A DNA stretch of 64,000 bases, taken from IMG/VR virus record IMGVR_UViG_3300007623_000006, positions 1-64,000 of that record; one strand, 5' to 3'. Every line of letters starts with the position of its first letter. Positions within the stretch are counted from its first letter, which is position 1. This document shows, one piece after another, positions 1 through 64,000 of the stretch. The position numbers and the translations under genes were made by a program. Source of the stretch: a virus. The notes under the pieces were generated by a model. It was not told where the DNA came from. It made no database searches and saw nothing but the letters and a program-made list of their open reading frames with translations.

Positions 1-939
1 AAACTAGGTGATGTTGTATCAGTAAAAGATGATGCAAATGACATTACATTCTGGTTATCATTACAAGATAATAACAGAAATGTTACTATACCTAATACAG
101 ATTGGTGGCAAGAAGTAACAGGATATATTGATAGAGGTGATACTTCATTTTATGAAGAATATGTAGATAGAACTAGGTTAGGTGAAGGTCCTACTAATCC
201 TGCTTTAAGTCCTACTCATATAAAAATTGATAATCCTTATGCAAGTGATGGTGTATTTTGGCTTAAACCTAATGGAGTAGCAGAAGCATTCCCTTGTTAT
301 TGTAAGTTTGATAAGTATGGTGCATGGGCATTGGTATGGTCAAACTTAAGAGGATTTAGAAATAGACCTACTACAGGTATAACTTATAATAGTGCTACTA
401 ATGGTACAGCCCCATTATGGAATATACCAAGTGGAATAGGTTTAGTAGATGAAAATGGTAATCCTCTTATCAATGGAAACAAAGAACTTTGGGAAGTATA
501 TACACCTCTAAATCTTTGGAATAAATTAATGGGTGACAAAAAAGGTAAATTGCAATACGAGTGGAGACATAACTATGGGTCTAAAATTGATAAAATGCTT
601 GTATGTGATATTGACCCATTTAATAGTAGTGACTTATACAGATTGAACATATCTAATGCAAAAACAGGTACACAAGCAGGTTTATGGAGTTATCATAGAG
701 GTAGAAGATTTTCTACATATGATAGTGATAATAATGGTGGAGTGCATAATTGTGCATCATACTATTCTAACACACCTTGGTGGTATGGTTACTGTTGGTC
801 AGGGTCTATTAATGGTGGTGGAGAAAATAATGGACACTCATATTATAATGGTGCATATTGGTACTCATCTTGTAGACACTGGGGAGTTTCTTCAGGTCAT
901 GGAGCAGGTAATGGATGGTTGTATATCCAGTTCACATAA
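1..939 (+). CDS. Tail fibre / receptor-binding protein, 3' part, with fibrinogen-like segment (5' truncated)
   Basis: The frame is open from the first base, so the gene starts upstream; 312 residues are visible. The first 40 residues resemble a small carbohydrate-binding module (a 'GDVV' strand, then a TDWWQEV ending). From about residue 77 the pattern ASDGVFWLKPNG, then CYCKFDKYGAWALVW, matches the opening of fibrinogen-like/intelectin-type domains (usually DGVYWI.PNG, C.M...GGWTLV). The C-terminal 70 residues are rich in Gly, Asn, Tyr, Trp, Ser and Cys, like an adhesin tip. I infer a distal fibre that binds host surface sugars. It lies directly upstream of the Fe-S/radical-SAM run with a 33-bp gap, so it could be a client of that run. 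The fibrinogen-like call is from motif recognition only. Confidence 0.7.
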   Translation, partial: KLGDVVSVKDDANDITFWLSLQDNNRNVTIPNTDWWQEVTGYIDRGDTSFYEEYVDRTRLGEGPTNPALSPTHIKIDNPYASDGVFWLKPNGVAEAFPCYCKFDKYGAWALVWSNLRGFRNRPTTGITYNSATNGTAPLWNIPSGIGLVDENGNPLINGNKELWEVYTPLNLWNKLMGDKKGKLQYEWRHNYGSKIDKMLVCDIDPFNSSDLYRLNISNAKTGTQAGLWSYHRGRRFSTYDSDNNGGVHNCASYYSNTPWWYGYCWSGSINGGGENNGHSYYNGAYWYSSCRHWGVSSGHGAGNGWLYIQFT

Positions 940-972
940 ATATTAATATAACTTAAACCCGAAAGGTCAAAA

Positions 973-1974
973 ATGATTAAATTATCAGTAGCGTACACAA
1001 ATCAACTGTACCCTATTTTAAGAAAATACAAAGAGCATATCAATGATATCTACTTTAGCGATGGTGAGTTTGACTCAGCTAGAGGTAGTACATCATTCGA
1101 TGAAGGTGAACACTTATCTATTGAAGAGTTAAAAGAAATTAAATCGTTAGGTATAAAGCTTAACTATGTTCTTAACTCTCCTTACTTACCAAATAGGTTG
1201 TTAAACAAACACAAAGATATTACAGAACATTTACTTTCTCTTAAAGAAGAAGGATTAGTAGATATTATCACTGTTAATAATCTTATTTTAGCAAATAATA
1301 AGCATTTTATGAAAACTTTAAATGAGAACTTTGAAGTTAAAAATAGTGTTAATAATCATATTAATAGTGCTTTAAAAACTAAAGAAATTTGTGAAAGATT
1401 TCCTACAATTGATAATATTATTGTAGATAGAAGTGTTAACAGAAATCCGGAACTAATCAAAGAAATGGCAGACATTTGTCACTCATACGGCAAAAAAATA
1501 ACTGTTCTTATTAACGAAGGTTGTTTATATAACTGTATTTTTAAAAGAGATTGTGACTTAACATTTAGTAGTCAAGATAGTGTTGGTAGTGAAGATAATG
1601 GTATTTTCAACTGTTATAAAGAAAACTTCAAAAAACATAACGACAGATACCTTAAGTCTCCTTGGATGACTGCTGAGGGTGTTGAAATGTTAGAAGGTGT
1701 CGTTGACATATTTAAGATTAGTGGTAGATATGACCCACCAGATGAAATAGAAAAAAGAATTAGATATTACTTATACAATGACAGAGATGTTATGTTAAGA
1801 CATATACTTGATAAAGTTTTAAATGAAAAATATGATGAAATTTATAACTTAAGTATGATGGAATTATCAGTTTGGGGTATGTCAAGAACATTAACTAATT
1901 GTAAAAATGATTGTATGAATTGTGATAAGTGTGATGTGTTCTTAGAAAAATATAAGGAAGATAAAAATGACTGA
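973..1974 (+). CDS. U32-type Fe-S protein (peptidase U32 family-like), copy A
   Basis: This 333-aa protein has the marks of the U32 family, TIM-barrel-like proteins whose studied members (UbiU/UbiV, TrhP, RlhA) carry a 4Fe-4S cluster and act in oxygen-independent hydroxylation. Visible signatures are NEGCLYNC at residues 182-188 with further Cys at 194 and 214, and FKISGR at about 247-252, which corresponds to the K-I-x-G-R motif of the family. A second Cys cluster (CKNDCMNCDKC) closes the protein and may hold another metal site. It is paralogous to the protein at 2670-3626. The start follows a GAAAGG ribosome site at 961-966. Its stop overlaps the next gene by 8 bases, which suggests translational coupling. 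The substrate is unknown; RNA, peptide or small molecule are all possible. Confidence 0.72.
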   Translation: MIKLSVAYTNQLYPILRKYKEHINDIYFSDGEFDSARGSTSFDEGEHLSIEELKEIKSLGIKLNYVLNSPYLPNRLLNKHKDITEHLLSLKEEGLVDIITVNNLILANNKHFMKTLNENFEVKNSVNNHINSALKTKEICERFPTIDNIIVDRSVNRNPELIKEMADICHSYGKKITVLINEGCLYNCIFKRDCDLTFSSQDSVGSEDNGIFNCYKENFKKHNDRYLKSPWMTAEGVEMLEGVVDIFKISGRYDPPDEIEKRIRYYLYNDRDVMLRHILDKVLNEKYDEIYNLSMMELSVWGMSRTLTNCKNDCMNCDKCDVFLEKYKEDKND

Positions 1975-2668
1975 TTTAAACGAAAACCCGTTTTTAACTG
2001 CTATTATTAGACAAAAACAAGAAATCGAATTATTAAGAAATGAGTATGATGTGGCAGAAGATAGATTTGACCACATATTCACTATTAAAAAATTCAAATT
2101 AGATAATCAAATTCTTAGTTATATGGCTATGCCATTTGACTATGAACCTGAACTTGAGAAAAAAGAAATTGAAGCTAATGAATTGGATATTGTTAAACTT
2201 GGATTAATTACTAATGAACAAGTATACATTCTTAATGACTTAGATGTACAAGACCCTGGTCAGACTGTTATGTACGATGAAGAAACAGGTGAAGTATGGG
2301 AAATCAGAATAAAAGTTGAGTGTTTAATAGATGGTTCATATTTTGATGAAAATAAAAAAACTTGGATTTTACCTAAAGGTACTAAAGAAGCTAAGTTTCA
2401 TATTTACCCAATAAAAAACCAAAAAGAGCATTTCGACTTTTCTGAGTTTCACGAGTTTTCAATCAAGTCTATGGAAAAAATGACTAACTACATGATGTTA
2501 AACGACGAAGAAGGTCAAATAAAACTATACTTAGAAAAAGAACCACAAGATATTAAAGCAAACATTATTCAAGATTATTGGGAGCAAGTAATTAGAGTTA
2601 AACTTATCACTAAAGAAGGTGCTAAGAAATGGTTAACTCACTACATTTGTTTTAAAACTAAGGATTGA
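1967..2668 (+). CDS. Unknown partner protein of U32 copy A
   Basis: A 233-aa acidic, mixed alpha/beta protein that I do not recognise. It has no signal peptide, membrane segment or Cys motif. Its last 25 residues (RVKL-x9-WLTHYICFKTK) resemble the end of the 223-aa protein at 3623-4294 (RVKI-x8-LWLTAFIALRANK). Each of the two follows a U32 gene, so the pair looks like a duplicated two-gene module. The gene overlaps U32 copy A by 8 bases and is followed after one base by copy B, so it is surely co-expressed. It may be a chaperone, a substrate carrier or the substrate itself; the sequence does not say which. Confidence 0.6.
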   Translation: MTDLNENPFLTAIIRQKQEIELLRNEYDVAEDRFDHIFTIKKFKLDNQILSYMAMPFDYEPELEKKEIEANELDIVKLGLITNEQVYILNDLDVQDPGQTVMYDEETGEVWEIRIKVECLIDGSYFDENKKTWILPKGTKEAKFHIYPIKNQKEHFDFSEFHEFSIKSMEKMTNYMMLNDEEGQIKLYLEKEPQDIKANIIQDYWEQVIRVKLITKEGAKKWLTHYICFKTKD

Positions 2669-2669
2669 T

Positions 2670-3626
2670 ATGAAATTATCAATTCCTTATGTTAGAGGTA
2701 TATCTAAAATAATTAAAGAATATAAAAATAACATTTATGATGTTTATTTTACAGATGATGTACTTCAATCTGCTAGACCCAGAACTACACATAACACTGA
2801 ATATATGAACTTATATAAAGAAATGGAAGAAATAAGAGTACAAGGTGTTAAAAGAACTTTTCTTCTTAACTCTATAATGATTAATGACCCATCACTAAAA
2901 GATTTAAGAAGTGACCCAGTTAGAAAAACAGTTAATCATTTAGCAAGAATTAAGGATAAATATGATATAATAACTGTAAACAACTTAATGTATCTGTACG
3001 ACCCTGATTTTATAGAAGTTACTCAAGGTAAAAAATTAAAAAATTCAGTTAATAATAAAATTGACAGTTTATATAAACTGGAAGAATGTTTTAAAATTAC
3101 CGATTGGGATGCTATTAATATAGATAGAAGAATCAACAGAAACAATAAACTTATTAATCAAATGTGCAAAGCCGTTAGAGATAAGGGTGCAGTTTCATAT
3201 GTATTAGTAAATGAAGGTTGTCATTGGGACTGTATATTTAAAGAATATTGTGATATTTCTATGACAGACCGTAACCAAATGACATCATTTAGTTGTTTAG
3301 AACACTATAATATAGGTAAACCTGAAAGTTACCTTAAGACTCCATTATTATTTCATGATAATGTTCAACATATAGATGCAGATGTATTTAAAATAAGTGG
3401 TAGATTCAATCCTGTCGATATTATAGAAAAAAGAATAAGACATTACTTGTATGGTGAAAATATTACTTTAGGTGAATTAATTGATAAACCTTTTGAAGAA
3501 GGTGACCCAGTTGAGCATATGGACTATAAAACATTAAATAAATATAGTATGACAGAATACTTATACGATTGTAAAAATAACTGTTTAAATTGTAGTAAGT
3601 GTGACAATATAAGGAATATTTTATGA
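2670..3626 (+). CDS. U32-type Fe-S protein, copy B
   Basis: A 318-aa paralogue of the protein at 973-1974. Shared blocks include LSxxY near the start, a TVNNL strand, KNSVNN, a [IV]DR.[IV]NRN stretch, NEGCHWDCIF (copy A: NEGCLYNCIF), DVFKISGRFNP, EKRIR.YLY and the C-terminal CKNNCLNCSKC cluster. The putative Fe-S ligands are therefore conserved in both copies, which argues that both are active and not decaying duplicates. Identity is clearly partial, so the duplication is not recent or the copies have specialised. The next gene starts within the last four bases. Oxygen-independent hydroxylation is the known chemistry of better-studied U32 members; applying it here is inference. Confidence 0.72.
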   Translation: MKLSIPYVRGISKIIKEYKNNIYDVYFTDDVLQSARPRTTHNTEYMNLYKEMEEIRVQGVKRTFLLNSIMINDPSLKDLRSDPVRKTVNHLARIKDKYDIITVNNLMYLYDPDFIEVTQGKKLKNSVNNKIDSLYKLEECFKITDWDAINIDRRINRNNKLINQMCKAVRDKGAVSYVLVNEGCHWDCIFKEYCDISMTDRNQMTSFSCLEHYNIGKPESYLKTPLLFHDNVQHIDADVFKISGRFNPVDIIEKRIRHYLYGENITLGELIDKPFEEGDPVEHMDYKTLNKYSMTEYLYDCKNNCLNCSKCDNIRNIL

Positions 3627-4294
3627 TACCATTAACTAGAAAATTTTATAACTCTATAGTTTATCACAGGAAAGCAATTAACAGGTCAATGCCTATACTA
3701 ACTAGTGATTTTAATACTATCTCATTTATATACCACAAAGCGTCTGGTGTTGTTGAAAGTTTATCTTCAACACCACTATCACTAAGTGCAGATAATCAAT
3801 TTTTATATGAAGCCGTTAATCTTACAGAATTTACACCAGAAACAAAAGAACTAATAAGAAACTACAAACATACATTTGGTAAGAGTCAACTTATATGGGA
3901 CAGTGAAAAGAAAGAGTTTGATGTGTTAACATTAAACTACAATGTAAGAAAGTATACAAGATTTATAGAAGAAATTAATTTGTATGATGTAGACTATGAT
4001 AATGAATTTATTATAGATTTTAGTGTTACTAATCTTAAAGGAGAGGAAATTGATTTATCAAATTTTAGTGAAGTTTCACTAAAAAATATGGGTGATAAAG
4101 ATAAAAAGAATGATATGTCAATAAATAACATAAGCGGAAAGGAAACAATCCAGCTACCAAAAGAAAATGACCAATGGTTTAGAGTAACTATAAATGACTT
4201 TAACGAGGAAAATGTAGTTAGAGTAAAAATTAAACATATTGAACATCAAACTTTATGGCTTACGGCCTTTATAGCTCTTAGAGCAAACAAATAA
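3623..4294 (+). CDS. Unknown partner protein of U32 copy B
   Basis: A 223-aa protein not recognised. The central part is beta-rich and the C-terminus (RVKI, then LWLTAFIALRANK) echoes the C-terminus of the 233-aa partner of U32 copy A. It has no Cys, so it is not an Fe-S protein. Its start overlaps the U32 copy B stop by 4 bases (ATGA), the classic coupling arrangement. It is followed by the first radical-SAM gene 13 bases downstream, with GAAAGGA as ribosome site. A role as accessory or scaffold of the U32 enzyme is inferred from position only. Confidence 0.58.
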   Translation: MIPLTRKFYNSIVYHRKAINRSMPILTSDFNTISFIYHKASGVVESLSSTPLSLSADNQFLYEAVNLTEFTPETKELIRNYKHTFGKSQLIWDSEKKEFDVLTLNYNVRKYTRFIEEINLYDVDYDNEFIIDFSVTNLKGEEIDLSNFSEVSLKNMGDKDKKNDMSINNISGKETIQLPKENDQWFRVTINDFNEENVVRVKIKHIEHQTLWLTAFIALRANK

Positions 4295-4307
4295 CGAAAG
4301 GAATTAT

Positions 4308-5471
4308 ATGGTTTTTGATATTAATGTTACAAGTAGATGTAATCTTGCTTGTACTTATTGTTCAGAAGGTAATGAGTGTGGGTTGAGTTCAATTCAATCT
4401 GCTAACACGCAAGTCGATGTATTTGACTTATATAAATTTATAGACAAGTTTCCAGAGGAAGAAACATTTGAATTATTCTTCTGGGGTGGTGAACCAATGC
4501 TAAATTGGGCTTACTGTAAAGAGGTAATTGACCATTATATAGATGATAAAAGATTTGGTTTTTATTTTTATACTAACGGTATGTACATAGATAGATACTG
4601 GGATGATATTTTAGAATTACACAAAAAAACAAAATACCAAAATCATGGTGGAAAAGGTAGATTACACTTCCAAATTTCTTACGATGGTGACCCTATTAAT
4701 GAGATTGAAAGAATTGATAAAAAAGGTAAAACTGTTTCTTGGAAAGTTAAAGAAAACTATGAAAAATTAAGACAGGAAGGTATATCAACTTCTCTTAAGT
4801 CTGTTATTGTTGCAAGAAGTTTTAAACACATTTATGAAGCATATTTAGATGTATCTGCTATCAACTTTAACTATTCTCCTACACCAGATTCATTTTCACA
4901 AATGACAGAAGAAGAGTTTCAACCATTCTTAGATGAATTAGGTGAAGGACTAAAAAATATTGCTAAACACATATATGACAATAATTTACCACCTGAAACA
5001 TTTGCTTGGTTCCAAGATAGTAAAAAGTTATGTGGTGCAGGTAAAGGGTACTACTCAATCGACCTTAATGGAGACTTAAGTCCTTGTCATGGTTGTATGT
5101 ATAGAGACACCGATACACATAAAGTTGGTAATGTAAATGAAATCCTTGCAGATGATATTAATATTAAAGACTACTTAGAAACTGTTAGTCAAGCATACAA
5201 AGAAGGACACCATAAAACAAATGAGTGTTTATCGTGTGACGCACTTTATTGTTTAAAATGTCCAGTTGGGTGTTTTGACAAGTCTGACAAAGGACAAAGT
5301 GATAAGGCAAATGACGAATTGAGATTTACTGACCCTGAATATTTTGAAAAATGGTCAGATGCAAATGCAAATTGGCAAATGTGTAAAGTGTTTAAGCTTT
5401 CAGACAAATACCATAAAGCACTTAGATATGCACTTAACTTAAGAGCACAAAAATTACAAAATGTTAAATAA
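4308..5471 (+). CDS. Radical SAM protein with SPASM-type C-terminus (1)
   Basis: A 387-aa protein with the radical-SAM cluster motif Cx3Cx2C at residues 11, 15 and 18 (RCNLACTYC) and the SAM-binding GGEP at 60-63. The C-terminal third has a SPASM-like set of cysteines: 242, 260, 263, 307, 310, 315, 318, 322 and 359, including the G-x-L-x-P-C step of that domain. SPASM proteins of this size (anaerobic sulfatase-maturating enzymes, RiPP maturases) modify side chains of peptides or proteins, using SAM and auxiliary 4Fe-4S clusters. The cysteine-repeat protein at 8772-9917 or the fibre at 1-939 are candidate substrates. The gene ends inside a strong hairpin, so it may close a transcript segment. 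Confidence 0.85.
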   Translation: MVFDINVTSRCNLACTYCSEGNECGLSSIQSANTQVDVFDLYKFIDKFPEEETFELFFWGGEPMLNWAYCKEVIDHYIDDKRFGFYFYTNGMYIDRYWDDILELHKKTKYQNHGGKGRLHFQISYDGDPINEIERIDKKGKTVSWKVKENYEKLRQEGISTSLKSVIVARSFKHIYEAYLDVSAINFNYSPTPDSFSQMTEEEFQPFLDELGEGLKNIAKHIYDNNLPPETFAWFQDSKKLCGAGKGYYSIDLNGDLSPCHGCMYRDTDTHKVGNVNEILADDINIKDYLETVSQAYKEGHHKTNECLSCDALYCLKCPVGCFDKSDKGQSDKANDELRFTDPEYFEKWSDANANWQMCKVFKLSDKYHKALRYALNLRAQKLQNVK

Positions 5472-5492
5472 GACTTTTTTGGTCTTATTTAA
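5464..5492 (+). terminator. Hairpin at the end of the first radical-SAM gene
   Basis: An 11-bp perfect stem (arms 5464-5474 and 5482-5492) with a T-rich 7-base loop includes the stop codon of the gene. No T-tract follows the stem on the plus strand, so it may be a partial terminator or a 3'-end stabiliser, not a strong Rho-independent terminator. Confidence 0.5.
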
Positions 5493-5522
5493 ATAAATAA
5501 AAATAAATTATAAAGGATTTTG

Positions 5523-6614
5523 ATGTTTACATTAGAATTACTAGTTACAGAAAAGTGTAACTTAGGTTGTCCTTATTGTTATGTTGCTAATAAAAACAAG
5601 TTTATGACAAAAGAGACATTTGACAAAAAGTTTGACCAATTACATGACCTTGTTAGAAGAACAGGTGAGAAAGATTATCATATTTCTTTCTTTGGTGGTG
5701 AACCATTATTAAATTGGGAATTGATAGAGCACGCTGTTCCTAAATTTAAAGCAGACCCTCTTTGTAAAGGTATCGTTATTATTTCTAACTTTACACTAAT
5801 TGACCAAGAGAAATCTGACTTTTTATTAAAGAACGGTGTAGGTGTATCATGGTCATTTGATGGTATTACATCAAACGAAACTAGACCTCTTATTAAAACT
5901 CCCGAAAATGATGGTTACTACGGTACACCTGAAGGTATCCTTAAAATGTACGAAGATAAAAAGGACTTAATCCTACGGCATGTACAAGGTTGTAAATTTA
6001 TGGTATGGCCTGGTAATAGTCAATTAATGACAGAAAACTTAGAATTCTTTGCTGATTGGGGTATACCTTTCCCTGACTATTCACTTGTAAGAGATGATGT
6101 ATGGTCAATTGAGGATATTAAAAACTTTAAAACTGACTTAAGAGCACTAGGTGATAGAACTATTAAGTACCTTATGGAAGAAGAAAAAATGGTTATGCCT
6201 GGTTTCTTTAGTTTATCTATTATGGATTCTATGTTAGGACTATCTAAAGGTAAAAGACCATTTGGATGTTTTGCAGGTTGTAGAGGTGTTGCTATTATGC
6301 CTGATGGTGAGGTATACCCTTGTGCTAGATTTGGGTCTAAAAGAATTATGGAAATTGATGAAAATTATGATTTCTCATATTACCAAAGTAAGTTTAAACC
6401 TGAGAATTATGATAAATGTAAAACTTGTGACATTGAAAAAATATGTAATGCTGGTTGTACATACAGTCAGGTAAGAAACGACAACAAACCGTTAGACAGT
6501 ATTTGTGAATTATTTCACATTATTACAGAAGAAAGTTACAGAGTACTAGACGAGTGTAAAGACAGTCCGTTATTACAACAGTATTTCTTAAACGCATTTA
6601 ACAATATAGGATAA
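5523..6614 (+). CDS. Radical SAM protein with SPASM-type C-terminus (2)
   Basis: A radical-SAM protein of 363 residues from the ATG at 5523, placed 5 bases after an AAAGGA site; an in-frame TTG one codon earlier is less likely. The motif KCNLGCPYC sits at about residues 11-19 and FFGGEP at about 56-61. The C-terminus holds a typical SPASM pattern: C..GC with a GxxxxPDGxVYPC step (about 249-267), then CKTCDIEKICNAGC (about 299-312) and a last Cys near 328. It is closest in architecture to peptide/protein-modifying maturases. Its cysteine spacing differs from that of the radical-SAM protein at 4308-5471, so the two are unlikely to be recent duplicates. Confidence 0.86.
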   Translation: MFTLELLVTEKCNLGCPYCYVANKNKFMTKETFDKKFDQLHDLVRRTGEKDYHISFFGGEPLLNWELIEHAVPKFKADPLCKGIVIISNFTLIDQEKSDFLLKNGVGVSWSFDGITSNETRPLIKTPENDGYYGTPEGILKMYEDKKDLILRHVQGCKFMVWPGNSQLMTENLEFFADWGIPFPDYSLVRDDVWSIEDIKNFKTDLRALGDRTIKYLMEEEKMVMPGFFSLSIMDSMLGLSKGKRPFGCFAGCRGVAIMPDGEVYPCARFGSKRIMEIDENYDFSYYQSKFKPENYDKCKTCDIEKICNAGCTYSQVRNDNKPLDSICELFHIITEESYRVLDECKDSPLLQQYFLNAFNNIG

Positions 6615-6618
6615 TATT

Positions 6619-6828
6619 ATGGCTGGAATGACTATTAAAGAATTAGAAGACGCATTAGAAACTGCTAAAGTACAAATGGCTAAAGTTGACAGTGAATATG
6701 TTAATTATGACCACAGAGGTCACTTGTTTGATTATGATATAGATTATGTTAAATTTATTAATAATATAGCATATGTTATTAAAGAAGGTACTAGAAAAGG
6801 TCTAGACTTTAAAAATCAAGGAAGATAA
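6619..6828 (+). CDS. Small protein between radical-SAM genes
   Basis: A 69-aa protein not recognised. It starts 4 bases after the preceding radical-SAM gene and ends directly before the start of the next one. The N-terminal half is predicted helical (MTIKELEDALETAKVQM) and the second half is rich in Tyr, Asp and Phe. It has no Cys. Small proteins in such positions can be leader-binding or precursor peptides in maturation clusters; no RRE-like (PqqD-type) fold can be confirmed by eye. Confidence 0.55.
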   Translation: MAGMTIKELEDALETAKVQMAKVDSEYVNYDHRGHLFDYDIDYVKFINNIAYVIKEGTRKGLDFKNQGR

Positions 6829-7671
6829 ATGAAACAAGAGGAAAACAACAAACCTACCGAAAATGGTAATGTTAACATTTTGTATTTTACTACAAAATGT
6901 AACCTCGATTGTACATACTGCTATGAAGATTTAGGTAATAAAGAGAAAAAATCTACTTCTTTAGAAGACTTAAAAAAACAAGTCGATGAGATTATAGCAA
7001 CTGAACCAATTGATACTCAGACATTATTTGTATTATTTGGTGGTGAACCTACTTTAGAATGGGATAATGTTAAAGGTGTAGTAGATTATGCTTACAGTAA
7101 AAAACAAAATGTATTCTTTAATTTAGAAACAAATGGAATAAAATTTTTAGACCAAACTTTTCTAGATGATTACTTAGATTTTTTTAAAAATAAACCACAT
7201 TCACTTGATATATCATTTGATGGTATAGGCAATCACTTAAGACAAGACCATAAAGGTAATGATAGCACTCAACAACTATTAGATGTGCTACATATTTTTA
7301 AAGAATTACCTTGGGTTAATTGGAGAATACGATACACTATAACTAAAGCAAACTTTAAAGATTTTGCAAGTGATGTAGTTAAACTAGGTAAATCATTTGG
7401 ACCTAGAAGAATAATTACAAGTGAAGATAGTGACTCATTTACCCAAGCTGATTATTATCATATAAATAAACAAAAGACTGTTTTAAAACATCTTTGGGAT
7501 ACAGATAAGTTAGATATACCAATATGTAATATTTTCTGTGATAACTGTACAGGGTGTGAAAGCTCTAAAGCAAACAAAAGATATTACAAAGATGGTCAAA
7601 TGGTTGACAGTATTGAAGTCAAAGATAATCAAGGTGAGTTCTCACACTTTAAAACAAAAAAAGGCAAATAA
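6829..7671 (+). CDS. Radical SAM protein (3), short, with a C-terminal four-Cys cluster
   Basis: A 280-aa protein with KCNLDCTYC at residues 23-31 and LFGGEP at 69-74. No full SPASM domain is present. Instead the C-terminus has CNIFCDNCTGC (Cys 233, 237, 240, 243), which could bind one auxiliary cluster. A basic tail follows. It fits tightly between its neighbours: it begins right after the 69-aa gene and its stop shares a base with the next start. It is the third radical-SAM gene of the run and differs in architecture from the other two, so three different reactions or three steps are plausible. The substrate is unknown. Confidence 0.82.
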   Translation: MKQEENNKPTENGNVNILYFTTKCNLDCTYCYEDLGNKEKKSTSLEDLKKQVDEIIATEPIDTQTLFVLFGGEPTLEWDNVKGVVDYAYSKKQNVFFNLETNGIKFLDQTFLDDYLDFFKNKPHSLDISFDGIGNHLRQDHKGNDSTQQLLDVLHIFKELPWVNWRIRYTITKANFKDFASDVVKLGKSFGPRRIITSEDSDSFTQADYYHINKQKTVLKHLWDTDKLDIPICNIFCDNCTGCESSKANKRYYKDGQMVDSIEVKDNQGEFSHFKTKKGK

Positions 7672-8174
7672 TGAAAGAAAGCGAATACAAAGAACTTATA
7701 CAAGAAAAGTTTTATGATGTAATGTCTAAATCTGCAATTGTACAAGAAAAAAATCCTGAAATAGGTGAAGTTTTACAAGATATGACTGAGTTATTAGTGT
7801 TACTTTTTGAAAGACATTCAGAAGCATTTAAACACTTTGACAATAATATTATGGGGTTATCTGGTGATGTAGCACAATTACACCAAGAAGTACAAAATGC
7901 TAGTTCATGCTGTGGTACAGGTACTTGTGGTACAGGTTCAACTCAACCAGCAACACTTCAAGGAATGGAACAAGAAATGTCTGGAGAAATGTTTGACCTT
8001 GCTGCTGACATTATGGGTGGTGATAATGATAATAATGGATATGTTCAATATATAAATAATAAAAGAAAAGAAGTTAAAGAGTATGTTACTAAAGGTGAAG
8101 AAGTTGAGAATGAAACTCAATTAGATGCTGATATAGCAACACTAGGTAACTTTATAGATAAAAAATTGAGGTAG
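7671..8174 (+). CDS. Helical protein with a Cys-Gly-Thr-Gly island
   Basis: A 167-aa acidic protein, mostly helical by composition, not recognised. Around residues 82-95 it has SCCGTGTCGTGS, the only cysteines in the protein. A short Cys/Gly island inside a soluble helical protein next to radical-SAM genes could be a modification site or a metal site, so this is a second candidate substrate besides the heptad-repeat protein. Its start overlaps the stop of the third radical-SAM gene by one base. Confidence 0.58.
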   Translation: MKESEYKELIQEKFYDVMSKSAIVQEKNPEIGEVLQDMTELLVLLFERHSEAFKHFDNNIMGLSGDVAQLHQEVQNASSCCGTGTCGTGSTQPATLQGMEQEMSGEMFDLAADIMGGDNDNNGYVQYINNKRKEVKEYVTKGEEVENETQLDADIATLGNFIDKKLR

Positions 8175-8177
8175 ACA

Positions 8178-8762
8178 ATGATTTCATTAGACACAATACT
8201 TTACAAAATAAACCTTATGGTTAAAAAAGAAAAATACGATGATGCAATATTAGTATTAGAAAATGCAATTGAAGATGACTTAGTTAATACAGAAGATGAA
8301 AAAACACTTAGTATTAAATATTTACAATTGTTACTTTTAAGAAAAACACCTGAAGATATCCAAAACTTTAGAGAATGGTGTGAAAAGTTAAAAAAAGAAG
8401 AATTTGACCCTAAAATGTCAGAATATGTTTATAACTTTGTTTCTTATTTACTAACTTATGGTGAATTAACTTATACAGACGAAGAATATAAATTGTATAA
8501 GGAAATTATTAGTTGGAACAAAAAACACTTCTTTTATATTACTCTTGTATTAAATGAAATTTCATTTTTACATGAAAATCCAGAAGAAAGATTTGAAGCA
8601 CAGGTAACTGCAATGGAAGAGTTTTTTGAAGGATTAACTGACGAAGAAGAAGAATTAGCAAAAGAGTACTTTGGTGAGATTAAAGCTAAAATTCAATCTA
8701 AACCTGAATTAAATTCAGATGATACAAGAATGTTAGAATTATTTTACATTCTAGATATATAG
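8178..8762 (+). CDS. Helical (possibly TPR-like) protein
   Basis: A 194-aa, acidic, almost entirely helical protein. The N-terminal stretch with NLMVKKEKYDDAILVLENAI has the spacing of a TPR-like helical hairpin. It has one Cys and no signal or membrane segment. It lies 3 bases after the Cys/Gly-island gene and 9 bases before the heptad-repeat gene, so it may help fold or hold that product. Function is not known. Confidence 0.55.
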   Translation: MISLDTILYKINLMVKKEKYDDAILVLENAIEDDLVNTEDEKTLSIKYLQLLLLRKTPEDIQNFREWCEKLKKEEFDPKMSEYVYNFVSYLLTYGELTYTDEEYKLYKEIISWNKKHFFYITLVLNEISFLHENPEERFEAQVTAMEEFFEGLTDEEEELAKEYFGEIKAKIQSKPELNSDDTRMLELFYILDI

Positions 8763-8771
8763 GAAATTATT

Positions 8772-9917
8772 ATGGCAGTAAGTAAAGCATTATTAGACAA
8801 ATATATTAAATTATTCAAACTGCCTGCTGGGTCTACTTGGGATGATGTTCTAGCTGAAAGACAAAGAAGAAAAGATAATAGTAATCCTTGTTACACAAAT
8901 GCTACAAACTTTGACTACTCTGCTCAATTAACAGATGAACAAATCATTGAAAATATGAGAGATTCAATTGAAAGAGAAAAGAAAAGAAGAGCAGTCCAAT
9001 GGGATTACGAAGCATACTCTAGTTGGGAAGAAATCAAAGAATTAGCATACCCCGATAAACAAGAAACTGATATGACTGAAGTAGACAAAAAATATGTCGT
9101 TAGGTCAGAAGCAATTAGAGAGTTAATATCTAGAATTAATGCACTTGGGTCGTTTTCAGTACCTAATCCTGAGTCATACGAACCAGGACAAGTAATTAGT
9201 AAAGATAAAGTTAAAGTACTTGGTAAGACAATTAATGACAACGAAATAGCATGTCTTTGTGATTGTAACTACTGTACTTGTGATTGTAACTACTGTACTT
9301 GTGATTGTAACTACTGTACTTGTGATTGTAACTACCACGATAATTTAGTTAAGTCTTCATATTTTGGAACTACAACGGATTATGGAGATTCAGGTACTAA
9401 AAATAGAGGTAAAACAAGTGTAGATGATAAAACAGTTTGGGATAAAAGTGTAAACACAACAGATGGCACTATTTGGGCAATTGATTGGTGTAACTGTGAT
9501 TGTAACTACTGTACTTGTAATTGTAACTATTGTACTTGTGATTGTAACTACTGTACTTGTGATTGTAATTATTGTACTTGTGATTGTAACTACTGTACTT
9601 GTGATTGTAACTACTGTACTTGTGATTGTAACTATAAAAACGCTATGTATAGATATTGGTTCAGAGCAAACCCATACGACAGTACAAAATATGATGGTAC
9701 ACAATATGCGTATGGTTCAAGAAGTTCTAGCGGTAGTGTAAGTTCATACTGTACTTGTGATTGTAACTATTGTACTTGTGATTGTAACTATTGTACTTGT
9801 AACTGTAACTATTGTACTTGTAACTGTAACTACTGTACTTGTGACTGTAACTATTGTACTTGTGACTGTAACCAGTGTGTTGTATTCTACTACGGTAGAT
9901 GTAGAGCTTGGGGTTAA
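8772..9917 (+). CDS. Cysteine-heptad-repeat protein (17 copies of C-T-C-D-C-N-Y), probable substrate of the Fe-S enzymes
   Basis: A 381-aa protein. Residues 1-160 are a soluble, charged, helical leader-like domain. Residues 161-188, 240-288 and 327-368 hold 4, 7 and 6 perfect or near-perfect heptads of the form C-T-C-[DN]-C-N-Y, giving 51 cysteines in repeats. The blocks are separated by spacers of 51 and 38 residues rich in Ser, Gly, Thr, Tyr and Trp. The C-terminus ends CVVFYYGRCRAWG. Such density calls for metal binding, disulfide or thioether cross-linking, or enzymatic modification. The gene directly follows the radical-SAM/U32 genes and precedes the PP-loop gene, so a matured structural or surface protein is my inference. 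The layout of leader plus repeated core resembles multi-core RiPP precursors, but a metal-binding or solenoid structural protein fits as well. Confidence 0.8.
   Translation: MAVSKALLDKYIKLFKLPAGSTWDDVLAERQRRKDNSNPCYTNATNFDYSAQLTDEQIIENMRDSIEREKKRRAVQWDYEAYSSWEEIKELAYPDKQETDMTEVDKKYVVRSEAIRELISRINALGSFSVPNPESYEPGQVISKDKVKVLGKTINDNEIACLCDCNYCTCDCNYCTCDCNYCTCDCNYHDNLVKSSYFGTTTDYGDSGTKNRGKTSVDDKTVWDKSVNTTDGTIWAIDWCNCDCNYCTCNCNYCTCDCNYCTCDCNYCTCDCNYCTCDCNYCTCDCNYKNAMYRYWFRANPYDSTKYDGTQYAYGSRSSSGSVSSYCTCDCNYCTCDCNYCTCNCNYCTCNCNYCTCDCNYCTCDCNQCVVFYYGRCRAWG
9252..9335 (+). repeat. Cys-heptad block 1 (4 x 21 bp)
   Basis: Four tandem 21-bp units encoding C-[LT]-C-D-C-N-Y. The first unit has Leu for Thr. 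Units 2-4 are identical at the DNA level, which suggests recent unit copying or strong homogenisation. Confidence 0.95.
9489..9635 (+). repeat. Cys-heptad block 2 (7 x 21 bp)
   Basis: Seven tandem 21-bp units in frame with block 1. Unit 1 has Asn for Thr and unit 2 has Asn for Asp. A few synonymous AAC/AAT and TAC/TAT changes are present, so the protein pattern is kept while the DNA drifts. Confidence 0.95.
9750..9875 (+). repeat. Cys-heptad block 3 (6 x 21 bp)
   Basis: Six tandem units. Units 3 and 4 read CTCNCNY and the last ends in Gln instead of Tyr. GAT/GAC and TAT/TAC variation is higher than in block 1, which points to an older block under selection for protein sequence. Confidence 0.95.
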
Positions 9918-9933
9918 TTTAAAGGAGATTTAA

Positions 9934-10926
9934 GTGAATATAATTTATTATAATTTTGATTATGAATATTTCACAAATATTTTATCGTTAAAAATGGAAG
10001 TGAGAGACGGAGGTCTTTCACTATATGAAAGTTTATTTAGTAGACTTTATGGTATTGGTGCTATAGATAGAACTAAAAAGTTACCTAAGTCTATTAATAC
10101 AGTATCTAAATTCCCTATTCCTAGTGTAATAACAGATTTACCTAGTTATAGTGAAATAGTAGAAGAAAATGCACAGAAAATTAAAAGTTCTTTTGTAGAT
10201 GATTTACCTGCAATAATGTATTACGACGGTTCAATTGATGCAACAGTTGCTTTATTAGCTATGGTTGATGTTGATGTAAAACCTGTTTTAAATGTGTCTG
10301 AGAGCGTCTACAACACACAAAAAGATTTAATTAGTAGTCTGGGTTTAGAAACTGTGATAAACGAAAAGAGAGAGTACGGAGAAGACATTAAACACTATAA
10401 TATTATTAATTATGCTTTAGGTAAAGTTATAAATGATTGTGATTATGCGTATTCTGTATCAAATGAAGATAGTTATTTAAATTTGGGTGTAGATGAATTT
10501 AAAACATACTTAGAGTCTTTATTAGTTAGCGATACATTAATTAATACATTAGATGAGCAATTTAACGCAATTATAAGCATATCACCGGTAGATTTAAATA
10601 CAGTATATAGTGTAATAAAATGGACATCTTTTAATTTTGCGTACCAAGGTCTAACTTTTGATAAATGGTACGACAATAAAACTGTATGGAGAGCAAATCA
10701 AACAGTACATAATTTTTATAATACTGATAAGTTTCAAAGATATAGTTTAAATAATATTAATAAAGAAATTAGCGTAGATAATTTTAAGATTGATGCTCTA
10801 GACTATATAAAATCTAAAACTGATAAGTTTGCAGGAAAAGGATTAGTGTACATAGATGATACTAAAACTGCTTTAAGATTTATTAGTGATGAATATAAAC
10901 CATTTAGAGACATTGGATTTGATTAA
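9934..10926 (+). CDS. PP-loop ATPase-like protein (asparagine-synthase / ATP-pyrophosphatase fold), divergent
   Basis: A 330-aa protein starting at GTG, with AAAGGAG 5 bases upstream. Residues about 92-105 read AIMYYDGSIDATVALLA, which fits the PP-loop pattern (SGGxDS followed by a hydrophobic helix) in a degenerate form, and the next strand/helix layout is right for that fold. PP-loop enzymes adenylate a substrate to form amides, thioamides or modified bases. In RiPP clusters, asparagine-synthetase-like members form lactams. As the last gene of the run it may act on the heptad-repeat protein. The loss of the canonical SGG means activity is uncertain. It overlaps the convergent minus-strand gene by 4 bases. 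Confidence 0.5.
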   Translation: MNIIYYNFDYEYFTNILSLKMEVRDGGLSLYESLFSRLYGIGAIDRTKKLPKSINTVSKFPIPSVITDLPSYSEIVEENAQKIKSSFVDDLPAIMYYDGSIDATVALLAMVDVDVKPVLNVSESVYNTQKDLISSLGLETVINEKREYGEDIKHYNIINYALGKVINDCDYAYSVSNEDSYLNLGVDEFKTYLESLLVSDTLINTLDEQFNAIISISPVDLNTVYSVIKWTSFNFAYQGLTFDKWYDNKTVWRANQTVHNFYNTDKFQRYSLNNINKEISVDNFKIDALDYIKSKTDKFAGKGLVYIDDTKTALRFISDEYKPFRDIGFD

Positions 10927-11165
10927 TCCTTTGTCTTTATAATGTGATTATCTTTTATTTTAAATCCTAAATTATTTAAAAATTGTTTTTTTGCTAGCAT
11001 ATCACCAACACTCACAGGTACAAAATAAATATCACCATTATCAATCCCAAAGTCTTTAACTTTAACTACCTTTTCAATTAATAATATATATGTGTCTATT
11101 TTAGATGACGAGTCTATAGAAAACCCATCATCATTTATTTCACTTTTATATGTATCTTTAAGCAT
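10923..11165 (-). CDS. Small acidic protein downstream of uvsX
   Basis: An 80-aa protein not recognised. It is mixed alpha/beta, with Asp-rich segments and a basic end. Its start overlaps the end of uvsX by 8 bases, so it is probably translationally coupled to it. It is the last gene of the leftward operon and its stop overlaps the convergent PP-loop gene by 4 bases. Confidence 0.55.
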   Translation of the reverse strand: MLKDTYKSEINDDGFSIDSSSKIDTYILLIEKVVKVKDFGIDNGDIYFVPVSVGDMLAKKQFLNNLGFKIKDNHIIKTKD

Positions 11166-12198
11166 CAGCTTGTTCTATATCATCCCATGAAAAATCTTCA
11201 TCGGCAATTTCTGAATGTTCAAATGTGTACTTTTTCTCAACATACCATTTAAAATCTGTATTAGAAATAATAGGACCCCAAAATTCTTTAGTGTAAATAT
11301 CCTTTTCTCTCCACTTTTTATCGTTTTCAACTGATGGTCTACTATACCAACCCATAGATGGCTTTTCTACATATCCACCTTCTAAAGCATCTTCTAACAT
11401 ACCATAGAATGGAGAGATACCACCATCATAATTAATTAAATACTTAAGTTTAGAGTTTTCTTTAGCAAATCTACTCTTTTTAGTACTAGCAGTTACAATT
11501 GCTCCAGTAATATCACCTGAACTTTCTTTATTTTTTGCTTTACTTGAACCTAATACAATACTAGATGAAGCAAAATATATACCTCTACCACCACCGATAG
11601 CAAGTGGGTCATATTGATTCATTGAATCATAAACTTGATTAATTACAAATACTGTGAAACCTAAACCTGTTAATAATCTAGCAAACGAATTCTTTTTCTT
11701 TGAAATTGTCATATCTGATACATCTTTACCAGATGTAGCATCGTCTACTGTTTTACTAGTAACTAAACCACCCCAAGAGTCAATAACAAGTAATATTTTA
11801 CTTCTTTCTTCTTTTTCAACTTCACTTGCAATTTGCATAACTGTTTGTTGTAATGACTCAATTTGATTGTCTTGTATAACTAACATATTTTTTTCATCAA
11901 TACCAACATTTTCAGCAAATGCAGGGTCGTATGCAAACTCACTATCTAAATAGATAACTTCTAAACCTTTCTTTTGTGCGTTTTTAGCAACTTTCATACC
12001 AATAAACGACTTACCTAATGATGATGGTGCAGCTATTTGATTTACTTTTCCAATTGGAATACCACCATCTAATTTTCCACTGAATAATACATTAAGTGTT
12101 AAACAACCAGTGTTAATAAAATCTTTTGGTGTCGCTTCTTCTTTAAATATATACTCTGCTATTTTTTTATTTTTAGAGATTTTGTCTAAAATACCCAT
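11158..12198 (-). CDS. uvsX: UvsX RecA-like recombinase
   Basis: A 346-aa recombinase of the RecA/UvsX family that forms filaments on single-stranded DNA for recombination-dependent replication and repair. The Walker A is APSSLGKS at residues 57-64 and Walker B lies in ILLVIDSWGGL. A conserved INQVYDS strand and a GGG.G step precede the DNA-binding loop region. Length is close to T4 UvsX (about 390 aa) but shorter at the C-terminus. It is the third gene from the left end of the leftward block and its start abuts the o-spanin stop. UvsY and gp32 partners are not in the window. Confidence 0.93.
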   Translation of the reverse strand: MGILDKISKNKKIAEYIFKEEATPKDFINTGCLTLNVLFSGKLDGGIPIGKVNQIAAPSSLGKSFIGMKVAKNAQKKGLEVIYLDSEFAYDPAFAENVGIDEKNMLVIQDNQIESLQQTVMQIASEVEKEERSKILLVIDSWGGLVTSKTVDDATSGKDVSDMTISKKKNSFARLLTGLGFTVFVINQVYDSMNQYDPLAIGGGRGIYFASSSIVLGSSKAKNKESSGDITGAIVTASTKKSRFAKENSKLKYLINYDGGISPFYGMLEDALEGGYVEKPSMGWYSRPSVENDKKWREKDIYTKEFWGPIISNTDFKWYVEKKYTFEHSEIADEDFSWDDIEQADA

Positions 12199-12545
12199 TA
12201 GTTTCCTTTCTGAAATTCTTCTATATTTGTTCTTAGTATACTATAGTTTTTCTTAATTTTCTTATATTGATTAATAAAATCTACAAAGTCAGTCTTTGGT
12301 ATAATAACTGTTTCATTACCATCAGATGATAATTTATAACCTGTTATTTGATTTGTTTCAGTATCTATAACTACTCTTAATTTTTCAATTTTAACATTGT
12401 TGATATTGTATTCTTCAACTGGTTTAAATTCCTCTATTGGAAATTTTGGACAAGGTTTATCTATATATTCTGTTTGAACTATTGTTTTTGTTGTACAACC
12501 TGATAGTAATAATATACTAAACAGTAATAGTGTTATTTTTCCCAT
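12198..12545 (-). CDS. Outer-membrane spanin subunit (Rz1-like lipoprotein)
   Basis: A 115-aa lipoprotein with a hydrophobic N-terminus ending in the lipobox LLSGC (Cys 17). The mature part has a short Pro-containing segment and a coiled C-terminus. It overlaps the end of the preceding i-spanin gene by 29 bases in another frame, the usual Rz/Rz1 layout. The outer-membrane spanin joins its inner-membrane partner across the periplasm and fuses the membranes in the last step of lysis. This supports a Gram-negative host. No holin or endolysin was recognised beside it. Confidence 0.82.
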   Translation of the reverse strand: MGKITLLLFSILLLSGCTTKTIVQTEYIDKPCPKFPIEEFKPVEEYNINNVKIEKLRVVIDTETNQITGYKLSSDGNETVIIPKTDFVDFINQYKKIKKNYSILRTNIEEFQKGN

Positions 12546-12831
12546 TTTCTACATCCTTTATTTGATTTTCAAGTTCAGATATTTTGTCTGTATCCTCTTT
12601 GTTACCAATCTCTTTTAAAACTTTTATTTTAGTTTCTAACTCTTTTTTAGTAGCATCACCTTTTGCTTGTTCTACTCGTTTAGCAGTTTCCACTTCTGCA
12701 TCTTGTATCTGGTCTTTAACTGATTCCAATTCTTCTTCTGCTACTTTTCTATCATGATTGTTCTTCCAAATAAAAAAACCTATAATAGCACTAACAATAC
12801 CCATTAACCATAATTTTATTGTATCAAACAT
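12517..12831 (-). CDS. Inner-membrane spanin subunit (Rz-like)
   Basis: A 104-aa protein with one N-terminal membrane segment (about residues 5-22, GIVSAIIGFFIW). A long charged coiled coil follows (about 26-98), rich in Glu, Lys and Ala. This is the expected topology of an i-spanin: N-in anchor and periplasmic coiled coil. Its start has GGAGAAACAA directly upstream. Overlap with the lipoprotein gene makes the pair convincing, though a generic membrane coiled-coil protein is possible. Confidence 0.8.
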   Translation of the reverse strand: MFDTIKLWLMGIVSAIIGFFIWKNNHDRKVAEEELESVKDQIQDAEVETAKRVEQAKGDATKKELETKIKVLKEIGNKEDTDKISELENQIKDVENGKNNTITV

Positions 12832-12849
12832 TTGTTTCTCCTTTACATA

Positions 12850-13641
12850 TTATTGACATTTTTCAATATACCATCCAATATATTTTATATTACCGCTTTT
12901 TTGATGTTTTATAATATCGTTTGGTCTACATTTGCTATACAATCTTTTATCTTTTCTTGCTTTTAATAATCCATTAGGTAAATTATTATCTTTTATAAAA
13001 TCACTTAACTTATAACCATTAATAATATTATATATTATATTATCATCTTTGTTTTTTATACAGTATGAATATAACCATTTAGTGGAATCAATACCAATTT
13101 TAGAATCTACACAGTAATAACCATTTGTTTTTTTATCTCTTTTATTATATATAGGCATACCATAATTATCAGCAGATTTTTTAATATTAGTGTAACATAT
13201 ACCAATATCTTTTGATTTCTTTACATAATCACCATTACATTCAGCAATAATATTATGATTATTGTCATATATTGTTATTGTCCTTGCTCTACCATTATCA
13301 GAACCGAAATTTTTTGTAGGTGTAAAATCGTGTATCTTAGATATAGTATCACCTCCATCACCACCAATAGTCATATTATACCCATTATTAAATGTATTAT
13401 AATATTTTATCCAATACTCTTCCCTAATATCAATATTTTCATCACTTATATTGTCTTCTAATATACTAGTTTCAAAATTATCAATTCCATATTTTCTTAA
13501 TGCTCGGTGAAATACATTATTAGACCCATTATTACTACTTCTTATGTGTTGATTTAATCTATAATCTACTTTATTTTTTGTTTTTCCTATATAAGATTTT
13601 CCATTTATTTTATTAGTATGTTTATATATTTTATTTCTCAT
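12850..13641 (-). CDS. GIY-YIG homing endonuclease
   Basis: A 263-aa protein starting with a GIY-YIG nuclease domain: KIYKHTN, then SYIGKTKN and RLNQHI with the following helix, residues 4-60. The C-terminal part has repeated modules like the DNA-binding tails of phage free-standing homing endonucleases (ITIYDNN and GYKLSDFIKDNNLP). It is inserted between the spanin pair and the Cas4-like nuclease gene without an obvious intron. It is distinct from, but related in plan to, the endonuclease that splits the DNA polymerase at 43196. It is likely a selfish element. Confidence 0.86.
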   Translation of the reverse strand: MRNKIYKHTNKINGKSYIGKTKNKVDYRLNQHIRSSNNGSNNVFHRALRKYGIDNFETSILEDNISDENIDIREEYWIKYYNTFNNGYNMTIGGDGGDTISKIHDFTPTKNFGSDNGRARTITIYDNNHNIIAECNGDYVKKSKDIGICYTNIKKSADNYGMPIYNKRDKKTNGYYCVDSKIGIDSTKWLYSYCIKNKDDNIIYNIINGYKLSDFIKDNNLPNGLLKARKDKRLYSKCRPNDIIKHQKSGNIKYIGWYIEKCQ

Positions 13642-13670
13642 ACTTTATTTATTGACTTTAAAAATCAAAG

Positions 13671-14381
13671 TTATTGTGGGTTACAATGTTTCCCTTTATA
13701 ATCACACCAATCACATAGTCTTGTCGGGTTTTTATTAAATTCAGTTTCTGACTCTATTTTCTTAATCTTTTGAGCATACAGTTGACTATAATTATTATAA
13801 TTATTTCTACTAAACTCAAACCTATGTCTTTCTCCGTGCTCTACATAAACATAATCTGCTTTAACTGTATCAATATCAGCAAAAGTATTAAAAACCCATA
13901 TAGCATAAAGTATAACTTGGTCATTACTCATATATGCTTGGTCTTTTACTTTACCACTTTTCCAGTCTACTACTGTACCTACATTACCTTCTTTAATAAA
14001 AAAATCTATTTTACCTCTTAGCATAGCATTTTTATTATAGTAATTACAAGGTAGCAGTTTAGTAGTTAGACCAAATTCTATTTCGTGTCCTATAGCACCA
14101 TCATTTAGTAAGTATGATTGGCCCAGTTCACTATCAATAAAATCTAATGCAAGCTGTTCACATTCTTTTTGTTCATTTTCATCAAGTAGTTTATATTCAA
14201 ATAATGGTAAAGTTTTAGAATATGGATTATATAACTCAATTATCTGGTGTATCCTAGTACCTTTTTCCAATGCTTTATTTTCTGTAAATACTTTAATTTT
14301 ATCAATATAATTAAGTTTAAATTTATAAGGACAGTCAAATGTAGAAAGTTTACTATAAGAATATGGAGTGTATTTAAGCAT
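13671..14381 (-). CDS. PD-(D/E)XK exonuclease with Fe-S cysteines (Cas4/RecB-like)
   Basis: A 236-aa nuclease. Key residues are a G-T-R-I-H-Q box with His 45, D126 in RGKIDFF, and D139-W-K141 in VVDWKSGK. Four cysteines at 17, 223, 226 and 233 (CPYK near the start; CDWCDYKGKHC at the end) match the Fe-S staple of Cas4/AddB nucleases. Such phage enzymes process DNA ends in recombination or host DNA breakdown. The position next to DnaJ and near uvsX fits DNA metabolism. The start overlaps the preceding small gene by 8 bases. Confidence 0.85.
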   Translation of the reverse strand: MLKYTPYSYSKLSTFDCPYKFKLNYIDKIKVFTENKALEKGTRIHQIIELYNPYSKTLPLFEYKLLDENEQKECEQLALDFIDSELGQSYLLNDGAIGHEIEFGLTTKLLPCNYYNKNAMLRGKIDFFIKEGNVGTVVDWKSGKVKDQAYMSNDQVILYAIWVFNTFADIDTVKADYVYVEHGERHRFEFSRNNYNNYSQLYAQKIKKIESETEFNKNPTRLCDWCDYKGKHCNPQ

Positions 14382-14655
14382 CTATATCCTTTATCTTATC
14401 TTTTGAATATGATGGAATGGCCTTTCTAAGTCCGGAAAGTTGCCCTTTTTCATTAATAAAAACTCTTCTTATATCACCAAAAGCAAATAACTCAAACTCT
14501 TCGTCTGCATTTCTTTTTACTTCCATATAGATACCAAAGTCCTTAAACCTATATCTTTTTTTAACATTATTAACATTTTTACTAAAAGAACCATCTCTAT
14601 TGTTTTTAGTAAAATTGTTTTTTCTTAAAAAGTTATGTATCTTGTTTAGTTCCAT
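14374..14655 (-). CDS. Small basic protein of unknown function
   Basis: A 93-aa basic protein, not recognised, with a likely helix-strand fold (KKRYRFKDFGIYMEVKR). It overlaps both neighbours (23 bases with the DnaJ gene and 8 with the nuclease), so it is translated within the operon. It has no Cys motif or membrane segment. Confidence 0.55.
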   Translation of the reverse strand: MELNKIHNFLRKNNFTKNNRDGSFSKNVNNVKKRYRFKDFGIYMEVKRNADEEFELFAFGDIRRVFINEKGQLSGLRKAIPSYSKDKIKDIDA

Positions 14656-15421
14656 TTTGTTCTCCGTTAATATAACTATTTATTTCGTCTACTAGTGTAT
14701 TAGGCAAATCATCTACTTTTGGAGTTTCAACTATTAATTTTACATATAAATCACCTGAAGTGTTATATCTAGAGTTTGGTAGTCCTTTACCTTTTAGTCT
14801 TATTCTCTTTGATGAATCAATTCCACCACCCAATTTAACTTTACCTATTACATTATCCCATAATTTTATATCAAGTGTAGTACCTAAAATTAATTCAAAA
14901 ACATTTACTTTTTGTTCTATTTCTAAATCAAGTAAATCAACTTTTTTTATATTATCATCATTTTTTACAAATATAGTAAATATAAGGTCACCAACTCTAC
15001 CAGTTTGTTTACTTTTGACACCCTTTCCTTGAAATACTATTTTAGTACCAGATTGTAATCCTTTAGGTACAACCAATTCTTCTATTTGATTTGAATATAC
15101 TTCAACAAATACTTTAGCACCTTCGTATGTATCTCTTAATGAAACTGTAACATTTCTTTGTATGTCTAAGTTTTCTTTAAAATGTTTATGAAAATTGTGG
15201 AAATTGTCAAATGGATTATTTTTACTGTTTAATGTAAAGTCGTATTGTTTTCTCTTTTTGTCGTCTGAAAGAGTTGAGTATGCTTCGTTAATCTGTTTAA
15301 AAGTCTCTTCACATCCATCCTGAGTGTCAGGATGATGTTTTTTAGCGAGTCTTCTATATGATTGTTTAATATCCGCCGAAGTGGCTTGTTGATTTATTTC
15401 AAGTGTTTCGTAATGTGTCAT
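14633..15421 (-). CDS. DnaJ-like co-chaperone (J domain plus C-terminal domain, no zinc finger)
   Basis: A 262-aa protein with an N-terminal J domain (residues 1-60) containing the catalytic HPD at 30-32. A short linker and a DnaJ C-terminal substrate-binding domain (about 90-250, with VVPKGLQSGTKIVFQGKG and the LRLKGKGLP-type step) follow. It lacks the Cys-rich zinc region, as in CbpA-type proteins. It would stimulate host DnaK, probably for phage assembly or replication-complex remodelling. A TATAAT-type -10 lies about 20 bases upstream on the minus strand (15442-15447). Confidence 0.9.
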   Translation of the reverse strand: MTHYETLEINQQATSADIKQSYRRLAKKHHPDTQDGCEETFKQINEAYSTLSDDKKRKQYDFTLNSKNNPFDNFHNFHKHFKENLDIQRNVTVSLRDTYEGAKVFVEVYSNQIEELVVPKGLQSGTKIVFQGKGVKSKQTGRVGDLIFTIFVKNDDNIKKVDLLDLEIEQKVNVFELILGTTLDIKLWDNVIGKVKLGGGIDSSKRIRLKGKGLPNSRYNTSGDLYVKLIVETPKVDDLPNTLVDEINSYINGEQNGTKQDT

Positions 15422-15441
15422 ATAAAATCTTTTTTTGATTT

Positions 15442-15447
15442 ATTATA
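15442..15447 (-). promoter_or_regulatory. Candidate sigma70-type -10 before the DnaJ gene
   Basis: ATTATA on the plus strand reads TATAAT on the minus strand, about 20 bases before the DnaJ start. No clear -35 is seen, as in many promoters of Campylobacterota. Confidence 0.4.
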
Positions 15448-15465
15448 CAACACTTTTACTTAAAT

Positions 15466-16773
15466 TTAACTTATACTGATAGTACCATCACCATTATCTA
15501 CAACAGAACCAACAATTGTTGAATCTTGTCTACCATATTTTTCATTGTCAAGTGTATACATAGTATCTATTAAGTTTGAGAATGTTGTGCTTTCTGTACC
15601 TAAATATTTCCATCCATTAACAAAAATGTCATATTTAATACCAATTGAGAAATCTAATACAGGGAAATCTAAATTAATATCAAAATTAATATCTTCAATA
15701 ATAACATTTCTAGTATCAAATACTCCTTTAGTCATATCTAGTTCTAATTCAGAAACTTCGTCATATGTAGCACCTACTGGTCTTCTGTTCATTAATAACC
15801 CTCTTGGTGAATAATGTAATTTGTTAACATCTGTTTTAAATCTTTGCATTTTACTGTACTTAACCACTTCATAACCATTTGTATCTTTCATTACAAGTTT
15901 ACCAACAACATAAACTTTTTTAGATTTAGTTAATAAAGCAACATAATTATCACCAGCAATAGCAGTATTAATAATAGTATCTGAATCGTATTTATCACCT
16001 GCATTTGGTAAAAATTTATTTAATAATACCCATTGATGTGTCGCATAACCTATATTATCAGTAAATTGATGATTTAAGTTTGAACCACATGCCCATACAT
16101 TGTTATTTTTTCTAATTATAGTGAAATCATTCCCACATGCTACTTCATATACATTAGCACCGTCGTATGAATTTCCATCAAAATCAACCCCTACTAAAGA
16201 AGCTTCAACTGAATATATTCCTCTATTCATTGATGATGTAAAGTTTGTATTAGATAATTCAGAAACAGGAGTATATATATTTCTATCAGCATAATCACTT
16301 AAATCAGTGAATACTACTTTTTTTGGTACATAAACGATGTCATTTACACCACTTACTCTAGAATCGTTCAATACTCCACATTGACCATAAGAGTTATCAC
16401 CCCATAACCATACATCCCCTTTACTATCTAAAGCTACATTGTGGTTTAATCCAGCATCAACTGAAACTATATTAACATTCTCAGGGAATGTAACATATGC
16501 AGGGCTGTATCCGTTTTCAATCGAGTGTGTATTCGACCAACCTAATTGACCTTTAGAGTTGTCACCAAATGTCATAACTCTATTATCCATTGTTAAAACG
16601 ATAGTATGGTTTAAACCTGTTGCCACTTGTCTAACACTATCCATAATCTTTTTTTGTTCTTTAGAAAAACTAGTAGTGTCAGTACTAATACCTAACTGAC
16701 CATATGTATTACTTCCAACTCCATATAAACCACTGTTTTCATCTATGAACATAGCGTGATATGATAAAATCAT
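15466..16773 (-). CDS. RCC1-repeat (beta-propeller) protein 1
   Basis: A 435-aa protein whose first 240 residues carry RCC1-type repeats, each with a G.N..GQLG core: GVGSNTYGQLG, FGDNSKGQLG, LWGDNSYGQCG and ACGSNLNHQF. The C-terminal part, with DFSIGIKYDIFVNGWKYLG, is a separate beta domain. RCC1 propellers are common in eukaryotes and occasional in bacteria; in phages they are rare and probably serve as structural binding modules. It is grouped with a 508-aa protein and a second RCC1 protein on the same strand. I infer a tail or fibre accessory. Confidence 0.8.
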   Translation of the reverse strand: MILSYHAMFIDENSGLYGVGSNTYGQLGISTDTTSFSKEQKKIMDSVRQVATGLNHTIVLTMDNRVMTFGDNSKGQLGWSNTHSIENGYSPAYVTFPENVNIVSVDAGLNHNVALDSKGDVWLWGDNSYGQCGVLNDSRVSGVNDIVYVPKKVVFTDLSDYADRNIYTPVSELSNTNFTSSMNRGIYSVEASLVGVDFDGNSYDGANVYEVACGNDFTIIRKNNNVWACGSNLNHQFTDNIGYATHQWVLLNKFLPNAGDKYDSDTIINTAIAGDNYVALLTKSKKVYVVGKLVMKDTNGYEVVKYSKMQRFKTDVNKLHYSPRGLLMNRRPVGATYDEVSELELDMTKGVFDTRNVIIEDINFDINLDFPVLDFSIGIKYDIFVNGWKYLGTESTTFSNLIDTMYTLDNEKYGRQDSTIVGSVVDNGDGTISIS

Positions 16774-16795
16774 ATGTTTCTCCTTTTTTATTATA

Positions 16796-18322
16796 CTATA
16801 ATTTACAAATATTTATATATATTGTATTTATGTCATACACAAATAAACCTAAATCATCTACTGTTAGATGATACTCTCTTGGTAATGTTTCAATAAGTTC
16901 GCTTCTTTTTATATACATAGGACTAAGGTATGTTAAACCTGTATCCTTAGAACTTAATACTATATTTTTTGTTATATCAATTTCATTTACACTTCTTTCT
17001 AAATAATCTGTAAATGTTTTTGAAAAATAAGGACCATCTATACTATTTTTTAATTTACCAGTATTCCAAGTACTTGCCCTTGCTGTCATAATAGCACTTT
17101 TAATAGGTGAATTTAAAATAAATCTTTGATTATTAACAGTCCTATAACTATTAGTTCTAGGTCTCATTGTAATATTATCAATTGCTGTAACTTTATCACT
17201 TGAAACTGTTAATATATTACTAGGACCACCTTTACCCATATAATAATAAACAATACCTTTCATATTATTGTCTTTTACTGTAGTTTGGTGAGCACTATCC
17301 ATATGACTTAAGTCTTCTGAATTTAAATAGTTAATTAATCTTAAATATGTGTTTGTAGAAGATGACATAATCCAAATATGTCTATATTTGTAATCACAAT
17401 ATATTTTAGTATTTAAATCAACTGAAATAGATGATGTAAAGTCAGTGTACCCAATTTCAGACAAAACTCTACCGTCACTTGAAGATAAAATTCTTATATT
17501 ATTAGGTGTAACATTAACAAAATCTGTTATACTAGTACCATCTGTTACTTCTGCTATACTTAAATTAGTAACATCATCTGGTAAAATACCTTCAGTTACA
17601 TTGTATTGAGTACCATCAAGATTAACAGTGATAAACTGATTTAAAGCAGTGTCACTTTTAAACCATATCATAACTTGATTTGAAACTTTTTGTACTTTTT
17701 TTATACTTAAATTTGGATGTGTAATTGTTATTTTTTGTGATTGTCTAGATGTTAGTCTAAAAAATGTTATAGTTTCCCCTTGTTTATAAGCAAATACGGC
17801 ATTACTCGACTCATTGTCTACAAATGTTTCACCCCAACCAATCATAGTTGGACTGTTCATAACTTCTACTGTATTATCAGGATGTTTTTTTATGTCTAGT
17901 ACAGATTCTCTTGGAGTATTATATAAATCTCCTATGTATCTATAAACATATACATTATTACCATCATCATCGATATGTGAAAGTTTTTTCTGTTCTATAA
18001 CATTAGCAATTAATCCGTTGTAATATTCAGGCTTACCAGGAAATACTCTTAAAGGTTCATACTCGTGTCCCATAAAATCATGTTGTCTACCCATATAAAG
18101 AGATTTTATCATTGGTGTATAATTTATTTTAATAGGACTTTCAAAAAAACTATTTGGTCTATTCATAGTCGAAACTCTAAGGTTACCTGCACCTACTGTT
18201 TGCGAGTCATAATTTAATAAATCTACGCTGTTAGTATCACCACTAGGGTCTAGAAATATTTGTTTTGAAAATCTGTTTATTTCTCCTACTGCAGGTACAT
18301 TAAAATCGTTTATTGTTAACAT
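16796..18322 (-). CDS. Unknown 508-aa protein between RCC1-repeat genes
   Basis: A beta-rich protein not recognised, with low charge and many Ser, Thr, Asn, Tyr and Ile residues. Repeated strand pairs suggest a propeller or beta-sandwich, but no RCC1 motif is seen. It has no signal peptide. Its start overlaps the stop of the RCC1-repeat gene at 18316-19197 by 7 bases. The context suggests a structural particle component, possibly a fibre adapter. Confidence 0.6.
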   Translation of the reverse strand: MLTINDFNVPAVGEINRFSKQIFLDPSGDTNSVDLLNYDSQTVGAGNLRVSTMNRPNSFFESPIKINYTPMIKSLYMGRQHDFMGHEYEPLRVFPGKPEYYNGLIANVIEQKKLSHIDDDGNNVYVYRYIGDLYNTPRESVLDIKKHPDNTVEVMNSPTMIGWGETFVDNESSNAVFAYKQGETITFFRLTSRQSQKITITHPNLSIKKVQKVSNQVMIWFKSDTALNQFITVNLDGTQYNVTEGILPDDVTNLSIAEVTDGTSITDFVNVTPNNIRILSSSDGRVLSEIGYTDFTSSISVDLNTKIYCDYKYRHIWIMSSSTNTYLRLINYLNSEDLSHMDSAHQTTVKDNNMKGIVYYYMGKGGPSNILTVSSDKVTAIDNITMRPRTNSYRTVNNQRFILNSPIKSAIMTARASTWNTGKLKNSIDGPYFSKTFTDYLERSVNEIDITKNIVLSSKDTGLTYLSPMYIKRSELIETLPREYHLTVDDLGLFVYDINTIYINICKL

Positions 18323-19197
18323 TTGTTTCCATCTCCTTCAACCCATAATGGTTTTTCATATATTGAATTTCCCATTACTACAATAAGTTTCTTTTGGTCT
18401 TTACTAATACTTATATCAGTTATACCTTTATCAAGTCTAACACCTGCACTTGTCTGACAGTAACCTTTAAACTGTGGTTGTTGACCATACATAATAACAC
18501 TAATTTCACCTAAGTTTTCAGATTTAGTACTTTCTGTAATCATAAAAAGATTGTCTCTTGTTGGTATTATTTTTTTAATATCTTCACCATATACTTCAAT
18601 AGAACCAAAGTGAGTATCACCATCTTCCATTTTTGTTGCTGGCATATTGTATTTTGCCCAATCACCTTGTATATAAAGTTTACTTGTACCTTCTAAAATG
18701 TTTTTTAACATATATACCATTACAGTTTCACCCATTGCTACATATGTAACTTTATTGTATGGTGTTATATAATCTCTAATTGTGTTAGGGTATTTAACAA
18801 ATTCAGTTTTCGATGAGTTGTACATTTTACCTAAAAACATAGCAACACCATTTTTAAAATAAAGTGTTGACACCGGACCACAAACAAAATCTTCAACATC
18901 ATTATCTATAAGTGTAGCACCTTCTAAATAAGGACCTCTTGATGGACCAATTTGACCGTATTCATTATTACCAAATCCATATAAATTTCCACTTTCGTCT
19001 AAATAACAAGTATGAAAATATCCATAATCGTATCTAACAGCAGCTTCAGCTACAATAATTTTTTTAGTTTCAGGGATATACATATCAGTATTTTTAAACC
19101 CTAGTCCGTGATGAACATTTGAACCATATATGTATAATTCATTCCAAGGACTTAGATAATGTGTCATTTGATATATTTCATTATCGTTGTATTTCAT
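18316..19197 (-). CDS. RCC1-repeat (beta-propeller) protein 2
   Basis: A 293-aa protein with RCC1-type blades: ELYIYGSNVHHGLG near residue 16, then LYGFGNNEYGQIGPSRG around 68-84. Later blades are more degenerate (LYIQGDW, VIMYGQQPQFKG). It is shorter than a complete seven-blade propeller (about 350-400 aa). The two RCC1 proteins share repeat style but little else, so they are not recent duplicates. Confidence 0.75.
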   Translation of the reverse strand: MKYNDNEIYQMTHYLSPWNELYIYGSNVHHGLGFKNTDMYIPETKKIIVAEAAVRYDYGYFHTCYLDESGNLYGFGNNEYGQIGPSRGPYLEGATLIDNDVEDFVCGPVSTLYFKNGVAMFLGKMYNSSKTEFVKYPNTIRDYITPYNKVTYVAMGETVMVYMLKNILEGTSKLYIQGDWAKYNMPATKMEDGDTHFGSIEVYGEDIKKIIPTRDNLFMITESTKSENLGEISVIMYGQQPQFKGYCQTSAGVRLDKGITDISISKDQKKLIVVMGNSIYEKPLWVEGDGNKC

Positions 19198-19207
19198 TAC
19201 TTACCAC

Positions 19208-19654
19208 CTATTTTGTAGTATTTTCCTCTAAGAGGTTCTTTAACTTATTTATACTCATCTTTGATGGGTTTAAATCCATAAATTTATCAATCAAACAATA
19301 TTGTAAAAATTTTGTAATCAATTCAACATCATACCACTTATTTTCATCTTGAAACCCAAGACCTAACCATTGACCTAAAGTAGCACCAAAATAATCAAAT
19401 TTTTTGCCAACTTGCTTGTCTAAAAATCTTTGGACTTTATTCATAATAAATGTATTTTGAACTTCAATATCAATAAATTCCCACTTATCTTTATCATAAG
19501 TTTTTCTTATAATATTTACACCATCTTTAGGGGTGATAGAGTATATTTTTGAATTAACTATAATCTCAACTCTTGAATATCCTGATGTATATTTTCTTAA
19601 ACTTTCCTTAAAAGAGTCAGCACCTCGATAAAATGCTATTCTGACTGTTCTCAT
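19208..19654 (-). CDS. Permuted papain-fold (NlpC/P60, YiiX-like) protein lacking the catalytic Cys
   Basis: A 148-aa protein. The layout ...YSRVEIIVNSKIYSIT... with GKKFDYFGATLGQWLGL and then KWYDVELITKFLQ parallels small permuted NlpC/P60 proteins, in which SHVEI precedes G..YD..G and a CSE motif. Here SHVEI is SRVEI (His to Arg) and the CSE position is YDVE, so both the His and the Cys expected for catalysis appear to be missing. It may be a structural or binding relative and not an active hydrolase. A late promoter stands 28 bases upstream of its start. Confidence 0.5.
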   Translation of the reverse strand: MRTVRIAFYRGADSFKESLRKYTSGYSRVEIIVNSKIYSITPKDGVNIIRKTYDKDKWEFIDIEVQNTFIMNKVQRFLDKQVGKKFDYFGATLGQWLGLGFQDENKWYDVELITKFLQYCLIDKFMDLNPSKMSINKLKNLLEENTTK

Positions 19655-19667
19655 AGTTTTCCTTTTA

Positions 19668-19675
19668 TATAAATA
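19668..19675 (+). promoter_or_regulatory. T4-type late promoter for the gp14-like gene
   Basis: TATAAATA on the plus strand, 28 bases before the ATG at 19704. It matches the gp55-dependent consensus. Confidence 0.7.
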
Positions 19676-19681
19676 TTACTA

Positions 19682-19689
19682 TATTTATA
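19682..19689 (-). promoter_or_regulatory. T4-type late promoter for the leftward structural genes
   Basis: TATTTATA on the plus strand reads TATAAATA on the minus strand, 27 bases before the papain-fold gene start at 19654. It lies downstream of the plus-strand promoter at 19668-19675, so the two transcripts overlap at their 5' ends. Confidence 0.7.
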
Positions 19690-19703
19690 ACTTAGGATAA
19701 AAG

Positions 19704-20411
19704 ATGGCTTGGAACTTAAATAACTATAGCAACGAATACGAATTGTTTAACTCACAAACAGAAGAAAATATATCTATGTTTGGACTTACTGTTACTTATA
19801 TAAAATCTGAAGGACAAAATTTAGATAATATATTTGGTGAGTACTCACATAAAAAGTTAAATCAAGGCAATGTATTTAAAGATGTACCAGTACTACCTGA
19901 GAATAATGAAGATTTTGATATGTTAGGAAATACTTTCTCAAAGTTTGGGTTTGTGCAAACTGAAACATTTCACTGTTACATATCAGCAAATGAAGCAGAT
20001 AAATTAGGATATACTGATTTTAGAAGAGAAGCAGTAGGAGACTTAATACTACTACCTAACAATAAAAAGTTTGAAATTACATTTGTAGACCATGAAGTAG
20101 TAGGTACAAATAATATGTTCCCTTATACTAATAATAAAAATGTATATATGCTAAAAACTCAAATATGGTCATACAATGGTGATGATAAAGAAGAGGGTAA
20201 TAAAGTAACTGATGAAAATGGTGTTGAAACTATCGATGATAAATTAGATAACTTAAACTTTACTAGTTTAGATGAACTGTTTAATACAGATGAAAGTAAT
20301 GATGATATACCAGTAGAAGAAAAAGTTACAACTGAAAATAAAACAAACCAACAAGAAGAGGCTTCTAAAATAAATGTTCAGAAACCTAGTCCTTTTGGTG
20401 ATTGGGATTAA
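19704..20411 (+). CDS. 14: Neck / head completion protein, gp14-like
   Basis: A 235-aa protein resembling T4 gp14. The core LSKFGL-like step (here NTFSKFGFVQTETFHCYIS), followed by GDLILLPNNKKFEITFVDHE, matches the neck protein pattern of a 'VGDL-x-P' turn and a FEI-x-FV strand. An acidic disordered C-terminal tail (about 165-235) ends in FGDWD. With gp13 it would seal the head and form the tail-binding neck. It is isolated on the plus strand and converges with terminase, overlapping it by 4 bases. Confidence 0.75.
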   Translation: MAWNLNNYSNEYELFNSQTEENISMFGLTVTYIKSEGQNLDNIFGEYSHKKLNQGNVFKDVPVLPENNEDFDMLGNTFSKFGFVQTETFHCYISANEADKLGYTDFRREAVGDLILLPNNKKFEITFVDHEVVGTNNMFPYTNNKNVYMLKTQIWSYNGDDKEEGNKVTDENGVETIDDKLDNLNFTSLDELFNTDESNDDIPVEEKVTTENKTNQQEEASKINVQKPSPFGDWD

Positions 20412-22150
20412 CCAAACGGGTCATTTGGGTCTTTGTTACTATCAATATTATATTCATTGAAATTGTTGTAATCAAGACCTGTAGTTTTTTCAAAAAACTC
20501 TTTACTATAAGGATTTGTGTATTGTTCATCTGAATGGTCTTCAAATGCACCAATTCTTAACATTTCCTTAAGTTCAACTTGTTTATACTGTTCTTCAGAA
20601 TTATTTCTTCTAGATTGTAACTGTTTAACATACTTATCCATATCCTCAAAACTTTTAACATTATTTAAAAATGATACACATATACCTAAACACATAACAA
20701 GGTCATCGTGATACCCTTCATCTGCTTGAAACTTACCTTTAATTTCTAGGAAGTGAAAAAACTCTTCTTGTGTTTCTTTGTCTCTTACAATCAAATTTTC
20801 AGATTCTATAAGTGCTTTTAATTGTGTTAGCATAAGTTTTCTAGTTTTTATTGTTGTTCTATAACCATAAAACTTCTTTTCTTTGTCTTTATATAAATTT
20901 TCATATTCATAAACATTCCAAAGCATATCATTAATAGATTGTCCTGCTCCTTCATTATTTTCAATAATTACAAATGCTTCGTTATATTCTAAACCTAAGT
21001 TGTATATCGGTAATGCTAAGTCTAAGTAGTTCATTTGTAAATTAGCACTTAACACTTGTTTAAATGGTAATCTCGTAACATCAACTATTTGTATAGCAAA
21101 GTAGTCTAATCCGTCTTTAGCAGGGTCTACACCTATAACATAGTTGTGTCCTTCTATTGGTTGCTCAAATACTCTCATACCATGAACACCTACTTTAGAA
21201 TACTTTATAGGGTCCATTACTGGTAAGTTCTTTAATGTATGAGTATCAATAAGAGTAGTACTAGACCCTAAAAACTCATTACCAAAGTTTTGGTTAAAGT
21301 ATTGAATACTATTACCGGCAATTATTTCTTCTTTCCATTTTTCATCTCTACCTGGAACTTCCCACCATTGCATTTCATTGTACTTATAACCAGAAACATT
21401 ATTTTTAGCACCTTTAACCATTTGGTAAAAGTGATTCAGGCCGTTAGCAGTTGAAGTAATGATAATCTGAGAACCTTCAATAGCAGATACAGTAGGGAAA
21501 ACTGAATCTTCAAACTCTTTCCAAGTACTTCCAGCAATAAATGCACACTCATCCACATATAGTATGTGAAGTGAGTAACCCCTAAATGAGTCACCATTTG
21601 TAGCAGATGTCATAACTCTACAACCATTTTCAAACTCAACATTTCTCTTATTCCATACTTTAACACCTTGACTTAACCATATAGGTAAGTTTAAGAATAT
21701 GTTTTTCATTTTATCAAGAATTTCAACTGAAAGTCCAAGTTTGTTGGCAGCAATACCAATGTTCTCTTCTTTACCAAATAAACTTCTCCATAACAAATAT
21801 GTAGCAATTGTAACTGTTTTACCTGACTGTCTAGACCATAATGCTATTATTCTATGATGATTAATAAGGTCATCACATAGTCTACCCTGATAATCTCTTG
21901 GTTCAACATAATCGTAACCATGTTTAGTAAGAATAATACAATAATTGTCTCTAAAATATTCAAAATCTTGTGCACATCTAACAATTTCTTTTATATGACC
22001 TTCAGTTAAGGGCATTCTAGTAAATGCTCTTTTTAAAGTTCTAATACCATTAAATGTAATTCTTTTTCCGTAAGCGTCTAAGTAGTAGTCTTCTTCATCT
22101 TTTGGTATCTCTAATGACTGCTTTAATTCATCAATGTCATCTCGTCTCAA
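20408..22150 (-). CDS. terL: Large terminase subunit, gp17-like
   Basis: A 580-aa packaging motor. Walker A is SRQSGKT at residues 106-112 and Walker B is ILYVDECAF with D200 and E201. A coupling motif ITSTANG follows. The nuclease domain starts near residue 340 with GVDPAKDG, contains the acidic IIENNEGAG segment and ends with a DDLVMCL step. It pumps DNA into proheads through the portal and cuts concatemers. A gp16-like small subunit was not recognised next to it. It stands alone between two hairpins, apart from the portal at 34488, unlike T4. Confidence 0.95.
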   Translation of the reverse strand: MRRDDIDELKQSLEIPKDEEDYYLDAYGKRITFNGIRTLKRAFTRMPLTEGHIKEIVRCAQDFEYFRDNYCIILTKHGYDYVEPRDYQGRLCDDLINHHRIIALWSRQSGKTVTIATYLLWRSLFGKEENIGIAANKLGLSVEILDKMKNIFLNLPIWLSQGVKVWNKRNVEFENGCRVMTSATNGDSFRGYSLHILYVDECAFIAGSTWKEFEDSVFPTVSAIEGSQIIITSTANGLNHFYQMVKGAKNNVSGYKYNEMQWWEVPGRDEKWKEEIIAGNSIQYFNQNFGNEFLGSSTTLIDTHTLKNLPVMDPIKYSKVGVHGMRVFEQPIEGHNYVIGVDPAKDGLDYFAIQIVDVTRLPFKQVLSANLQMNYLDLALPIYNLGLEYNEAFVIIENNEGAGQSINDMLWNVYEYENLYKDKEKKFYGYRTTIKTRKLMLTQLKALIESENLIVRDKETQEEFFHFLEIKGKFQADEGYHDDLVMCLGICVSFLNNVKSFEDMDKYVKQLQSRRNNSEEQYKQVELKEMLRIGAFEDHSDEQYTNPYSKEFFEKTTGLDYNNFNEYNIDSNKDPNDPFG

Positions 22151-22165
22151 AAAAATCCTTTATGT

Positions 22166-22192
22166 TATAGTAGGGTTAAATGCCCTACTATA
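22166..22192 (-). terminator. Hairpin between the 1072-aa gene and terminase
   Basis: A 10-bp stem (TATAGTAGGG / CCCTACTATA) with a 7-base loop spans the end of the 1072-aa gene. A close relative is at 25756-25778. It has no long T-run, so it may act as a processing or stabilising element. Confidence 0.5.
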
Positions 22193-25100
22193 TAAATCTA
22201 TTAATATATAATTTACCATCATCACCTTTATACCCTAATGTATAATTATCTGAGTCTTTTGGTGGATTTGTTATATAATCGTTCATAGTATTATAGTATG
22301 TAATTGTTTTACCTAATACAATATATTCTATAGTATTTATTGTATAATACTCTCTATCGTTAAATAATACCTTTGTAACTTCAATTTTATCTGGCTCACC
22401 AAATGAAATTTCAGCCTTTTCCTCATCTGTAAAAATGTGTATAGTTTCAAATATATTATCAACTGCCTCTTGTCCTACTGTTATTAAGAAATCTTTTTCA
22501 ATTTGACTATTTATAGTAACTGTTTCTTTTTCATGCACTTTATCAAAGTTATAAGCAGGTAAACCGTTGTATGTAAAGTCGGTAAATGTATACTGAATAC
22601 ACTTATTTTTGTACTGGTTTTGGATTTCTTCTACACTTAACTCACCATTTACAATTGACTGTGCTTGATATTTTGATAAATTATACACTTTGTAATAAAA
22701 TAAGTTAGACATAATACTATACTCTTGTAAATTTTCAGGGTCTATATTAACTTGTATATTAGACCAATCAAACTCAGTAAAGTTAGGTACTGATACCATA
22801 TCAATCATATTTTCTTCATCATAAACCTTAAATATAACTGAACTTTCTCCAGCGTTTGGTCCAAATGAAACCTCTAAATCACCACTACCTAAATCAGTAA
22901 ATCCTATAACATTTGTACCTGTTACATCAAATACTAAATTTTCAGTTGCAGTTTCTAAATCTTCTGCTGCTACATTTATAATTTGTGTCTTATTTTGTGT
23001 ACTCATGATTTTTTCAGGTAAACTAGTAAAATATGGTTTATCATTAACAGATTGTATTGTTAATGTTGCTGTATAATTATTCTCACTATCATCAGTACCA
23101 TCATTTACTTTAAATGTAAATGTATCAGTACCATACCAGTTTTCATCCGGGTCATATGTAAAACTACCATCAGAATCCAACAATAATGTACCATTAGCAA
23201 CATCATCTACTAATATATATGTAGTAACTGTACTACTAGATTCATTTGCAACATCACTTGATGTTAATTGACCTACAAGTTGTGCGTCTTCTGTACCTAA
23301 GAAATCTTGGTCAGTTGATAATGGTTTGTCATTAACTGCCTTAACATTAACCTTAAATGTATAGTTAGTTGATAATTGCCCATCTTGTACTTGTAATGTA
23401 ACATCTGTCTGACCAAATTGGTTAAGTATAGGTGTTACTGTAATAACATTTCCTTCTTTTGAATAAGATAAAAGACTACTGTTATATGATGTTAGAATAT
23501 AATTTGGTTCATTATTTTCTTCGTCTCCACCTGTAATAGTGATAGTAAATGGTGTATCTTCATCGATATTAAATTCAGGTAACGCTTCTAAGTCTCTGAT
23601 ATTATATTCTGTACCATCAATATCCACATATGCAACAAAAGGTGAATTATTTACAGGGTTTGCAGTATATGTGTAAACAAAAGGTTCAATATCAGTGTTT
23701 GTTATAGGTTCTCTTAATACAACTTTAACATCTGAAACAATTTGCTCAGGTAAATTTTTATTTGTAACTAATGTAACAGTTTTAGTTGAATCTTTACCTA
23801 TATAATCTAATTGAGGAGCTTGTATAGTTTTATCTTCCATATCATCAGTAATATCTTGGTCTAATGTAACAATATCAGTTACAACTTTACACGACTCACC
23901 TTCAATATAATAAGGAGTAACAAATGTTTCATCAATTATACCCATACAATAATTTGTTTCACCCTCAGGTACAGTGTATTCTAGGTCAAATGTTTCTGCA
24001 CCACTACCTTCATGAGTATAAATGTCAGAAATAAAAACTATATTGTTATTCTCTATATTAAAAACTATAAAATAAAAGTTTCCAGAAGCTTTAGTGTCAT
24101 ACATGAACTGTTTTATCGTAAAGTTTTCAGGTAATTTCCTAGAAGTTGCAATCCTAGTTAAATGTTCAGTCTCTAAACTAAATATTTCTTTACTATTAGC
24201 ACTATAATTAGAAACTTTTTCTTTGTATGCTTTACCAAGTCTTTCATCATCAACAATAATATCTACAATATCAAATGACATATTAGTCGAACCATTAGGT
24301 GGTGTAAATTGATGTGTCTGACCTTCAACAACTGTAGCACTTTGAACTGGTGTAATGTTGTTCAACATAGGGAAAGAAATTGTACCTTTTATTTCATCAC
24401 CATTTTCATCTGTAATTTTCTGTAAATCTAAATCTAATGGATATGTTATCCTATATTCACTCTCAGGTCCATCAAACCCATTTTGATTACCAGACCAATA
24501 GTAACAATTTATATAAACTTTATCTTGGTTACCATCTGTACAATTAATTTGGCTCTTATAGTCAAATTGAGGATATATAGTTTCGTCTGATAAGTCAATC
24601 TCTTCCCAAGTTTCAGTATCAATTGTCATTCTATGAACTATTTTAGCGTTTAAACTGTCTGTTGCGTATAAGTAAGTATCATTAGCATCACATTGAATAC
24701 CAACACCATTATTAGGTTTATCTAAATCCTTAATAACTTCTTTAGTGTTTTTATCTATAATAAGTAGTTTGTTACCTATAAAATAAAAAACTTTATCTGT
24801 GTTTGAACATACTGGGTTTAAACTGTTAATCATAACATTACCATAGTATGAATCTAAATTTATATGATATTGAGTTTGATTACCAATCATTACTAACCTA
24901 GTGTATGAGTTTCTTATATTTCTCATTACAACATATCCATAATTATCGTCTTGATAGTGTCTGTTTATGTGTTCCCAACCATTATAGTCTATATAGTCTT
25001 CTTTTTTAAAATTAAATACATCTGTTTCAGGATTATCGTTTTTAAAGTGATGAACAAATGAACCTCTATAACTTTCAGTGTTTCTTTCATACATATACAT

Positions 25101-25406
25101 ATCATTTTCTGTTATGAAAGCTTTAGTAGTACCATCCCAATGATATGCACCATATGACCAATTATATTGCCACTGATTATACACTCTAACTATAGAGTCT
25201 AAAACAGGAGTATGAGTTTCATCTTCAGATAAGTATTTTTTCTTGTAGTATTCAACTAAATTATTCTTTATTTCTGTAATCTCACTCCAATCTTGACCAC
25301 CTCTCCTATACCCGTTAAGCGGTGTTGTAACTATACCAGGATAAGGAGTGCCCATATCTCCTATGTATTTGTGGAAATTATTTTCTAATATATAAGTATT
25401 TCTCAT
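22188..25406 (-). CDS. Large adhesin-like structural protein with cadherin/Ig-type repeats
   Basis: A 1072-aa protein. The N-terminal 350 residues look propeller-like (NDTYLYATDSLNAKIVHRM and similar blades). From about residue 590 there are tandem beta-sandwich repeats of the bacterial cadherin/VCBS kind, with VNDKP linkers (VNDKPLST and VNDKPYFT), DGSFTYDP and WYGTDTFTFKVNDGTD. Such repeats form Ca-binding rods in surface adhesins and phage fibres. No signal peptide is seen, as expected for a virion protein. It is probably a fibre or decoration. A near-consensus late promoter lies at 25435-25442. Confidence 0.75.
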   Translation of the reverse strand: MRNTYILENNFHKYIGDMGTPYPGIVTTPLNGYRRGGQDWSEITEIKNNLVEYYKKKYLSEDETHTPVLDSIVRVYNQWQYNWSYGAYHWDGTTKAFITENDMYMYERNTESYRGSFVHHFKNDNPETDVFNFKKEDYIDYNGWEHINRHYQDDNYGYVVMRNIRNSYTRLVMIGNQTQYHINLDSYYGNVMINSLNPVCSNTDKVFYFIGNKLLIIDKNTKEVIKDLDKPNNGVGIQCDANDTYLYATDSLNAKIVHRMTIDTETWEEIDLSDETIYPQFDYKSQINCTDGNQDKVYINCYYWSGNQNGFDGPESEYRITYPLDLDLQKITDENGDEIKGTISFPMLNNITPVQSATVVEGQTHQFTPPNGSTNMSFDIVDIIVDDERLGKAYKEKVSNYSANSKEIFSLETEHLTRIATSRKLPENFTIKQFMYDTKASGNFYFIVFNIENNNIVFISDIYTHEGSGAETFDLEYTVPEGETNYCMGIIDETFVTPYYIEGESCKVVTDIVTLDQDITDDMEDKTIQAPQLDYIGKDSTKTVTLVTNKNLPEQIVSDVKVVLREPITNTDIEPFVYTYTANPVNNSPFVAYVDIDGTEYNIRDLEALPEFNIDEDTPFTITITGGDEENNEPNYILTSYNSSLLSYSKEGNVITVTPILNQFGQTDVTLQVQDGQLSTNYTFKVNVKAVNDKPLSTDQDFLGTEDAQLVGQLTSSDVANESSSTVTTYILVDDVANGTLLLDSDGSFTYDPDENWYGTDTFTFKVNDGTDDSENNYTATLTIQSVNDKPYFTSLPEKIMSTQNKTQIINVAAEDLETATENLVFDVTGTNVIGFTDLGSGDLEVSFGPNAGESSVIFKVYDEENMIDMVSVPNFTEFDWSNIQVNIDPENLQEYSIMSNLFYYKVYNLSKYQAQSIVNGELSVEEIQNQYKNKCIQYTFTDFTYNGLPAYNFDKVHEKETVTINSQIEKDFLITVGQEAVDNIFETIHIFTDEEKAEISFGEPDKIEVTKVLFNDREYYTINTIEYIVLGKTITYYNTMNDYITNPPKDSDNYTLGYKGDDGKLYINRFI

Positions 25407-25763
25407 TTATAATACCTTTTTTGTTAATTTAAAGTATTTATGTATGTTATAATAATGATGGAATATATATGGTTTTGAAGTATTTTTAGTGTGTGCTTTA
25501 TGGTTAACAATCTAAAAAAACATGAAATTTTTTTATTTTGTTTAGACAAAGTCACTTTTTGTGAGATTGTAACATAGTATCTTTTTTCGTAAAGAACTAT
25601 AAAAACCGTTTAAATTGCTTCCTGAGTAATTGTCACACTTAACAAACTAACCTGTCTGATACTGTTAAGCAGTTTTATTCAAGATTGTCATAGACTCGAT
25701 TATGACACAAAGACACAATTTAAAGATGATATATCTTATTAATTATACTGTATTTATAGTAGG
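25407..25763. other. 357-bp intergenic region with several hairpins
   Basis: No convincing gene is found on either strand. Elements seen are: CATAAATA (minus) at 25435-25442 as a probable late promoter for the 1072-aa gene; a TATAAATA (minus) at 25751-25758; a 4-bp stem with a T loop at 25552-25564; a 7-bp stem with arms 25638-25644 and 25663-25669; and a 7-bp stem with arms 25686-25692 and 25701-25707 (TGTCATA / TATGACA). The last two are close together and could belong to an untranslated RNA. This is the longest gene-free stretch in the window. Confidence 0.55.
25435..25442 (-). promoter_or_regulatory. Near-consensus late promoter for the 1072-aa gene
   Basis: TATTTATG on the plus strand reads CATAAATA on the minus strand, 28 bases upstream of the start at 25406. 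The spacing matches the other late promoters here. Confidence 0.5.
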
Positions 25764-25778
25764 TTAATTCCCTACTAT
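25756..25778 (-). terminator. Hairpin at the 3' end of clpP
   Basis: An 8-bp stem (ATAGTAGG / CCTACTAT) with a 7-base loop that contains the clpP stop. It is a near copy of the hairpin at 22166-22192, and both sit at the end of leftward genes. Confidence 0.5.
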
Positions 25779-26345
25779 TTCATCTATAAGACCATATTCA
25801 AGTGCTTCTTCTGCACTCATAAAAAAGTCTCTATCTGTGTCTTTTTCGATAACTGATATGTCTTTACCTGTTTGTTCAGATAATTTACCGTTTAATATGT
25901 CTTTAAGTCTTTGAATTTCTTTATATTGAATTTCAATTTCTGTTGCTTGACCTTGAGCACCACCTAAAGGCTGATGTATCATAATTCTTGAACTTGGTAA
26001 TGATACTCTTTTACCTGGTTCACCAGCTGATAATAAAAATGCACCCATTGATGCTGCTTGACCAATACATACAGTTTTTACAGGTGATGTAATAAAGTTC
26101 ATTGTATCATATATAGCCATACCACTTGTAATAACTCCACCTGGAGAGTTAATCCATAATTGAATCTCTTTACCTGGGTCTGTAGTCTCTAAAAATAACA
26201 TTTGTGCAACAATTGAATTTGCTACATCATCATTAATCTCAGTACCTAAAAATATAATTCTATCTTTAACTAATCTAGAGTAGATGTCGTATGTTTTTTC
26301 GACACTTCCACTCTTCTCTATAACTGTTGGTAAGTAATAACTCAT
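25764..26345 (-). CDS. clpP: ClpP-family serine protease
   Basis: A 193-aa protease of normal ClpP length with an intact catalytic triad: Ser 99 in [11 protein letters not shown], His 124 in MIHQPLGG and Asp 173 in [13 protein letters not shown]. Oligomer-forming segments such as INSPGG are conserved. It forms a barrel that degrades proteins fed by an AAA+ unfoldase. Here the partner clpX is immediately upstream and overlaps it by one base, so the phage encodes a full ClpXP machine. It could remove host regulators or scaffold, or replace the host enzyme. Confidence 0.95.
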
Positions 26346-27610
26346 TAATTTCCTTTTTCTACTAAAGTTGGTAACTCTTTACCTTTTTTACTTAGGGACA
26401 TTATAACATTATCTTTGTTAATTTTAATGTCACTAGTATCACCTATATTATACATATATGGTGTTAATATTTTTTCCATAATTTTCTTTAACCCTCTAGC
26501 ACCTACATTTGTACTTATAGCCTCTTCAGCAATACCTTCTACTGCTAGTTTGTCAAAAGATAAATCAACATTATCTACACTAAATAATGACTTATATTGT
26601 TCTATAAGACTGTTTTTAGTATTTAATAATACACTTACTAAGTCTTCTTTTTTAAGTGTGTCTAATGTAACTTGTACTGGTACTCTACCTAAAAATTCTT
26701 GTAAAAATCCAAATTCGATTAAGTCTTCTGTTGTTAATTCATCTAACCAATCTTCATTTTCTTTTGTAATTTTAGTATGTCTATCTTTATCAAATGAAAT
26801 AACTTTATCATCTTGTCTTTCTTTGATAATGTCAATTAGTCCATCAAAAACTCCTGACATAATAAAAAGAATATTACTTGTATCAATTTCAATCATTTTT
26901 TGGTCATGTGGATTTTTTACAAAATCAGGTGGAACTTGAATTTTATTACCTTCAATCATTTTAAGTAAATTTTGTTGAACACCTTCACCTGTACTGTCTT
27001 TACCATTTTTTTCAGGTTTTTTGGCAATTTTATCAACTTCATCAATAAAAATGATACCTCTTTCAGTTTTTCTAATATCTTTACCCGACTCTATATAAAG
27101 TTGAGTTAACATACTTTCAACATCTGAACCAATATACCCTGTTTGTGTAAGACTAGTTGCATCTGAAATAACAATAGGTACATCCATTATTTCTGCTAAT
27201 TTTTTACTAATAAATGTTTTACCAGACCCTGATGGTCCAATCATCATAATATTAGATTTGTCTACAGTAATATTTTTTGATTTTTTTAATGCTAATCTTT
27301 TATAATGATTGTGAATAGCAGTAGTTAAAACAATTTTTGCTCTATCTTGTCCTATAACATGCTCATTTAATTCGTTGTGTATTTCTCTTGGCTTTTTAAG
27401 TTTAGCAGCAATATCATCTATATCACCGTCAAATTCATCTTTAGCCTTAGGACCATCTCTTCTCTCTTGTTTCTTTTCCGTTATTACTTCGTTAGCTGAT
27501 TCAACACAAATCTTACAAATATTGATTTCGTCTTGCTCATCTAGAACAGAAGTTAACATTGGATTTAGTGGAGTTTCTCTTTTTCCACAAAAACTACATT
27601 TTTTAAACAT
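26345..27610 (-). CDS. clpX: ClpX AAA+ unfoldase
   Basis: A 421-aa ClpX with its N-terminal zinc domain (Cys 5, 8, 32, 35), Walker A GPSGSGKT at 125-132, pore loop GYIG at 158-161 (GYVG in E. coli), Walker B IDEVD at 189-193, and the ClpX C-terminal [13 protein letters not shown] sensor region. The ClpP-docking loop, IGF in E. coli, appears as ISF in the shorter loop before FDKDRH. It unfolds tagged substrates and passes them to ClpP. The complete domain set argues for an active enzyme. A -10-like TATAAT stands about 30 bases upstream. Confidence 0.95.
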
Positions 27611-27640
27611 AAGTACCTCTTGTTTTATTCTTTATGTAAT

Positions 27641-27646
27641 ATTATA
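27641..27646 (-). promoter_or_regulatory. Candidate -10 element for clpX-clpP
   Basis: ATTATA on the plus strand reads TATAAT on the minus strand, 30 bases before the clpX start. No TTGACA-like -35 is visible. Confidence 0.4.
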
Positions 27647-27664
27647 CATTAACATCACTTAATT

Positions 27665-30355
27665 TTATATAAAATATTTAAAATATTTCTGGACATCACT
27701 GTTTATAACAGTTCTACTGTGCTTTCTTTCGTACCCAATCTTTCTTAAAAAAGACTTAAAATCATTTAGTTTATATGTCTCTTGTATTTCTTTTATTTGT
27801 TTATCTGAATACCAATTTTCTAACTTAACATTGAACATTTTAATTACATCTCTATAAAAATTATGTTGTTCTTTAAATTCTGAGTTTTTAACACCTGACG
27901 ATATTAAGTTATCAATGTAGTTACTAATAAATATTAAATCTTTCTTATATAATAATATAAGATTATTTATTTTATTAATCATTTTGTTGTCGCTTAATAT
28001 TTCCGCTTTTGATATTTCTGCTATTGTCTCATTATCTCTTACTCTGACCATTTGGCTAATTTTGTACATTTGTAATTTTACTAATTCACTGTCGTTTAAA
28101 GACCTTGTAGTGTTTACATATGATTCACTATCACTTATATCTTCGTTCTTATTAACTTCAATTAAGTCAAGTGTTTGTTTCTTTAGTTTATCTTTAGTTC
28201 TCTTTATACACTCTTTAAAATTTAAATTAACTTTTGTAGTTATCTCGTTTTTTTGTTTAAACTTAAATTGTTCACCTAATAGAATATTAAAAGATAGTCT
28301 GTGATTATTTTCTAATCTATTTTGAAATGCTTGTATTTTGTTCATAAACTTACCAACTGGACTTAGAACAAAATTCGAATTTTCGTCTATTTGTATTGTA
28401 ACTGTATTAACAGCACCCTTAAAATATCTTTCTAAGTTTTGACTAAATAAATCATTCAATGTACCTTCATCTGTAGGCTCTAGTTTAACTCTTTCTTGTA
28501 AAAATAAATGTAAATGTTTCATTTTTCTTGTTCTTTTAACCATTTGTAATGAACTGATAACATCTGCAGCATTACCCGTATCATAATGGAAATGATGTGT
28601 ACAGTTATTCATATTACTAACACCTACTGTAAGTGTAGGTGAATACAATAATAAATCCCACTTATCATTTTCATTATTTTCAAATAGTTTATAAATCAAC
28701 TTTTTTGCTTCTTCACTTGTATTAGCAGTTAGTTTAAACACTTTATGACCTTGCATTTCTGCTAAATCATAAATGGCATTAATTACATTGTTACTCATTA
28801 CACTAGCAGTTACAGTTTCATTGTCTTTTTTTGTTTGAAGCACTTTTAATATTTTTGACACAAATGTATCTCTTTTATCATAATATGAAATATCTATTTC
28901 GTCTCTATAATTATTTTGTACATAATATATTTTTTTATTTTCATAAAAACTATCTTCATACCCACTTAAAAACGCATCTGCCATTACTATTTTTTTATTT
29001 TTAAGTATATGGAAAAATTTAGCAGAGTTAAAAGGTCTCATATTGTCTTTCATACTGTTAATAGACTGGAACATAAGCGACACAAACTCATCTAGTATCA
29101 CCATATCAAAATCTCTTAAATCATACTTGTATAAACTATCCATCTGTACAATTAAGTCTTCACCTGGAACCCATCCGTTGTCATCTTGTCTGTAAGTTTT
29201 TATGTTATATTTGTTAGCATAGTCATCTGCTACTGAAATTCTATTAGATACTAATAGGATTTTATAATCCATATCTCTTGCTTCACTTATAATAAAGTCT
29301 ATTATCTTAGATTTACCTGTACCCATTGCACTTTTAACTTTTAATACATCACCAACACTTAAGAACTTTTTAAGGAATTTATCTAATTTAGGTTCTTTTA
29401 TGTCTATAAATTGTTGATTAATATATAATTCATTATCATAAAGTTTCTTATGCTCTTCGAATTGTTTTTTAAGTTCATATGCAGTTTGTTCTTTAATAAA
29501 TTCTTTACCCTCTTTAGTCTGCCTTATTTCATTAAATATATTAATTGACTTTTCTTTATTATGGTGGTGCATAATATGTGGTGATTCTATATATGTAAAA
29601 TATCCACCTGGTGACTTTACTTCATTTGGATGTTGCCAATTAATAGTTTTACCTCTACTTGCAATAACAGAAAACCCTTTTTTTCTATAAATGTCGTAAC
29701 ATATATTAATCATTTTACTAGTATCAACATTTTGTATAAAGTCGTTTTCTTTTTTAGTTTTAATGTATTTTTCATTAATAGTAATAAAATCATTATCAAC
29801 TGGAGTATCACTATCTAGTTTAGTTAACAATATTTCATTTCTAAATAATGGGGCTTGTAATGACACATCACTTGCAGCATTTGTATCAATTTTACCATAA
29901 CCACCTAATTGTTCATTTAATATAGTAAGGAATTTATGTGTGTTTAATTTTGTGTGTTCGTAATTTGTTTCTATAAACCCTTTAAGGTTAAATTTAGTTT
30001 CACCGTCCCAATTTTTAGACTTTCCTAATATAACATTATAATCAGACTTTTTAAAAAAATCTAAAACTTTTTTCATGTTATCGTAAGATACAATATCATC
30101 TACATCTAGTGTAGTATATCCTGAATTTTTACATCTAAATTGTTTTAAATATTCTTCTTTTCTTTCAGATAATATAGGCTCTGATATATCTAGTGGATTT
30201 GACAATACCCATTCTTGTGTTAATATTTCAAAGCATTCTTTTATTGAACTTACTTCGTGTGTAGTGAATGTAAAACTTTTATGATTTGGTTCACTATATG
30301 GTGATGTAGGTCTTTTATTTCTGTTTTTAATAGCATTGAATGTAGTTATTTTCAC
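27665..30355 (-). CDS. Large SF2-type helicase with N-terminal primase-like segment (origin-binding-protein type)
   Basis: An 896-aa protein. The central part has helicase motif I as AMGTGKS, motif II as DMVILDEF and a later QMVKRTRK motif VI, the pattern of herpes UL9-like origin-binding helicases. The N-terminal 240 residues show TLDVDDI followed by a strand-rich region and an S-x2-A-P step. This is compatible with an archaeo-eukaryotic primase (AEP) fold, a pairing known in large DNA viruses. If so, it may prime or open replication; no gp61-type primase was seen in the window. The AEP part is tentative. Confidence 0.62.
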   Translation of the reverse strand: MKITTFNAIKNRNKRPTSPYSEPNHKSFTFTTHEVSSIKECFEILTQEWVLSNPLDISEPILSERKEEYLKQFRCKNSGYTTLDVDDIVSYDNMKKVLDFFKKSDYNVILGKSKNWDGETKFNLKGFIETNYEHTKLNTHKFLTILNEQLGGYGKIDTNAASDVSLQAPLFRNEILLTKLDSDTPVDNDFITINEKYIKTKKENDFIQNVDTSKMINICYDIYRKKGFSVIASRGKTINWQHPNEVKSPGGYFTYIESPHIMHHHNKEKSINIFNEIRQTKEGKEFIKEQTAYELKKQFEEHKKLYDNELYINQQFIDIKEPKLDKFLKKFLSVGDVLKVKSAMGTGKSKIIDFIISEARDMDYKILLVSNRISVADDYANKYNIKTYRQDDNGWVPGEDLIVQMDSLYKYDLRDFDMVILDEFVSLMFQSINSMKDNMRPFNSAKFFHILKNKKIVMADAFLSGYEDSFYENKKIYYVQNNYRDEIDISYYDKRDTFVSKILKVLQTKKDNETVTASVMSNNVINAIYDLAEMQGHKVFKLTANTSEEAKKLIYKLFENNENDKWDLLLYSPTLTVGVSNMNNCTHHFHYDTGNAADVISSLQMVKRTRKMKHLHLFLQERVKLEPTDEGTLNDLFSQNLERYFKGAVNTVTIQIDENSNFVLSPVGKFMNKIQAFQNRLENNHRLSFNILLGEQFKFKQKNEITTKVNLNFKECIKRTKDKLKKQTLDLIEVNKNEDISDSESYVNTTRSLNDSELVKLQMYKISQMVRVRDNETIAEISKAEILSDNKMINKINNLILLYKKDLIFISNYIDNLISSGVKNSEFKEQHNFYRDVIKMFNVKLENWYSDKQIKEIQETYKLNDFKSFLRKIGYERKHSRTVINSDVQKYFKYFI

Positions 30356-30404
30356 ACATTTCCTTCATATTTTTTTTGAATTTTATAATAAATTTGCTTA
30401 ATAG

Positions 30405-30797
30405 TTACATATTTTTAAAATATGGTGCCAAATAATCACTATATTCGTCTCTATTATCGTTTGTTGTAGTTTTCATATATTCTTTTTTTGTGATTTGTGT
30501 GTTGTGACCTTTAACATACTTGATTTTATATCCTAATTCTTTTAAAGGTTTGATAATTTTGTTTAAGTCTTTTTTATTAAAATTGATAGAGTATGACCCA
30601 CCATTGTTACCAAGTTCAAAATATTTACCACCAGTAAATGTATTGTTTGAGTATAAATTAAATGTTTTTGATATACTGTACCAACCATCTGATACAAACA
30701 TTTGAGAGTCTTTTGTTGTATTAAACCAAATCTGTTCTGATTTGTCTTTGTGTATACTTATTCTTATTTCTTTTTGTGTATCTTCATAAAAGTTCAT
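30405..30797 (-). CDS. Unknown 130-aa protein
   Basis: A 130-aa protein not recognised, mixed beta strands then a helix (KKDLNKIIKPLKELGYKIKYVKG). It is probably a small soluble protein. A TATAAT-like sequence (minus) lies about 30 bases upstream and the helicase gene follows 50 bases downstream, so the two may share expression. Confidence 0.5.
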   Translation of the reverse strand: MNFYEDTQKEIRISIHKDKSEQIWFNTTKDSQMFVSDGWYSISKTFNLYSNNTFTGGKYFELGNNGGSYSINFNKKDLNKIIKPLKELGYKIKYVKGHNTQITKKEYMKTTTNDNRDEYSDYLAPYFKNM

Positions 30798-30860
30798 TTA
30801 TCATTCCTTTTTGTATAATAATATTATAACAAAAGAACACTTAAAATGAACTTAAATGAA

Positions 30861-31586
30861 TTAACCTACAGTAATACCTAATGGAGGAGACCATCTAGTT
30901 AATAATTCTTCGTCAAGTCTTTCAATATCTGCTTGACCTTCACTTTTCATATCACTGTAATTGATAGTATTTCCATTGATAAGTGTACCCGAATATTTTC
31001 CTACATTATTACCCCATTGGTATCTACATTTTGCTAATGTCATTTCTTTAATCCAAGGGTGGTTAAAAATACCATCGACTTCACCTGGTTCATACTCAAG
31101 TGCTACCTGAATAAGTGCTTGGTGATGCCTACTCATATCTTCGTGAAATGTAAGTATTGAGTTATTAGAGTTAAATGTATAAGCAGGTGATACATCAAAC
31201 ATATAATCAAACTTAGAGTATCTAGCAAGTGTAGTTTCGTAATCTGCTAAACTTAATGATGATGCAGATGTTTGTGATGAAACAGTATACCCGTCAGGTA
31301 TACTGAATGCAGCCACTGGATTTAATGAGTTACTCAAACTGTTTACTTTAAGTTCTATAATACTAGCTATTCTACTATCTATTTTATATTCTTTTACGCC
31401 TTCAAAAATAGGAACAACCATATATCTTATATCTTGACCATCATAAGCAAATTCTGAAAATTTTTCAATAACACTATCAATTATTAGTTCAATTTGTTTA
31501 TCAGTTAGTTCTACTGTAATAACAGGTTCACCTAACATAGTTCTTACATAATCTATTAATAACTCTTTAGTGTTAATCTTTGCCAT
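30861..31586 (-). CDS. 13: Neck protein, gp13-like
   Basis: A 241-aa protein resembling T4 gp13. It starts with TKELLIDYVRTMLGEPVITVELTDKQIELIID, the helical opening typical of this family. It contains an LTLAKCRYQWG-like helix (here MTLAKCRYQWGNNVGKY) and ends W-S-P-P-L-G-I-T-V-G, close to the family ending. It closes the packaged head and connects to gp14. It is the last gene of a leftward three-gene unit driven by the bidirectional late promoter at 32373-32384. Confidence 0.8.
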   Translation of the reverse strand: MAKINTKELLIDYVRTMLGEPVITVELTDKQIELIIDSVIEKFSEFAYDGQDIRYMVVPIFEGVKEYKIDSRIASIIELKVNSLSNSLNPVAAFSIPDGYTVSSQTSASSLSLADYETTLARYSKFDYMFDVSPAYTFNSNNSILTFHEDMSRHHQALIQVALEYEPGEVDGIFNHPWIKEMTLAKCRYQWGNNVGKYSGTLINGNTINYSDMKSEGQADIERLDEELLTRWSPPLGITVG

Positions 31587-31598
31587 TTTTTAATCCTA

Positions 31599-32027
31599 TT
31601 ATGCTTTTAAATGTGCTTCTAAATCTTTAACCATATTTCTTAAAGATTTTTGTTTGTTTAAGTCAATACCATAAACTAAACCAAACTCTTCTAATTCAGC
31701 TTTTGTTTTAATTGCTCTTGCTTCGTTGATTATGTCAGTAACAGATTTAGTTTCTTCTACTTCCTCTTCAACAGTTTCTTCAACAGTTTCTTCTACTTCC
31801 TCTTCAACTGGTGCTTCAACAGTTTCTTCAACAGTTTTTTCAGCTGGTGCTTCTACTTTCTCTTCAACAGTTTCTTCAACTATTTCTTTAAAGAATTGTG
31901 GATATGTTGCAGTTAACACACCTTCTTTAATAATTTGTCCGTGAGTTAAATTCCAATTGAAATCGTTCACAAAAAGTGTCTTATGTTTAACACCAGTACC
32001 ACTTAAGTCTACTTTGAATTTTTTCAT
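31599..32027 (-). CDS. Protein with Val-Glu-Glu repeats and a C-terminal HeH/SAP-like helix pair
   Basis: A 142-aa acidic protein. The N-terminal 50 residues are a compact beta region. The middle (about 50-95) is low-complexity, with V-E-E-T-V-E and A-P-V-E-E repeats, likely an unstructured linker. The end (about 97-140) has KTKAELEEFGLVYGIDLN, the helix-extended-helix pattern that binds nucleic acid or protein in phage capsid-associated factors. It lies between the gp13 gene and a 103-aa gene. It may be a virion or assembly protein. Confidence 0.55.
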   Translation of the reverse strand: MKKFKVDLSGTGVKHKTLFVNDFNWNLTHGQIIKEGVLTATYPQFFKEIVEETVEEKVEAPAEKTVEETVEAPVEEEVEETVEETVEEEVEETKSVTDIINEARAIKTKAELEEFGLVYGIDLNKQKSLRNMVKDLEAHLKA

Positions 32028-32038
32028 TTTAATTCCTT

Positions 32039-32350
32039 TTATATTTCTTGATTTGTAGTTTCTATGATAACATCATTTGTTTCATTTTCGTTTGTATTTA
32101 TACTTTCTGAAAAATCATCTATAGATGTTTTTTTTGTTTCAGTTGATTTAGGTTCAACCACCTTTTCTTCCACCTTTTCAATTACAGGTGGTTTATAATA
32201 TGCTTTAGGGACAAAATATCTAGGGTAAAATTTATATATAGGAGAATCACCCTCATATACATCACCCTCTTTTAAAAGAAACATACTTCCTCTAAAATTA
32301 ATTGAAATTGAATTTTGCCCATTTAATGATACTACATACATTCTCATCAA
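32039..32350 (-). CDS. Unknown 103-aa protein
   Basis: A 103-aa protein not recognised. A beta-rich first half (SINFRGSMFLLKEGDVYEG) is followed by a charged, Thr/Glu/Asn-rich tail. It is the first gene after the bidirectional late promoter, so it is likely a virion or assembly component. Its tail resembles that of the VEE-repeat protein in composition. Confidence 0.5.
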   Translation of the reverse strand: MMRMYVVSLNGQNSISINFRGSMFLLKEGDVYEGDSPIYKFYPRYFVPKAYYKPPVIEKVEEKVVEPKSTETKKTSIDDFSESINTNENETNDVIIETTNQEI

Positions 32351-32372
32351 TTTCCTTTCTTATGATTTTAAG

Positions 32373-32384
32373 TATTTATAAATA
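32373..32384. promoter_or_regulatory. Palindromic, bidirectional T4-type late promoter
   Basis: The 12-bp palindrome TATTTATAAATA contains TATAAATA on the plus strand (32377-32384) and on the minus strand (32373-32380). It stands 34 bases before the sheath gene and 22 bases before the leftward 103-aa/VEE/gp13 unit. One element can serve both directions. Confidence 0.75.
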
Positions 32385-32418
32385 CAATAAAAATAAACTT
32401 ATTAATAGGAGAAAAACT

Positions 32419-34398
32419 ATGGCAATGTTAAGTCCAGGTGTAGAAGTAAAAGAAATTGACTTATCAATCAGAGTTCCAGAAGTATCAAAAGCAATCGCTT
32501 GTTTTGGTGGTGTTTTCAACAAGGGACCTGTAGATGAGAAAATGTTAATGACAAATGTAGATGATTTTATCTCATTTTTTGGTGAGCCATCACATTCAAA
32601 TTATAATGATTGGTTCCAAGTATACAACTTTTTACAGTATGCTAATAAAATATATGTAACAAGAGCGTTTAATGATGAGTGTGCAAATTCACACGGTTTC
32701 GTAACAGTAAGAAGTGAGGAGTTACCAACAATTACATTAGGTACAAATGATAAAGTTTTTATTAAAAATCCAGATGATTTTGAACAAATGTATTTAAGTA
32801 AGCCACCAGCTGATGTATTAAGTAGAAGACCGGCATTCAAAGACAAATCAAAATTATTATTTGTTGCTCAAACTTTTGGTGCGTGGGGAGATAATGTTTC
32901 AGTAGGTATTGCTACTAAAACTGATTTTGTAAGAGGTGCTAAAGTTGGTGGATACACATTCTCTAACTTATTTGAATACCACCCTGGTACAGAGGTAGTA
33001 TACACAAATATTGAACCAGAATCAACTGTTGCTGAATTTACTGTAGAAATTACAGGTAACATTCCTGAGCAAGTAGGTGACCAAATTGATATGGAAATCA
33101 CAGATGCTGAAGGTGTTAAATCTTATATTACAGGTACAATTACTACTAAAGATGTAGCAATTAATGACCCAATTTTAGGAAACTCGGCACAAATGGTAAT
33201 TGATGTATCTACATCTAACTTAGAAGCAGTACCTGCAAGAATTACATTAATTCCTGAATCAATGGAAATTGGTGTTGTAATTTTAGAAAACGGTAAACCA
33301 GTAGAAACATATATTGTATCTATGGATGAAAACGCTAAAGATTATACAAACAAATCAACATATATTGAAGAAGTTATTAACAGAAAATCTCAATATGTAT
33401 ATGTAAAAGTTAACCAAAGTGCAACAGAGTACTTACCAAGTGGGTGTAATGACACTGATGGTTTATTAAAATTAAGAAACTATTTCCAACCAGCTACTGA
33501 TGATTTAGGTGCTGTTGTTGCTGATTGTTATGCAACATCTGCTGATAATGGTATTTTCTCTAATAAAGAAGAATTTGATGTAGACTTAGTTATTGCTAAT
33601 GAAAGAGCACAAGTTGCTGCTATAAGTTTAGCAAGAGACAGAGGTGACTGTATTGCATTCTTAGGTGCAAAAGAAGAAGATGTTGTATGTGCTAAATCTG
33701 CTATTGCAGTTAATAATTTAGTTGAATATGTAACAATGGGTGAATTAAATGTTGAATCATCATACGCGGCATTCTTTGGTAACTACAAATACCAATATGA
33801 CAAATGGAATGACACTTATAGATGGGTAAACTTAGCAGGTGATGTTGCTGGATTAAGAGCAGACACTAACACTAGAAGAGATGTATGGTGGGCGTCAGCA
33901 GGTATTGATAGAGGACAAATTAGAAACGCTATTAAATTAGCATTCAATCCTAACCAAGGTGAAAGAGATATCCTTTACAAAACTAAAATCAATCCAATCG
34001 TTTCATTCCCTGGTCAAGGAAATGCAATTGTATGGGGTCAAAAAACATTACAATCTAAACCATCAGCATTTGATAGAATTAATGTAAGAGGTTTATTTAA
34101 TACATTAGAAAGAGCAATTTCAAGAATGGCTAAGTACTATGTATTTGAGATTAATGATGAGTTCACAAGAAATAGATTTAAAGCAACTATTGAACCATTC
34201 TTAAGAAATGTTAAAGCAAATAGAGGTATTTATGACTTCTATGTTAGATGTGATGAAACTAACAATACACCATATGTTATTGATGCTAACCAATTCATTG
34301 CAGATATCGCAATTAAACCTGCTAGAACAGCAGAGTTCTTAACACTTAACTTTATCGCAGTTTCGACTGGTGTTGAGTTTAGTGAAATTTTCGCTTAA
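32419..34398 (+). CDS. 18: Contractile tail sheath protein, gp18-like
   Basis: A 659-aa tail sheath protein from the ATG at 32419, which follows a GGAG site. A frame extension upstream to 32302 crosses the promoter and is not translated. The start MAMLSPGVEVKEIDLS and the C-terminal FNP-x-RD-x-LYKT...GIVVWGQKT-like core (FNPNQGERDILY, IVWGQKTL) are hallmarks of the gp18 family. It polymerises around the tail tube and contracts to drive the tube through the envelope. In T4 the tube gene gp19 comes next; here the portal does instead, and a tube-fold gene sits at 45878. Confidence 0.95.
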   Translation: MAMLSPGVEVKEIDLSIRVPEVSKAIACFGGVFNKGPVDEKMLMTNVDDFISFFGEPSHSNYNDWFQVYNFLQYANKIYVTRAFNDECANSHGFVTVRSEELPTITLGTNDKVFIKNPDDFEQMYLSKPPADVLSRRPAFKDKSKLLFVAQTFGAWGDNVSVGIATKTDFVRGAKVGGYTFSNLFEYHPGTEVVYTNIEPESTVAEFTVEITGNIPEQVGDQIDMEITDAEGVKSYITGTITTKDVAINDPILGNSAQMVIDVSTSNLEAVPARITLIPESMEIGVVILENGKPVETYIVSMDENAKDYTNKSTYIEEVINRKSQYVYVKVNQSATEYLPSGCNDTDGLLKLRNYFQPATDDLGAVVADCYATSADNGIFSNKEEFDVDLVIANERAQVAAISLARDRGDCIAFLGAKEEDVVCAKSAIAVNNLVEYVTMGELNVESSYAAFFGNYKYQYDKWNDTYRWVNLAGDVAGLRADTNTRRDVWWASAGIDRGQIRNAIKLAFNPNQGERDILYKTKINPIVSFPGQGNAIVWGQKTLQSKPSAFDRINVRGLFNTLERAISRMAKYYVFEINDEFTRNRFKATIEPFLRNVKANRGIYDFYVRCDETNNTPYVIDANQFIADIAIKPARTAEFLTLNFIAVSTGVEFSEIFA

Positions 34399-34414
34399 TC
34401 TTAAGTGAAACTTA

Positions 34415-34435
34415 AACAAGGGTAACTCCCTTGTT
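34415..34435 (+). terminator. Hairpin after the sheath gene
   Basis: A perfect 8-bp stem (AACAAGGG / CCCTTGTT) with a 5-base loop follows the sheath stop by 16 bases. The T-tract is missing, so termination may be partial. Confidence 0.55.
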
Positions 34436-34454
34436 AACCTACCTACAACCTACA

Positions 34455-34462
34455 TATAAATA
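34455..34462 (+). promoter_or_regulatory. T4-type late promoter before the portal gene
   Basis: TATAAATA 25 bases upstream of the portal start. Confidence 0.7.
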
Positions 34463-34487
34463 CAATTAAAATAGAAAGGTAACTTAT

Positions 34488-36053
34488 ATGGCTGAAAATT
34501 TATTCGAGGCCTTGAAAACTAGATTATTCAAGGATAAAGAACCTCAAACATATACTGATTATGAAGATGATAAAGTAACCATCGACAAATCAATCAAAGT
34601 TGACCACGAAACTATAAATCCACCTGTTGGTTTTTTTGATGACCAAGATGAAAAAAACAGTGGATGGTTTTCAAACAGTGCAAAAAGTGGAGCACTAGTA
34701 CAACAAGCAGATTTAATTGCTGAGTACAGAAGAGTAGCACAATCACCAGAAGGTAGGCTAGCAATTGATGAAATTGTTAACGAAGCAATTTTTGTACCTG
34801 GAAGTGATGATACTTTAAAAATAGATGTAGATTCAGGTAAACTGACTGAAAAAACTTGTGAAGTAATTATTGAAACATTTAATGAATTATCTGACATTAT
34901 GGATATTGAAATGAACATAGGTTACTTATTTGAAAAATGGTACACTGATGGTCAGTTAGTATTACAAGTTATATATGATAACAATGATTTAAGTAAAGGT
35001 ATCACTGGGTTTAATGTCCTAGACCCTGCTTTTTTAACATACAATAAAAAAGACAACGAATGGACATATGCTAAACAAGTGACTAATTCTTATACACAAA
35101 GAAAAGAAATCAAGTACGATGGTCAAAGAAAATATTCATCTGAGGAAATTATTTTTATTTCATCAGAATTATTTGAAAAAGCATTATCTGATATTAACGG
35201 TGATGGTATAAAAATTATAAAATCACACTTACATAATGCTATAAAAGTTTTTAACCAGTTAACATCACTTGAAGATATGTTAATACCTATGAGATTCTCT
35301 AGGTCTGTATCGAGAAGAGTATTTAATGTGGATGTAGGTGATTTACCAGCAAGTAAAGCAGAAGCTGCACTTAATAGAATTAAAGATAAATTTAAGTACA
35401 AAAAGTTTTATGATGTTGATAAAGGAACAATTTCTAATCAAATGCATATTGCTTCATTAGTTGAAGATTATTGGTTTCAAAATAGAGATGGTTCAAAAGG
35501 TACACAAGTTGATACATTAGATGAATCTGGTAACTTAGGTGAGTTAGGTGATATTACATACTTTAGAAAAAAATTATTTGGTGCGTTAAAAATACCAATG
35601 AGTAGAGTATTAGACGAAGTTGAAGGTCAACAATCAGAGTTTGATTATGGTGCTTCAGCAGTAAGTAGAGAAGAAATTAAATTTTTTGCATTTATTCAAA
35701 AATTAAGAAGACAATTTTTAAGAATATTTAGAGAAGCAATGAAAAGACATATGCTTTACAAAGGTATTATTGCCGATGAAAATGAGTGGAATAATATTAG
35801 AAAACATATTAAAATATCATTTACAAAAGAAAATATTTTCTTAGAAACTATGGATGTTGAGTTACTTACTCAAAAAATAGGGTTATATGGTGATATTGAA
35901 GAGATGATTGGAAAAGAGTTTTCTAAAGAATGGGTAAGAAAAAAAGTTCTTAAATTATCTGATGAAGAAATAAAAGAAATGAAAGACCAAATTGCTAAAG
36001 AAAAAGCAGAGGGTGAGTATGAAACTAGTGAAGATTCAAATTCACGGTGGTAA
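34488..36053 (+). CDS. 20: Portal vertex protein, gp20-like
   Basis: A 521-aa portal. It has the gp20 features RVAQSPEGRLAIDEIVNEAI near residue 82, YTDGQLVLQV, and PMSRVLDEVEGQQSEFDYG around 370. The portal ring nucleates the prohead, feeds DNA in with the terminase and holds the neck. The gene begins a rightward head operon (20, core, 21, 22, 23) in the same order as T4. Confidence 0.93.
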   Translation: MAENLFEALKTRLFKDKEPQTYTDYEDDKVTIDKSIKVDHETINPPVGFFDDQDEKNSGWFSNSAKSGALVQQADLIAEYRRVAQSPEGRLAIDEIVNEAIFVPGSDDTLKIDVDSGKLTEKTCEVIIETFNELSDIMDIEMNIGYLFEKWYTDGQLVLQVIYDNNDLSKGITGFNVLDPAFLTYNKKDNEWTYAKQVTNSYTQRKEIKYDGQRKYSSEEIIFISSELFEKALSDINGDGIKIIKSHLHNAIKVFNQLTSLEDMLIPMRFSRSVSRRVFNVDVGDLPASKAEAALNRIKDKFKYKKFYDVDKGTISNQMHIASLVEDYWFQNRDGSKGTQVDTLDESGNLGELGDITYFRKKLFGALKIPMSRVLDEVEGQQSEFDYGASAVSREEIKFFAFIQKLRRQFLRIFREAMKRHMLYKGIIADENEWNNIRKHIKISFTKENIFLETMDVELLTQKIGLYGDIEEMIGKEFSKEWVRKKVLKLSDEEIKEMKDQIAKEKAEGEYETSEDSNSRW

Positions 36054-36091
36054 TAAATACATATGATAAAACAAATTATGAAAGGCAAAAA

Positions 36092-36367
36092 ATGGATAAA
36101 ACAGTATTAGATTTAGCAAAAAATAAAAAAATTGCTGATTTTGCTGATGTTGTAAAGGCTGAACTAAAGAAAAAAGTTTTAGATAATGAGTACATTAAAT
36201 CTAAGGCCGGTGAAGTTGAACAATATCAAAAAATCTCAAACGCTATGGCAGAGTTAAATAAATCTACTGAACCTGAAAAGGATGTTGATACATCTAAATC
36301 AGAAGAAACTGACACAAAGGAAGTTCAATCAGCAGACAATAACACTGATACTGATGAGGAGAAATAA
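36092..36367 (+). CDS. Small prohead core protein (gp67/gp68 position)
   Basis: A 91-aa protein from the ATG at 36092, preceded by AAAGGC. An upstream ATG (36047) would overlap the portal end and has no good ribosome site. The N-terminal half is helical (LDLAKNKKIADFADVVKAEL) and the C-terminal half very acidic (Asp/Glu/Thr). Between portal and prohead protease, T4 has gp67 and gp68, small core proteins that are cleaved in maturation. Homology is by position and character only. Confidence 0.6.
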   Translation: MDKTVLDLAKNKKIADFADVVKAELKKKVLDNEYIKSKAGEVEQYQKISNAMAELNKSTEPEKDVDTSKSEETDTKEVQSADNNTDTDEEK

Positions 36368-37122
36368 TGATGAAGTTAATATTAGAAGACGAAAACTTAG
36401 ACTTAAGTAGTCAGGTAGTTGAGTCTGTTAATGAAGCAACTGGTGCTAAGAAAAAAGAATATTTTTTAAGTGGTGTGTTCTCAACAGCAGGTGTTAAAAA
36501 TGGTAACGGTAGAGTTTACCCTAGAGACATTTGGGAAAGAGAAGTTGCAGCATACCAATTAAAAATAAACGAAAATCATATGCATACTTTAGGTGAATGG
36601 GAACACCCTGCGAGAGCAGATGTAGACCCAATGAAGGCAGTAATCAAAATTACTGAATTAAAACTTGAAGGTGATTATGTATACGGAAAAGCAAAAGTTT
36701 TAGACAATCCAGAAGGAAATAGACTAAAGACACTTATTGATGAGGGTATCAAAATTGATATTTCTAGTAGAGGTGTAGGTAGTGTAGGAAAAAATGGTAT
36801 TGTTGAAGAATTTAAACTTATTACATATGATTTAGTTTCTAAAGCAAGTAATCCTGGTAGTCATTTAACTGGTATAGTTGAAGGACAATCATACATGGTT
36901 AATGAAAGTGGTGACATTGTTGAATACAAAGAAGACACTAAAGTGACACAAGATATGATTATTGAAACTGAAACTAATATTAAATCTGATGAAGATGATA
37001 ATAAAGATACAGTAAAAAGTACTAGTAGTATACAAAATGACACATTAAATGAAACTGAAAAAATGAACATTAAAGATGTTCAAAAAACATTAGTAGAAGA
37101 GTTTAAAAAACTTTTTAAATAA
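36367..37122 (+). CDS. 21: Prohead maturation protease, gp21-like
   Basis: A 251-aa serine protease of the herpesvirus-assemblin-like fold. Likely catalytic residues are His 80 in GEWEHPAR and Ser 133/134 in DISSRGVGSV. N-terminal motifs are GVKNGNGRVYPRDIW (K-N-x-N-x-R-x-Y). It cuts scaffold and capsid precursors in the prohead. The C-terminal 60 residues are acidic and probably removed. The start overlaps the previous stop by one base, and a second ATG follows at once (36370). Confidence 0.9.
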   Translation: MMKLILEDENLDLSSQVVESVNEATGAKKKEYFLSGVFSTAGVKNGNGRVYPRDIWEREVAAYQLKINENHMHTLGEWEHPARADVDPMKAVIKITELKLEGDYVYGKAKVLDNPEGNRLKTLIDEGIKIDISSRGVGSVGKNGIVEEFKLITYDLVSKASNPGSHLTGIVEGQSYMVNESGDIVEYKEDTKVTQDMIIETETNIKSDEDDNKDTVKSTSSIQNDTLNETEKMNIKDVQKTLVEEFKKLFK

Positions 37123-37128
37123 AACGAT

Positions 37129-37136
37129 TATAAATA
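37129..37136 (+). promoter_or_regulatory. T4-type late promoter before the scaffold gene
   Basis: TATAAATA 27 bases before the gp22 start at 37164. Confidence 0.7.
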
Positions 37137-37163
37137 CAATAAATTATATAGGAGACATATACA

Positions 37164-37982
37164 ATGGAAGAAATTTTAAAGAAAATTAATTCTGATATTT
37201 TAACTGAATCAGTTATATCTGAATTAAAAGAAGCTTTTGACGCTGCTGTTGCTGCTGAAAAAGAGTCACTTTTAGAAACTTACGATGCTAAGTTAGAAGA
37301 ATTTAAAAAATCTGAAATGATTGCTGAAAGTGAAAAAATCCTAGATAAATATGATGCTAAATTTGAAGAATTCAAATCACAGTTATCAGAATCTAAGGAA
37401 AAAGAACTTGAGGAATACAAATCTGAGTTAGTTGAAGCATTAGATAGTTATCTAGAAGTGGTTGTAGACGAATTTTTAAAAGAAAATAAAGTTGCAATCG
37501 AAAACGAAGTAAAATCAATGAAATCTGATGCTATTTTAGAGGCATTTGATACAATTTTAGTTACAGCTGGTGTAGAAGTTGCTAGAATCGTTGAGTCAAA
37601 AGAAGAGAAACAAGTTGAAATTTCTGAATCTGAAGCAGAAAAAGTTGCTAAGATGGAAGAAAGATACAACAAACTTTTAGATGAGTCTAAAGAGTTGAAG
37701 GCTAAAAATCAAGAGTTATTTGAAATGGGTTTAAAGGCTGAGTTATGTGAAGGACTTTCTGTAGTACAGAAAGACAAATTCAATAAATTAGCAGAACTAG
37801 TTGAAAGCACTGATGATAGAAAAGCATTATTAACAAAATTAGAAGCTATCAAAGAGTCAGTTTTAGGTGATAAAGTTGTTGCAGAATCTAAAGTTGAAGA
37901 GAAATCTGAAACTAAAGACAAGGTAATTACAGAATCTGTGGTTGAGCAAAGTGTAAAAGCCGACAGCTCAAGATTTTTTTAA
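37164..37982 (+). CDS. 22: Prohead core scaffold protein, gp22-like
   Basis: A 272-aa, highly charged, almost fully helical protein rich in Glu, Lys, Ser and Ala with long coiled-coil segments. This is typical of the gp22 scaffold that fills the prohead and is degraded by gp21. Several (I/L/V)-x-E steps could be protease sites. It lies between protease and capsid as in T4. It ends in SSRFF. Confidence 0.82.
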   Translation: MEEILKKINSDILTESVISELKEAFDAAVAAEKESLLETYDAKLEEFKKSEMIAESEKILDKYDAKFEEFKSQLSESKEKELEEYKSELVEALDSYLEVVVDEFLKENKVAIENEVKSMKSDAILEAFDTILVTAGVEVARIVESKEEKQVEISESEAEKVAKMEERYNKLLDESKELKAKNQELFEMGLKAELCEGLSVVQKDKFNKLAELVESTDDRKALLTKLEAIKESVLGDKVVAESKVEEKSETKDKVITESVVEQSVKADSSRFF

Positions 37983-37984
37983 TA

Positions 37985-37992
37985 TATAAATA
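37985..37992 (+). promoter_or_regulatory. T4-type late promoter before the capsid gene
   Basis: TATAAATA 32 bases before the gp23 start at 38025, directly after the scaffold stop. It fits strong late capsid expression. Confidence 0.75.
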
Positions 37993-38024
37993 AACTAAAT
38001 AATATAAAACAGGAGAAAATAAAA

Positions 38025-39377
38025 ATGTTATTAACTGAAAAGTTCGAAAAAGAATTATTAAGTGAAAAATACGCTCCTATATCAAGAAATGATATGAGCA
38101 CAATGGCACTTATTTTAGAAAACCAAGAAAAGGCAATTGAAACTATGGTATCAGAAGGTACAGTAGCTTCAGATATTCAAGGATTTACAAATATCCTTTT
38201 ACCATTAACAAGAAGAGTATACGCAAAATTAATTGCTAATGAGTTATTAGGTGTACAACCAATGACTGGTCCTACTGGATTCATCTATGCTATGAAATAT
38301 AGATATACTGGTACTTCACACTTAGTTGATGGTGAAGTTAATATTGCACCTGCTAACAGAGGTCAAATTTTAGTTGTTGATAATGTTGCTGGATTAGTTA
38401 AAGGTACTAACTTAACTGGTTCTGGAGACAATGGTGCTTATGATGTTACTATTGCATATGTTGAAGGTAACAAAGTTTTAGTTAAACATAACGATGGTGC
38501 GTCTCAATCTGCTACAGTTATTCCAGGTGATACTTTCACTGTTGGTGAAGCAACTGTTACTGTTTCTTCTGCATTCTCTAACGAAGCAGGATTCAAACAA
38601 ATCTTAAAGAACTACACTGGACCTGTATCAACTGCAGCTGGTGAAAGATTAGCTGGTGATATGGCTGAAGTTGGTTTCACAATCGAAAGAAAATCTATCG
38701 AAGCGAAAACTAGAAAATTAAAAGGTGAGTACACTTTAGAAATGTACCAAGACTTAAAAGCTCAACACGGTATGAATGCTGATGATGAAATTATGTCTTT
38801 AATGTCTCAAGAAATGATGATGGAAATGCATAGAGAGATTGTTGATTTTGTTAACGGTCAAGCTACACAAACTCCAGACTTAAACATCAAAGATGCTGAT
38901 GGTAGATGGGAAATTGAAAAATACAGAATGTTAGCAATCAGAATTGCTAATGAAGCTAGAGAAATCGGAAGATTAACTAGAAAAGGTGCTGGTAATATCT
39001 TATTAGTATCACCAAAAGTTGCTGTTGCTTTAGAAACTTTAGGTTCATTCACAAGTGCACCAGTTGCATCTGATGTTGATGGTGTATCTGCAGGTGTTGT
39101 AGTTGCTGGAACATTTGATTCAAGATTCAAAGTAGTTGTAGACCAATTTGCTGATTCTGAGTACTGTACAGTACTTTACAAAGGTCAAGACAGAAGAGAT
39201 GCTATGGGATTCTTTGCTCCATATGTACCTGCTGCATTCCAAAAAGTTTCACATGAAATGAGTGGTCAACCAGCGATTATCTTAACTCAAAGATATGGTT
39301 TAGATACTAATCCATTAAATCCTGAGCACTACGCAAGAAGTTTCGCAGTTAACTTTAACAACACAATCTTAGGATAA
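38025..39377 (+). CDS. 23: Major capsid protein, gp23-like
   Basis: A 450-aa HK97-fold capsid protein. It has the gp23 landmarks NQEKAIE near residue 33, LLGVQPMTGPTGFIYAM around 74, a TRKLKGEYTLEMYQDLKAQHG step and the C-terminal RYGL.TNP.....Y. A likely gp21 cleavage point is after VSE near residue 43, before GTVASD, by analogy with T4 (L-T-E / A). Codons are among the least AT-skewed in the window, in line with high expression. A strong terminator follows. Confidence 0.95.
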   Translation: MLLTEKFEKELLSEKYAPISRNDMSTMALILENQEKAIETMVSEGTVASDIQGFTNILLPLTRRVYAKLIANELLGVQPMTGPTGFIYAMKYRYTGTSHLVDGEVNIAPANRGQILVVDNVAGLVKGTNLTGSGDNGAYDVTIAYVEGNKVLVKHNDGASQSATVIPGDTFTVGEATVTVSSAFSNEAGFKQILKNYTGPVSTAAGERLAGDMAEVGFTIERKSIEAKTRKLKGEYTLEMYQDLKAQHGMNADDEIMSLMSQEMMMEMHREIVDFVNGQATQTPDLNIKDADGRWEIEKYRMLAIRIANEAREIGRLTRKGAGNILLVSPKVAVALETLGSFTSAPVASDVDGVSAGVVVAGTFDSRFKVVVDQFADSEYCTVLYKGQDRRDAMGFFAPYVPAAFQKVSHEMSGQPAIILTQRYGLDTNPLNPEHYARSFAVNFNNTILG

Positions 39378-39411
39378 TCTCCTAAGACTGTTTAGTTTAA
39401 AAACTGTCCTC

Positions 39412-39445
39412 AAAAAGTAAGTCATTTTAGACTTACTTTTTTTTT
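39412..39445 (+). terminator. Strong Rho-independent terminator after the capsid gene
   Basis: A 12-bp stem (arms 39412-39423 and 39430-39441), a 6-base loop and a T-run to 39445 end the head operon. It is the only textbook terminator in the window. Confidence 0.9.
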
Positions 39446-39494
39446 GCTCAAATTTTTCCAATTCAACTCTTTCTAAGCTATTTTGTAGTATACT

Positions 39495-39502
39495 TATAAA
39501 TA
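39495..39502 (+). promoter_or_regulatory. T4-type late promoter before a 77-aa gene
   Basis: TATAAATA 19 bases before the ATG at 39522; GGAAAC is the ribosome site. Confidence 0.65.
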
Positions 39503-39521
39503 AATTAAAAGGAAACTTACT

Positions 39522-39755
39522 ATGAAATTCACTGAAATTGTAAATGAATCATACTCAAAATCACAAGGATATAATAAAGCAGACGCTGCTATTAACACAT
39601 TAGTTAATTTATTAGACCCTAACAGTACATTATGTAAAAATATATCAAAAGAAATGGGTGAAGGATACAAAAAAGACTTTAAAGAAATGTATGAAAAAAT
39701 TGAAGACATTTACACTATATGGTCTGAAATTGATATGGATATTTCACATCAATAA
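39522..39755 (+). CDS. Unknown 77-aa late protein
   Basis: A 77-aa soluble helical protein not recognised. It has its own late promoter, so it is likely made with virion proteins. It may be a small virion or assembly protein. It has one Cys. Confidence 0.55.
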   Translation: MKFTEIVNESYSKSQGYNKADAAINTLVNLLDPNSTLCKNISKEMGEGYKKDFKEMYEKIEDIYTIWSEIDMDISHQ

Positions 39756-39807
39756 AAATTAAGTAAAAAAATATTATAATTATCCTAAATAAAAATTAGG
39801 AGTTATA

Positions 39808-40005
39808 ATGCTTACAAATGATGAAAGAACACAAATTGAAGAATTTGTGAAATTACTAAACAACTCACCTTGGAATGTAGACAATAAAATTGATGTATAT
39901 AAAGTTACAGAGATTGCTATTATCGAAGGTGTTGATGTAGTACTTGACAGATATAGAGAAGAGGACTTACAAAAGGAACAAGAGTATATAGATGCTCAAT
40001 CATAA
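39808..40005 (+). CDS. Unknown 65-aa protein upstream of Dda
   Basis: A 65-aa acidic helical protein not recognised. An AGGAG site stands just upstream and a TATAAT-like -10 about 30 bases before the start. It is the first gene of the early-type block with the Dda helicase and dCMP deaminase. Confidence 0.55.
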   Translation: MLTNDERTQIEEFVKLLNNSPWNVDNKIDVYKVTEIAIIEGVDVVLDRYREEDLQKEQEYIDAQS

Positions 40006-40014
40006 AGGAAAGAA

Positions 40015-41334
40015 GTGTTAACAGAACATCAACAAGATATTTTTAATAATATTATACAAGATATTGAAACCATTGTATCACAAGGTGGACAATGGGATAA
40101 TGTTGTATCTTTAATTGGTGCTGCTGGTGTAGGAAAGACATTTAGTACAGTACAAATTATAAAGAAACTAATAAAAAATAATAGAAAAGTTATGTTTACA
40201 ACTCCGACACATAAAGCATTAAAAGTTGCTAAAGATATGATGGAGAATGAAGGTATACAGATTGACTGTAGTACAATACATTCTTTTCTTAACTTAAAAC
40301 TTAAACCAAACTTTGATAATGGACTACAAGAGTTAATAGCAGAAGAATTTAATAAAAACAAAAAAAGATGTGATGTTCTTATTGTAGATGAAAGTTCTAT
40401 GGTAAGTGCTGAATTATTTGCACATATTGAACAGTCTATTAGATACAGAAGAGCAAAAGTGGTATTATTTGTAGGTGACTATTTCCAACTTCCTCCAGTT
40501 GATGGTGAGGTTAACCCAGTATTTGAAATGAAATCACAATATGAGTTAACTGAAATTGTAAGACAAGCAAAAGACAATCCTATTATAACACTTGCTACAG
40601 ATATAAGAAATAGAATTGAAACTCAAGATTTTATACCAATCAATGATATAGTTCAAAAACATAAATGTGATGTTATACAAGTTATACCAGATGGAAATAA
40701 TTTTATGAAAGATTATTTTTCTAATGAAGATGGTCCTTGGTATGAAAATGATACTATAATTGGTGCTTACACAAATGGTACAGTAGATGCTTATAATAGA
40801 GCAGTAAGAAAAAAGTACTGGAACGACCAAGGTGTAACTGAATTTGAGTATTTAAGAGAAGGTGACACTGTAATATTCCAAGAACCACATATAGAAGATG
40901 ATGTTGTTATACACGCAAACAATGATATAGTTAAGTTAGAAAGTGCCAAAAAGTTACTAGATGAAAATATATATTGTTGGTATTGGGAATGTGTAGACGA
41001 GGAAGGTGATAAATTTAAAGTTATTGACCCTATCAGTACACAAAAGTTTGAAAAGTATCTAAAATCTATTGCTGACAGTGCAAACAAAGCAAGTAAAGGT
41101 TATGATAAGAAAATATTATGGCAAAAGTATTATCAAGAAAAAAGTGAATATCAAACTATAAAATATGCATTTGCTAGTACAGTGCATAAGTTACAAGGAA
41201 GTACATTTGAGACTGCATATATAGATATGAGAGAAATGAAAAAATATTATGAGTTTCAGGAACCTGAATTTATATATAGACTTATGTATGTAGCAGTAAC
41301 AAGAGCAAGTAAAGATATAAAAATATTAATTTAA
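40015..41334 (+). CDS. dda: Dda-like SF1 DNA helicase
   Basis: A 439-aa SF1B helicase, the same length as T4 Dda, starting at GTG after AAAGGAAAG. Walker A is GAAGVGKT at 35-42. Motif II is VLIVDESSM and motif III GDYFQLPPV; VHKLQGSTF and YVAVTRA form motifs V-VI. Dda unwinds 5'-3' and can displace proteins at replication start and recombination. It begins a nucleotide/replication block. Confidence 0.92.
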   Translation: MLTEHQQDIFNNIIQDIETIVSQGGQWDNVVSLIGAAGVGKTFSTVQIIKKLIKNNRKVMFTTPTHKALKVAKDMMENEGIQIDCSTIHSFLNLKLKPNFDNGLQELIAEEFNKNKKRCDVLIVDESSMVSAELFAHIEQSIRYRRAKVVLFVGDYFQLPPVDGEVNPVFEMKSQYELTEIVRQAKDNPIITLATDIRNRIETQDFIPINDIVQKHKCDVIQVIPDGNNFMKDYFSNEDGPWYENDTIIGAYTNGTVDAYNRAVRKKYWNDQGVTEFEYLREGDTVIFQEPHIEDDVVIHANNDIVKLESAKKLLDENIYCWYWECVDEEGDKFKVIDPISTQKFEKYLKSIADSANKASKGYDKKILWQKYYQEKSEYQTIKYAFASTVHKLQGSTFETAYIDMREMKKYYEFQEPEFIYRLMYVAVTRASKDIKILI

Positions 41335-41342
41335 GGTTATAA

Positions 41343-41786
41343 ATGGACAAGTGGGATGAAAGATATTTTAATATAGCAAAAGAAACTGCTAGATGGTCAA
41401 AGGACCCTAGTAGAAAGATAGGTGCTGTTATTATAGGTAGTATGGGGCAAATTAAATCTCAAGGATACAATGGTTTTCCTAGAGGTGTGGACGACTCAGA
41501 TGAAAGATATAACGATAGACCAACAAAATACAAATATGTAGTACATGCTGAAGCAAACGCAGTATATAATGCACTTCATAATGGGGCAAATGTTAATGGT
41601 GATACTCTTTATGTAACTGGGTTACCAGTATGTCATGAATGTGCTAAAGCGATTATACAAAGTGGAATTAAACACATAAAATATGATACTGCTATTTTAC
41701 CAGATGATAGTTGGAGTGATAGTTGTAATTTAGCATTAAGTATGTTTAATGAATCAGGTGTTAGTTATGAACTTGTCCATAATTAA
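41343..41786 (+). CDS. cd: dCMP deaminase
   Basis: A 147-aa zinc deaminase that converts dCMP to dUMP to supply thymidylate. The zinc site is H68-A-E70 with C97 and C100 (HAEANA ... PVCHEC). Length is shorter than T4 Cd (193 aa). It follows Dda after 8 bases. This fits an AT-rich phage that needs dTTP. Confidence 0.93.
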   Translation: MDKWDERYFNIAKETARWSKDPSRKIGAVIIGSMGQIKSQGYNGFPRGVDDSDERYNDRPTKYKYVVHAEANAVYNALHNGANVNGDTLYVTGLPVCHECAKAIIQSGIKHIKYDTAILPDDSWSDSCNLALSMFNESGVSYELVHN

Positions 41787-41798
41787 TCTTTTTGGTAG

Positions 41799-41804
41799 TA
41801 TAAT
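41799..41804 (+). promoter_or_regulatory. Candidate -10 element before the polymerase block
   Basis: TATAAT followed by ATG-rich leader, 31 bases before the 90-aa gene that precedes the DNA polymerase. No -35 is evident. Confidence 0.4.
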
Positions 41805-41835
41805 ATGAATATAAAAAATAAAAAGAGAAATTAAT

Positions 41836-42108
41836 ATGAACAATGACACAAAGATAATTTATTCTGCAATGAAAGAATGTTACGATAACGATATAGAAGT
41901 TTTTGAGCAATGTCAGTATGTTGGTGATGATGAAAATGATGTTTATGTAGATATAAAACTAAACAAAGTTTTTTTTAATATGCTTAAAGAAAGATTAAGT
42001 GTAGACGAGAATTACATTAATACTTGCGTTAGTAACATAGTATTAAACGACTTAGCTGATATGATAGTAGTAGACAATGTACCAAAGGAAATATGTGAAG
42101 CAATATGA
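41836..42108 (+). CDS. Unknown 90-aa protein upstream of DNA polymerase
   Basis: A 90-aa acidic protein not recognised, with a beta strand pair and a C-terminal helix. It is not similar to T4 RegA, which precedes gene 43 in T4. Its end overlaps the DNA polymerase start by 14 bases, so translation is probably coupled. Confidence 0.55.
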   Translation: MNNDTKIIYSAMKECYDNDIEVFEQCQYVGDDENDVYVDIKLNKVFFNMLKERLSVDENYINTCVSNIVLNDLADMIVVDNVPKEICEAI

Positions 42109-43129
42109 GAATATATTTAGTGTAAAATCAGATGTATATGAAAGATTATTTGATACAGAAACAAAAAAATCTGAATATAACAAAATAGAACTTAAACCTA
42201 GTGTTTATGTTAAAGGTAGTGGTGAATATAGATATTTTCTTGATAAATCTGTAACATTACAAGAAAAGAAATTTGACGATGTCCAAGGTATGAATGCTTG
42301 GTGTAAAAGTATGGATGATATGGGTATGGAGTACTATGGTAAAACTACACCTAAATATCAATATTTAAAAGACACATATTATTTTGATAAAGATAAACAA
42401 TATGTTAACAATGACCATGATATGCGAACTTGGTATATAGATATTGAGGTTAGTCAAGAGTTTGGATTTCCATTTCCTAATGAAGCAAAAGCACCTGTTA
42501 CACTTATACAACTTTATGATTCTTTTGATGACAAGTATTATGTTATTGGATATGAAGATATTGAAGGACATGAAAACCCTAAAGATTTAGCTAGAGTTAA
42601 AGAGTATAATAGTAAATATGAATTTCCTGACAAAACTACATATTTAAGAGTATCTGATGAAATTGAAATGTACAGATATTTTATGAAACTTATTAAAGCT
42701 AAAAATCCTGCTATTATGACTGCTTGGAATGGGGAACTGTTTGACTTTCCATATTTAGTTAATAGAGCAAAAAATATTGGGTTAAATGCTAATGATTTAT
42801 CACCTGTACAGTATTGTAAATGTGAATATAAAAAAATTGGTAATAGTGATGTTTATAACACAACTATAGGTGGTGTATACTTACTAGACCTTATGGAGCT
42901 TTACAAGAAGTTTATCTTTACACCACAAACTAGTTATTCATTGAACAACATTGCGTCGGTTGAGTTAGGTAGTGAAAAAGTATTATATGAAGAATACTCT
43001 AACTTAGATGAACTAATGAACGGAAATATAGACAATTATAACAAGAGTGGCAATGACGAAGTAATGGATAGTTTATATGATGAAATATGTGATATAGATA
43101 GAGAATTAGAAAGAAGAGGTTTATTATAA
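42095..43129 (+). CDS. 43A: DNA polymerase, N-terminal fragment with exonuclease motifs I and II (split gene 43A)
   Basis: About 344 residues of a family B polymerase of the T4 gp43 type. I favour the GTG at 42095, 6 bases after AAAGGA; an ATG at 42077 would be upstream of that site. The N-terminal domain is followed by the Exo I motif WYIDIEV and the Exo II motif NGELFDFPYLVNR. The fragment ends with a charged extension after YSLNNIASVELG. Exo III and the polymerase domain are missing and occur in the separate gene at 43893. The two products must assemble to give proofreading activity. Confidence 0.9.
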   Translation: MKQYENIFSVKSDVYERLFDTETKKSEYNKIELKPSVYVKGSGEYRYFLDKSVTLQEKKFDDVQGMNAWCKSMDDMGMEYYGKTTPKYQYLKDTYYFDKDKQYVNNDHDMRTWYIDIEVSQEFGFPFPNEAKAPVTLIQLYDSFDDKYYVIGYEDIEGHENPKDLARVKEYNSKYEFPDKTTYLRVSDEIEMYRYFMKLIKAKNPAIMTAWNGELFDFPYLVNRAKNIGLNANDLSPVQYCKCEYKKIGNSDVYNTTIGGVYLLDLMELYKKFIFTPQTSYSLNNIASVELGSEKVLYEEYSNLDELMNGNIDNYNKSGNDEVMDSLYDEICDIDRELERRGLL

Positions 43130-43167
43130 ACATACTAAGTACAAATTACACATCTATAATACCATAC

Positions 43168-43175
43168 TATAAATA
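43168..43175 (+). promoter_or_regulatory. T4-type late promoter before the inserted endonuclease
   Basis: TATAAATA 20 bases before the GIY-YIG gene at 43196. A late promoter inside an early gene is typical of phage homing endonuclease genes. Confidence 0.65.
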
Positions 43176-43195
43176 TACATAAAAAGGTATACAGT

Positions 43196-43903
43196 ATGAT
43201 TAAAATATACAAAATAACAAATCATAAAAATGGAAAATTGTACTTTGGTATAACCAAACAAGAACTTAATGATAGATTTAACCAACATTATTACAAAAAA
43301 ACTAGTCATATATCTACTGCTATGAGAAAATATGGTAGAGAAAATTTTAGTATAGAACTTATAGATGAAACTGATACTAAAGAAAAAGCGGGTAAAATTG
43401 AGAAAACCTTAATAGAAGAGTATAATACTAGAGATAGAAAAATTGGGTATAATAAACAAAAAGGTGGACAGTATACTGAACCTGATAAACATCCAAATAG
43501 AATAGGTATGTTAGGGAAAAAACATACAAATGAATCAAAAAAACTTATGTCTATCAATCATGCAGATGTATCTAAAGAAAAAAACCCTTTTTATGGAAAA
43601 AATCATAGCAATGAAACTAAGAAAAAAATATCAAATTCAAATAAAGGTATAAAACGAACAAATGAGTTTAAAAAACAAAGAAGTGAACGATATTTAGGTA
43701 AAAATAATCCAAACTCTAAAGTAATAATTTTGTATAATAATAAAGATGAAATTATAGATATTATAGAGGGTGGAATAAGAAGTTACTTAAAAGATAATAA
43801 ATTACCACCATCATTAGAAAAAACTTATAGACACAACACAACTATTAAAAACGGTGATTATGTTGGATGGTATTGTAGAATAAAGGAAAAAAATGGATTA
43901 TAG
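43196..43903 (+). CDS. GIY-YIG homing endonuclease splitting the DNA polymerase
   Basis: A 235-aa endonuclease. The GIY-YIG domain has KIYKITN and LYFGITK (YIG as YFG), then RFNQHY and a REN-x-IELI helix. NUMOD3-like DNA-binding repeats follow (GKKHTNESKK and NPFYGKNHSNETKKKIS), then a C-terminal module with VIILYNN and DYVGWYC. It is free-standing, placed between the two polymerase gene parts, and overlaps the start of the second part by 11 bases. It is the likely cause of the split. Confidence 0.9.
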   Translation: MIKIYKITNHKNGKLYFGITKQELNDRFNQHYYKKTSHISTAMRKYGRENFSIELIDETDTKEKAGKIEKTLIEEYNTRDRKIGYNKQKGGQYTEPDKHPNRIGMLGKKHTNESKKLMSINHADVSKEKNPFYGKNHSNETKKKISNSNKGIKRTNEFKKQRSERYLGKNNPNSKVIILYNNKDEIIDIIEGGIRSYLKDNKLPPSLEKTYRHNTTIKNGDYVGWYCRIKEKNGL

Positions 43904-45881
43904 TCAACTTACAGATGAACAATTGTTAAAGTTAAAAGAAGAGAAAACAAACGAATTTAAGAAACTATCTTATATAAAATTTACCCGATATGGTATCATT
44001 GATGTACAACTTATTAAGGAAATTGACGAGAAACTGAACTTAATTAACCTTGTTAAATCGATTGCATATAAAATGGGTATTTGTTTAGATGATGCTCTTG
44101 GTACAGTTAAACCTTGGGGTACATATATTACAAACATTGCATATTCTTTAGGATTTATACTTCCAAATGATGGTTCTTTTGCTGGTGGTGACGCTGGTAT
44201 TAAAGGTGCTTGGGTTGCTGACCCTGAAGTAGGAAAACACAATTGGATTGTATCATTTGACTGGGCATCTCTATATCCTTCAATTATTAGATGGAACAAT
44301 TTTTCACCTGAAACATACATTAATTCAAGTGAGTTGCCGCAAGAGTTAAAGGAAATTAGACAGAAAGTATTTGTAGATAATGAAGATTTATTAATTGGTA
44401 AAGTCGACGAAATAATTGAAAAAGTTACACCTGTATTAGAAAAATATAATGTGTCTGCTGGTATAAATGGTTCTTTTTATAAAAGAGATGAAGTTGGGTT
44501 AATTCCACAGTTGATTAAACAATTGTATGCAGAAAGAAAATCTGATAAAAAACAAATGTTTGTACATACACAAAAAATACAAGATTTAAAGAATAACGGT
44601 GGTACTGAAGCAGAAATAAAAGAGCAAGAAAACTTAGAAGCATTTTGGGATACTGCTCAAATGACAAAGAAAATCTTACTTAACTCACTTTATGGTGCAC
44701 TAGGTAATAAGTACTTTGTATTATTCAACAATGAGATTGCTGCTGCGATTACAGGTAATGGTAGATTTACTAATAAAAGTATGGCAATTGCTGTAGATAA
44801 TATGTTAAAGCAAAAGGTACCAAGTAAAAATCCTTATTTAGTGTATGGTGATACTGATTCATTTTACTTAACTATTGATGAATTTGTTAAAGCAAAAGAG
44901 TCTAAAGTTGAAATGAGTTTTGAGGATAAGATTAATTTCTGTGACAATGTATGTGAAAAAATTATTCAACCATATGTTAATGATATGACACATAAGATTG
45001 GTAAATCTTTAAATGTACTTGAAGCTGATGCTATGGCAATGGATAGAGAGATTATTGCTGATAGTGGTATTTTCATTGCTAAAAAAAGATATATTGCTAG
45101 AGTACTTGATAATGAAGGTGTTCGGTTAAAAGAGCCTAAGAAAAAAGTAATGGGTTTAGAATTAGTTAGAAGTTCAACTCCTACATTTTGTAGAAAGTAT
45201 CTTAAAGAGAGTATTGACATTCTGCTTGATGGTGATGAGTCTACATTACAAGATTGGGCAAGTGATGTTAAACAAAAATTTATGTCTGCTCCTATAGAAG
45301 ATGTTAGTAGAGTTACGGGTGTTAATAAAGTATCGTTTGACTTTAAAACTAAAGATGGTGACAGAAAATGGCCTGCTTTAAGTTTACAAGAAGAGGCAAG
45401 TCTTAAAAACTCTAAAGATGAGTATGTTATGAAAAGAATTAAATATCAAACTAAACAAATGTTTAAAGACTTTAATTCAATATATCCTGATATGAGTACA
45501 AAAGAAATAGGTTACAGATTTTACAATCACCCGCTTTATTTTGATAGTCCAGATGGTGTTGCCGAGTGTACTCCTATTGCTATTAACAGTAGGGCTGCAA
45601 CTGTACATAATATGTCTATTTTAGTAAATGATTTACAGAAGGAATATTCGTTTATTAATGAAAAAGATAAAATGAAATATTGTATTTTGAAATTACCAAA
45701 TCCTACTAACTCTGAAGTGTTTGGTTATCAAAATCCTTCTATTCTAAGTAAAGTTAGTCTTGAAAACTATATTAATAGAGATGATATGTGGGATAGATTT
45801 TTTATCCAAGCATTGGATATTATGATTGGACCTCTTAATTGGTCACATAAAAAGAAAATTACAGTAGATGAGTGGTTTTAA
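43893..45881 (+). CDS. 43B: DNA polymerase, C-terminal fragment with Exo III and polymerase motifs (split gene 43B)
   Basis: A 662-aa protein completing gp43. Exo III (Y-x3-D, RYGIIDV) lies at about residues 32-38. Polymerase motif A is FDWASLYPSI, motif B KILLNSLYGALGNK and motif C YGDTDSFYL. The C-terminus VDEWF may be the sliding-clamp-binding tail, as the C-terminus of T4 gp43 is. About 30 residues before RYGIIDV are a new charged N-terminal extension that could mediate association with the first fragment. The start codon lies within the end of the endonuclease gene. Confidence 0.93.
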   Translation: MDYSQLTDEQLLKLKEEKTNEFKKLSYIKFTRYGIIDVQLIKEIDEKLNLINLVKSIAYKMGICLDDALGTVKPWGTYITNIAYSLGFILPNDGSFAGGDAGIKGAWVADPEVGKHNWIVSFDWASLYPSIIRWNNFSPETYINSSELPQELKEIRQKVFVDNEDLLIGKVDEIIEKVTPVLEKYNVSAGINGSFYKRDEVGLIPQLIKQLYAERKSDKKQMFVHTQKIQDLKNNGGTEAEIKEQENLEAFWDTAQMTKKILLNSLYGALGNKYFVLFNNEIAAAITGNGRFTNKSMAIAVDNMLKQKVPSKNPYLVYGDTDSFYLTIDEFVKAKESKVEMSFEDKINFCDNVCEKIIQPYVNDMTHKIGKSLNVLEADAMAMDREIIADSGIFIAKKRYIARVLDNEGVRLKEPKKKVMGLELVRSSTPTFCRKYLKESIDILLDGDESTLQDWASDVKQKFMSAPIEDVSRVTGVNKVSFDFKTKDGDRKWPALSLQEEASLKNSKDEYVMKRIKYQTKQMFKDFNSIYPDMSTKEIGYRFYNHPLYFDSPDGVAECTPIAINSRAATVHNMSILVNDLQKEYSFINEKDKMKYCILKLPNPTNSEVFGYQNPSILSKVSLENYINRDDMWDRFFIQALDIMIGPLNWSHKKKITVDEWF

Positions 45882-46411
45882 ATCACTGTCTCATCTGCTT
45901 CAGGTTCTTGCACTTCTGTAGGAACCTCTATGTCTAGTGCTACATTTTCTGCATCATTTAATGATGTGATTTCTTCAATTGTATAATAATCATACACCAA
46001 CTCCATATCAAATGTAAGTTCTGTATTTTCACCTGTTGAAGAATACTGAATGTCACCTACTGCTACTGGTAAAATATTTCTATAAGTTATTTTTTGTTTT
46101 GTTTTACCAGTCGAGTCTTGTAATATAATCCATCCATCAGAAAGAGAGTCTAAATTTTTCATTGAAAGCACATCTTTAACTAAACCTGACCATATTTCCA
46201 TATCTTCGTCACATAGTATTGTAATTGTTAAAGGATTGTATTCTAGATTTCTACCTGCTGTTTTACCATTTAGCACATCATATCTACTTGGTACTTCAGA
46301 GTACCCTAATGATACACCTGGTAAGTTAACAGTTTGTACTGAATATGTAGTTTCATACCCAAATAAATCAGTTCCAAAAATTATATTACTATCTAAAGCT
46401 TGATTTGCCAT
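45878..46411 (-). CDS. Tail-tube-fold protein (gp19-like)
   Basis: A 177-aa beta-rich protein. The pattern VNLPGVSLGYSEVP, then YNPLTITILCDEDM, W.ILQD..GK.....TYRNILPVAVGDI, and ELTFDMELVYDYY follows the tail tube (gp19) and its tube-like relatives (T4 gp19 is 163 aa). The sheath gene in this window is not followed by a tube gene, so this gene is a good candidate for it. It is alone on the minus strand, with a late promoter at 46450-46457. A baseplate tube-initiator or completion protein is an alternative. Confidence 0.65.
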   Translation of the reverse strand: MANQALDSNIIFGTDLFGYETTYSVQTVNLPGVSLGYSEVPSRYDVLNGKTAGRNLEYNPLTITILCDEDMEIWSGLVKDVLSMKNLDSLSDGWIILQDSTGKTKQKITYRNILPVAVGDIQYSSTGENTELTFDMELVYDYYTIEEITSLNDAENVALDIEVPTEVQEPEADETVI

Positions 46412-46449
46412 TATTGTTCCTAAAATTAAGTAAATTTTTATTATAATAG

Positions 46450-46457
46450 TATTTATA
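46450..46457 (-). promoter_or_regulatory. T4-type late promoter for the tube-like gene
   Basis: TATTTATA on the plus strand reads TATAAATA on the minus strand, 38 bases before the start at 46411. Confidence 0.7.
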
Positions 46458-46475
46458 AAAACAAAAAGGTTATAT

Positions 46476-47237
46476 ATGGCACAAACTAATTATCTTGACA
46501 AAGAGGAACTTTTACAAGAGATAATTAATATACAAACTAACCCTAACGCCGACAAAACAAAGTTTGCTACACAATGTATGTTAATTATCAATAACTTAAA
46601 AAAGAGACCACAGTTTAGTGGTTACACATCAAATTGGACAGAAGATTATGTATCTAATTCAATATATAAAATGTTAAAATACATTCATAATTTTGACCAT
46701 ACAAGAATATCAAAAATAACAAATGAACCAGTATCACCATTTGCATATTTGACACAGATTGCAAAGGCTGCATTCTTTGAAGTAATTAACAAAAGAAAAC
46801 GAGAAGATGGTTACATAAAGGAAACTGTACAATACCAAGAACTAGAAGATTTAGTACAGCATGCTTATAGAAATATCGAAGATATAAAAACAAATGAGCA
46901 AATTGAAAGAATAAAGTTAGAAAACGAAGTTATATCTTATAACTTAAGAAAACTTGAAATTGACGGTAATAGATTTGAAACTATTAGAGATATGCTACAG
47001 TACTTATGGGACAAAGGTGAAAGAAAAATTAAAATTGAGTACCCTAAAAAATATAATATTTCACTAGAAGAGTATGATGCTATTGGTAAAATTGGACATT
47101 TTGATTATTTAAACCTAACAAAGAAAACTTATAAACAAAAGAAAAAAGAAGAAGAACCTGAGTTAGAAGACATTGAAGAATTAATTAAGACTGATATTGA
47201 TGATTGGTCGGATGACCCATTTGACTTAGAGGTATAA
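46476..47237 (+). CDS. 55: Late-transcription sigma factor, gp55-like
   Basis: A 253-aa sigma factor, longer than T4 gp55 (185 aa). The core has FDHTRISKITNEPVSPFAYLTQIAKAAFFEVINKRKREDGYI, divided into a short -10-binding region, as in gp55 (...ISEITGQKVNAFAYISQI). It directs host RNA polymerase to TATAAATA late promoters seen throughout the window. The acidic end (DDPFDLEV) may contact the sliding clamp, as the T4 tail does. It starts the recombination/replication operon. Confidence 0.88.
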   Translation: MAQTNYLDKEELLQEIINIQTNPNADKTKFATQCMLIINNLKKRPQFSGYTSNWTEDYVSNSIYKMLKYIHNFDHTRISKITNEPVSPFAYLTQIAKAAFFEVINKRKREDGYIKETVQYQELEDLVQHAYRNIEDIKTNEQIERIKLENEVISYNLRKLEIDGNRFETIRDMLQYLWDKGERKIKIEYPKKYNISLEEYDAIGKIGHFDYLNLTKKTYKQKKKEEEPELEDIEELIKTDIDDWSDDPFDLEV

Positions 47238-47238
47238 T

Positions 47239-48363
47239 ATGACTATAATCAACCCAGATAAAATTATTTTACTAGGTGATTTACACTTTGGTAAAAATAA
47301 GTTTTCACACCAAACACTTGACTCACAGATGAGATTTTTTGATGAGCAATTGTTTCCTTATATGGAAAATGAAGGGTGTGACACTATTATTCAAGTAGGT
47401 GATGTATTTGACAATAGAATTGTAATAGATATAGAATACTTACAATTAATACTTAAGAGATTTTTTGATAAACTTAAAGAAAAAAATATAACATTTATTT
47501 GTATTGTTGGTAACCATGATATATATCATAAAACTAGTAGAGAGTACACTATATTAAGTGTAATTGATAGATTATATGATAATGTTACTGTTATAAATGA
47601 TAGAAAAGAAATTCTTATAAATGATAAAAGATGTTATTTTGTTCCTTGGATATTACCAGATGAAACCTTAACTAGTGATGAGTTAACAGGAATGAATTAT
47701 GTATTTGGCCACTTTGAGATTAGAAACTTTGAAATGACTAAAGGTCATATAGATGAGCATTCTATGTTAAGTCCTGAATTTTTTAAGAAAAAAAGAAACT
47801 TAAAAAAAGTATACAGTGGACACTATCATATTAAAAGTGATAAAGAAAAAATCACATACCTAGGTACACCTTATTGGTTAGATTGGGGTGACTATGCTAC
47901 TACTAGAGGATTTTATGTATTAGATAAAGATTTTAATGAGTCATATGTTGAAAATGAAAAAAGTACTAGATTTATTAAACTTAAGTACAGTGATAGTCAA
48001 GAGAAGCCATTAGATATAACAGGTCTTTATTATAAAAAAACTGTGACTATAGACAGTGATGATATTGAAACGGTTGCACCTGCTTTAAAAGGACATAAAC
48101 TTAAATTGTTTATTAATGAGAGTTCTGATAATAAACATGAAGAGTATATCTATATGTTAAAACAGCAAGGACTAGACTTTGAAATTACAAATAATGTAGA
48201 GATAAGTAATATTATTGGTGAAAGTTATATTGAAGATATTGAGGATAGTACAATGACTATACCATCAACATCTAAAGGTCTTATCACTGAAACAATTAAA
48301 AAGAAACATCCAACATTAGTACCATTAGTGGAAGAGTTGTTTAGAGAGATTGAGGAAGTTTAA
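47239..48363 (+). CDS. 47: Recombination endonuclease subunit gp47 (SbcD/Mre11-like)
   Basis: A 374-aa metallophosphoesterase. Metal-binding motifs are GDLHFG (13-18), GDVFDN, GNHD, GHFEIR and GHYHI. With gp46 it resects DNA ends for recombination-dependent replication and helps degrade host DNA. Its stop and the gp46 start share bases (TAATG), so the two are coupled. Confidence 0.93.
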   Translation: MTIINPDKIILLGDLHFGKNKFSHQTLDSQMRFFDEQLFPYMENEGCDTIIQVGDVFDNRIVIDIEYLQLILKRFFDKLKEKNITFICIVGNHDIYHKTSREYTILSVIDRLYDNVTVINDRKEILINDKRCYFVPWILPDETLTSDELTGMNYVFGHFEIRNFEMTKGHIDEHSMLSPEFFKKKRNLKKVYSGHYHIKSDKEKITYLGTPYWLDWGDYATTRGFYVLDKDFNESYVENEKSTRFIKLKYSDSQEKPLDITGLYYKKTVTIDSDDIETVAPALKGHKLKLFINESSDNKHEEYIYMLKQQGLDFEITNNVEISNIIGESYIEDIEDSTMTIPSTSKGLITETIKKKHPTLVPLVEELFREIEEV

Positions 48364-50117
48364 TGAAAATAGATTTTTTAACTATTGAGTTTAAGAATGT
48401 TTTAAGTTATGGAAATACACCTACAACATTTGAGTTTAAAGATGGTATTGATTTAATTAATGCTAAAAATGGTGCTGGTAAGAGTTCTTTTATTGATGCT
48501 CTTACTTATGGGTTGTATGGTAAGGCTTTTAGAAAAATTAAGTTAGGTTCACTTATTAACCACCATAATAATAAAGAAATGTTAGTTAAAGTGACATTTC
48601 AAGTAGAAAATATGGGATACTTTCAAGTAGTAAGAGGAATGAAACCTGCAGTATTTAAAGTGTTTCATAATAAAAAGAATTGTGATTTTGAGGATAAACA
48701 TCTTTTACCTGAAAAGGCAACAACTAGTGAATATCAGAGTATGTTAGAAGATGAAATTCTACATATGAGTGAAAATGTATATAGACAGTTAATTGTATTA
48801 GGTGCAAATATTTCAACTAGTAAGAATTTTATGGACTTAAGTGCTAAAGAAAAAGAAGAAGTTTTCCAAATTATTACTGATACAAGTATATTTAATGATT
48901 TAAGAAGTATACTAAAGAAAAAAATATCTGTTGTTAATACCTATATATATGAACATGAATACAAAGTAAGTATTCTTAATAATACTTTAGAAACTGAAGA
49001 AAGAAATATTGCATCACTTGAGCAACAAAATGAAGTTATAAAACACGATAAAAATAGAATACTAACTGAATTGGAGACTGAACTAGAAGATAGAAGGTCA
49101 AAGGTACCTGAGTATGAAAGAGCAGTTGAAAAGTTAAAAGAGTTAAAAGAACTTTACGAACAAGAAAAACTTGAGTTACAAGAAAAAGAAAAATGTTACA
49201 GTGATTTATTAACACAACAAAGAGCTTTAAGCGATGAAATACATCATATTGAAAGAGCAAAAGCAGGTGTAGTTGTATGTGATGAATGTGATAATCACAT
49301 TAATTTAACAGAAATTGACATATCACCGGAAAGAGAGTCAAAAGTTAATGAAGATTATGTTATAATTACTCAAAGAATAAAAGAAAAAGAGCAATATATT
49401 TCGGAGATAAAAGAATCAAGTTCAGTAAAATATGAAAAGTTATTAAATTCTAAAAGAATAATTCAAAACCAAAAAGAAAATTTGGACAGAATAGATGCTA
49501 TTATATCTGATATTGAAACTAAAAAGCAATGGAAAGAGTTGGATATTGACTATTCATCAATTAATAAACTAAAAGATGAATTAGAAGAAGAAAAACAAGA
49601 GATATTATCTCTTAAAGAAAAAGTAAATCAATACAACACACTTTCTACTATTGTTGGTGATGATGAATTAAAGGGTTATACTTTAAATCAACAAATACCA
49701 GTATTAAACAGATATATAAATCAATTTATTGAAAGATTTAATGCGTTTGATTATAACTTTGTTATTGATACTAACTTCAAAGAAAGAATTATATCAAGAA
49801 ATGAAGAAAAGGAATTTAATGCTATGAGTAATGGACAGAAACAAAGATTTACATTCTCTATATTATTTGCATTCTTAAAATTAGTTGAGGAAAAAAATGG
49901 TATTACTACAAACTTGTTAATACTAGATGAGGTATTAGACAGTTCGAGTGATACTGAGGGTAAATTTGAGTTGATTAAAATTTTAACTGATGATTTTTCT
50001 AAGTCAAAAAATGTTATAATTATATCACATAACCCTGATATTGTTCAAAATGTAGAAGAGTTTAACAGAATAATTCAAGTTGAGCATGATAATTATTCAA
50101 AAATGATAGTGGAGTAG
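48363..50117 (+). CDS. 46: Recombination endonuclease subunit gp46 (SbcC/Rad50-like)
   Basis: A 584-aa SMC-like ATPase. Walker A is NGAGKSS at about 36-42. Two coiled-coil arms flank the zinc hook CDEC (Cys 306 and 309). The ABC signature is SNGQKQR and Walker B is LLILDEVLDSS. It dimerises through the hook and controls gp47 nuclease. Length is close to T4 gp46 (560 aa). Confidence 0.94.
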   Translation: MKIDFLTIEFKNVLSYGNTPTTFEFKDGIDLINAKNGAGKSSFIDALTYGLYGKAFRKIKLGSLINHHNNKEMLVKVTFQVENMGYFQVVRGMKPAVFKVFHNKKNCDFEDKHLLPEKATTSEYQSMLEDEILHMSENVYRQLIVLGANISTSKNFMDLSAKEKEEVFQIITDTSIFNDLRSILKKKISVVNTYIYEHEYKVSILNNTLETEERNIASLEQQNEVIKHDKNRILTELETELEDRRSKVPEYERAVEKLKELKELYEQEKLELQEKEKCYSDLLTQQRALSDEIHHIERAKAGVVVCDECDNHINLTEIDISPERESKVNEDYVIITQRIKEKEQYISEIKESSSVKYEKLLNSKRIIQNQKENLDRIDAIISDIETKKQWKELDIDYSSINKLKDELEEEKQEILSLKEKVNQYNTLSTIVGDDELKGYTLNQQIPVLNRYINQFIERFNAFDYNFVIDTNFKERIISRNEEKEFNAMSNGQKQRFTFSILFAFLKLVEEKNGITTNLLILDEVLDSSSDTEGKFELIKILTDDFSKSKNVIIISHNPDIVQNVEEFNRIIQVEHDNYSKMIVE

Positions 50118-50120
50118 ATA

Positions 50121-50375
50121 ATGGCGGAAAGAGCACCTGATGATTTTAATGAGGTTTTAGATGGTATACATAGACTTAAGCAACATAAAGACATGACTTG
50201 GATGGACTCTATTTTAGAGTTCTGTGAGTTGAATGATTATAGAGTTGAGGATGTTGGTTTTATGTTAAAAGAAAATAAAAATTTTTTAAAAATTTTAGAA
50301 GATGATTTTAAAAGAAATAAACATATCAGAGGGTATGTTGAAGAAAAAATATCATTTTTAGAAGATTGGATTTAA
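50121..50375 (+). CDS. Small acidic protein, possible gp33-type late co-activator
   Basis: An 84-aa protein. A helical core with DMTWMDSILEFCELNDYRVEDVG recalls the [M-x-Y-x-E-A] helix of gp33-like co-activators of T4-like phages. It ends in a hydrophobic-acidic FLEDWI that could bind the sliding clamp, as gp33 does. It lies between gp46 and the clamp-loader genes. The call is tentative; sequence similarity is weak by eye. Confidence 0.4.
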   Translation: MAERAPDDFNEVLDGIHRLKQHKDMTWMDSILEFCELNDYRVEDVGFMLKENKNFLKILEDDFKRNKHIRGYVEEKISFLEDWI

Positions 50376-50376
50376 T

Positions 50377-50961
50377 ATGTTACAGTTTAATGAGCAATAT
50401 AATGTCTTGCACGGTATTTATATAACATTTACTAATAATTCTAATCATAGAATCTTAGTATCTAAACACAAAGCAGCAGCAAGAGATAAAGTGAAGTCTA
50501 TATATCCTTATAGAAGATATGAGTCATGGACAAAGGAAAACTTAATACTTTTAGGTCTTAGTATTATGTTAGAACAAAAACCTAGTTCTTTTCAAGGAAT
50601 GTTACAAGAACTTATATCTGAAGATACCGATGAAAAAGTTAAGCGTTTTAAGGATATAATTATGAACTATAAAAGTTATATCACAGAAGATGTTAACATG
50701 ATTATTGAAAACTATGGTGAAAAGCCGTCATTTGATGATATGTTTAAACTTTATACAGACAAAAAGATTAAATTTTATACACTTTGGTGGTATTTAAAGT
50801 TTACAGGTGCTGACATAGACAAAATTTGTACTATGAGAGTTAAAGGTAATATTATAAAAAGAATAAAACAAATGTCGTTATTTTTGACATTTAAAGAAAG
50901 TAATTTAATAAAAATAAAAGAAATGTTAAATGAAAAGTTAGATTTAAGTACAGATTTATAG
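50377..50961 (+). CDS. Unknown protein upstream of the clamp loader
   Basis: A 194-aa basic, helical protein not recognised. It starts one base after the preceding gene and its stop is followed by the gp44 ribosome site. The better gp62 match is the gene at 53134, so it is not a likely clamp-loader small subunit. Position suggests a role in replication. Confidence 0.55.
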   Translation: MLQFNEQYNVLHGIYITFTNNSNHRILVSKHKAAARDKVKSIYPYRRYESWTKENLILLGLSIMLEQKPSSFQGMLQELISEDTDEKVKRFKDIIMNYKSYITEDVNMIIENYGEKPSFDDMFKLYTDKKIKFYTLWWYLKFTGADIDKICTMRVKGNIIKRIKQMSLFLTFKESNLIKIKEMLNEKLDLSTDL

Positions 50962-50971
50962 GAGAAAGATA

Positions 50972-51934
50972 GTGAAAATTGTAGATAATAAACATTATAT
51001 TTGGGCAGAGAAATATAGACCACAGTGTATTGAGGATTTAATTATCCCTGATAGTATGAAAAAGCAACTGTTAGACTGGATTAAAGATGGTGAAATACCT
51101 AACTTAGGTATTTGGGGTAACACACCAGGACTAGGTAAAACATCACTAACTACTGCGTTAACTAAAGAAATAGGTGCTTCTGTACTTTGGAAAAATGCAT
51201 CAGGTGAAGGTGGAATTGAAATGATGAGAGAAGAGATTCCTCCATTTGCATCGACTGTATCTATGGACGGTAGACCTAAAATTGTTGTACTTGATGAAGC
51301 AGATAACTTAACTGCTGTACAAAATGGTGCACAATATAACTTAAGAGGTTCAATTGAAAAGTATGCTAAAAACTGTAGATTTATTCTTACAGGTAACTAT
51401 AAAGAAAAAGTTATTAAACCTATTTTAAATAGATTAAGTAATTTTGACTTTGATGAAATTTTCGCTAATCATAAAAAAGAGTTAGGTGCTTCTATTTACC
51501 AAAGACTATCTTGGATTTTAGATAATGAAAACATTGAGTATGAAAAGGGTGATGTACAAAAAGTACTAAAAAACTTCTACCCTTCAATTAGAGAAATGAC
51601 TATGTTTATGCAAAAGTCTGTAGTTGATGGTAAACTTGTTATTGATAGTAAGTATATTGAAATTGATAAGTTAAAAGAAGAAGTTATGGCTACAATTAAA
51701 GCAAAAGATTTTAAAGCGATGATGAAAGCGACTAATGACTTAACAGACCCTAGTTCTTTACTTACATATATTCATAAACATATGGAAGATTATTTTCCAG
51801 ATGAAAGTGTACCAAGAGTAATATTACTATTATCTGATTATATGGATTTAGCAAGTAGATGTAGAGATGAGCATATTAATATCGCTGCATTTTGTACAAA
51901 AATGATGATGGATATGAACATTAAATTTAAATAA
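50972..51934 (+). CDS. 44: Clamp-loader large subunit, gp44-like
   Basis: A 320-aa AAA+ protein starting at GTG after GGAGAAAG. It has the opening WAEKYRP, Walker A GNTPGLGKT at 49-57, Walker B VVLDEADN near 106-112 and a sensor 1 LTGNY. It loads the gp45 clamp with gp62. Length equals T4 gp44 (319 aa). The gp45 clamp gene is not in the window. Confidence 0.94.
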   Translation: MKIVDNKHYIWAEKYRPQCIEDLIIPDSMKKQLLDWIKDGEIPNLGIWGNTPGLGKTSLTTALTKEIGASVLWKNASGEGGIEMMREEIPPFASTVSMDGRPKIVVLDEADNLTAVQNGAQYNLRGSIEKYAKNCRFILTGNYKEKVIKPILNRLSNFDFDEIFANHKKELGASIYQRLSWILDNENIEYEKGDVQKVLKNFYPSIREMTMFMQKSVVDGKLVIDSKYIEIDKLKEEVMATIKAKDFKAMMKATNDLTDPSSLLTYIHKHMEDYFPDESVPRVILLLSDYMDLASRCRDEHINIAAFCTKMMMDMNIKFK

Positions 51935-51944
51935 AAGGTTGATT

Positions 51945-53132
51945 ATGGGTAATTCAAAAATTAATATGGTTTGTGACAGTTATGTATCTCTTGAAGATGC
52001 AATGTTACAAAACTATATCGCAGATAGTTATTCTTTTCCGATTGTTAATGTAGCAATTAAAGATGAAAAGTTTGACGATTTTGTATCTGATTTAAAACAA
52101 AAGTTTTCAGATATTGTTGTTAGTGCTATAGATATAAGTACAACATCTAAGTTTGTATATGTTGAAAACAAAGAAAAGTTTTTTATGGAACTTGTATGGG
52201 ATTATAAGAATAAATCTTATAGTGTTAATATTTATGGTAAAACATACGATTACTCAAATGATGTGTGGCAAATCGTTAAACAATATGAGCCAGGTGGAAG
52301 TGGTATATTTTTAGAAGTTGATAACTACACAATGTCTGATAATGGTGCTTTAAATATAAGAAAAGATTTTAAAGAACTTGGTGATATATATGATGCGTCA
52401 GATGATTATTACCCTTACTTAGATACTGATATGTTATTTAAAAAGTTTGCACTAAGTTCTGAAAATATACTATTACTTGTTGGGCAACCTGGTGTAGGTA
52501 AAACTAAGTTAGTTGCATTGTATGAAAAATATATGTTTAAATACCCTGAATTATTTAATGTAAATAAAGATTTAATGTCAGAAGAGTCTTATTTTAAAAT
52601 TGCTTATGTTAAAAATGAAGATATTTTAGCAAAAGATTCATTTTGGGAAGATTTAAATAAAAATAATTATAATCTTATTTTCTTAGATGATGCAGATAAT
52701 TGCCTATTACCAAGAGATAGTGAAGTGTATACAACTGAAGATGCAAACAGAAAGAAATTTATTTCACAACTATTATCTTTTACTGATGGGATTTCAGAGA
52801 GTAGTACAAAACTTATAATTACTACAAACAGAAGTGTTGATAATATTGATGTTGCTGTATTAAGAAGAGGAAGAACATTTGATATTTTAGAGTTACAACC
52901 TTTATCACACGATGAAGCATTACTTATTTGGGAAAAGGCTGAGTTAGAATCTGATGAATTTAACGAGTTATTTAAGGATAAACATGATATAATACCAAGT
53001 GAATTAGGTGCAGAAATTTCAATTAGAAAGAAAATGAGTGAAAATGGTGATGAAATTGGTGAATACTTAAAAAGAGATGGTATATCATTAATACATTCAT
53101 TTAGAAACAGAAAAAGAAGTATAGGATTATAA
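51945..53132 (+). CDS. AAA+ ATPase inserted between clamp-loader genes
   Basis: A 395-aa AAA+ protein from the ATG at 51945, 6 bases after AAAAGG; a TTG two codons earlier is less likely. The first 160 residues are a domain not recognised. Walker A is GQPGVGKT, Walker B NLIFLDDADN and sensor 1 IITTNRS, with an arginine-finger candidate in LRRGRTFD. It resembles AAA proteins of the ClpA/FtsH/Vps4-like style more than clamp loaders. Its location between gp44 and gp62 suggests a replication-linked remodeller. The partner is unknown. Confidence 0.7.
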   Translation: MGNSKINMVCDSYVSLEDAMLQNYIADSYSFPIVNVAIKDEKFDDFVSDLKQKFSDIVVSAIDISTTSKFVYVENKEKFFMELVWDYKNKSYSVNIYGKTYDYSNDVWQIVKQYEPGGSGIFLEVDNYTMSDNGALNIRKDFKELGDIYDASDDYYPYLDTDMLFKKFALSSENILLLVGQPGVGKTKLVALYEKYMFKYPELFNVNKDLMSEESYFKIAYVKNEDILAKDSFWEDLNKNNYNLIFLDDADNCLLPRDSEVYTTEDANRKKFISQLLSFTDGISESSTKLIITTNRSVDNIDVAVLRRGRTFDILELQPLSHDEALLIWEKAELESDEFNELFKDKHDIIPSELGAEISIRKKMSENGDEIGEYLKRDGISLIHSFRNRKRSIGL

Positions 53133-53133
53133 A

Positions 53134-53610
53134 ATGATGGACGATTGGGGATTGGGTGTTAAACAGACAACAGTCGAAGAAAAAGTAAAATTAGAAGCAG
53201 AGGAAATTAAAGTAGAGAAAAAATCTCAAGAGCATAATGTGTTTCACATTATTTCCTCTGCTGTAGATAGAAAGTTTGTTCCTAGAGAGGAAGAATATGA
53301 TAAGATTCCACCTTATTTATTTTTAAGATACTTTGCCAATGACCCAAACGGACTTATTATTGTAAGTGAGTTAAATGTAAGAAAAAACATACCTAAAAAA
53401 TGGGAATATTGGTTTATGAGACTTATGATGCCAAAGAGTACTAGATTTATTAGATTTAATAAAAAAGAAAAGTTTGACGATGAACAGTTTTTAGAAAATC
53501 TTAAACATTACTACAAATGCAATGAAAGACAAGCATTAGAATACTTAAAACTTTTACCTGAAAGTGAAGTTAACCGAATAAAAAATATTTATAAGCACGG
53601 TTCTATGTAA
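53134..53610 (+). CDS. 62: Clamp-loader small subunit, gp62-like
   Basis: A 158-aa protein. After an N-terminal charged segment it has PYLFLRYFANDPNG, then an IPKKWEYWFMRLMMPKSTRFIRF core and a final helical region LENLKHYYKCNERQALEYLKLLPESEV. That end matches the last helices of gp62-type proteins in T4-like phages (a 'YY.....A...L.LL' pattern). It joins four gp44 subunits to form the clamp loader. Two ATG codons open the gene; either may be the start. Confidence 0.68.
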   Translation: MMDDWGLGVKQTTVEEKVKLEAEEIKVEKKSQEHNVFHIISSAVDRKFVPREEEYDKIPPYLFLRYFANDPNGLIIVSELNVRKNIPKKWEYWFMRLMMPKSTRFIRFNKKEKFDDEQFLENLKHYYKCNERQALEYLKLLPESEVNRIKNIYKHGSM

Positions 53611-53620
53611 ACTCAGTCTC

Positions 53621-53628
53621 TATAAATA
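53621..53628 (+). promoter_or_regulatory. T4-type late promoter before the DHH gene
   Basis: TATAAATA 25 bases before the start at 53654. Confidence 0.6.
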
Positions 53629-53653
53629 CATTAAATTATTACAAAGAAGATTT

Positions 53654-54592
53654 ATGGAGACTTTCAAACCTATCATATCAATAACTCACAACGACCTAGA
53701 TGGGTTAGGTTGTCAACTAGTTTTAAAGTGGGTTCACCAAGATGTACACTATCATTCTACATCATATAATACATTATTAAACACACTTATAGAACTTGAA
53801 GATTTATTAAAATACGATAGAAGTAAAACACTTATAGTAATAAGTGATTTGTCAGTAAAAGATGACGAAGCAAAAGTATTAAAACGGATTGTTACTGATA
53901 ATCCTGAAGTAAAGTTTATATATGCTGACCATCACTTAAGAACAACTGAAATGACAATTTTTTTAAAAAAATTACCAAAAAACTTTATAGATTTATATAA
54001 CACAAAAATGTGTTCCGCTAGTATACTGTATTATTATTATAATATACAAATGCCAAAATTAAAAGAGAATATTGATAAAATTAATGCATATGATATGTGG
54101 TTAACAGAATCTAGATTTTTTAAAGATGGTTTAGTGTTAAACGAAATATATGAGTCTTTAGGACACAATAATTTTTTTAATTCTATATCAAACTACGGTA
54201 ACTTAACAGAAACAATTACAAGAAAAATTAATAAAACAAATACCAAGATAGAGAATTTTATTAATCAAATAGATTCAAACTCATTCATTTATTATGATGA
54301 TTTAATAGTAGTTGCGCAGATAGATAAGTATAAGTCAATATTACAATATTATTTAAGTCGACCTATAAGTATAATTATAAGTTCAAATTTTAATTTTAGT
54401 ATTAGACTATCAAATGAACTCAAAGACATTGAAGTAGAAAAATATACTCAATTATTTTTTGAATACTTTAAAGAAAATAATATAGAGTATTATTATGCTC
54501 ATAGGCAAGTTTTCGGGTTTAATTCAACTAACTACAATATATTAGAGGATTTTGATACATTTTTATCATTTATTTCATCAAAAATTAACTAA
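53654..54592 (+). CDS. DHH-family phosphoesterase
   Basis: A 312-aa protein with the DHH metal-binding motifs: H12-N-D14-L-D16 (HNDLDG), D65 in ISDLS, and D92-H-H in YADHH. Such enzymes are nanoRNases, cyclic dinucleotide phosphodiesterases or RecJ-like nucleases. Size and simple layout fit NrnA-like enzymes, but the C-terminal DHHA1 (GG-rich) region is not obvious. It could degrade short RNA or signalling cyclic nucleotides (an anti-defence role). It has a late promoter of its own. Confidence 0.78.
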   Translation: METFKPIISITHNDLDGLGCQLVLKWVHQDVHYHSTSYNTLLNTLIELEDLLKYDRSKTLIVISDLSVKDDEAKVLKRIVTDNPEVKFIYADHHLRTTEMTIFLKKLPKNFIDLYNTKMCSASILYYYYNIQMPKLKENIDKINAYDMWLTESRFFKDGLVLNEIYESLGHNNFFNSISNYGNLTETITRKINKTNTKIENFINQIDSNSFIYYDDLIVVAQIDKYKSILQYYLSRPISIIISSNFNFSIRLSNELKDIEVEKYTQLFFEYFKENNIEYYYAHRQVFGFNSTNYNILEDFDTFLSFISSKIN

Positions 54593-54600
54593 AAAATCGT

Positions 54601-54606
54601 TATAAT
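54601..54606 (+). promoter_or_regulatory. Candidate -10 element before gp41
   Basis: TATAAT 28 bases before the gp41 start. No clear -35. Confidence 0.4.
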
Positions 54607-54634
54607 ACTATTACTACTCAACAAAAGGATATAA

Positions 54635-56038
54635 ATGCAAGATATAATTCTTAGGAATTTATTAGATGATAACGACTACTACAGAAAAGTTTTTCCATAT
54701 TTAACAAGAAAACATTTCCAAAGTATTGAAGCACAAGAGTTGTTTGAACTAATTAAATCTTATTCTACTGAATTTAGCCAGAAACCTAATAAAAAAGAGT
54801 TAGGTTTATTGATTAAAAATAACTCTAAACTTGGGGACAAAGTAAAGGAAGGTGTACTAACATTTTATAAACAAGTGTTAACAGACGATAAAGTAGATAA
54901 TAAAGAATTTCTTATCCAAGAAACTGAAAAATATATTCAGAAAGTTGAAATGACAGATGCAGTGTTAAAATCTGCTTATATGATTCAAAAAGGTGATGGT
55001 GAATTTGAAAAAGTTTTAGGGTTTGTTAGTGATGCACTAAAAGTTAGATTTGATACTGACATTGGTATGAATTATAATGAATCGTTAGAACATAGACTTG
55101 AGTATTATCACAAGAAAAACTTTGGTCTTACAAGTGGTATGGAAAGTATTGATAAAATATTAGGTGGTGGATTTAAACCTAAAACGCTTAATGTACTAGG
55201 TGCTCCATCTCATGTTGGTAAGTCAATGGGTCTTATATCGGTTGCTGCTGCACTTGCATTAAAGAAAAAGAAAGTACTGTTTATTCCACTTGAGATGAGT
55301 GAAGAAGAGATAGGTAAAAGAATGGATAGTAATATTCTTGATGTTAACTCAAATGAGATTAAGGATTTATCACTAGAAGTTTTTAGAGAAAAATTTAATT
55401 CAATTAAAGAATACTTAGGTGATACTATTATTAAAGAGTTTCCTGCTGGTGTACTAAACTCGTTCAAAATTGAAGGTTTACTTGACGATTTGGCAATGAA
55501 TGAATCTTTTATACCTGATATTATTGTTATTGACTACTTAACACTTATGAGTTCAAGTAGAGTAACAATGGCACAGGCAGGTGGTGGGTATGCTTTCTAC
55601 AAAGCAATTGCTGAAGAGTTACACGCCTTATCAAAAAAATACAATGTACCTGTTTTAACAGCTGCACAGTTAAATAGAAGTGCTTATGGAAATAAGGAAG
55701 CAGGTTTAGAAACTATTGCTGATTCGCTTGGTATTGTACAAACAGCAGATGTGTTTGTTGCTATGATTACAGATGATGTGTTAAAAGAAAATGGTAGAAT
55801 GTATTGGAAGTTCCTAAAGAACAGAAATACTGGTATGTTAAAAAGTCAACTGGTTGGTATTGATTATACTAGAGCAAGATTTTATGATGTGGAAGAGGAT
55901 ACTGAGGCTGCCGCTAATATCACAAGTAGTTTTACAAATCCAACAGAAACAAATGTAGGGTTAGACACATTAAGTAATAAAGGTCAAGAAAATAGTCTAG
56001 ACTTTAGTGTATTAAATTTTGGAGGTTCAAATGGTTGA
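54635..56038 (+). CDS. 41: Replicative DnaB-type helicase, gp41-like
   Basis: A 467-aa helicase close to T4 gp41 (475 aa). An N-terminal helical domain is followed by a RecA core with Walker A GAPSHVGKS at 189-197, Walker B IIVIDYLTLM, AAQLNRSA, and an arginine-finger region. It unwinds at the fork and carries the primase. Its end overlaps the next gene by 8 bases, with the ribosome site GGAGGT of that gene inside it. Confidence 0.93.
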   Translation: MQDIILRNLLDDNDYYRKVFPYLTRKHFQSIEAQELFELIKSYSTEFSQKPNKKELGLLIKNNSKLGDKVKEGVLTFYKQVLTDDKVDNKEFLIQETEKYIQKVEMTDAVLKSAYMIQKGDGEFEKVLGFVSDALKVRFDTDIGMNYNESLEHRLEYYHKKNFGLTSGMESIDKILGGGFKPKTLNVLGAPSHVGKSMGLISVAAALALKKKKVLFIPLEMSEEEIGKRMDSNILDVNSNEIKDLSLEVFREKFNSIKEYLGDTIIKEFPAGVLNSFKIEGLLDDLAMNESFIPDIIVIDYLTLMSSSRVTMAQAGGGYAFYKAIAEELHALSKKYNVPVLTAAQLNRSAYGNKEAGLETIADSLGIVQTADVFVAMITDDVLKENGRMYWKFLKNRNTGMLKSQLVGIDYTRARFYDVEEDTEAAANITSSFTNPTETNVGLDTLSNKGQENSLDFSVLNFGGSNG

Positions 56039-56465
56039 TTTTGATGTAGAGTTTGACGAGCAGTGTCTTTTGTGTTTATATGATAATGATAGAATTTATT
56101 ATACAATTGTTCAGAGGGAACCTGAGTTAAGACATACTGGAGTGAGTGTTATCAGAAGAATTTTAAATAATAAACATAAGTTTATAGGAGACTTTTATGC
56201 AACTCAAGGTCATTTTAGTATTGTTTACATTGATGATGAAAATATTAAGATGAATAAAGAATTTGCAGGTGCAGACAGAAACGAACTTACATTAAATGAG
56301 TTAGACGAATATTTAACTGAAGATATATTTAATTACATATATGTATATGATGTTGCTAGAGACTGTATAATTATTAAAGAACCAAATCAAGATTTATATA
56401 CTTTAGATTTCCACAATAGAGAAGATGTTGAAAAATTTATTAACGAAATAACTAATTATAAATAA
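56031..56465 (+). CDS. Unknown 144-aa protein
   Basis: A soluble acidic protein not recognised, with beta strands and a final helix. The start at 56031 has GGAGGT five bases upstream, one of the best ribosome sites here, and overlaps the gp41 gene end. An extension upstream to a TTG is unlikely. Perhaps a replication accessory. Confidence 0.55.
   Translation: MVDFDVEFDEQCLLCLYDNDRIYYTIVQREPELRHTGVSVIRRILNNKHKFIGDFYATQGHFSIVYIDDENIKMNKEFAGADRNELTLNELDEYLTEDIFNYIYVYDVARDCIIIKEPNQDLYTLDFHNREDVEKFINEITNYK
56457..56464 (+). promoter_or_regulatory. T4-type late promoter starting the accessory structural block
   Basis: TATAAATA overlapping the stop of the 144-aa gene, 28 bases before the start at 56493. 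It begins the late block. Confidence 0.7.
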
Positions 56466-56492
56466 TACAGTAAGAAAAATTAGGAGTAGTTA

Positions 56493-57056
56493 ATGGACGC
56501 TATACCAGTATCACAAATTGATTTAAAAGGACTTGACATAGATGCTTATAGAACATCTGTTTCAGGTAACGCTTATATATCAGGTGGTGCTTTACTTGAC
56601 TTAACAACAGGTAGAGCATATGTAGTTAAAGAGCAGGTAGTAGATTTACCTAACTTAGGTTTAAACTACATATATTATGACATTTCACAAGAAAAATATG
56701 AAGTATCTGATATGTTATTAAAGAATCTTGGAAACAGAAAACTATTGTTTATTATTAATAAAAGAGAAAATGGTTCATTAGATTCTATAATCAACGCAAC
56801 TGATATTAAAAATAGAGACCTTACACTTCCTAATATTTCAGACCAAGTTTATTCAACTGATACAGAATATAAACTAACAATTGTTGGTGATACTGTAACT
56901 GTTAACAACCACGACATTAAGAGAGTTGAAGAGTTTTATATTCATGGAGTAGGGGTAGTTTTATCAAAGTCTATTTTAGCAGTTCAAGGAAAGCAAATTA
57001 TATTAGACGGTGACGAAATGGATGGTAAACTTTGTGATGTATCTTATTTTTGGTAA
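56493..57056 (+). CDS. Unknown structural-block protein (187 aa)
   Basis: A beta-rich protein with GGALLDLTTGRAYVVKEQ and no known motif. AGGAG ribosome site and late promoter. It is probably a virion or fibre-attachment protein. It is the first of a run of structural genes. Confidence 0.6.
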   Translation: MDAIPVSQIDLKGLDIDAYRTSVSGNAYISGGALLDLTTGRAYVVKEQVVDLPNLGLNYIYYDISQEKYEVSDMLLKNLGNRKLLFIINKRENGSLDSIINATDIKNRDLTLPNISDQVYSTDTEYKLTIVGDTVTVNNHDIKRVEEFYIHGVGVVLSKSILAVQGKQIILDGDEMDGKLCDVSYFW

Positions 57057-57102
57057 TTAATAAATATAATAAACTTAATAAAAAATTATAGAGGAAAAAG
57101 AT

Positions 57103-57855
57103 ATGGCTATAGAAACACAACAAATATCAGCTGACAATGTCGTAGAAACCGACCTTAGGGTATTTGCACACCCTGACGACTTAGGTAAGTTAGATTTATT
57201 ACAAATCACTGCACCTACAGATATAGATTATTTACTAAACAAGGTAGATAGTATTCAAAACCCAATACAAGATATGGGAGAATTTGACCCGACAATTGAT
57301 GGTATGTTCCCTGAAGGTGCTATGTCAGGTTGGTTGTACAGAGTTGCAAATGATGGTGATATAGGTTCTATGTCTCTATCAGCAGGTGACACAATTTTCG
57401 CTATTGCAGATGTAGTAGATAGAACTGACCCTAGCCTATGGGTAAAAATTGATAATACAGAAGGTAACGATATCCTTAGAACTAATGATATTGATACTGA
57501 CCCAACAATGCTTAATGCAACAGATGAAACAATTGGTTCTGCTTTAGCTGTTAAGTCATATGTTGACACTATGGTTATGGACTTAAACACTACTTTAATG
57601 ACAGAAATTGAAGCAGCTGGACAGTCTAGTACATCTGCAATCAAAGTAACTGATTGGGTGGATATAGTTGAAGATGGAACAGACTCACTTATGGTGATGA
57701 TTGAGCCACCTGCAGGTATTGTAAGAATTTACATTGAAGCATGGGGAGATATAGTTGACGGATGGACAATTACACCAGGTATTCCAGAAGTTAGATTTAC
57801 TGATGATGTTGAGCACATTGGTAAAAGAGTAAAAATCACTTATCTAGTAAACTAA
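57103..57855 (+). CDS. Structural protein, possible fibre adapter (250 aa)
   Basis: A protein whose N-terminal 120 residues resemble the virion-attachment parts of phage fibre proteins (LLNKVDSIQNPIQDMGEFDPTI...GAMSGWLYRVANDGDIG, then AGDTIFAI). A helix (KSYVDTMVMDLNTTL) and a small beta domain (GIVRIYIEAWGDIVDG) end the protein. Its stop lies in the arm of the first of three hairpins. Confidence 0.6.
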   Translation: MAIETQQISADNVVETDLRVFAHPDDLGKLDLLQITAPTDIDYLLNKVDSIQNPIQDMGEFDPTIDGMFPEGAMSGWLYRVANDGDIGSMSLSAGDTIFAIADVVDRTDPSLWVKIDNTEGNDILRTNDIDTDPTMLNATDETIGSALAVKSYVDTMVMDLNTTLMTEIEAAGQSSTSAIKVTDWVDIVEDGTDSLMVMIEPPAGIVRIYIEAWGDIVDGWTITPGIPEVRFTDDVEHIGKRVKITYLVN

Positions 57856-57930
57856 TTAATTTTAGTTTACTGATATAACCTTTACCCTACTTTATGTAGG
57901 AGATATTTTTAATTTACCCTCTTAATGAGG
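57847..57930 (+). other. Three consecutive hairpins between structural genes
   Basis: A 9-bp stem GTAAACTAA / TTAGTTTAC surrounds the stop of the 250-aa gene (57848-57870). CCTAC-TTTAT-GTAGG (57886-57900) and CCTC-TTAAT-GAGG (57918-57930) follow. The latter two share the frame TTTACCCT..TT.ATG..GGAG, so one may be a diverged copy of the other. They lie within the leader of the 60-aa RRXRR-type gene. Confidence 0.6.
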
Positions 57931-57949
57931 AGTCCTTAGAAGGTTAATA

Positions 57950-58132
57950 ATGGTATTAGTATACAATAAAAATGGAGAGACTACAGAACCATGTAGCAAC
58001 AAAATTGCTAGGCTACTGTTAAAAGAAGATAAAGCAACTGTAAAGTCTTACAGACCATTTACTATACAACTTAAATTCAACTTAGATGAATTGTATAAAA
58101 AATTTATTGAAGATAAAGCAGGTGACAAATAA
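57950..58132 (+). CDS. Lone RRXRR-type mini-protein
   Basis: A 60-aa protein matching the N-terminal RRXRR region of some HNH nuclease proteins: V-x-NKNGE, then EPCSNKIARLLLKEDKATVKSYRPFTIQL. In those proteins it precedes a nuclease domain. Here the protein ends soon after and no HNH follows. Its stop overlaps the next start by one base, so it is translated with the fibre gene. It may be a domesticated DNA- or RNA-binding module, or a remnant. Confidence 0.68.
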   Translation: MVLVYNKNGETTEPCSNKIARLLLKEDKATVKSYRPFTIQLKFNLDELYKKFIEDKAGDK

Positions 58133-58806
58133 TGGCACTATTATTCAATGAAATACAATCATCATACATTTTACTTAAAAATACCTTTAATAATGTTCTA
58201 AAGGACAGTAAAAATGCACAAGAAGCATTTGAAAGATTAGACTCATTACTTGTACCTGCTACACAAGAAAAAGATGGTTTATTTGCTGCAAGTGATAAAT
58301 TAAAACTTGACACATTACAAGACACTGTAGAAGATGGTGGTATTGGTCATATTTCACTTACAAGTGGGTACGGAACATACTCATTTGAGTCTAACACTAT
58401 AGAGGACACATATACAATACACCACAACCTAAATTCTTTCAATTTGACTGTGACAGTTATGTTTATGAATGATGAAGGTTATTGGGAAAATGCAGTATTC
58501 CCTATGAAATACCTAGACGAGAACACTATTTTTATAGAACTTATAGAACCAAGAGAAGTTATTGTACATATAAATGCAGTTGAGTATTTTTTCTCATTCT
58601 CATATGAAAATAATAATTCACAATTAGTACACGAAATAACTCACAATTTAAATTCGTTTAATTTACTGTATAACATTATGATTTATGACATTGAAGAAGC
58701 AGTTTGGAAAAACGACCTTGCTAAATTTGTTTATAAAGATGAAAATAACTGCATTTTAACTTTAACTGATGCTTCACCATGTAGAGTGAACTTTATTAGA
58801 CTTTAG
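58132..58806 (+). CDS. Fibre-knob protein with two copies of an HNLNS domain
   Basis: A 224-aa protein. The N-terminal 60 residues are a helical attachment region. Two copies of a beta domain follow (about 93-147 and 165-224), each starting with HNLNSFNL and followed by a W.N / WKND segment and a D-E-N strand. A related copy ends the 713-aa fibre that follows. It probably makes a small fibre or chaperone-like tip. Confidence 0.7.
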   Translation: MALLFNEIQSSYILLKNTFNNVLKDSKNAQEAFERLDSLLVPATQEKDGLFAASDKLKLDTLQDTVEDGGIGHISLTSGYGTYSFESNTIEDTYTIHHNLNSFNLTVTVMFMNDEGYWENAVFPMKYLDENTIFIELIEPREVIVHINAVEYFFSFSYENNNSQLVHEITHNLNSFNLLYNIMIYDIEEAVWKNDLAKFVYKDENNCILTLTDASPCRVNFIRL

Positions 58807-58853
58807 AATTTCGTTTAAATAAATATATATGAAATTAAGAAGACTAAAATCTT

Positions 58854-58871
58854 TTTAATATGCATATTAAA
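58854..58871. promoter_or_regulatory. 18-bp perfect palindrome before the long fibre gene
   Basis: TTTAATATGCATATTAAA is a perfect inverted repeat 17 bases before the fibre start; the ribosome site is GGAG at 58880. It could be a dimeric protein site or a small mRNA hairpin. No TATAAATA is seen here. Confidence 0.5.
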
Positions 58872-58888
58872 TAAAAACGGAGAAAAAA

Positions 58889-61030
58889 ATGGCAAATTTT
58901 ATTAAAGCACACGGATTATCTATCGCTAATGGTGGATATGTTGAGAATGCTATAATTGAAACATTAACTACTGCACCAGCATCATTAGAAGTTGGTAGAT
59001 TGTATTACGATTCAACTGCTTCAGAATTAAAGTATGTTAAAGCTGATGGTGGTGTTGCTACTGTTAAGACTTTCGCTACAAAAGAAGATGCTGATGCATT
59101 TAAAGCGTTATTAGATTCAACTGATGGAGCTGCAGAAGTTGGTGTTACTGGTGTTACTGGTGTTAATGGTGAGTTTAGTATTACTGACGGTGATGTTCAA
59201 GTTTCTGTAGATGCAATTGTTGCTGCTATTGATGCTGAAATTAAAGCAAGAAAAAATGCTATCACAACTGAAGCAAATGCTAGAACTGCAGCTGATACTG
59301 CAATTACAACTGCTTATGAAGCGGCTGATACTGCAATTACAACTGCTTATGAAGCGGCTGATACTGCAATTAATGCAACAATTACTGCATTAAAAGATGG
59401 TTCTGAATCAACAATCGCTGACTTAGATGGAGCTGATGCTGCACAAGTTGCAAGATTAGTTGCGTTAGAAGATTTAGTTGATGGTGATATGGGTGACATG
59501 ACAACATTAACTACAGACCATAAGGACACATTAGTTGGAGCAATTAACGAAGTTGATGCAAACGCTGATGCTACTGCTGCTGATTTAGCACAAGAAATCT
59601 CTGATAGAGAAACTGCTATTACTGATTTAACTACTTACACTGATACAAACTTTGTAAACAAAACTACTTCATCATTACAATCAATTGTTGCTGATGTTAA
59701 TATGGGTGGTTCTTTAACAGTTACTGGTGACTTAACAGTTAACGGTGGTAACTTTGTTACTGAAGCTGAAGTTGTTACTTTTGCTGACAATGTTTTAACA
59801 TTAAACTCTAATGTTACAACTGGTGCACCAACTGAAAACGCTGGTTTAGAAGTTTCAAGAGGTGATGAGGGTACATTATCTATCTTCACATTCAATGAGT
59901 TAAATGATTATGTTACTATTCCTGTATGGGATGCTACTGCAAATGAAGGTGCTGGTGCGTTTGTTCAAGACGAAATCGCTGGTAAAACATGGGCTGGTGC
60001 TGAATTCTTAAGAATTGAAGATGCTACTGCTGCATTAGGTGCTGATTTACAAGCTGAATTAGACCTTAGTCAAGCTAGTGCTGGATTAACTGTAGACGGT
60101 GAGTATGTTGTTGCAACATCTGCTAACTACATCGCTACTGCTACAACTTTACACAATGCTACAGTATTATTAGATACACAAGCTAAAACAACTGCTGACG
60201 CTTTAGCACAAGAAATTTCTGACAGAGAATCTGCTGTAACAGCTGAAGAAACTGCAAGAATTGCTGCTGATACTGCTGAAGAAACTGCAAGAATTGCAGG
60301 TGATGACGCTTTAGACGCAAGAGTTACTACAGTTGAAGAACAAGTAAATGGTAAAATTGGTGAATTATCTACATTAACTAATACTGATAATGACACTGGT
60401 TTAGTTGCTGAAAATATTGTTGATGCTATCAATGATGTTGATGCTGATTTAAGTGCTGAAGTTTCTAGAGCAACTGGTGCTGAAGCTGCTATTTCAGGTG
60501 TAATTACTGCATTAAAAGATGGTTCAACTTCTACAATTAAAAATTTAGATGATGCAATCGCTTTAAATACAACTAACTTAAACCAAGAAATTTCTGATAG
60601 ACAAGCTGCAATCACTGCTGAGCAAACTGCTAGAGAAAATGCTGATTCTGCAATCAACTCTACTATCACTGCATTAAAAGACGGTTCTACTTCAACTATT
60701 GCTGATTTAGATACTGCTATTGCTGATGAAGTAACTAGAGCAACTGGTGCTGAAGCGACTATCAATACTACAATTTCAACAATGAAAACTGATATTAATG
60801 CAATGTACTACACATTCACTGCAGATGTAGCTGGTTCTACATTCAATATTGCACATAACTTAAATTCTGAATTTGTTTCAGTACAAGTATGGGTATATGA
60901 TGATGCTACTACTAAATGGAAAAATGACATTGTTGCTATCGAAATCGTAGATAACGCAAACTTAAACATTTACTTAACTGAATCTAGAAAAGTTAAAGTA
61001 ATCGTTTCTAAAATCGCTAACTTAGCGTAA
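58889..61030 (+). CDS. Long tail-fibre-like coiled-coil protein
   Basis: A 713-aa protein. The N-terminal 60 residues look like a virion-binding domain (NGGYVENAIIETL). The middle is a long run of repeated helical motifs: ALKDGS..TIADLD (four copies, some TIKNLD), EISDR..AIT/AV (three), and T-A-E-E-T-A-R-I-A. These form trimeric coiled coils as in fibres. A beta segment GGSLTVTGDLTVNGGNFVT (about 276-300) resembles other fibre shafts. The C-terminus HNLNSEFVSVQVWVYDD...WKND is the same knob domain as in the upstream gene. A terminator-like hairpin follows. Confidence 0.82.
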   Translation: MANFIKAHGLSIANGGYVENAIIETLTTAPASLEVGRLYYDSTASELKYVKADGGVATVKTFATKEDADAFKALLDSTDGAAEVGVTGVTGVNGEFSITDGDVQVSVDAIVAAIDAEIKARKNAITTEANARTAADTAITTAYEAADTAITTAYEAADTAINATITALKDGSESTIADLDGADAAQVARLVALEDLVDGDMGDMTTLTTDHKDTLVGAINEVDANADATAADLAQEISDRETAITDLTTYTDTNFVNKTTSSLQSIVADVNMGGSLTVTGDLTVNGGNFVTEAEVVTFADNVLTLNSNVTTGAPTENAGLEVSRGDEGTLSIFTFNELNDYVTIPVWDATANEGAGAFVQDEIAGKTWAGAEFLRIEDATAALGADLQAELDLSQASAGLTVDGEYVVATSANYIATATTLHNATVLLDTQAKTTADALAQEISDRESAVTAEETARIAADTAEETARIAGDDALDARVTTVEEQVNGKIGELSTLTNTDNDTGLVAENIVDAINDVDADLSAEVSRATGAEAAISGVITALKDGSTSTIKNLDDAIALNTTNLNQEISDRQAAITAEQTARENADSAINSTITALKDGSTSTIADLDTAIADEVTRATGAEATINTTISTMKTDINAMYYTFTADVAGSTFNIAHNLNSEFVSVQVWVYDDATTKWKNDIVAIEIVDNANLNIYLTESRKVKVIVSKIANLA
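59291..59371 (+). repeat. 33-bp tandem repeat inside the fibre
   Basis: Two exact 33-bp copies and a 15-bp part encode A-D-T-A-I-T-T-A-Y-E-A. Identity at the DNA level indicates a recent duplication that can change fibre length in 11-residue steps. Confidence 0.9.
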
Positions 61031-61042
61031 GTTTTAGAATTT

Positions 61043-61067
61043 ATATAGAGGTCACTGACCTCTATAT
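61043..61067 (+). terminator. Terminator-like hairpin after the long fibre gene
   Basis: A nearly perfect 25-bp inverted repeat (ATATAGAGGTCA / TGACCTCTATAT around one C) lies 12 bases after the stop. It has no T-run, so termination may be incomplete. Confidence 0.6.
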
Positions 61068-61098
61068 TCTAATAAAAATATTATAATAAAGGATTATT

Positions 61099-61326
61099 GT
61101 GGAAACACAAAAAACACCTGAAGAATTTCAGACCGAAATACTAACAAAACTTAAAAATCTAACCAATTATGTTAATAGACTTGATAATGTCATTTCCGAA
61201 ATGGATTTAATGAAACCTAAAGAAAATATAGAATCACTTGAAAATCACATATTAATGATACAAGCACAGAAAGAGTTTGTTAAAATGGCACTACAAGAGA
61301 TGAAGGACACATATGGAAACAGTTGA
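61099..61326 (+). CDS. Small coiled-coil protein 1 (75 aa)
   Basis: A helical protein starting at GTG (AAAGGA upstream; a TATAAT-like sequence just before). It ends within the start of the next small gene. Its layout (LTKLKNLTNYVNRLDNV...ENIESLENHILMIQAQKEFVK) resembles that of the 77-aa protein at 61313-61546, so the two may be diverged duplicates. Role unknown. Confidence 0.55.
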   Translation: METQKTPEEFQTEILTKLKNLTNYVNRLDNVISEMDLMKPKENIESLENHILMIQAQKEFVKMALQEMKDTYGNS

Positions 61327-61546
61327 AATGAAAAAACAACTTCTTGAAAAATGGTTTAAGAGAGTGCATGAACAGATAAATTTATTAGAGTATAGAGTAA
61401 GACACTTAGACTTAAAAGACCCTGCTAACAATCATTATGATTTAATTATAAATGAAGTTGAAACTCAGTTTGAAAATATCAAAGTAATAAGGAAAGTCCT
61501 TAAAAATGACGCATTTATTAGAGGATTTGATTTCAAAGAATTATAA
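61313..61546 (+). CDS. Small coiled-coil protein 2 (77 aa)
   Basis: A helical protein overlapping the 75-aa gene by 14 bases. The helical pattern EKWFKRVHEQINLLEYRVRHLD, then NEVETQFENIKVIRKVL, is similar to the first small protein. It may form a hetero-oligomer with it. A late promoter overlaps its stop. Confidence 0.55.
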   Translation: METVEMKKQLLEKWFKRVHEQINLLEYRVRHLDLKDPANNHYDLIINEVETQFENIKVIRKVLKNDAFIRGFDFKEL

Positions 61547-61549
61547 ATA
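61542..61549 (+). promoter_or_regulatory. T4-type late promoter for the leader RNA and zinc-ribbon gene
   Basis: TATAAATA; transcription should start near 61555, leaving a leader of about 88 bases before the ATG at 61643. Confidence 0.7.
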
Positions 61550-61575
61550 CAGTAGATTAATAAGTTGTTAATCGA

Positions 61576-61634
61576 TAGTCATAAAAAAGAGAGGGATGAC
61601 TACCCTCGGCAACCCTATAAAAATAAAAAAGAGG
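61576..61634 (+). promoter_or_regulatory. Candidate pseudoknot leader element controlling the zinc-ribbon gene
   Basis: The leader has GAGGG (61591-61595) pairing with CCCTC (61603-61607). The seven loop bases ATGACTA (61596-61602) are the exact reverse complement of TAGTCAT at 61576-61582. The order a-b-a'-b' is that of an H-type pseudoknot. CGGCAACC follows. The ribosome site GAGG at 61631-61634 can pair with CCTC of the stem, so the fold could control access to it. The CCC-(n)-CGGCAACC stretch recalls part of SAM-riboswitch cores. No ligand can be named from sequence. Confidence 0.5.
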
Positions 61635-61642
61635 TAATAACA

Positions 61643-61846
61643 ATGGCAAAAATAGACGGATTTTCAGTAGAAAAAAACGGTAAAATAGTAAGAATGGTAA
61701 AATTACAATGCGATGAGTGTGGTTTTGAATGTGTAGCAGCTGAAGCTGGTATGAAAAAATTAGAAAACATTTATGCTGGGCATGTATGTAATAACTGTAT
61801 TGCTAAGAAAAATGTAGCTGTAGGTTCTAAGTGGAAAAAAGCATAA
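61643..61846 (+). CDS. Zinc-ribbon-like small protein (67 aa)
   Basis: A 67-aa basic protein from the ATG at 61643 with GAGG 8 bases upstream. Two CxxC pairs, CDEC (about 23-26) and CNNC (about 50-53), can bind one zinc. It ends SKWKKA. Such minimal ribbons can bind nucleic acid or RNA polymerase. A frame extension upstream to a TTG crosses the leader element and is not used. It follows a structured leader and precedes a 39-aa gene. Confidence 0.7.
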   Translation: MAKIDGFSVEKNGKIVRMVKLQCDECGFECVAAEAGMKKLENIYAGHVCNNCIAKKNVAVGSKWKKA

Positions 61847-61866
61847 TCTTATTTTAGGAGATTAAC

Positions 61867-61986
61867 ATGACACTTTATGAAAAAGGCAGAGAAAGAAAAT
61901 TAGCATTAAAAACAAGAGTTGAGCTAATCAAGTCTAAACAAAGAGAAAAGACTGCTAGACTAAATCTTAAAAGAATTGGTTTATAA
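61867..61986 (+). CDS. 39-aa basic helical protein
   Basis: A short gene with the strong site TTAGGAG before the ATG. The product is Lys/Arg-rich and helical (MTLYEKGRERKLALKTRVEL...). It is the right length and spacing for a real gene between two expressed genes. It could bind nucleic acid or cap another virion protein. Function unknown. Confidence 0.6.
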   Translation: MTLYEKGRERKLALKTRVELIKSKQREKTARLNLKRIGL

Positions 61987-62007
61987 AGTCTGATAACAGG
62001 AGATAAT

Positions 62008-62511
62008 ATGGCAGATATTAATGTATTTAGTGACCTTAATATGAAGAGTTCAGCTTTTAGGCTGCATTCTTATGCTGGTTTCCCTACTAACCCAACACCA
62101 GGAGAGTTAACTGTCGCAGATGGTGCGCTTTTCTGTTACACTGAGTTAGAAGGTCAACTGCAATGGTTACCATTAACAAATAAAAGAGAGTTTCATACAC
62201 ACAAACAAGAGACTGCATCAAGTACATGGTTAGTTGAACACAATTTAGGTACAACTGATTTTATTTTTGCAGTATATGATGTGAATAATATGTTACAATT
62301 AGCAAATGCAACACCAATTACTGTTGATTCTATACAAGTTGAATTAACACACGAAATGATAGGTAAATGTGTTGTAATAGGTGCGAGTAATAAATTCGCC
62401 GGGTATCAATCATGTTCGGATACACAGTCTTTGACTGAAACTATTACATATGGTACTGAAGAACCAACAGGTGAAGAGGATAGTGTCCTTTATTTTCAAG
62501 TAGGAGTTTAA
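62008..62511 (+). CDS. Structural protein with knob-like domain (167 aa)
   Basis: A protein with an N-terminal segment FSDLNMKSSAFRLHSYAGFPTNPTPGELTVADGALFCYTE like the start of small fibre proteins. Then comes STWLVEHNLGTTDFIFAVYD, which resembles the HNLNS knob domain of the upstream fibres, and an acidic C-terminus. AGGAG ribosome site. It is probably a virion component, adjacent to a long fibre-like gene. Confidence 0.65.
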   Translation: MADINVFSDLNMKSSAFRLHSYAGFPTNPTPGELTVADGALFCYTELEGQLQWLPLTNKREFHTHKQETASSTWLVEHNLGTTDFIFAVYDVNNMLQLANATPITVDSIQVELTHEMIGKCVVIGASNKFAGYQSCSDTQSLTETITYGTEEPTGEEDSVLYFQVGV

Positions 62512-62512
62512 T

Positions 62513-64000
62513 ATGTTAAACATAAAGACCTCTCAAGGCTTTACACCTCCACAAAACATATTTTATAAAAATGGAGAAGACTTTTTACAAGTTAAAAAGG
62601 TTTTCTCTAACCCGGTGATTTTAGAAAGAAATGTACTATGTTCTTGTGAAACTGGAACATCTGTTCTTGTTAAGCAACTTGTAGGTTATATGAATACTCT
62701 TTTAGAATTACAAAAGTATGAAACACCAGAAGAACAAGCAGCTCTACAAACAGAAATTGCTTCATTATCAAATGAAATTGAATCATTAAAAATTGAACAA
62801 ATTATATTAAATCAGCAAATTGAAATAATAGATAATAATAGACATCTTATTAACAATGTCAATACTACTGCTGACGCATTAGAAAAAATTACAAAATATG
62901 TTTTACAAGACGATTCTGACCCTCAGATAGCTATTAAAATTGTTACTGGTTCTGGAACAAAAAATCCAGATGTACAATTTAGCCCTTTACCAGATGATAT
63001 GTTTAAATATGAAGGTAACTATTATTATATAGCAAGTCAAAGTAATCAAACAACTGCATTACAATATTTAACTGATATATTTGGTGAAGGAAAAGTATCT
63101 CTAGAAGTGTTTTCGTCAAACCAGATAACTACAAAAATTAGAGAAAGTCTGAAACAATATGTTGATATAAATCTTGGTTCTTTAGAAAAGATTAAAAATC
63201 AACAAATTATTATAGATAAAAAAATAGAGGCAAGAAAACAAATAATTTCTATTGACCCGTCATTAGAAACAGAACATACAGATACATTTATTAAAGAATT
63301 TTATGAAGTTTCATCTTTATTAGAAATAGACTCAACATATTCTAGTAATCTTTTACAAAATACAAGTTTAAGAGCGGACAATTTATATAATTATTCAAGA
63401 ATAGATACTAAAAGCCCTTTATTTCCATATGTTTATGAAAGTTTAAATAATAATGCTAGCGATATTCAATCTAGTATTAATACAGTTAAATCTATTAATA
63501 TAAGTAATAAAATTTCACCTTTAAGCCCTGTACAAGAATATACAAGTTCAGATATACATGAATTTAAATTTAACAAATTAGGGGCATATACAACTGGTGT
63601 TGATTCTATCTATATAGATGGTGTTACTACATTAGAAGAAACTAACGAACATACAAGAATTATTTCTGAAACAGATGATACTGTTCATAATATAAGTACT
63701 CTGAATATTAATGCAACAACTGACAATCATGTAAATATTGTTACACCAGTTGATACATATAGTTACTATGATTTAGGTGAAAATGTTACTGTTACTTCAG
63801 GTTTAGTTGATATAATTTCTGAGAATGGTGACACACTATATCCAATTGAAGCTGTTAATACAATAGCATATTCAGGTGTTGAGGAAAGTGGTAATTTAGA
63901 GATTGATGTTAAAAGTTTAGGTAGTGTTGGTACAACAATGCCAATACCATCAGAATGGGGAAATGAATTTTATGTATCATACACAATTCCGTCTTCTGGT
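62513..64000 (+). CDS. Large fibre-like protein, 5' part (runs off the window)
   Basis: An open frame with no stop before the window end (at least 496 residues). It starts one base after the preceding stop, with TAGGAG upstream. Residues about 75-125 form a coiled coil (EQAALQTEIASLSNEIESLKIEQ...). Residues about 230-300 are again helical, and later parts are beta-rich with many Thr/Val/Ile repeats. A CSCETGTS cysteine pair lies near residue 44. It is probably a long fibre or baseplate-attached adhesin. Confidence 0.75.
   Translation, partial: MLNIKTSQGFTPPQNIFYKNGEDFLQVKKVFSNPVILERNVLCSCETGTSVLVKQLVGYMNTLLELQKYETPEEQAALQTEIASLSNEIESLKIEQIILNQQIEIIDNNRHLINNVNTTADALEKITKYVLQDDSDPQIAIKIVTGSGTKNPDVQFSPLPDDMFKYEGNYYYIASQSNQTTALQYLTDIFGEGKVSLEVFSSNQITTKIRESLKQYVDINLGSLEKIKNQQIIIDKKIEARKQIISIDPSLETEHTDTFIKEFYEVSSLLEIDSTYSSNLLQNTSLRADNLYNYSRIDTKSPLFPYVYESLNNNASDIQSSINTVKSINISNKISPLSPVQEYTSSDIHEFKFNKLGAYTTGVDSIYIDGVTTLEETNEHTRIISETDDTVHNISTLNINATTDNHVNIVTPVDTYSYYDLGENVTVTSGLVDIISENGDTLYPIEAVNTIAYSGVEESGNLEIDVKSLGSVGTTMPIPSEWGNEFYVSYTIPSSG

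Follow-up and report, generated by a model that had tools for sequence, protein, structure and literature searches.

A putative radical-SAM maturation cassette paired with a cysteine-array protein in a phage tail-fibre locus

Described thioether enzymes and the radical-SAM genes of the locus

CteB carries out thioether chemistry on a Cys-rich peptide, and in the QhpD-QhpC system radical-SAM/SPASM thioether crosslinking is applied to a subunit of a functional protein, not to a natural product. PapB, known from the freyrasin ranthipeptide, forms Cys-Asp/Glu thioethers and tolerates Cys-Xn-Asp spacings with n = 0-6 (PMC9413430). For the radical-SAM genes of the Campylobacter Firehammerviruses, the published ideas are enzyme activation or DNA methylation, with no link drawn to a Cys protein (PMC3322345); among open-licence papers we found no description of the motif reported below, of phage radical-SAM fibre systems or of phage ranthipeptides.

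The window considered here, the whole stretch of 64,000 nucleotides that was analysed from a viral record of 111,096 bases, contains a run of exactly twelve plus-strand genes at 973-10926 by ORF calling (Table 1), as a sequence-only reading of the same DNA had counted. Most junctions are short overlaps or tiny gaps (for example, 973-1974/1967-2668, 2670-3626/3623-4294 and 6829-7671/7671-8174). That reading had named three different radical-SAM proteins, and Pfam agrees, with Radical_SAM plus SPASM in rS1 and rS2 and Radical_SAM in rS3; these are the sole radical-SAM genes in the entire record. In family alignments, rS1 and rS2 carry CxxxCxxC plus 7 further invariant Cys in the SPASM region, and rS3 has a single four-Cys site besides its radical-SAM domain.

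Table 1. Features of the cassette and the gene upstream of it
Feature	Position	Strand	Basis
Upstream tail-fibre-like protein, C-terminal part	1..939	+	Fibrinogen_C domain, Pfam E 3.9e-8, residues 208-289
U32a: U32-like protein, 333 aa	973..1974	+	C-terminal CxxxCxxCxxC; 38% identity to U32b
prtA: U32a partner, 233 aa, no known family	1967..2668	+	29% identity to prtB
U32b: U32-like protein, 318 aa	2670..3626	+	Foldseek 5d88; hhalign to E. coli U32 proteins
prtB: U32b partner, 223 aa, no known family	3623..4294	+	29% identity to prtA
rS1: radical SAM + SPASM enzyme, core	4308..5471	+	PF04055 2.7e-10, SPASM 4e-5
rS2: radical SAM + SPASM enzyme, core	5523..6614	+	Pfam; PapB best NCBIfam
sm69: small conserved 69-aa protein, core	6619..6828	+	Cassette small-protein family profile, E 1.6e-20
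rS3: radical SAM enzyme, core	6829..7671	+	PF04055 4e-17; C-terminal Cx3Cx2Cx2C replaces full SPASM
g167: unshared protein, sits where other phages have family 5	7671..8174	+	Family 5 profile gives nothing above shuffles
g194: unshared protein	8178..8762	+	No family match above cutoff
CysR: Cys-array protein, 381 aa	8772..9917	+	17 heptads / 51 Cys
CysR heptad array 1, 4 units	9252..9335	+	Heptad pattern
CysR heptad array 2, 7 units	9489..9635	+	Heptad pattern
CysR heptad array 3, 6 units	9750..9875	+	Heptad pattern
g330: unshared protein	9934..10926	+	PP-loop label without support

The nearest NCBIfam family for all three enzymes is PapB (NF047865), at 81 bits for rS1, 130 for rS2 and 83 for rS3, far under its curated cutoff of 340 bits; QhpD (TIGR03906) is also a high match for rS2, at 79 bits against a cutoff of 453, with a different substrate and biology. 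None of the nearest enzyme families passed its membership cutoff for rS1, rS2 or rS3. In profile searches, the closest PDB chain to rS1 and rS2 is 5wgg, which we take to be CteB. The anSME structures 4k36 and 4k37 are also among the closest chains to both enzymes, but PapB and CteB outrank them. As in the PapB system, the candidate substrate has repeated Cys motifs, with Cys close to Asn or Asp. The differences are substantial: there are several enzymes here, the motifs are of the form CxCxC[ND] whereas the PapB substrate has six Cys-X3-Asp/Glu, and a small leader-core peptide is replaced by phage proteins with a folded domain and a C-terminal array. Since these proteins are mostly 155-530 aa, they are not the short precursors with a released core that define a RiPP. 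Similarly, SCIFF, the Cys-rich substrate of CteB, is a short clostridial chromosomal peptide, whereas the phage substrate is linked to fibre genes. The QueE-like gp17 of CPt10, initially aligned with rS3, was dropped as an outlier.

The Cys array, its position and its enzymes across phages

The protein CysR has 17 heptads, 16 of CxCxCxY and one of CxCxCxQ, giving exactly the 51 repeat cysteines counted earlier. Scanning the window for the tandem pattern gave 14 exact matches, where shuffled sequence would be expected to give 0.00. A domain at residues 1-160 is followed by arrays of 4, 7 and 6 heptads and a Cys-containing C-terminus. The N-terminus is Cys-free and fits a profile built from 62 homologues (E 6.9e-8), scoring 28.7 bits where the top score among 1000 shuffles was 7.6. 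AlphaFold predicts this domain confidently (pLDDT about 95) and the array as disordered (35-39). A fold search with the N-terminal domain found nothing in the PDB, its other matches being weak ones to proteins of unknown function from rudiviruses and myoviruses, and the match of CysR to PHROG 26958, an unnamed family, adds no function. Full-length CysR gave no tblastn match in GenBank phages, a search in which the low-complexity filter masks the array. Comparison of the repeats within the window counted 105 synonymous and 163 non-synonymous differences, figures that a few units dominate and on which we do not rely.

Within the heptad, Asn/Asp and Tyr are conserved almost as strongly as Cys. 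This conservation, together with the anSME structures among the closest chains and the presence of three different radical-SAM enzymes, which suggests more than one reaction, would suit modification of the array without thioethers, whether conversion of Cys to formylglycine as by anSME, epimerisation, C-C crosslinks or methylation. The array, however, has no CxPxR motif of the anSME type, and the ranking of PapB and CteB above anSME also speaks for thioethers; we regard chemistry other than thioether formation as a real but less probable prospect.

The earlier reading proposed a search of genome neighbourhoods, and the pairing of radical-SAM genes with a Cys array was found again in dozens of phages. 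In the forward direction, a motif scan yielded about 45 viral contigs with an array, and relatives of rS1, rS2, rS3 and sm69 lie beside the array gene; among 84,980 cellular species genomes only 4 stretches carried the motif. In the reverse direction, for about 73 of the 80 best rS1 relatives, a sample running from Campylobacter Firehammerviruses to environmental phages, the locus also encodes a Cys array, in many cases in the adjacent gene, and at a looser threshold the same is true of 37 of 38 rS1 clusters. Eighteen of 22 rS2 relatives at 35% identity or above lie near a Cys array, rS3 relatives of 42% identity occur upstream of array genes elsewhere, and proteins about 44% identical to sm69 sit between rS2 and rS3 in other loci. 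As judged from sequence comparison, the conserved system is rS1, rS2, the 69-aa protein, rS3 and the Cys-array protein. Two array contigs of 60 kb (G001) and 44 kb (G008) and three short fragments have no radical-SAM gene, and all five may be incomplete. Faecal records labelled "Bacteriophage sp." that matched rS1 or rS2 were set aside; they resemble bacterial DNA, and at least one has a SCIFF-like peptide. The Firehammerviruses, including CP220, CPt10 and IBB_35, offer existing isolates: rS1, rS2 and the array gene are common to the same 12 Campylobacter phages, although there the rS1 and rS2 homologues are not in one operon. The array protein of CP220, gp140, is annotated as hypothetical with 21-bp repeats.

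The motif itself comes in types, with CxCxCxY and CxCNxDCxCN in some phages and others in further ones. Mapped on the rS1 tree, array type changes once, against about 14 times in shuffles, a co-variation that would equally be expected if a linked cassette were inherited vertically. In type-2 loci, too, rS1 adjoins the array gene.

Peptidase_S74 chaperones self-cleave tail fibres at a Ser-x4-Lys site. Fibres and tailspikes such as T5 pb1 and the K1F endosialidase are the known examples most like the array proteins. In T5 pb1, the cut falls before Ser1264, Lys1269 lies at +5, and the binding end of the protein is unmasked by cleavage (PMC4690869). Of 63 non-redundant array proteins, 57 have an array that reaches either the stop codon or the catalytic Ser-x4-Lys: S-x4-K follows the array directly in 40, and 17 end no more than 10 aa beyond the last CxC. 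Nine contain Peptidase_S74 (PF13884) above the Pfam gathering score, with the domain, including its Ser/Lys dyad, beginning right after the array, and in some array loci S74 is split over two genes. Tail-fibre genes precede the cassette in other tested phages as well. Whereas in the known fibres a beta-structured domain is exposed, in most CysR homologues cleavage would expose a Cys array. The CysR of the window itself has no S74 motif and ends in ...CNQCVVFYYGRCRAWG, with a Cys-containing tail beyond the last array; thus, its role at a tip is argued from homology.

These loci also bear on the view that the array is a metal-binding, Fe-S-binding or disulfide-bonded tip, with the radical-SAM enzymes acting instead on surface sugars or tail-fibre residues. 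Three Cys in seven residues would suit metal or cluster ligation, and an array unfolded in AlphaFold is likewise expected of a metal site. Moreover, genes for UDP-glucose dehydrogenase and glycosyltransferase are found with the cassette in many phages, and additional radical-SAM genes share the locus in other phages, so that some radical-SAM enzymes could act on sugars. Two radical-SAM neighbour families from other phages (9 and 13) matched rS3 when their profiles were run against the window proteins. Here, however, none of the twelve cassette genes is one of these sugar genes, and rS1-rS3 and the array are nonetheless kept. The near one-to-one association of rS1 with the array, extending to array type and to adjacency in type-2 loci, and the action of the closest enzyme families on Cys peptides also make this arrangement improbable in our estimation.

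The U32-like pair and other accessory genes

The two proteins at the start of the cassette had been called U32-type Fe-S proteins, an assignment that is plausible at the level of the superfamily and fails at the level of Pfam, where neither matched Peptidase_U32 (PF01136) at E below 0.1; a distant U32-like protein from a phage reached E 0.0018, still under the cutoff. For U32b, the first Foldseek match is 5d88, the U32 peptidase Mk0906 (E 1.5e-5), with a TM-score of only about 0.3 from a low-confidence model (pLDDT 53), and profile-profile alignment with the E. coli proteins UbiU, UbiV, TrhP and RlhA is weak (hhalign E 2.2e-4, probability 45%). The sole PDB sequence matches of the U32 alignment, IsdC and YgiN, were treated as chance, and tblastn with U32b found no match in GenBank phages. 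As with UbiU-UbiV, there are two paralogues close together. However, the four-Cys cluster motif of UbiU and RlhA is absent; the spacing is instead Cx3C with one further Cys beyond it, a CxxxCxxCxxC is added at the C-terminus (the U32a Cys set is conserved with two viral homologues), and each protein is followed by an unrelated partner gene. The two partners claimed earlier are present, prtA after U32a and prtB after U32b, and neither gave a Pfam match over the cutoff.

RNA hydroxylation is the activity of the U32 enzymes TrhP and RlhA, and a tRNA- or rRNA-modifying role for the pair, with no relation to the fibre, has to be weighed. Phage U32 relatives accompany a methyltransferase, and a U32 pair in a MAG adjoins one too. 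However, the gene stands just after tail-fibre genes in three separate phage lineages, and its Cys set is unlike that of the RNA-modifying U32 proteins; we think such a role unlikely.

The sequence-only reading put the U32-like proteins, partners, radical-SAM enzymes, PP-loop protein and Cys protein into a single obligatory system, a proposal that can be judged from the other loci. The genes do lie in a single tight run, and a more distant U32-like gene occurs downstream in 6 cassette contigs of the clade nearest the window. Close U32a/b relatives, however, are absent from other cassette phages, and the nearest (L085, L086) are on two contigs with neither an array nor rS2 relatives; such separate occurrence is what the sequence-only reading had itself named as refuting, and for the U32 part the proposal fails on it. 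Since U32 genes thus occur apart from the cassette, and a distant one recurs in the nearest clade, they are a recurring add-on. Counterparts of prtA, prtB, g167, g194 and g330 are likewise missing from the other cassette loci. The profile of family 5 gave nothing above shuffles against g167, nor did those of neighbour families 2, 5, 7, 10-12, 14-16 and 20 against any window protein. The PP-loop label on g330 finds no support, there being no meaningful match in Pfam, NCBIfam, PHROGs or PDB sequences and no SGGxDS loop, only a degenerate YYDGSIDAT. An obligatory system of all these parts is, in short, very hard to credit. The U32-like pair and partners are an accessory addition, perhaps performing a second oxygen-independent modification.

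Probable maturation of a phage attachment tip

The cassette is best read as a RiPP-like system that would mature the attachment tip of a phage. What survives of the earlier proposal is an anaerobic maturation cassette with a Cys-repeat surface or virion protein, for which the pairing in dozens of phages, the S74 adjacency and the upstream fibre genes argue; the obligatory U32 pair and the PP-loop protein are left unsupported. In such a phage-encoded, oxygen-independent system, two full-SPASM radical-SAM enzymes, a third with a single four-Cys site and a small helper would act on the Cys array of a structural protein, whose folded N-terminal domain would anchor or present an array predicted to be disordered before modification. 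The enzymes would most likely turn the array into a rigid, crosslinked structure, probably through Cys thioether bonds to neighbouring N, D, T or Y residues, a step modelled on PapB- and CteB-type enzymes. In most relatives, the stop codon or self-cleavage of the S74 chaperone would leave the array exposed as the C-terminus of the mature tail-fibre or adhesin tip, where it would contact the host. Sequence shows the gene linkage, the conservation of the array, its C-terminal placement in relatives, its fusion to S74 with the catalytic dyad and the co-variation of array type with rS1; that these enzymes modify the array, that they form thioethers, and that the protein sits in the virion and touches a receptor are inferred. 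The fibre tip just upstream, in the ORF ending at 939, is a less likely target than the array itself. Taken whole, oxygen-independent radical-SAM maturation of the Cys array, probably thioether-crosslinked and mostly serving as a fibre or adhesin tip, is the explanation that we favour, with moderate confidence. The larger claim, that there is a widespread class of phage tips in which Cys arrays become multicyclic crosslinked knobs, each motif type matched to its own radical-SAM enzymes and exposed by S74, we regard as nearly an even call, leaning slightly against it.

Because many unrelated phages share the pairing of enzymes and array, in most cases at an apparent fibre tip, these phages probably build chemically modified attachment tips. 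The isolates CP220, CPt10 and IBB_35 already exist and allow immediate testing of the tip reading. If it is true, there would be new enzyme families acting on long repeat arrays, and a concrete reason why Campylobacter group II phages carry so many radical-SAM genes. It would also mean that phages crosslink proteins after translation at the site on which host attachment turns, using enzymes of a kind hitherto known mainly from bacterial peptide natural products.

Gene content of the cassette

The record that holds the window is 111,096 bases long and belongs to a T4-like phage, whose terminase is 44% identical to that of Vibrio phage phiKT1024 and 37-39% identical to those of Campylobacter Firehammerviruses. 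The sequence-only reading described twelve packed genes, among them three radical-SAM (rSAM) proteins and a protein with 51 repeat cysteines, and these counts hold. The twelve plus-strand genes meet in overlaps or small gaps; Pfam places Radical_SAM in three and SPASM in two, with no further rSAM gene in the whole record; and the Cys-array protein, CysR, carries 17 seven-residue units in three blocks, with 51 array cysteines. Directly upstream lies a fibre-like protein with a C-terminal Fibrinogen_C domain (E 3.9e-8). Elsewhere in the window, by eye only, we noted two GIY-YIG-like ORFs, one of which breaks the DNA polymerase reading frame, and ORFs with RCC1-like repeats (GxGxNxYGQLG).

Features of the window and of other viral loci (L-numbers)
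Feature	Location	Strand
Fibre-like protein	window 1-939	
Twelve-gene cassette	window 973-10926	+
rS1 (rSAM)	window 4308-5471	+
rS2 (rSAM)	window 5523-6614	+
69-aa protein	window 6619-6828	+
rS3 (rSAM)	window 6829-7671	+
CysR	window 8772-9917	+
GIY-YIG-like ORF	window 12850-13641	
RCC1-like repeat ORFs	window 15466-19197	
Interrupted DNA polymerase	window 42077-45881	
GIY-YIG-like ORF within it	window 43196-43903	
Array protein, N-terminal domain compared	L052:1205-1804	
Separate S74 portion	L048:6040-6321	
U32-like, Methyltransf_24	L085:7994-9631	
U32-like, Methyltransf_24	L086:9929-11553	
Dense Cys array, other motif	L212:5570-7474	
Dense Cys array, other motif	L212:14656-15750	
Dense Cys array, other motif	L234:7381-7938	
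Dense Cys array, other motif	L239:5159-6013	
Dense Cys array, other motif	L200:496-894	
Dense Cys array, other motif	L250:9087-9932	

Linkage of the array to the rSAM genes

Two CxCxCxY units in tandem were searched for in 2.9 million viral contigs. Of the 64 matches, read in all frames, about 45 code for a genuine array protein; the rest are antisense or chance frames. Relatives of rS1 (about 28-48% identity), rS2 (34-58%) and rS3 (24-45%) lie beside the array gene in most real array loci with enough flank, and the 69-aa protein has relatives there in the closer loci. These four and the array are the recurring part of the proposed set; the U32-like pair (U32a and U32b), their partners, g167, g194 and g330 (PP-loop-like in the sequence-only reading, a label that profile searches did not support) have no counterpart in other array loci. 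Among bacteria and archaea (genomes of 84,980 species), a tighter motif matched 4 stretches only, all on MAG contigs. At L030, L052, L057 and L064, glycosyltransferase, UDP-glucose dehydrogenase-like and further rSAM genes surround the array gene, possibly as a second modification module. Single viral contigs can hold many rSAM matches: 11 in the record of L039 (G006, 68 kb), 8 in that of L014 (G011, 46.5 kb) and 9 in that of L114 (G012, 157 kb).

The reverse test used the rS1 family alone (alignment A4), without array information, and found 222 relatives in the viral collection, from which 80 loci were kept. At least two CxCxCx[YFHW] units occur in one protein at 46 of these, and a second array type, e.g. 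CICNSDCACNLVCSCHNDCGCNY, occupies the gene directly 3' of rS1 at about two dozen. In total, an array is present at about 73 of the 80 loci. Among loci counted without an array, L088 and L107 are truncated at contig ends and L119 has a broken array gene; at L120, L121, L123 and L162 the array is absent. Relaxing the threshold and clustering rS1 at 70% identity gave 38 clusters, 37 of them with an array. For rS2, relatives of at least 35% identity have an array in the locus in 18 of 22 cases, and weaker relatives, a set that includes generic rSAMs, in 14 of 56. When array type is mapped on the tree of 53 rS1 proteins, one change suffices, where shuffled labels need 14. Among Campylobacter phages, rS1, rS2 and the array gene occur in one identical set of twelve. 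Caution is due in reading this agreement, as joint inheritance of linked genes also yields it. The faecal "Bacteriophage sp." records matched by rS1 and rS2 (MT836984, MT836452, MT835472 and similar) look like pieces of bacterial chromosome and were rejected; MT836984 has a SCIFF-like peptide gene.

The central proposal of the sequence-only reading, that genes of a fibre locus mature a Cys-rich surface protein anaerobically, holds up and is now much stronger and wider, with a shorter list of parts. The U32 pair was claimed as a component of the system, and here the reading must be revised. Neither protein has a Pfam match. A U32-like character is suggested by Foldseek (U32 peptidase Mk0906 top, E 1.5e-5, from a low-confidence model), by an hhalign comparison with the U32 proteins of E. 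coli (E 2.2e-4) and by common motifs such as FKISGR vs LKIEGR. A viral profile search found two further relatives only, both adjoining tail-fibre genes and a methyltransferase, in records with no rS2 relative, and in the clade nearest the window a more distant U32-like gene lies further downstream in six cassette phages; hence U32 is a recurrent accessory of fibre modules, outside the core. It possibly acts on an RNA substrate. The two viral relatives, in L085 and L086, lie just after tail-fibre genes, each with a Methyltransf_24 domain fused to it or next to it.

Enzymes, array and candidate chemistry

The rS1 and rS2 families retain the rSAM CxxxCxxC and, in the SPASM region, seven more cysteines; the rS3 family retains a single Cx3Cx2Cx2C. 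PapB is the top NCBIfam match of rS1, rS2 and rS3 (81, 130 and 83 bits), scores under the cutoff of 340, so they are not PapB members; the next matches include Nif11, QhpD and SCIFF maturases. Among solved structures, 5wgg, which we take to be CteB, comes closest to both rS1 and rS2. Across 353 array units, mostly spaced 7 or 8 residues apart, heptad position 2 is Thr in 73%, positions 4 and 6 are Asn/Asp in 90% and 95%, and position 7 is Tyr in 83%, else Phe or His. PapB links Cys to Asp/Glu and tolerates Cys-Xn-Asp with n = 0-6 (PMC9413430). Given this joining, and with PapB and CteB as nearest matches, thioether crosslinking of the array by the rSAMs is the leading candidate chemistry.

In AlphaFold models of 34 homologues, the N-terminal domain of the array protein is confident (pLDDT about 95 over most of residues 41-170) and the array itself is predicted to be disordered (pLDDT 35-39), as would be expected if this segment has to be modified or to bind metal. 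A PDB fold search with the N-terminal domain found nothing similar; in the L052 protein, the structure of this domain weakly resembles uncharacterised proteins of rudiviruses and myoviruses (E 0.002-0.5).

Predicted place of the array at the end of the mature chain

A Ser-x4-Lys motif follows the array in 40 of 63 non-redundant array proteins, and in 17 the last CxC lies no more than 10 residues from the C-terminus. In the former group the motif is the start of a Peptidase_S74 domain, whose Pfam score nine array proteins pass. In some phages (L048, and likewise L047, L019 and L033) S74 appears split, the array gene retaining the catalytic Ser/Lys start and then stopping, with the remainder in a separate next gene. 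S74 is a tail-fibre and tailspike chaperone that cleaves itself off just before the Ser; in T5 pb1 (Ser1264/Lys1269) its removal unmasks the receptor-binding end (PMC4690869); endosialidases and MYRF have a Ser/Lys dyad (PMC3742443). Since S74 cuts just before the Ser, or the protein ends at the array, the mature chain would end with the array in both groups. Tail-fibre proteins are encoded upstream of the cassette in the phages tested. The window's CysR is unlike its relatives, with three array blocks, a Cys-containing end and no S74 domain, and the CP220 array protein is similarly odd; the family profile nonetheless recognises the Cys-free N-terminus of CysR, at 28.7 bits (E 6.9e-8), where the best of 1000 shuffles reaches 7.6.

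Campylobacter group II phages have six rSAM genes, with proposed roles in enzyme activation or DNA methylation (PMC3322345). We found no link between these genes and a Cys protein in the open-licence literature, and a description may exist beyond it. The CP21 array protein (GenBank HE815464, CP21_105) is annotated as N-acetylneuraminate pyruvate lyase, which looks wrong, and CP220 gp140 as hypothetical, with 21-bp repeats. On further viral contigs, PapB-like rSAM genes lie near other dense Cys arrays, with motifs such as CSGCSGC, SCNSDCADGCGSD and CSCNATCYGYVA, and the class may be much wider. What we infer is rSAM/SPASM peptide maturation, known in kind, in a new setting: a putative modification of a protein that would sit at the phage attachment tip.

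Follow-up and report, generated by a model that had tools for sequence, protein, structure and literature searches.

We describe a tandem of two gene pairs at positions 973-4294 of a phage genome, consisting of four genes, all on the + strand, that encode U32-like enzymes and partner proteins in turn. We read this arrangement as a tandem-duplicated enzyme-partner unit within an operon that would mature fibre proteins, the partners acting as clients or adaptors of their enzymes; taken as a whole, we regard this reading as tenable, if a little short of probable.

Layout of the two-pair module

The window, by which we mean the whole stretch of DNA analysed, comprises the first 64 kb of a virus record that is 111,096 bp long, and inspection of the encoded proteins (sheath, portal, major capsid, clamp loader, UvsX-like and other replication proteins) points to a T4-like phage. 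The record starts within a gene, and the resulting open-ended reading frame (1..939, + strand) encodes the last 312 aa, at the C-terminal end, of a protein of fibre/adhesin type that contains a fibrinogen-C-like domain (PF00147, E=3.9e-8, 33.8 bits; cut-off, 22). Open reading frames for two U32-partner gene pairs follow exactly where the first-pass annotation, made from the sequence alone, had placed them: U32-like A (973..1974, + strand, 333 aa), a putative TIM-barrel Fe-S-type enzyme recognised by its sequence relatives and a predicted model; partner A (1967..2668, + strand, 233 aa); U32-like B (2670..3626, + strand, 318 aa), identified as a paralogue of A by alignment and tree; and partner B (3623..4294, + strand, 223 aa). 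Starts and stops overlap or abut at the junctions among these four genes, an AAAGG/AAGGA-type ribosome site lies upstream of each start, and co-transcription of the genes for U32-like A and B is implied. The module was also present on a second contig, IMGVR_UViG_3300026123_000028, which is near-identical (two single-base indels, zero mismatches) and represents an assembly of the same phage, so that the module stands without an independent second example.

Elsewhere in the window, a protein with RCC1-like repeats (PF13540; 18316-19197, - strand), unusual for a phage structural region, is encoded together with a protein similar to it by eye (15466-16773, - strand). Inspection of translations further revealed adjacent ClpP-like and ClpX-like phage genes at 25764-27610 (- strand).

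Relationship to the U32 family

The first-pass annotation had named both enzymes U32. As formal family membership the name fails: neither protein reaches the gathering score of PF01136, and no U32 label was returned for A or B by Pfam, NCBIfam or PHROGs. As a distant branch it holds, via a predicted TIM barrel and a relative of U32-like A, the 'peptidase' of Klebsiella phage HMGUkp2 (25% identity over 266 aa, E=1e-5), which itself clearly belongs to PF01136 (43.6 bits; cut-off, 22.4). Divergent U32-like relatives from radical SAM loci scored 12.9-18.1 bits with PF01136 and thus also stay under the cut-off.

An AlphaFold model (43 sequences; pLDDT 73, pTM 0.78) displays the beta/alpha pattern of a TIM barrel, as in the Mk0906-like fold, with low confidence for the putative Fe-S loop at residues 187-228. 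A Foldseek search against the PDB returned generic TIM barrels only, of which three reached E<=0.001; U32 entries were absent from the matches listed. In a second-look structural alignment, the U32 structure 5d88 ranked third (Z 13.2 across 195 residues), on a par with other TIM barrels, and the fold match is therefore not specific to U32. A profile of 43 relatives gave no meaningful match to PDB sequences, and four U32 proteins from E. coli gave weak matches in profile comparison (probability 5-12%). On the level of motifs, the KIEGR of E. coli UbiU, TrhP and RlhA corresponds to FKISGR or FKLHGR in the phage proteins. Residues N181, C184, C188, K248, G251 and R252 are invariant across the family, while E182, C214, C310, C314, C317 and C320 are near-invariant. 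The usual U32 four-cysteine motif, CX6CX15CX3/4C (PMC6747719), was found in neither protein, the cysteines concerned being 184, 188, 194 and 214 in A and 184, 188, 194 and 209 in B. Judged by sequence, A and B are a distant branch that we file outside formal family membership, and we chose the label 'U32-like' given the lack of a direct Pfam match, the weak E. coli profiles and the atypical cysteine spacing.

Comparison of the two gene pairs

The two U32-like proteins align along their length (35% identity over 325 aa, E=3e-60) with all eight clustered cysteines conserved, just as the earlier annotation had it. In each protein's own numbering, Cys 140, 184, 188, 194 and 310/314/317/320 of A align with Cys 140, 184, 188, 194 and 301/305/308/311 of B, the Cys 140 pair lying outside any cluster, and C214 of A aligns with C209 of B. 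In a tree of 48 family members, A and B are sisters with a support of 100/99, both on long branches.

The partners were initially thought to resemble each other over their last 25 residues; the similarity is real, and its extent had been understated. A single C-terminal segment of 89 aa aligns at 33% identity (E=3e-7), so that about 90 residues of partner B are homologous to partner A. The local score of 92 was reached by none of 2000 shuffles (mean 37.6, maximum 69). When the halves were compared separately, the C-terminal ones gave z=12 and the N-terminal ones z=0.7, and neither alignment nor shuffle test detected any similarity between the N-terminal halves. The sister position of A and B, along with the paralogous C-terminal halves of the partners, supports the paired duplication proposed at first, with enzyme and partner probably duplicated as a unit; or the tandem may have been assembled from paralogous parts, the front halves of the partners having since diverged or been replaced.

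Phage relatives of the U32-like enzymes

An alignment search of viral contigs yielded at least 559 stretches encoding U32-like relatives, of which 80 were fetched. Counted per fetched locus rather than per independent lineage, and with flanks of varying length, all 80 sampled loci carry a single U32-like gene, and 79 of the sampled relatives combine the U32-like domain and a class I methyltransferase in one fusion protein. In 38 loci, a gene for a 2OG-Fe(II) oxygenase is located nearby, mostly directly downstream (PF13759 in L013, for example), and neither a radical SAM match nor the Cys repeat described below was found in any of the 80. In Prochlorococcus phage P-HM2, the relative PHM2_101 resides among tail-fibre genes, and similar surroundings were seen in the U32-like loci that were read gene by gene. 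A constant link to fibrinogen-type fibres was considered and dropped, as it appeared in one of the 80 loci (L116), via a P-HM2 neighbour gene without a Pfam match. We also noted that the loci L060-L139, L011-L013 and L008 belong to the PHROG 1458 U32-like family, with the methyltransferase fused, but in L012 encoded separately by a following gene.

The same phage encodes a third U32-like protein beyond the window, at positions 77840-78949 of the record (L004:13840-14949). Its gene is preceded by a DUF6445 gene and forms part of an array in which pairs of small tail-type genes are repeated (record 69739-80242); in the tree, this copy is separate from A and B and belongs to the branch of the methyltransferase type.

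These surroundings bear on the substrate. The U32-like proteins might modify RNA (tRNA or rRNA) in the manner of TrhP and RlhA, their position in tail loci being incidental, and indeed the best-studied U32 relatives hydroxylate RNA according to PMC6599085 and the annotations of TrhP and RlhA. Against this stand the presence of the family in at least 559 viral contigs, the methyltransferases and 2OG oxygenases of the sampled loci, the tail-fibre regions of the loci read in detail and the count of zero tRNA genes within the window, and we consider a role in RNA modification very improbable.

The single-copy state of the relatives also speaks to the relation between A and B. UbiU and UbiV, themselves neighbouring paralogues, pair up as a heterodimer in which each subunit has one [4Fe-4S] cluster (PMC6747719), and the adjacent paralogues A and B, with co-transcription implied, could likewise constitute one heteromeric enzyme, the partners being accessory subunits of a single complex. 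However, a U32-like gene that occurs alone in 80 of 80 relatives indicates that the fold can do without a paralogue, A and B share their cysteine sets whereas those of UbiU and UbiV differ (PMC6747719), and the partners were duplicated or kept in step with the enzymes. We therefore judge a single heteromeric complex to be decidedly unlikely.

The partner proteins

Why should each of the two enzymes be followed by a partner of its own? A lack of partners next to U32 copies had been named in the first-pass annotation as grounds for refuting a joint function, and this is what the wider family shows: a partner is missing from all 80 sampled related loci and from the surroundings of the third U32-like gene of the same phage. 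Searching viral_contigs with partner A, partner B or alignment A3, which comprises both, recovered only the same-phage contig IMGVR_UViG_3300026123_000028. Alignments A3 and A2 found no confirmed relative in genome_contigs, and tblastn with partner A against 50,697 phage records gave zero matches. Compared with 213 neighbour families and the window's own open reading frames, the partner profiles reached a best probability of 5%, and no partner-like protein was detected elsewhere in the same phage by profile search. Given its absence from the sampled loci and next to the third copy, the partner is, as far as sequence comparison (including Pfam, NCBIfam and PHROGs) can tell, an orphan addition to a single duplicated U32-like branch rather than a component that the enzyme requires in general.

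The first-pass annotation had suggested the partner as a possible carrier or substrate. As partner B contains no cysteine and partner A only two, we rejected a role as metal or Fe-S carrier as unlikely. The partners could instead be ordinary virion proteins of the tail fibre or baseplate, their C-terminal likeness reflecting a structural module without any functional link to U32. Such an origin would agree with their low cysteine content, with the mostly strands suggested at low confidence by a partner structure model (pLDDT 31) and with the small tail-type array that encloses the third U32-like gene of the same phage. It would leave unexplained the strict U32-partner-U32-partner alternation, and the profile search showed partner-like proteins to be absent elsewhere in the phage and from the compared neighbour families; we thus consider ordinary virion proteins unlikely. 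The alternation suggests that each enzyme has its own partner as a client or adaptor.

The downstream radical SAM cassette

The module is followed by three genes for radical SAM enzymes, all on the + strand and all above the PF04055 gathering score of 29.5 for the superfamily: rS1 (4308..5471; PF04055 41.1 bits), a radical SAM/SPASM enzyme whose SPASM match of 24.3 bits likewise exceeds its cut-off; rS2 (5523..6614; 42.0 bits), also a radical SAM/SPASM enzyme, sharing about 37% identity with radical SAM proteins from Campylobacter phages; and rS3 (6829..7671; 63.3 bits), in which no SPASM domain was detected. With 81.4, 130.3 and 83.1 bits, rS1-rS3 fall short of the cut-off of 340 for PapB-type ranthipeptide maturases (NF047865). 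The gap between rS3 and the Cys-repeat gene holds a gene for a protein of 167 aa (7671..8174, + strand), which has no confident family in Pfam, NCBIfam or PHROGs and for which a small open reading frame occupies the corresponding place in other loci, as well as a gene for a 194-aa protein (8178..8762, + strand) without assigned function in the same databases. The open reading frame at 8772..9917 (+ strand) encodes a Cys-heptad protein, (YCTCDCN)n, a likely client of the radical SAM enzymes. The translated 330-aa protein encoded last in the cassette (9934..10926, + strand) has no function assigned by Pfam, NCBIfam or PHROGs.

A DNA pattern for the (YCTCDCN)n repeat matched 40 viral contigs, and the ends of many repeat proteins resemble tail-fibre chaperone domains. 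Of the 39 repeat loci besides this phage's own (within L019-L058, some being near-copies of one another), 29 have homologues of rS1-rS3 in the vicinity of the Cys-repeat gene, and several share the order rS1-rS2-rS3-repeat. At four loci (L036, L047, L050 and L054), a divergent U32-like gene adjoins the radical SAM genes near a Cys-repeat fibre gene. Several radical SAM genes are packed together in these four, and some of them contain glycosyltransferase-type genes. There is scarcely any overlap between the 80 U32 loci and those with the Cys repeat, and the link between U32-like enzymes and the Cys repeat therefore rests on five loci, this phage included.

Proposed function

The operon probably serves to tailor the phage's own fibre proteins. 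Fe-S proteins of the U32 family perform O2-independent hydroxylation (PMC6747719). Each U32-like enzyme may hold a [4Fe-4S] cluster and carry out an oxygen-independent modification of side chains in the fibre/adhesin or in the partner, which by analogy with UbiU/UbiV, TrhP and RlhA would most likely be a hydroxylation. A and B could act side by side or as a UbiU-UbiV-like heterodimer. Each partner would be either a dedicated client or an adaptor delivering the client to its own enzyme, with the conserved C-terminal ~90 residues as a common domain for docking or structure, and with specificity coming from the unrelated N-terminal halves. The radical SAM enzymes probably target the Cys-heptad protein, by analogy with maturases of Cys-rich peptides. 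In its most general form, our hypothesis would make phage U32-type Fe-S enzymes oxygen-independent hydroxylases of the phages' own tail fibres, found here with a co-duplicated dedicated partner as a modular enzyme-client system; this we put forward as a rather doubtful proposition.

The U32 functions cited here all relate to either RNA or quinones. A large branch of phage U32-like enzymes in tail-fibre loci, with methyltransferase fusions and with 2OG oxygenases or radical SAM enzymes as companions, would suggest a role in protein modification and also phage receptor-binding proteins that are chemically matured. The occurrence of such enzymes in tail-fibre loci is of broader interest than the duplication itself, and the duplicated pair offers a compact system for questions of enzyme-client pairing.

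Comparison with known systems

Literature on phage U32 proteins, RiPP U32 proteins and radical SAM or tail-fibre maturation yielded no description of this system. The Campylobacter phages CP220, CPt10 and CP21, whose radical SAM modules have been published without a function (PMC2853527), have the Cys-heptad repeat in common with our phage and also encode a homologue of its radical SAM enzyme (37%), whereas no U32-partner pair was seen in them. The UbiU-UbiV heterodimer resembles the present module in being encoded by two adjacent U32 paralogous genes; here, in contrast, a partner gene follows each enzyme gene, the context is that of fibres and no UbiT-like gene was identified. Phage families PHROG 1458/36869, without assigned function and including PHM2_101 of P-HM2, contain the same U32-like domain in tail-fibre loci, but as a single copy, usually fused to a methyltransferase and without a partner gene, while A and B form a separate branch. 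With peptidase family U32 (PF01136; UbiU/UbiV, TrhP, RlhA and Mk0906 = 5d88), the phage proteins share the predicted TIM barrel, a conserved set of cysteines that follows a late strand of the barrel, and the motif K-[IL]-x-G-R, which reads FKISGR in our phage and KIEGR in UbiU, TrhP and RlhA. They differ from it in cysteine spacing, with CX3CX5CX19C in A and CX3CX5CX14C in B instead of CX6CX15CX3/4C, and carry an additional C-terminal CX3CX2CX2C set.
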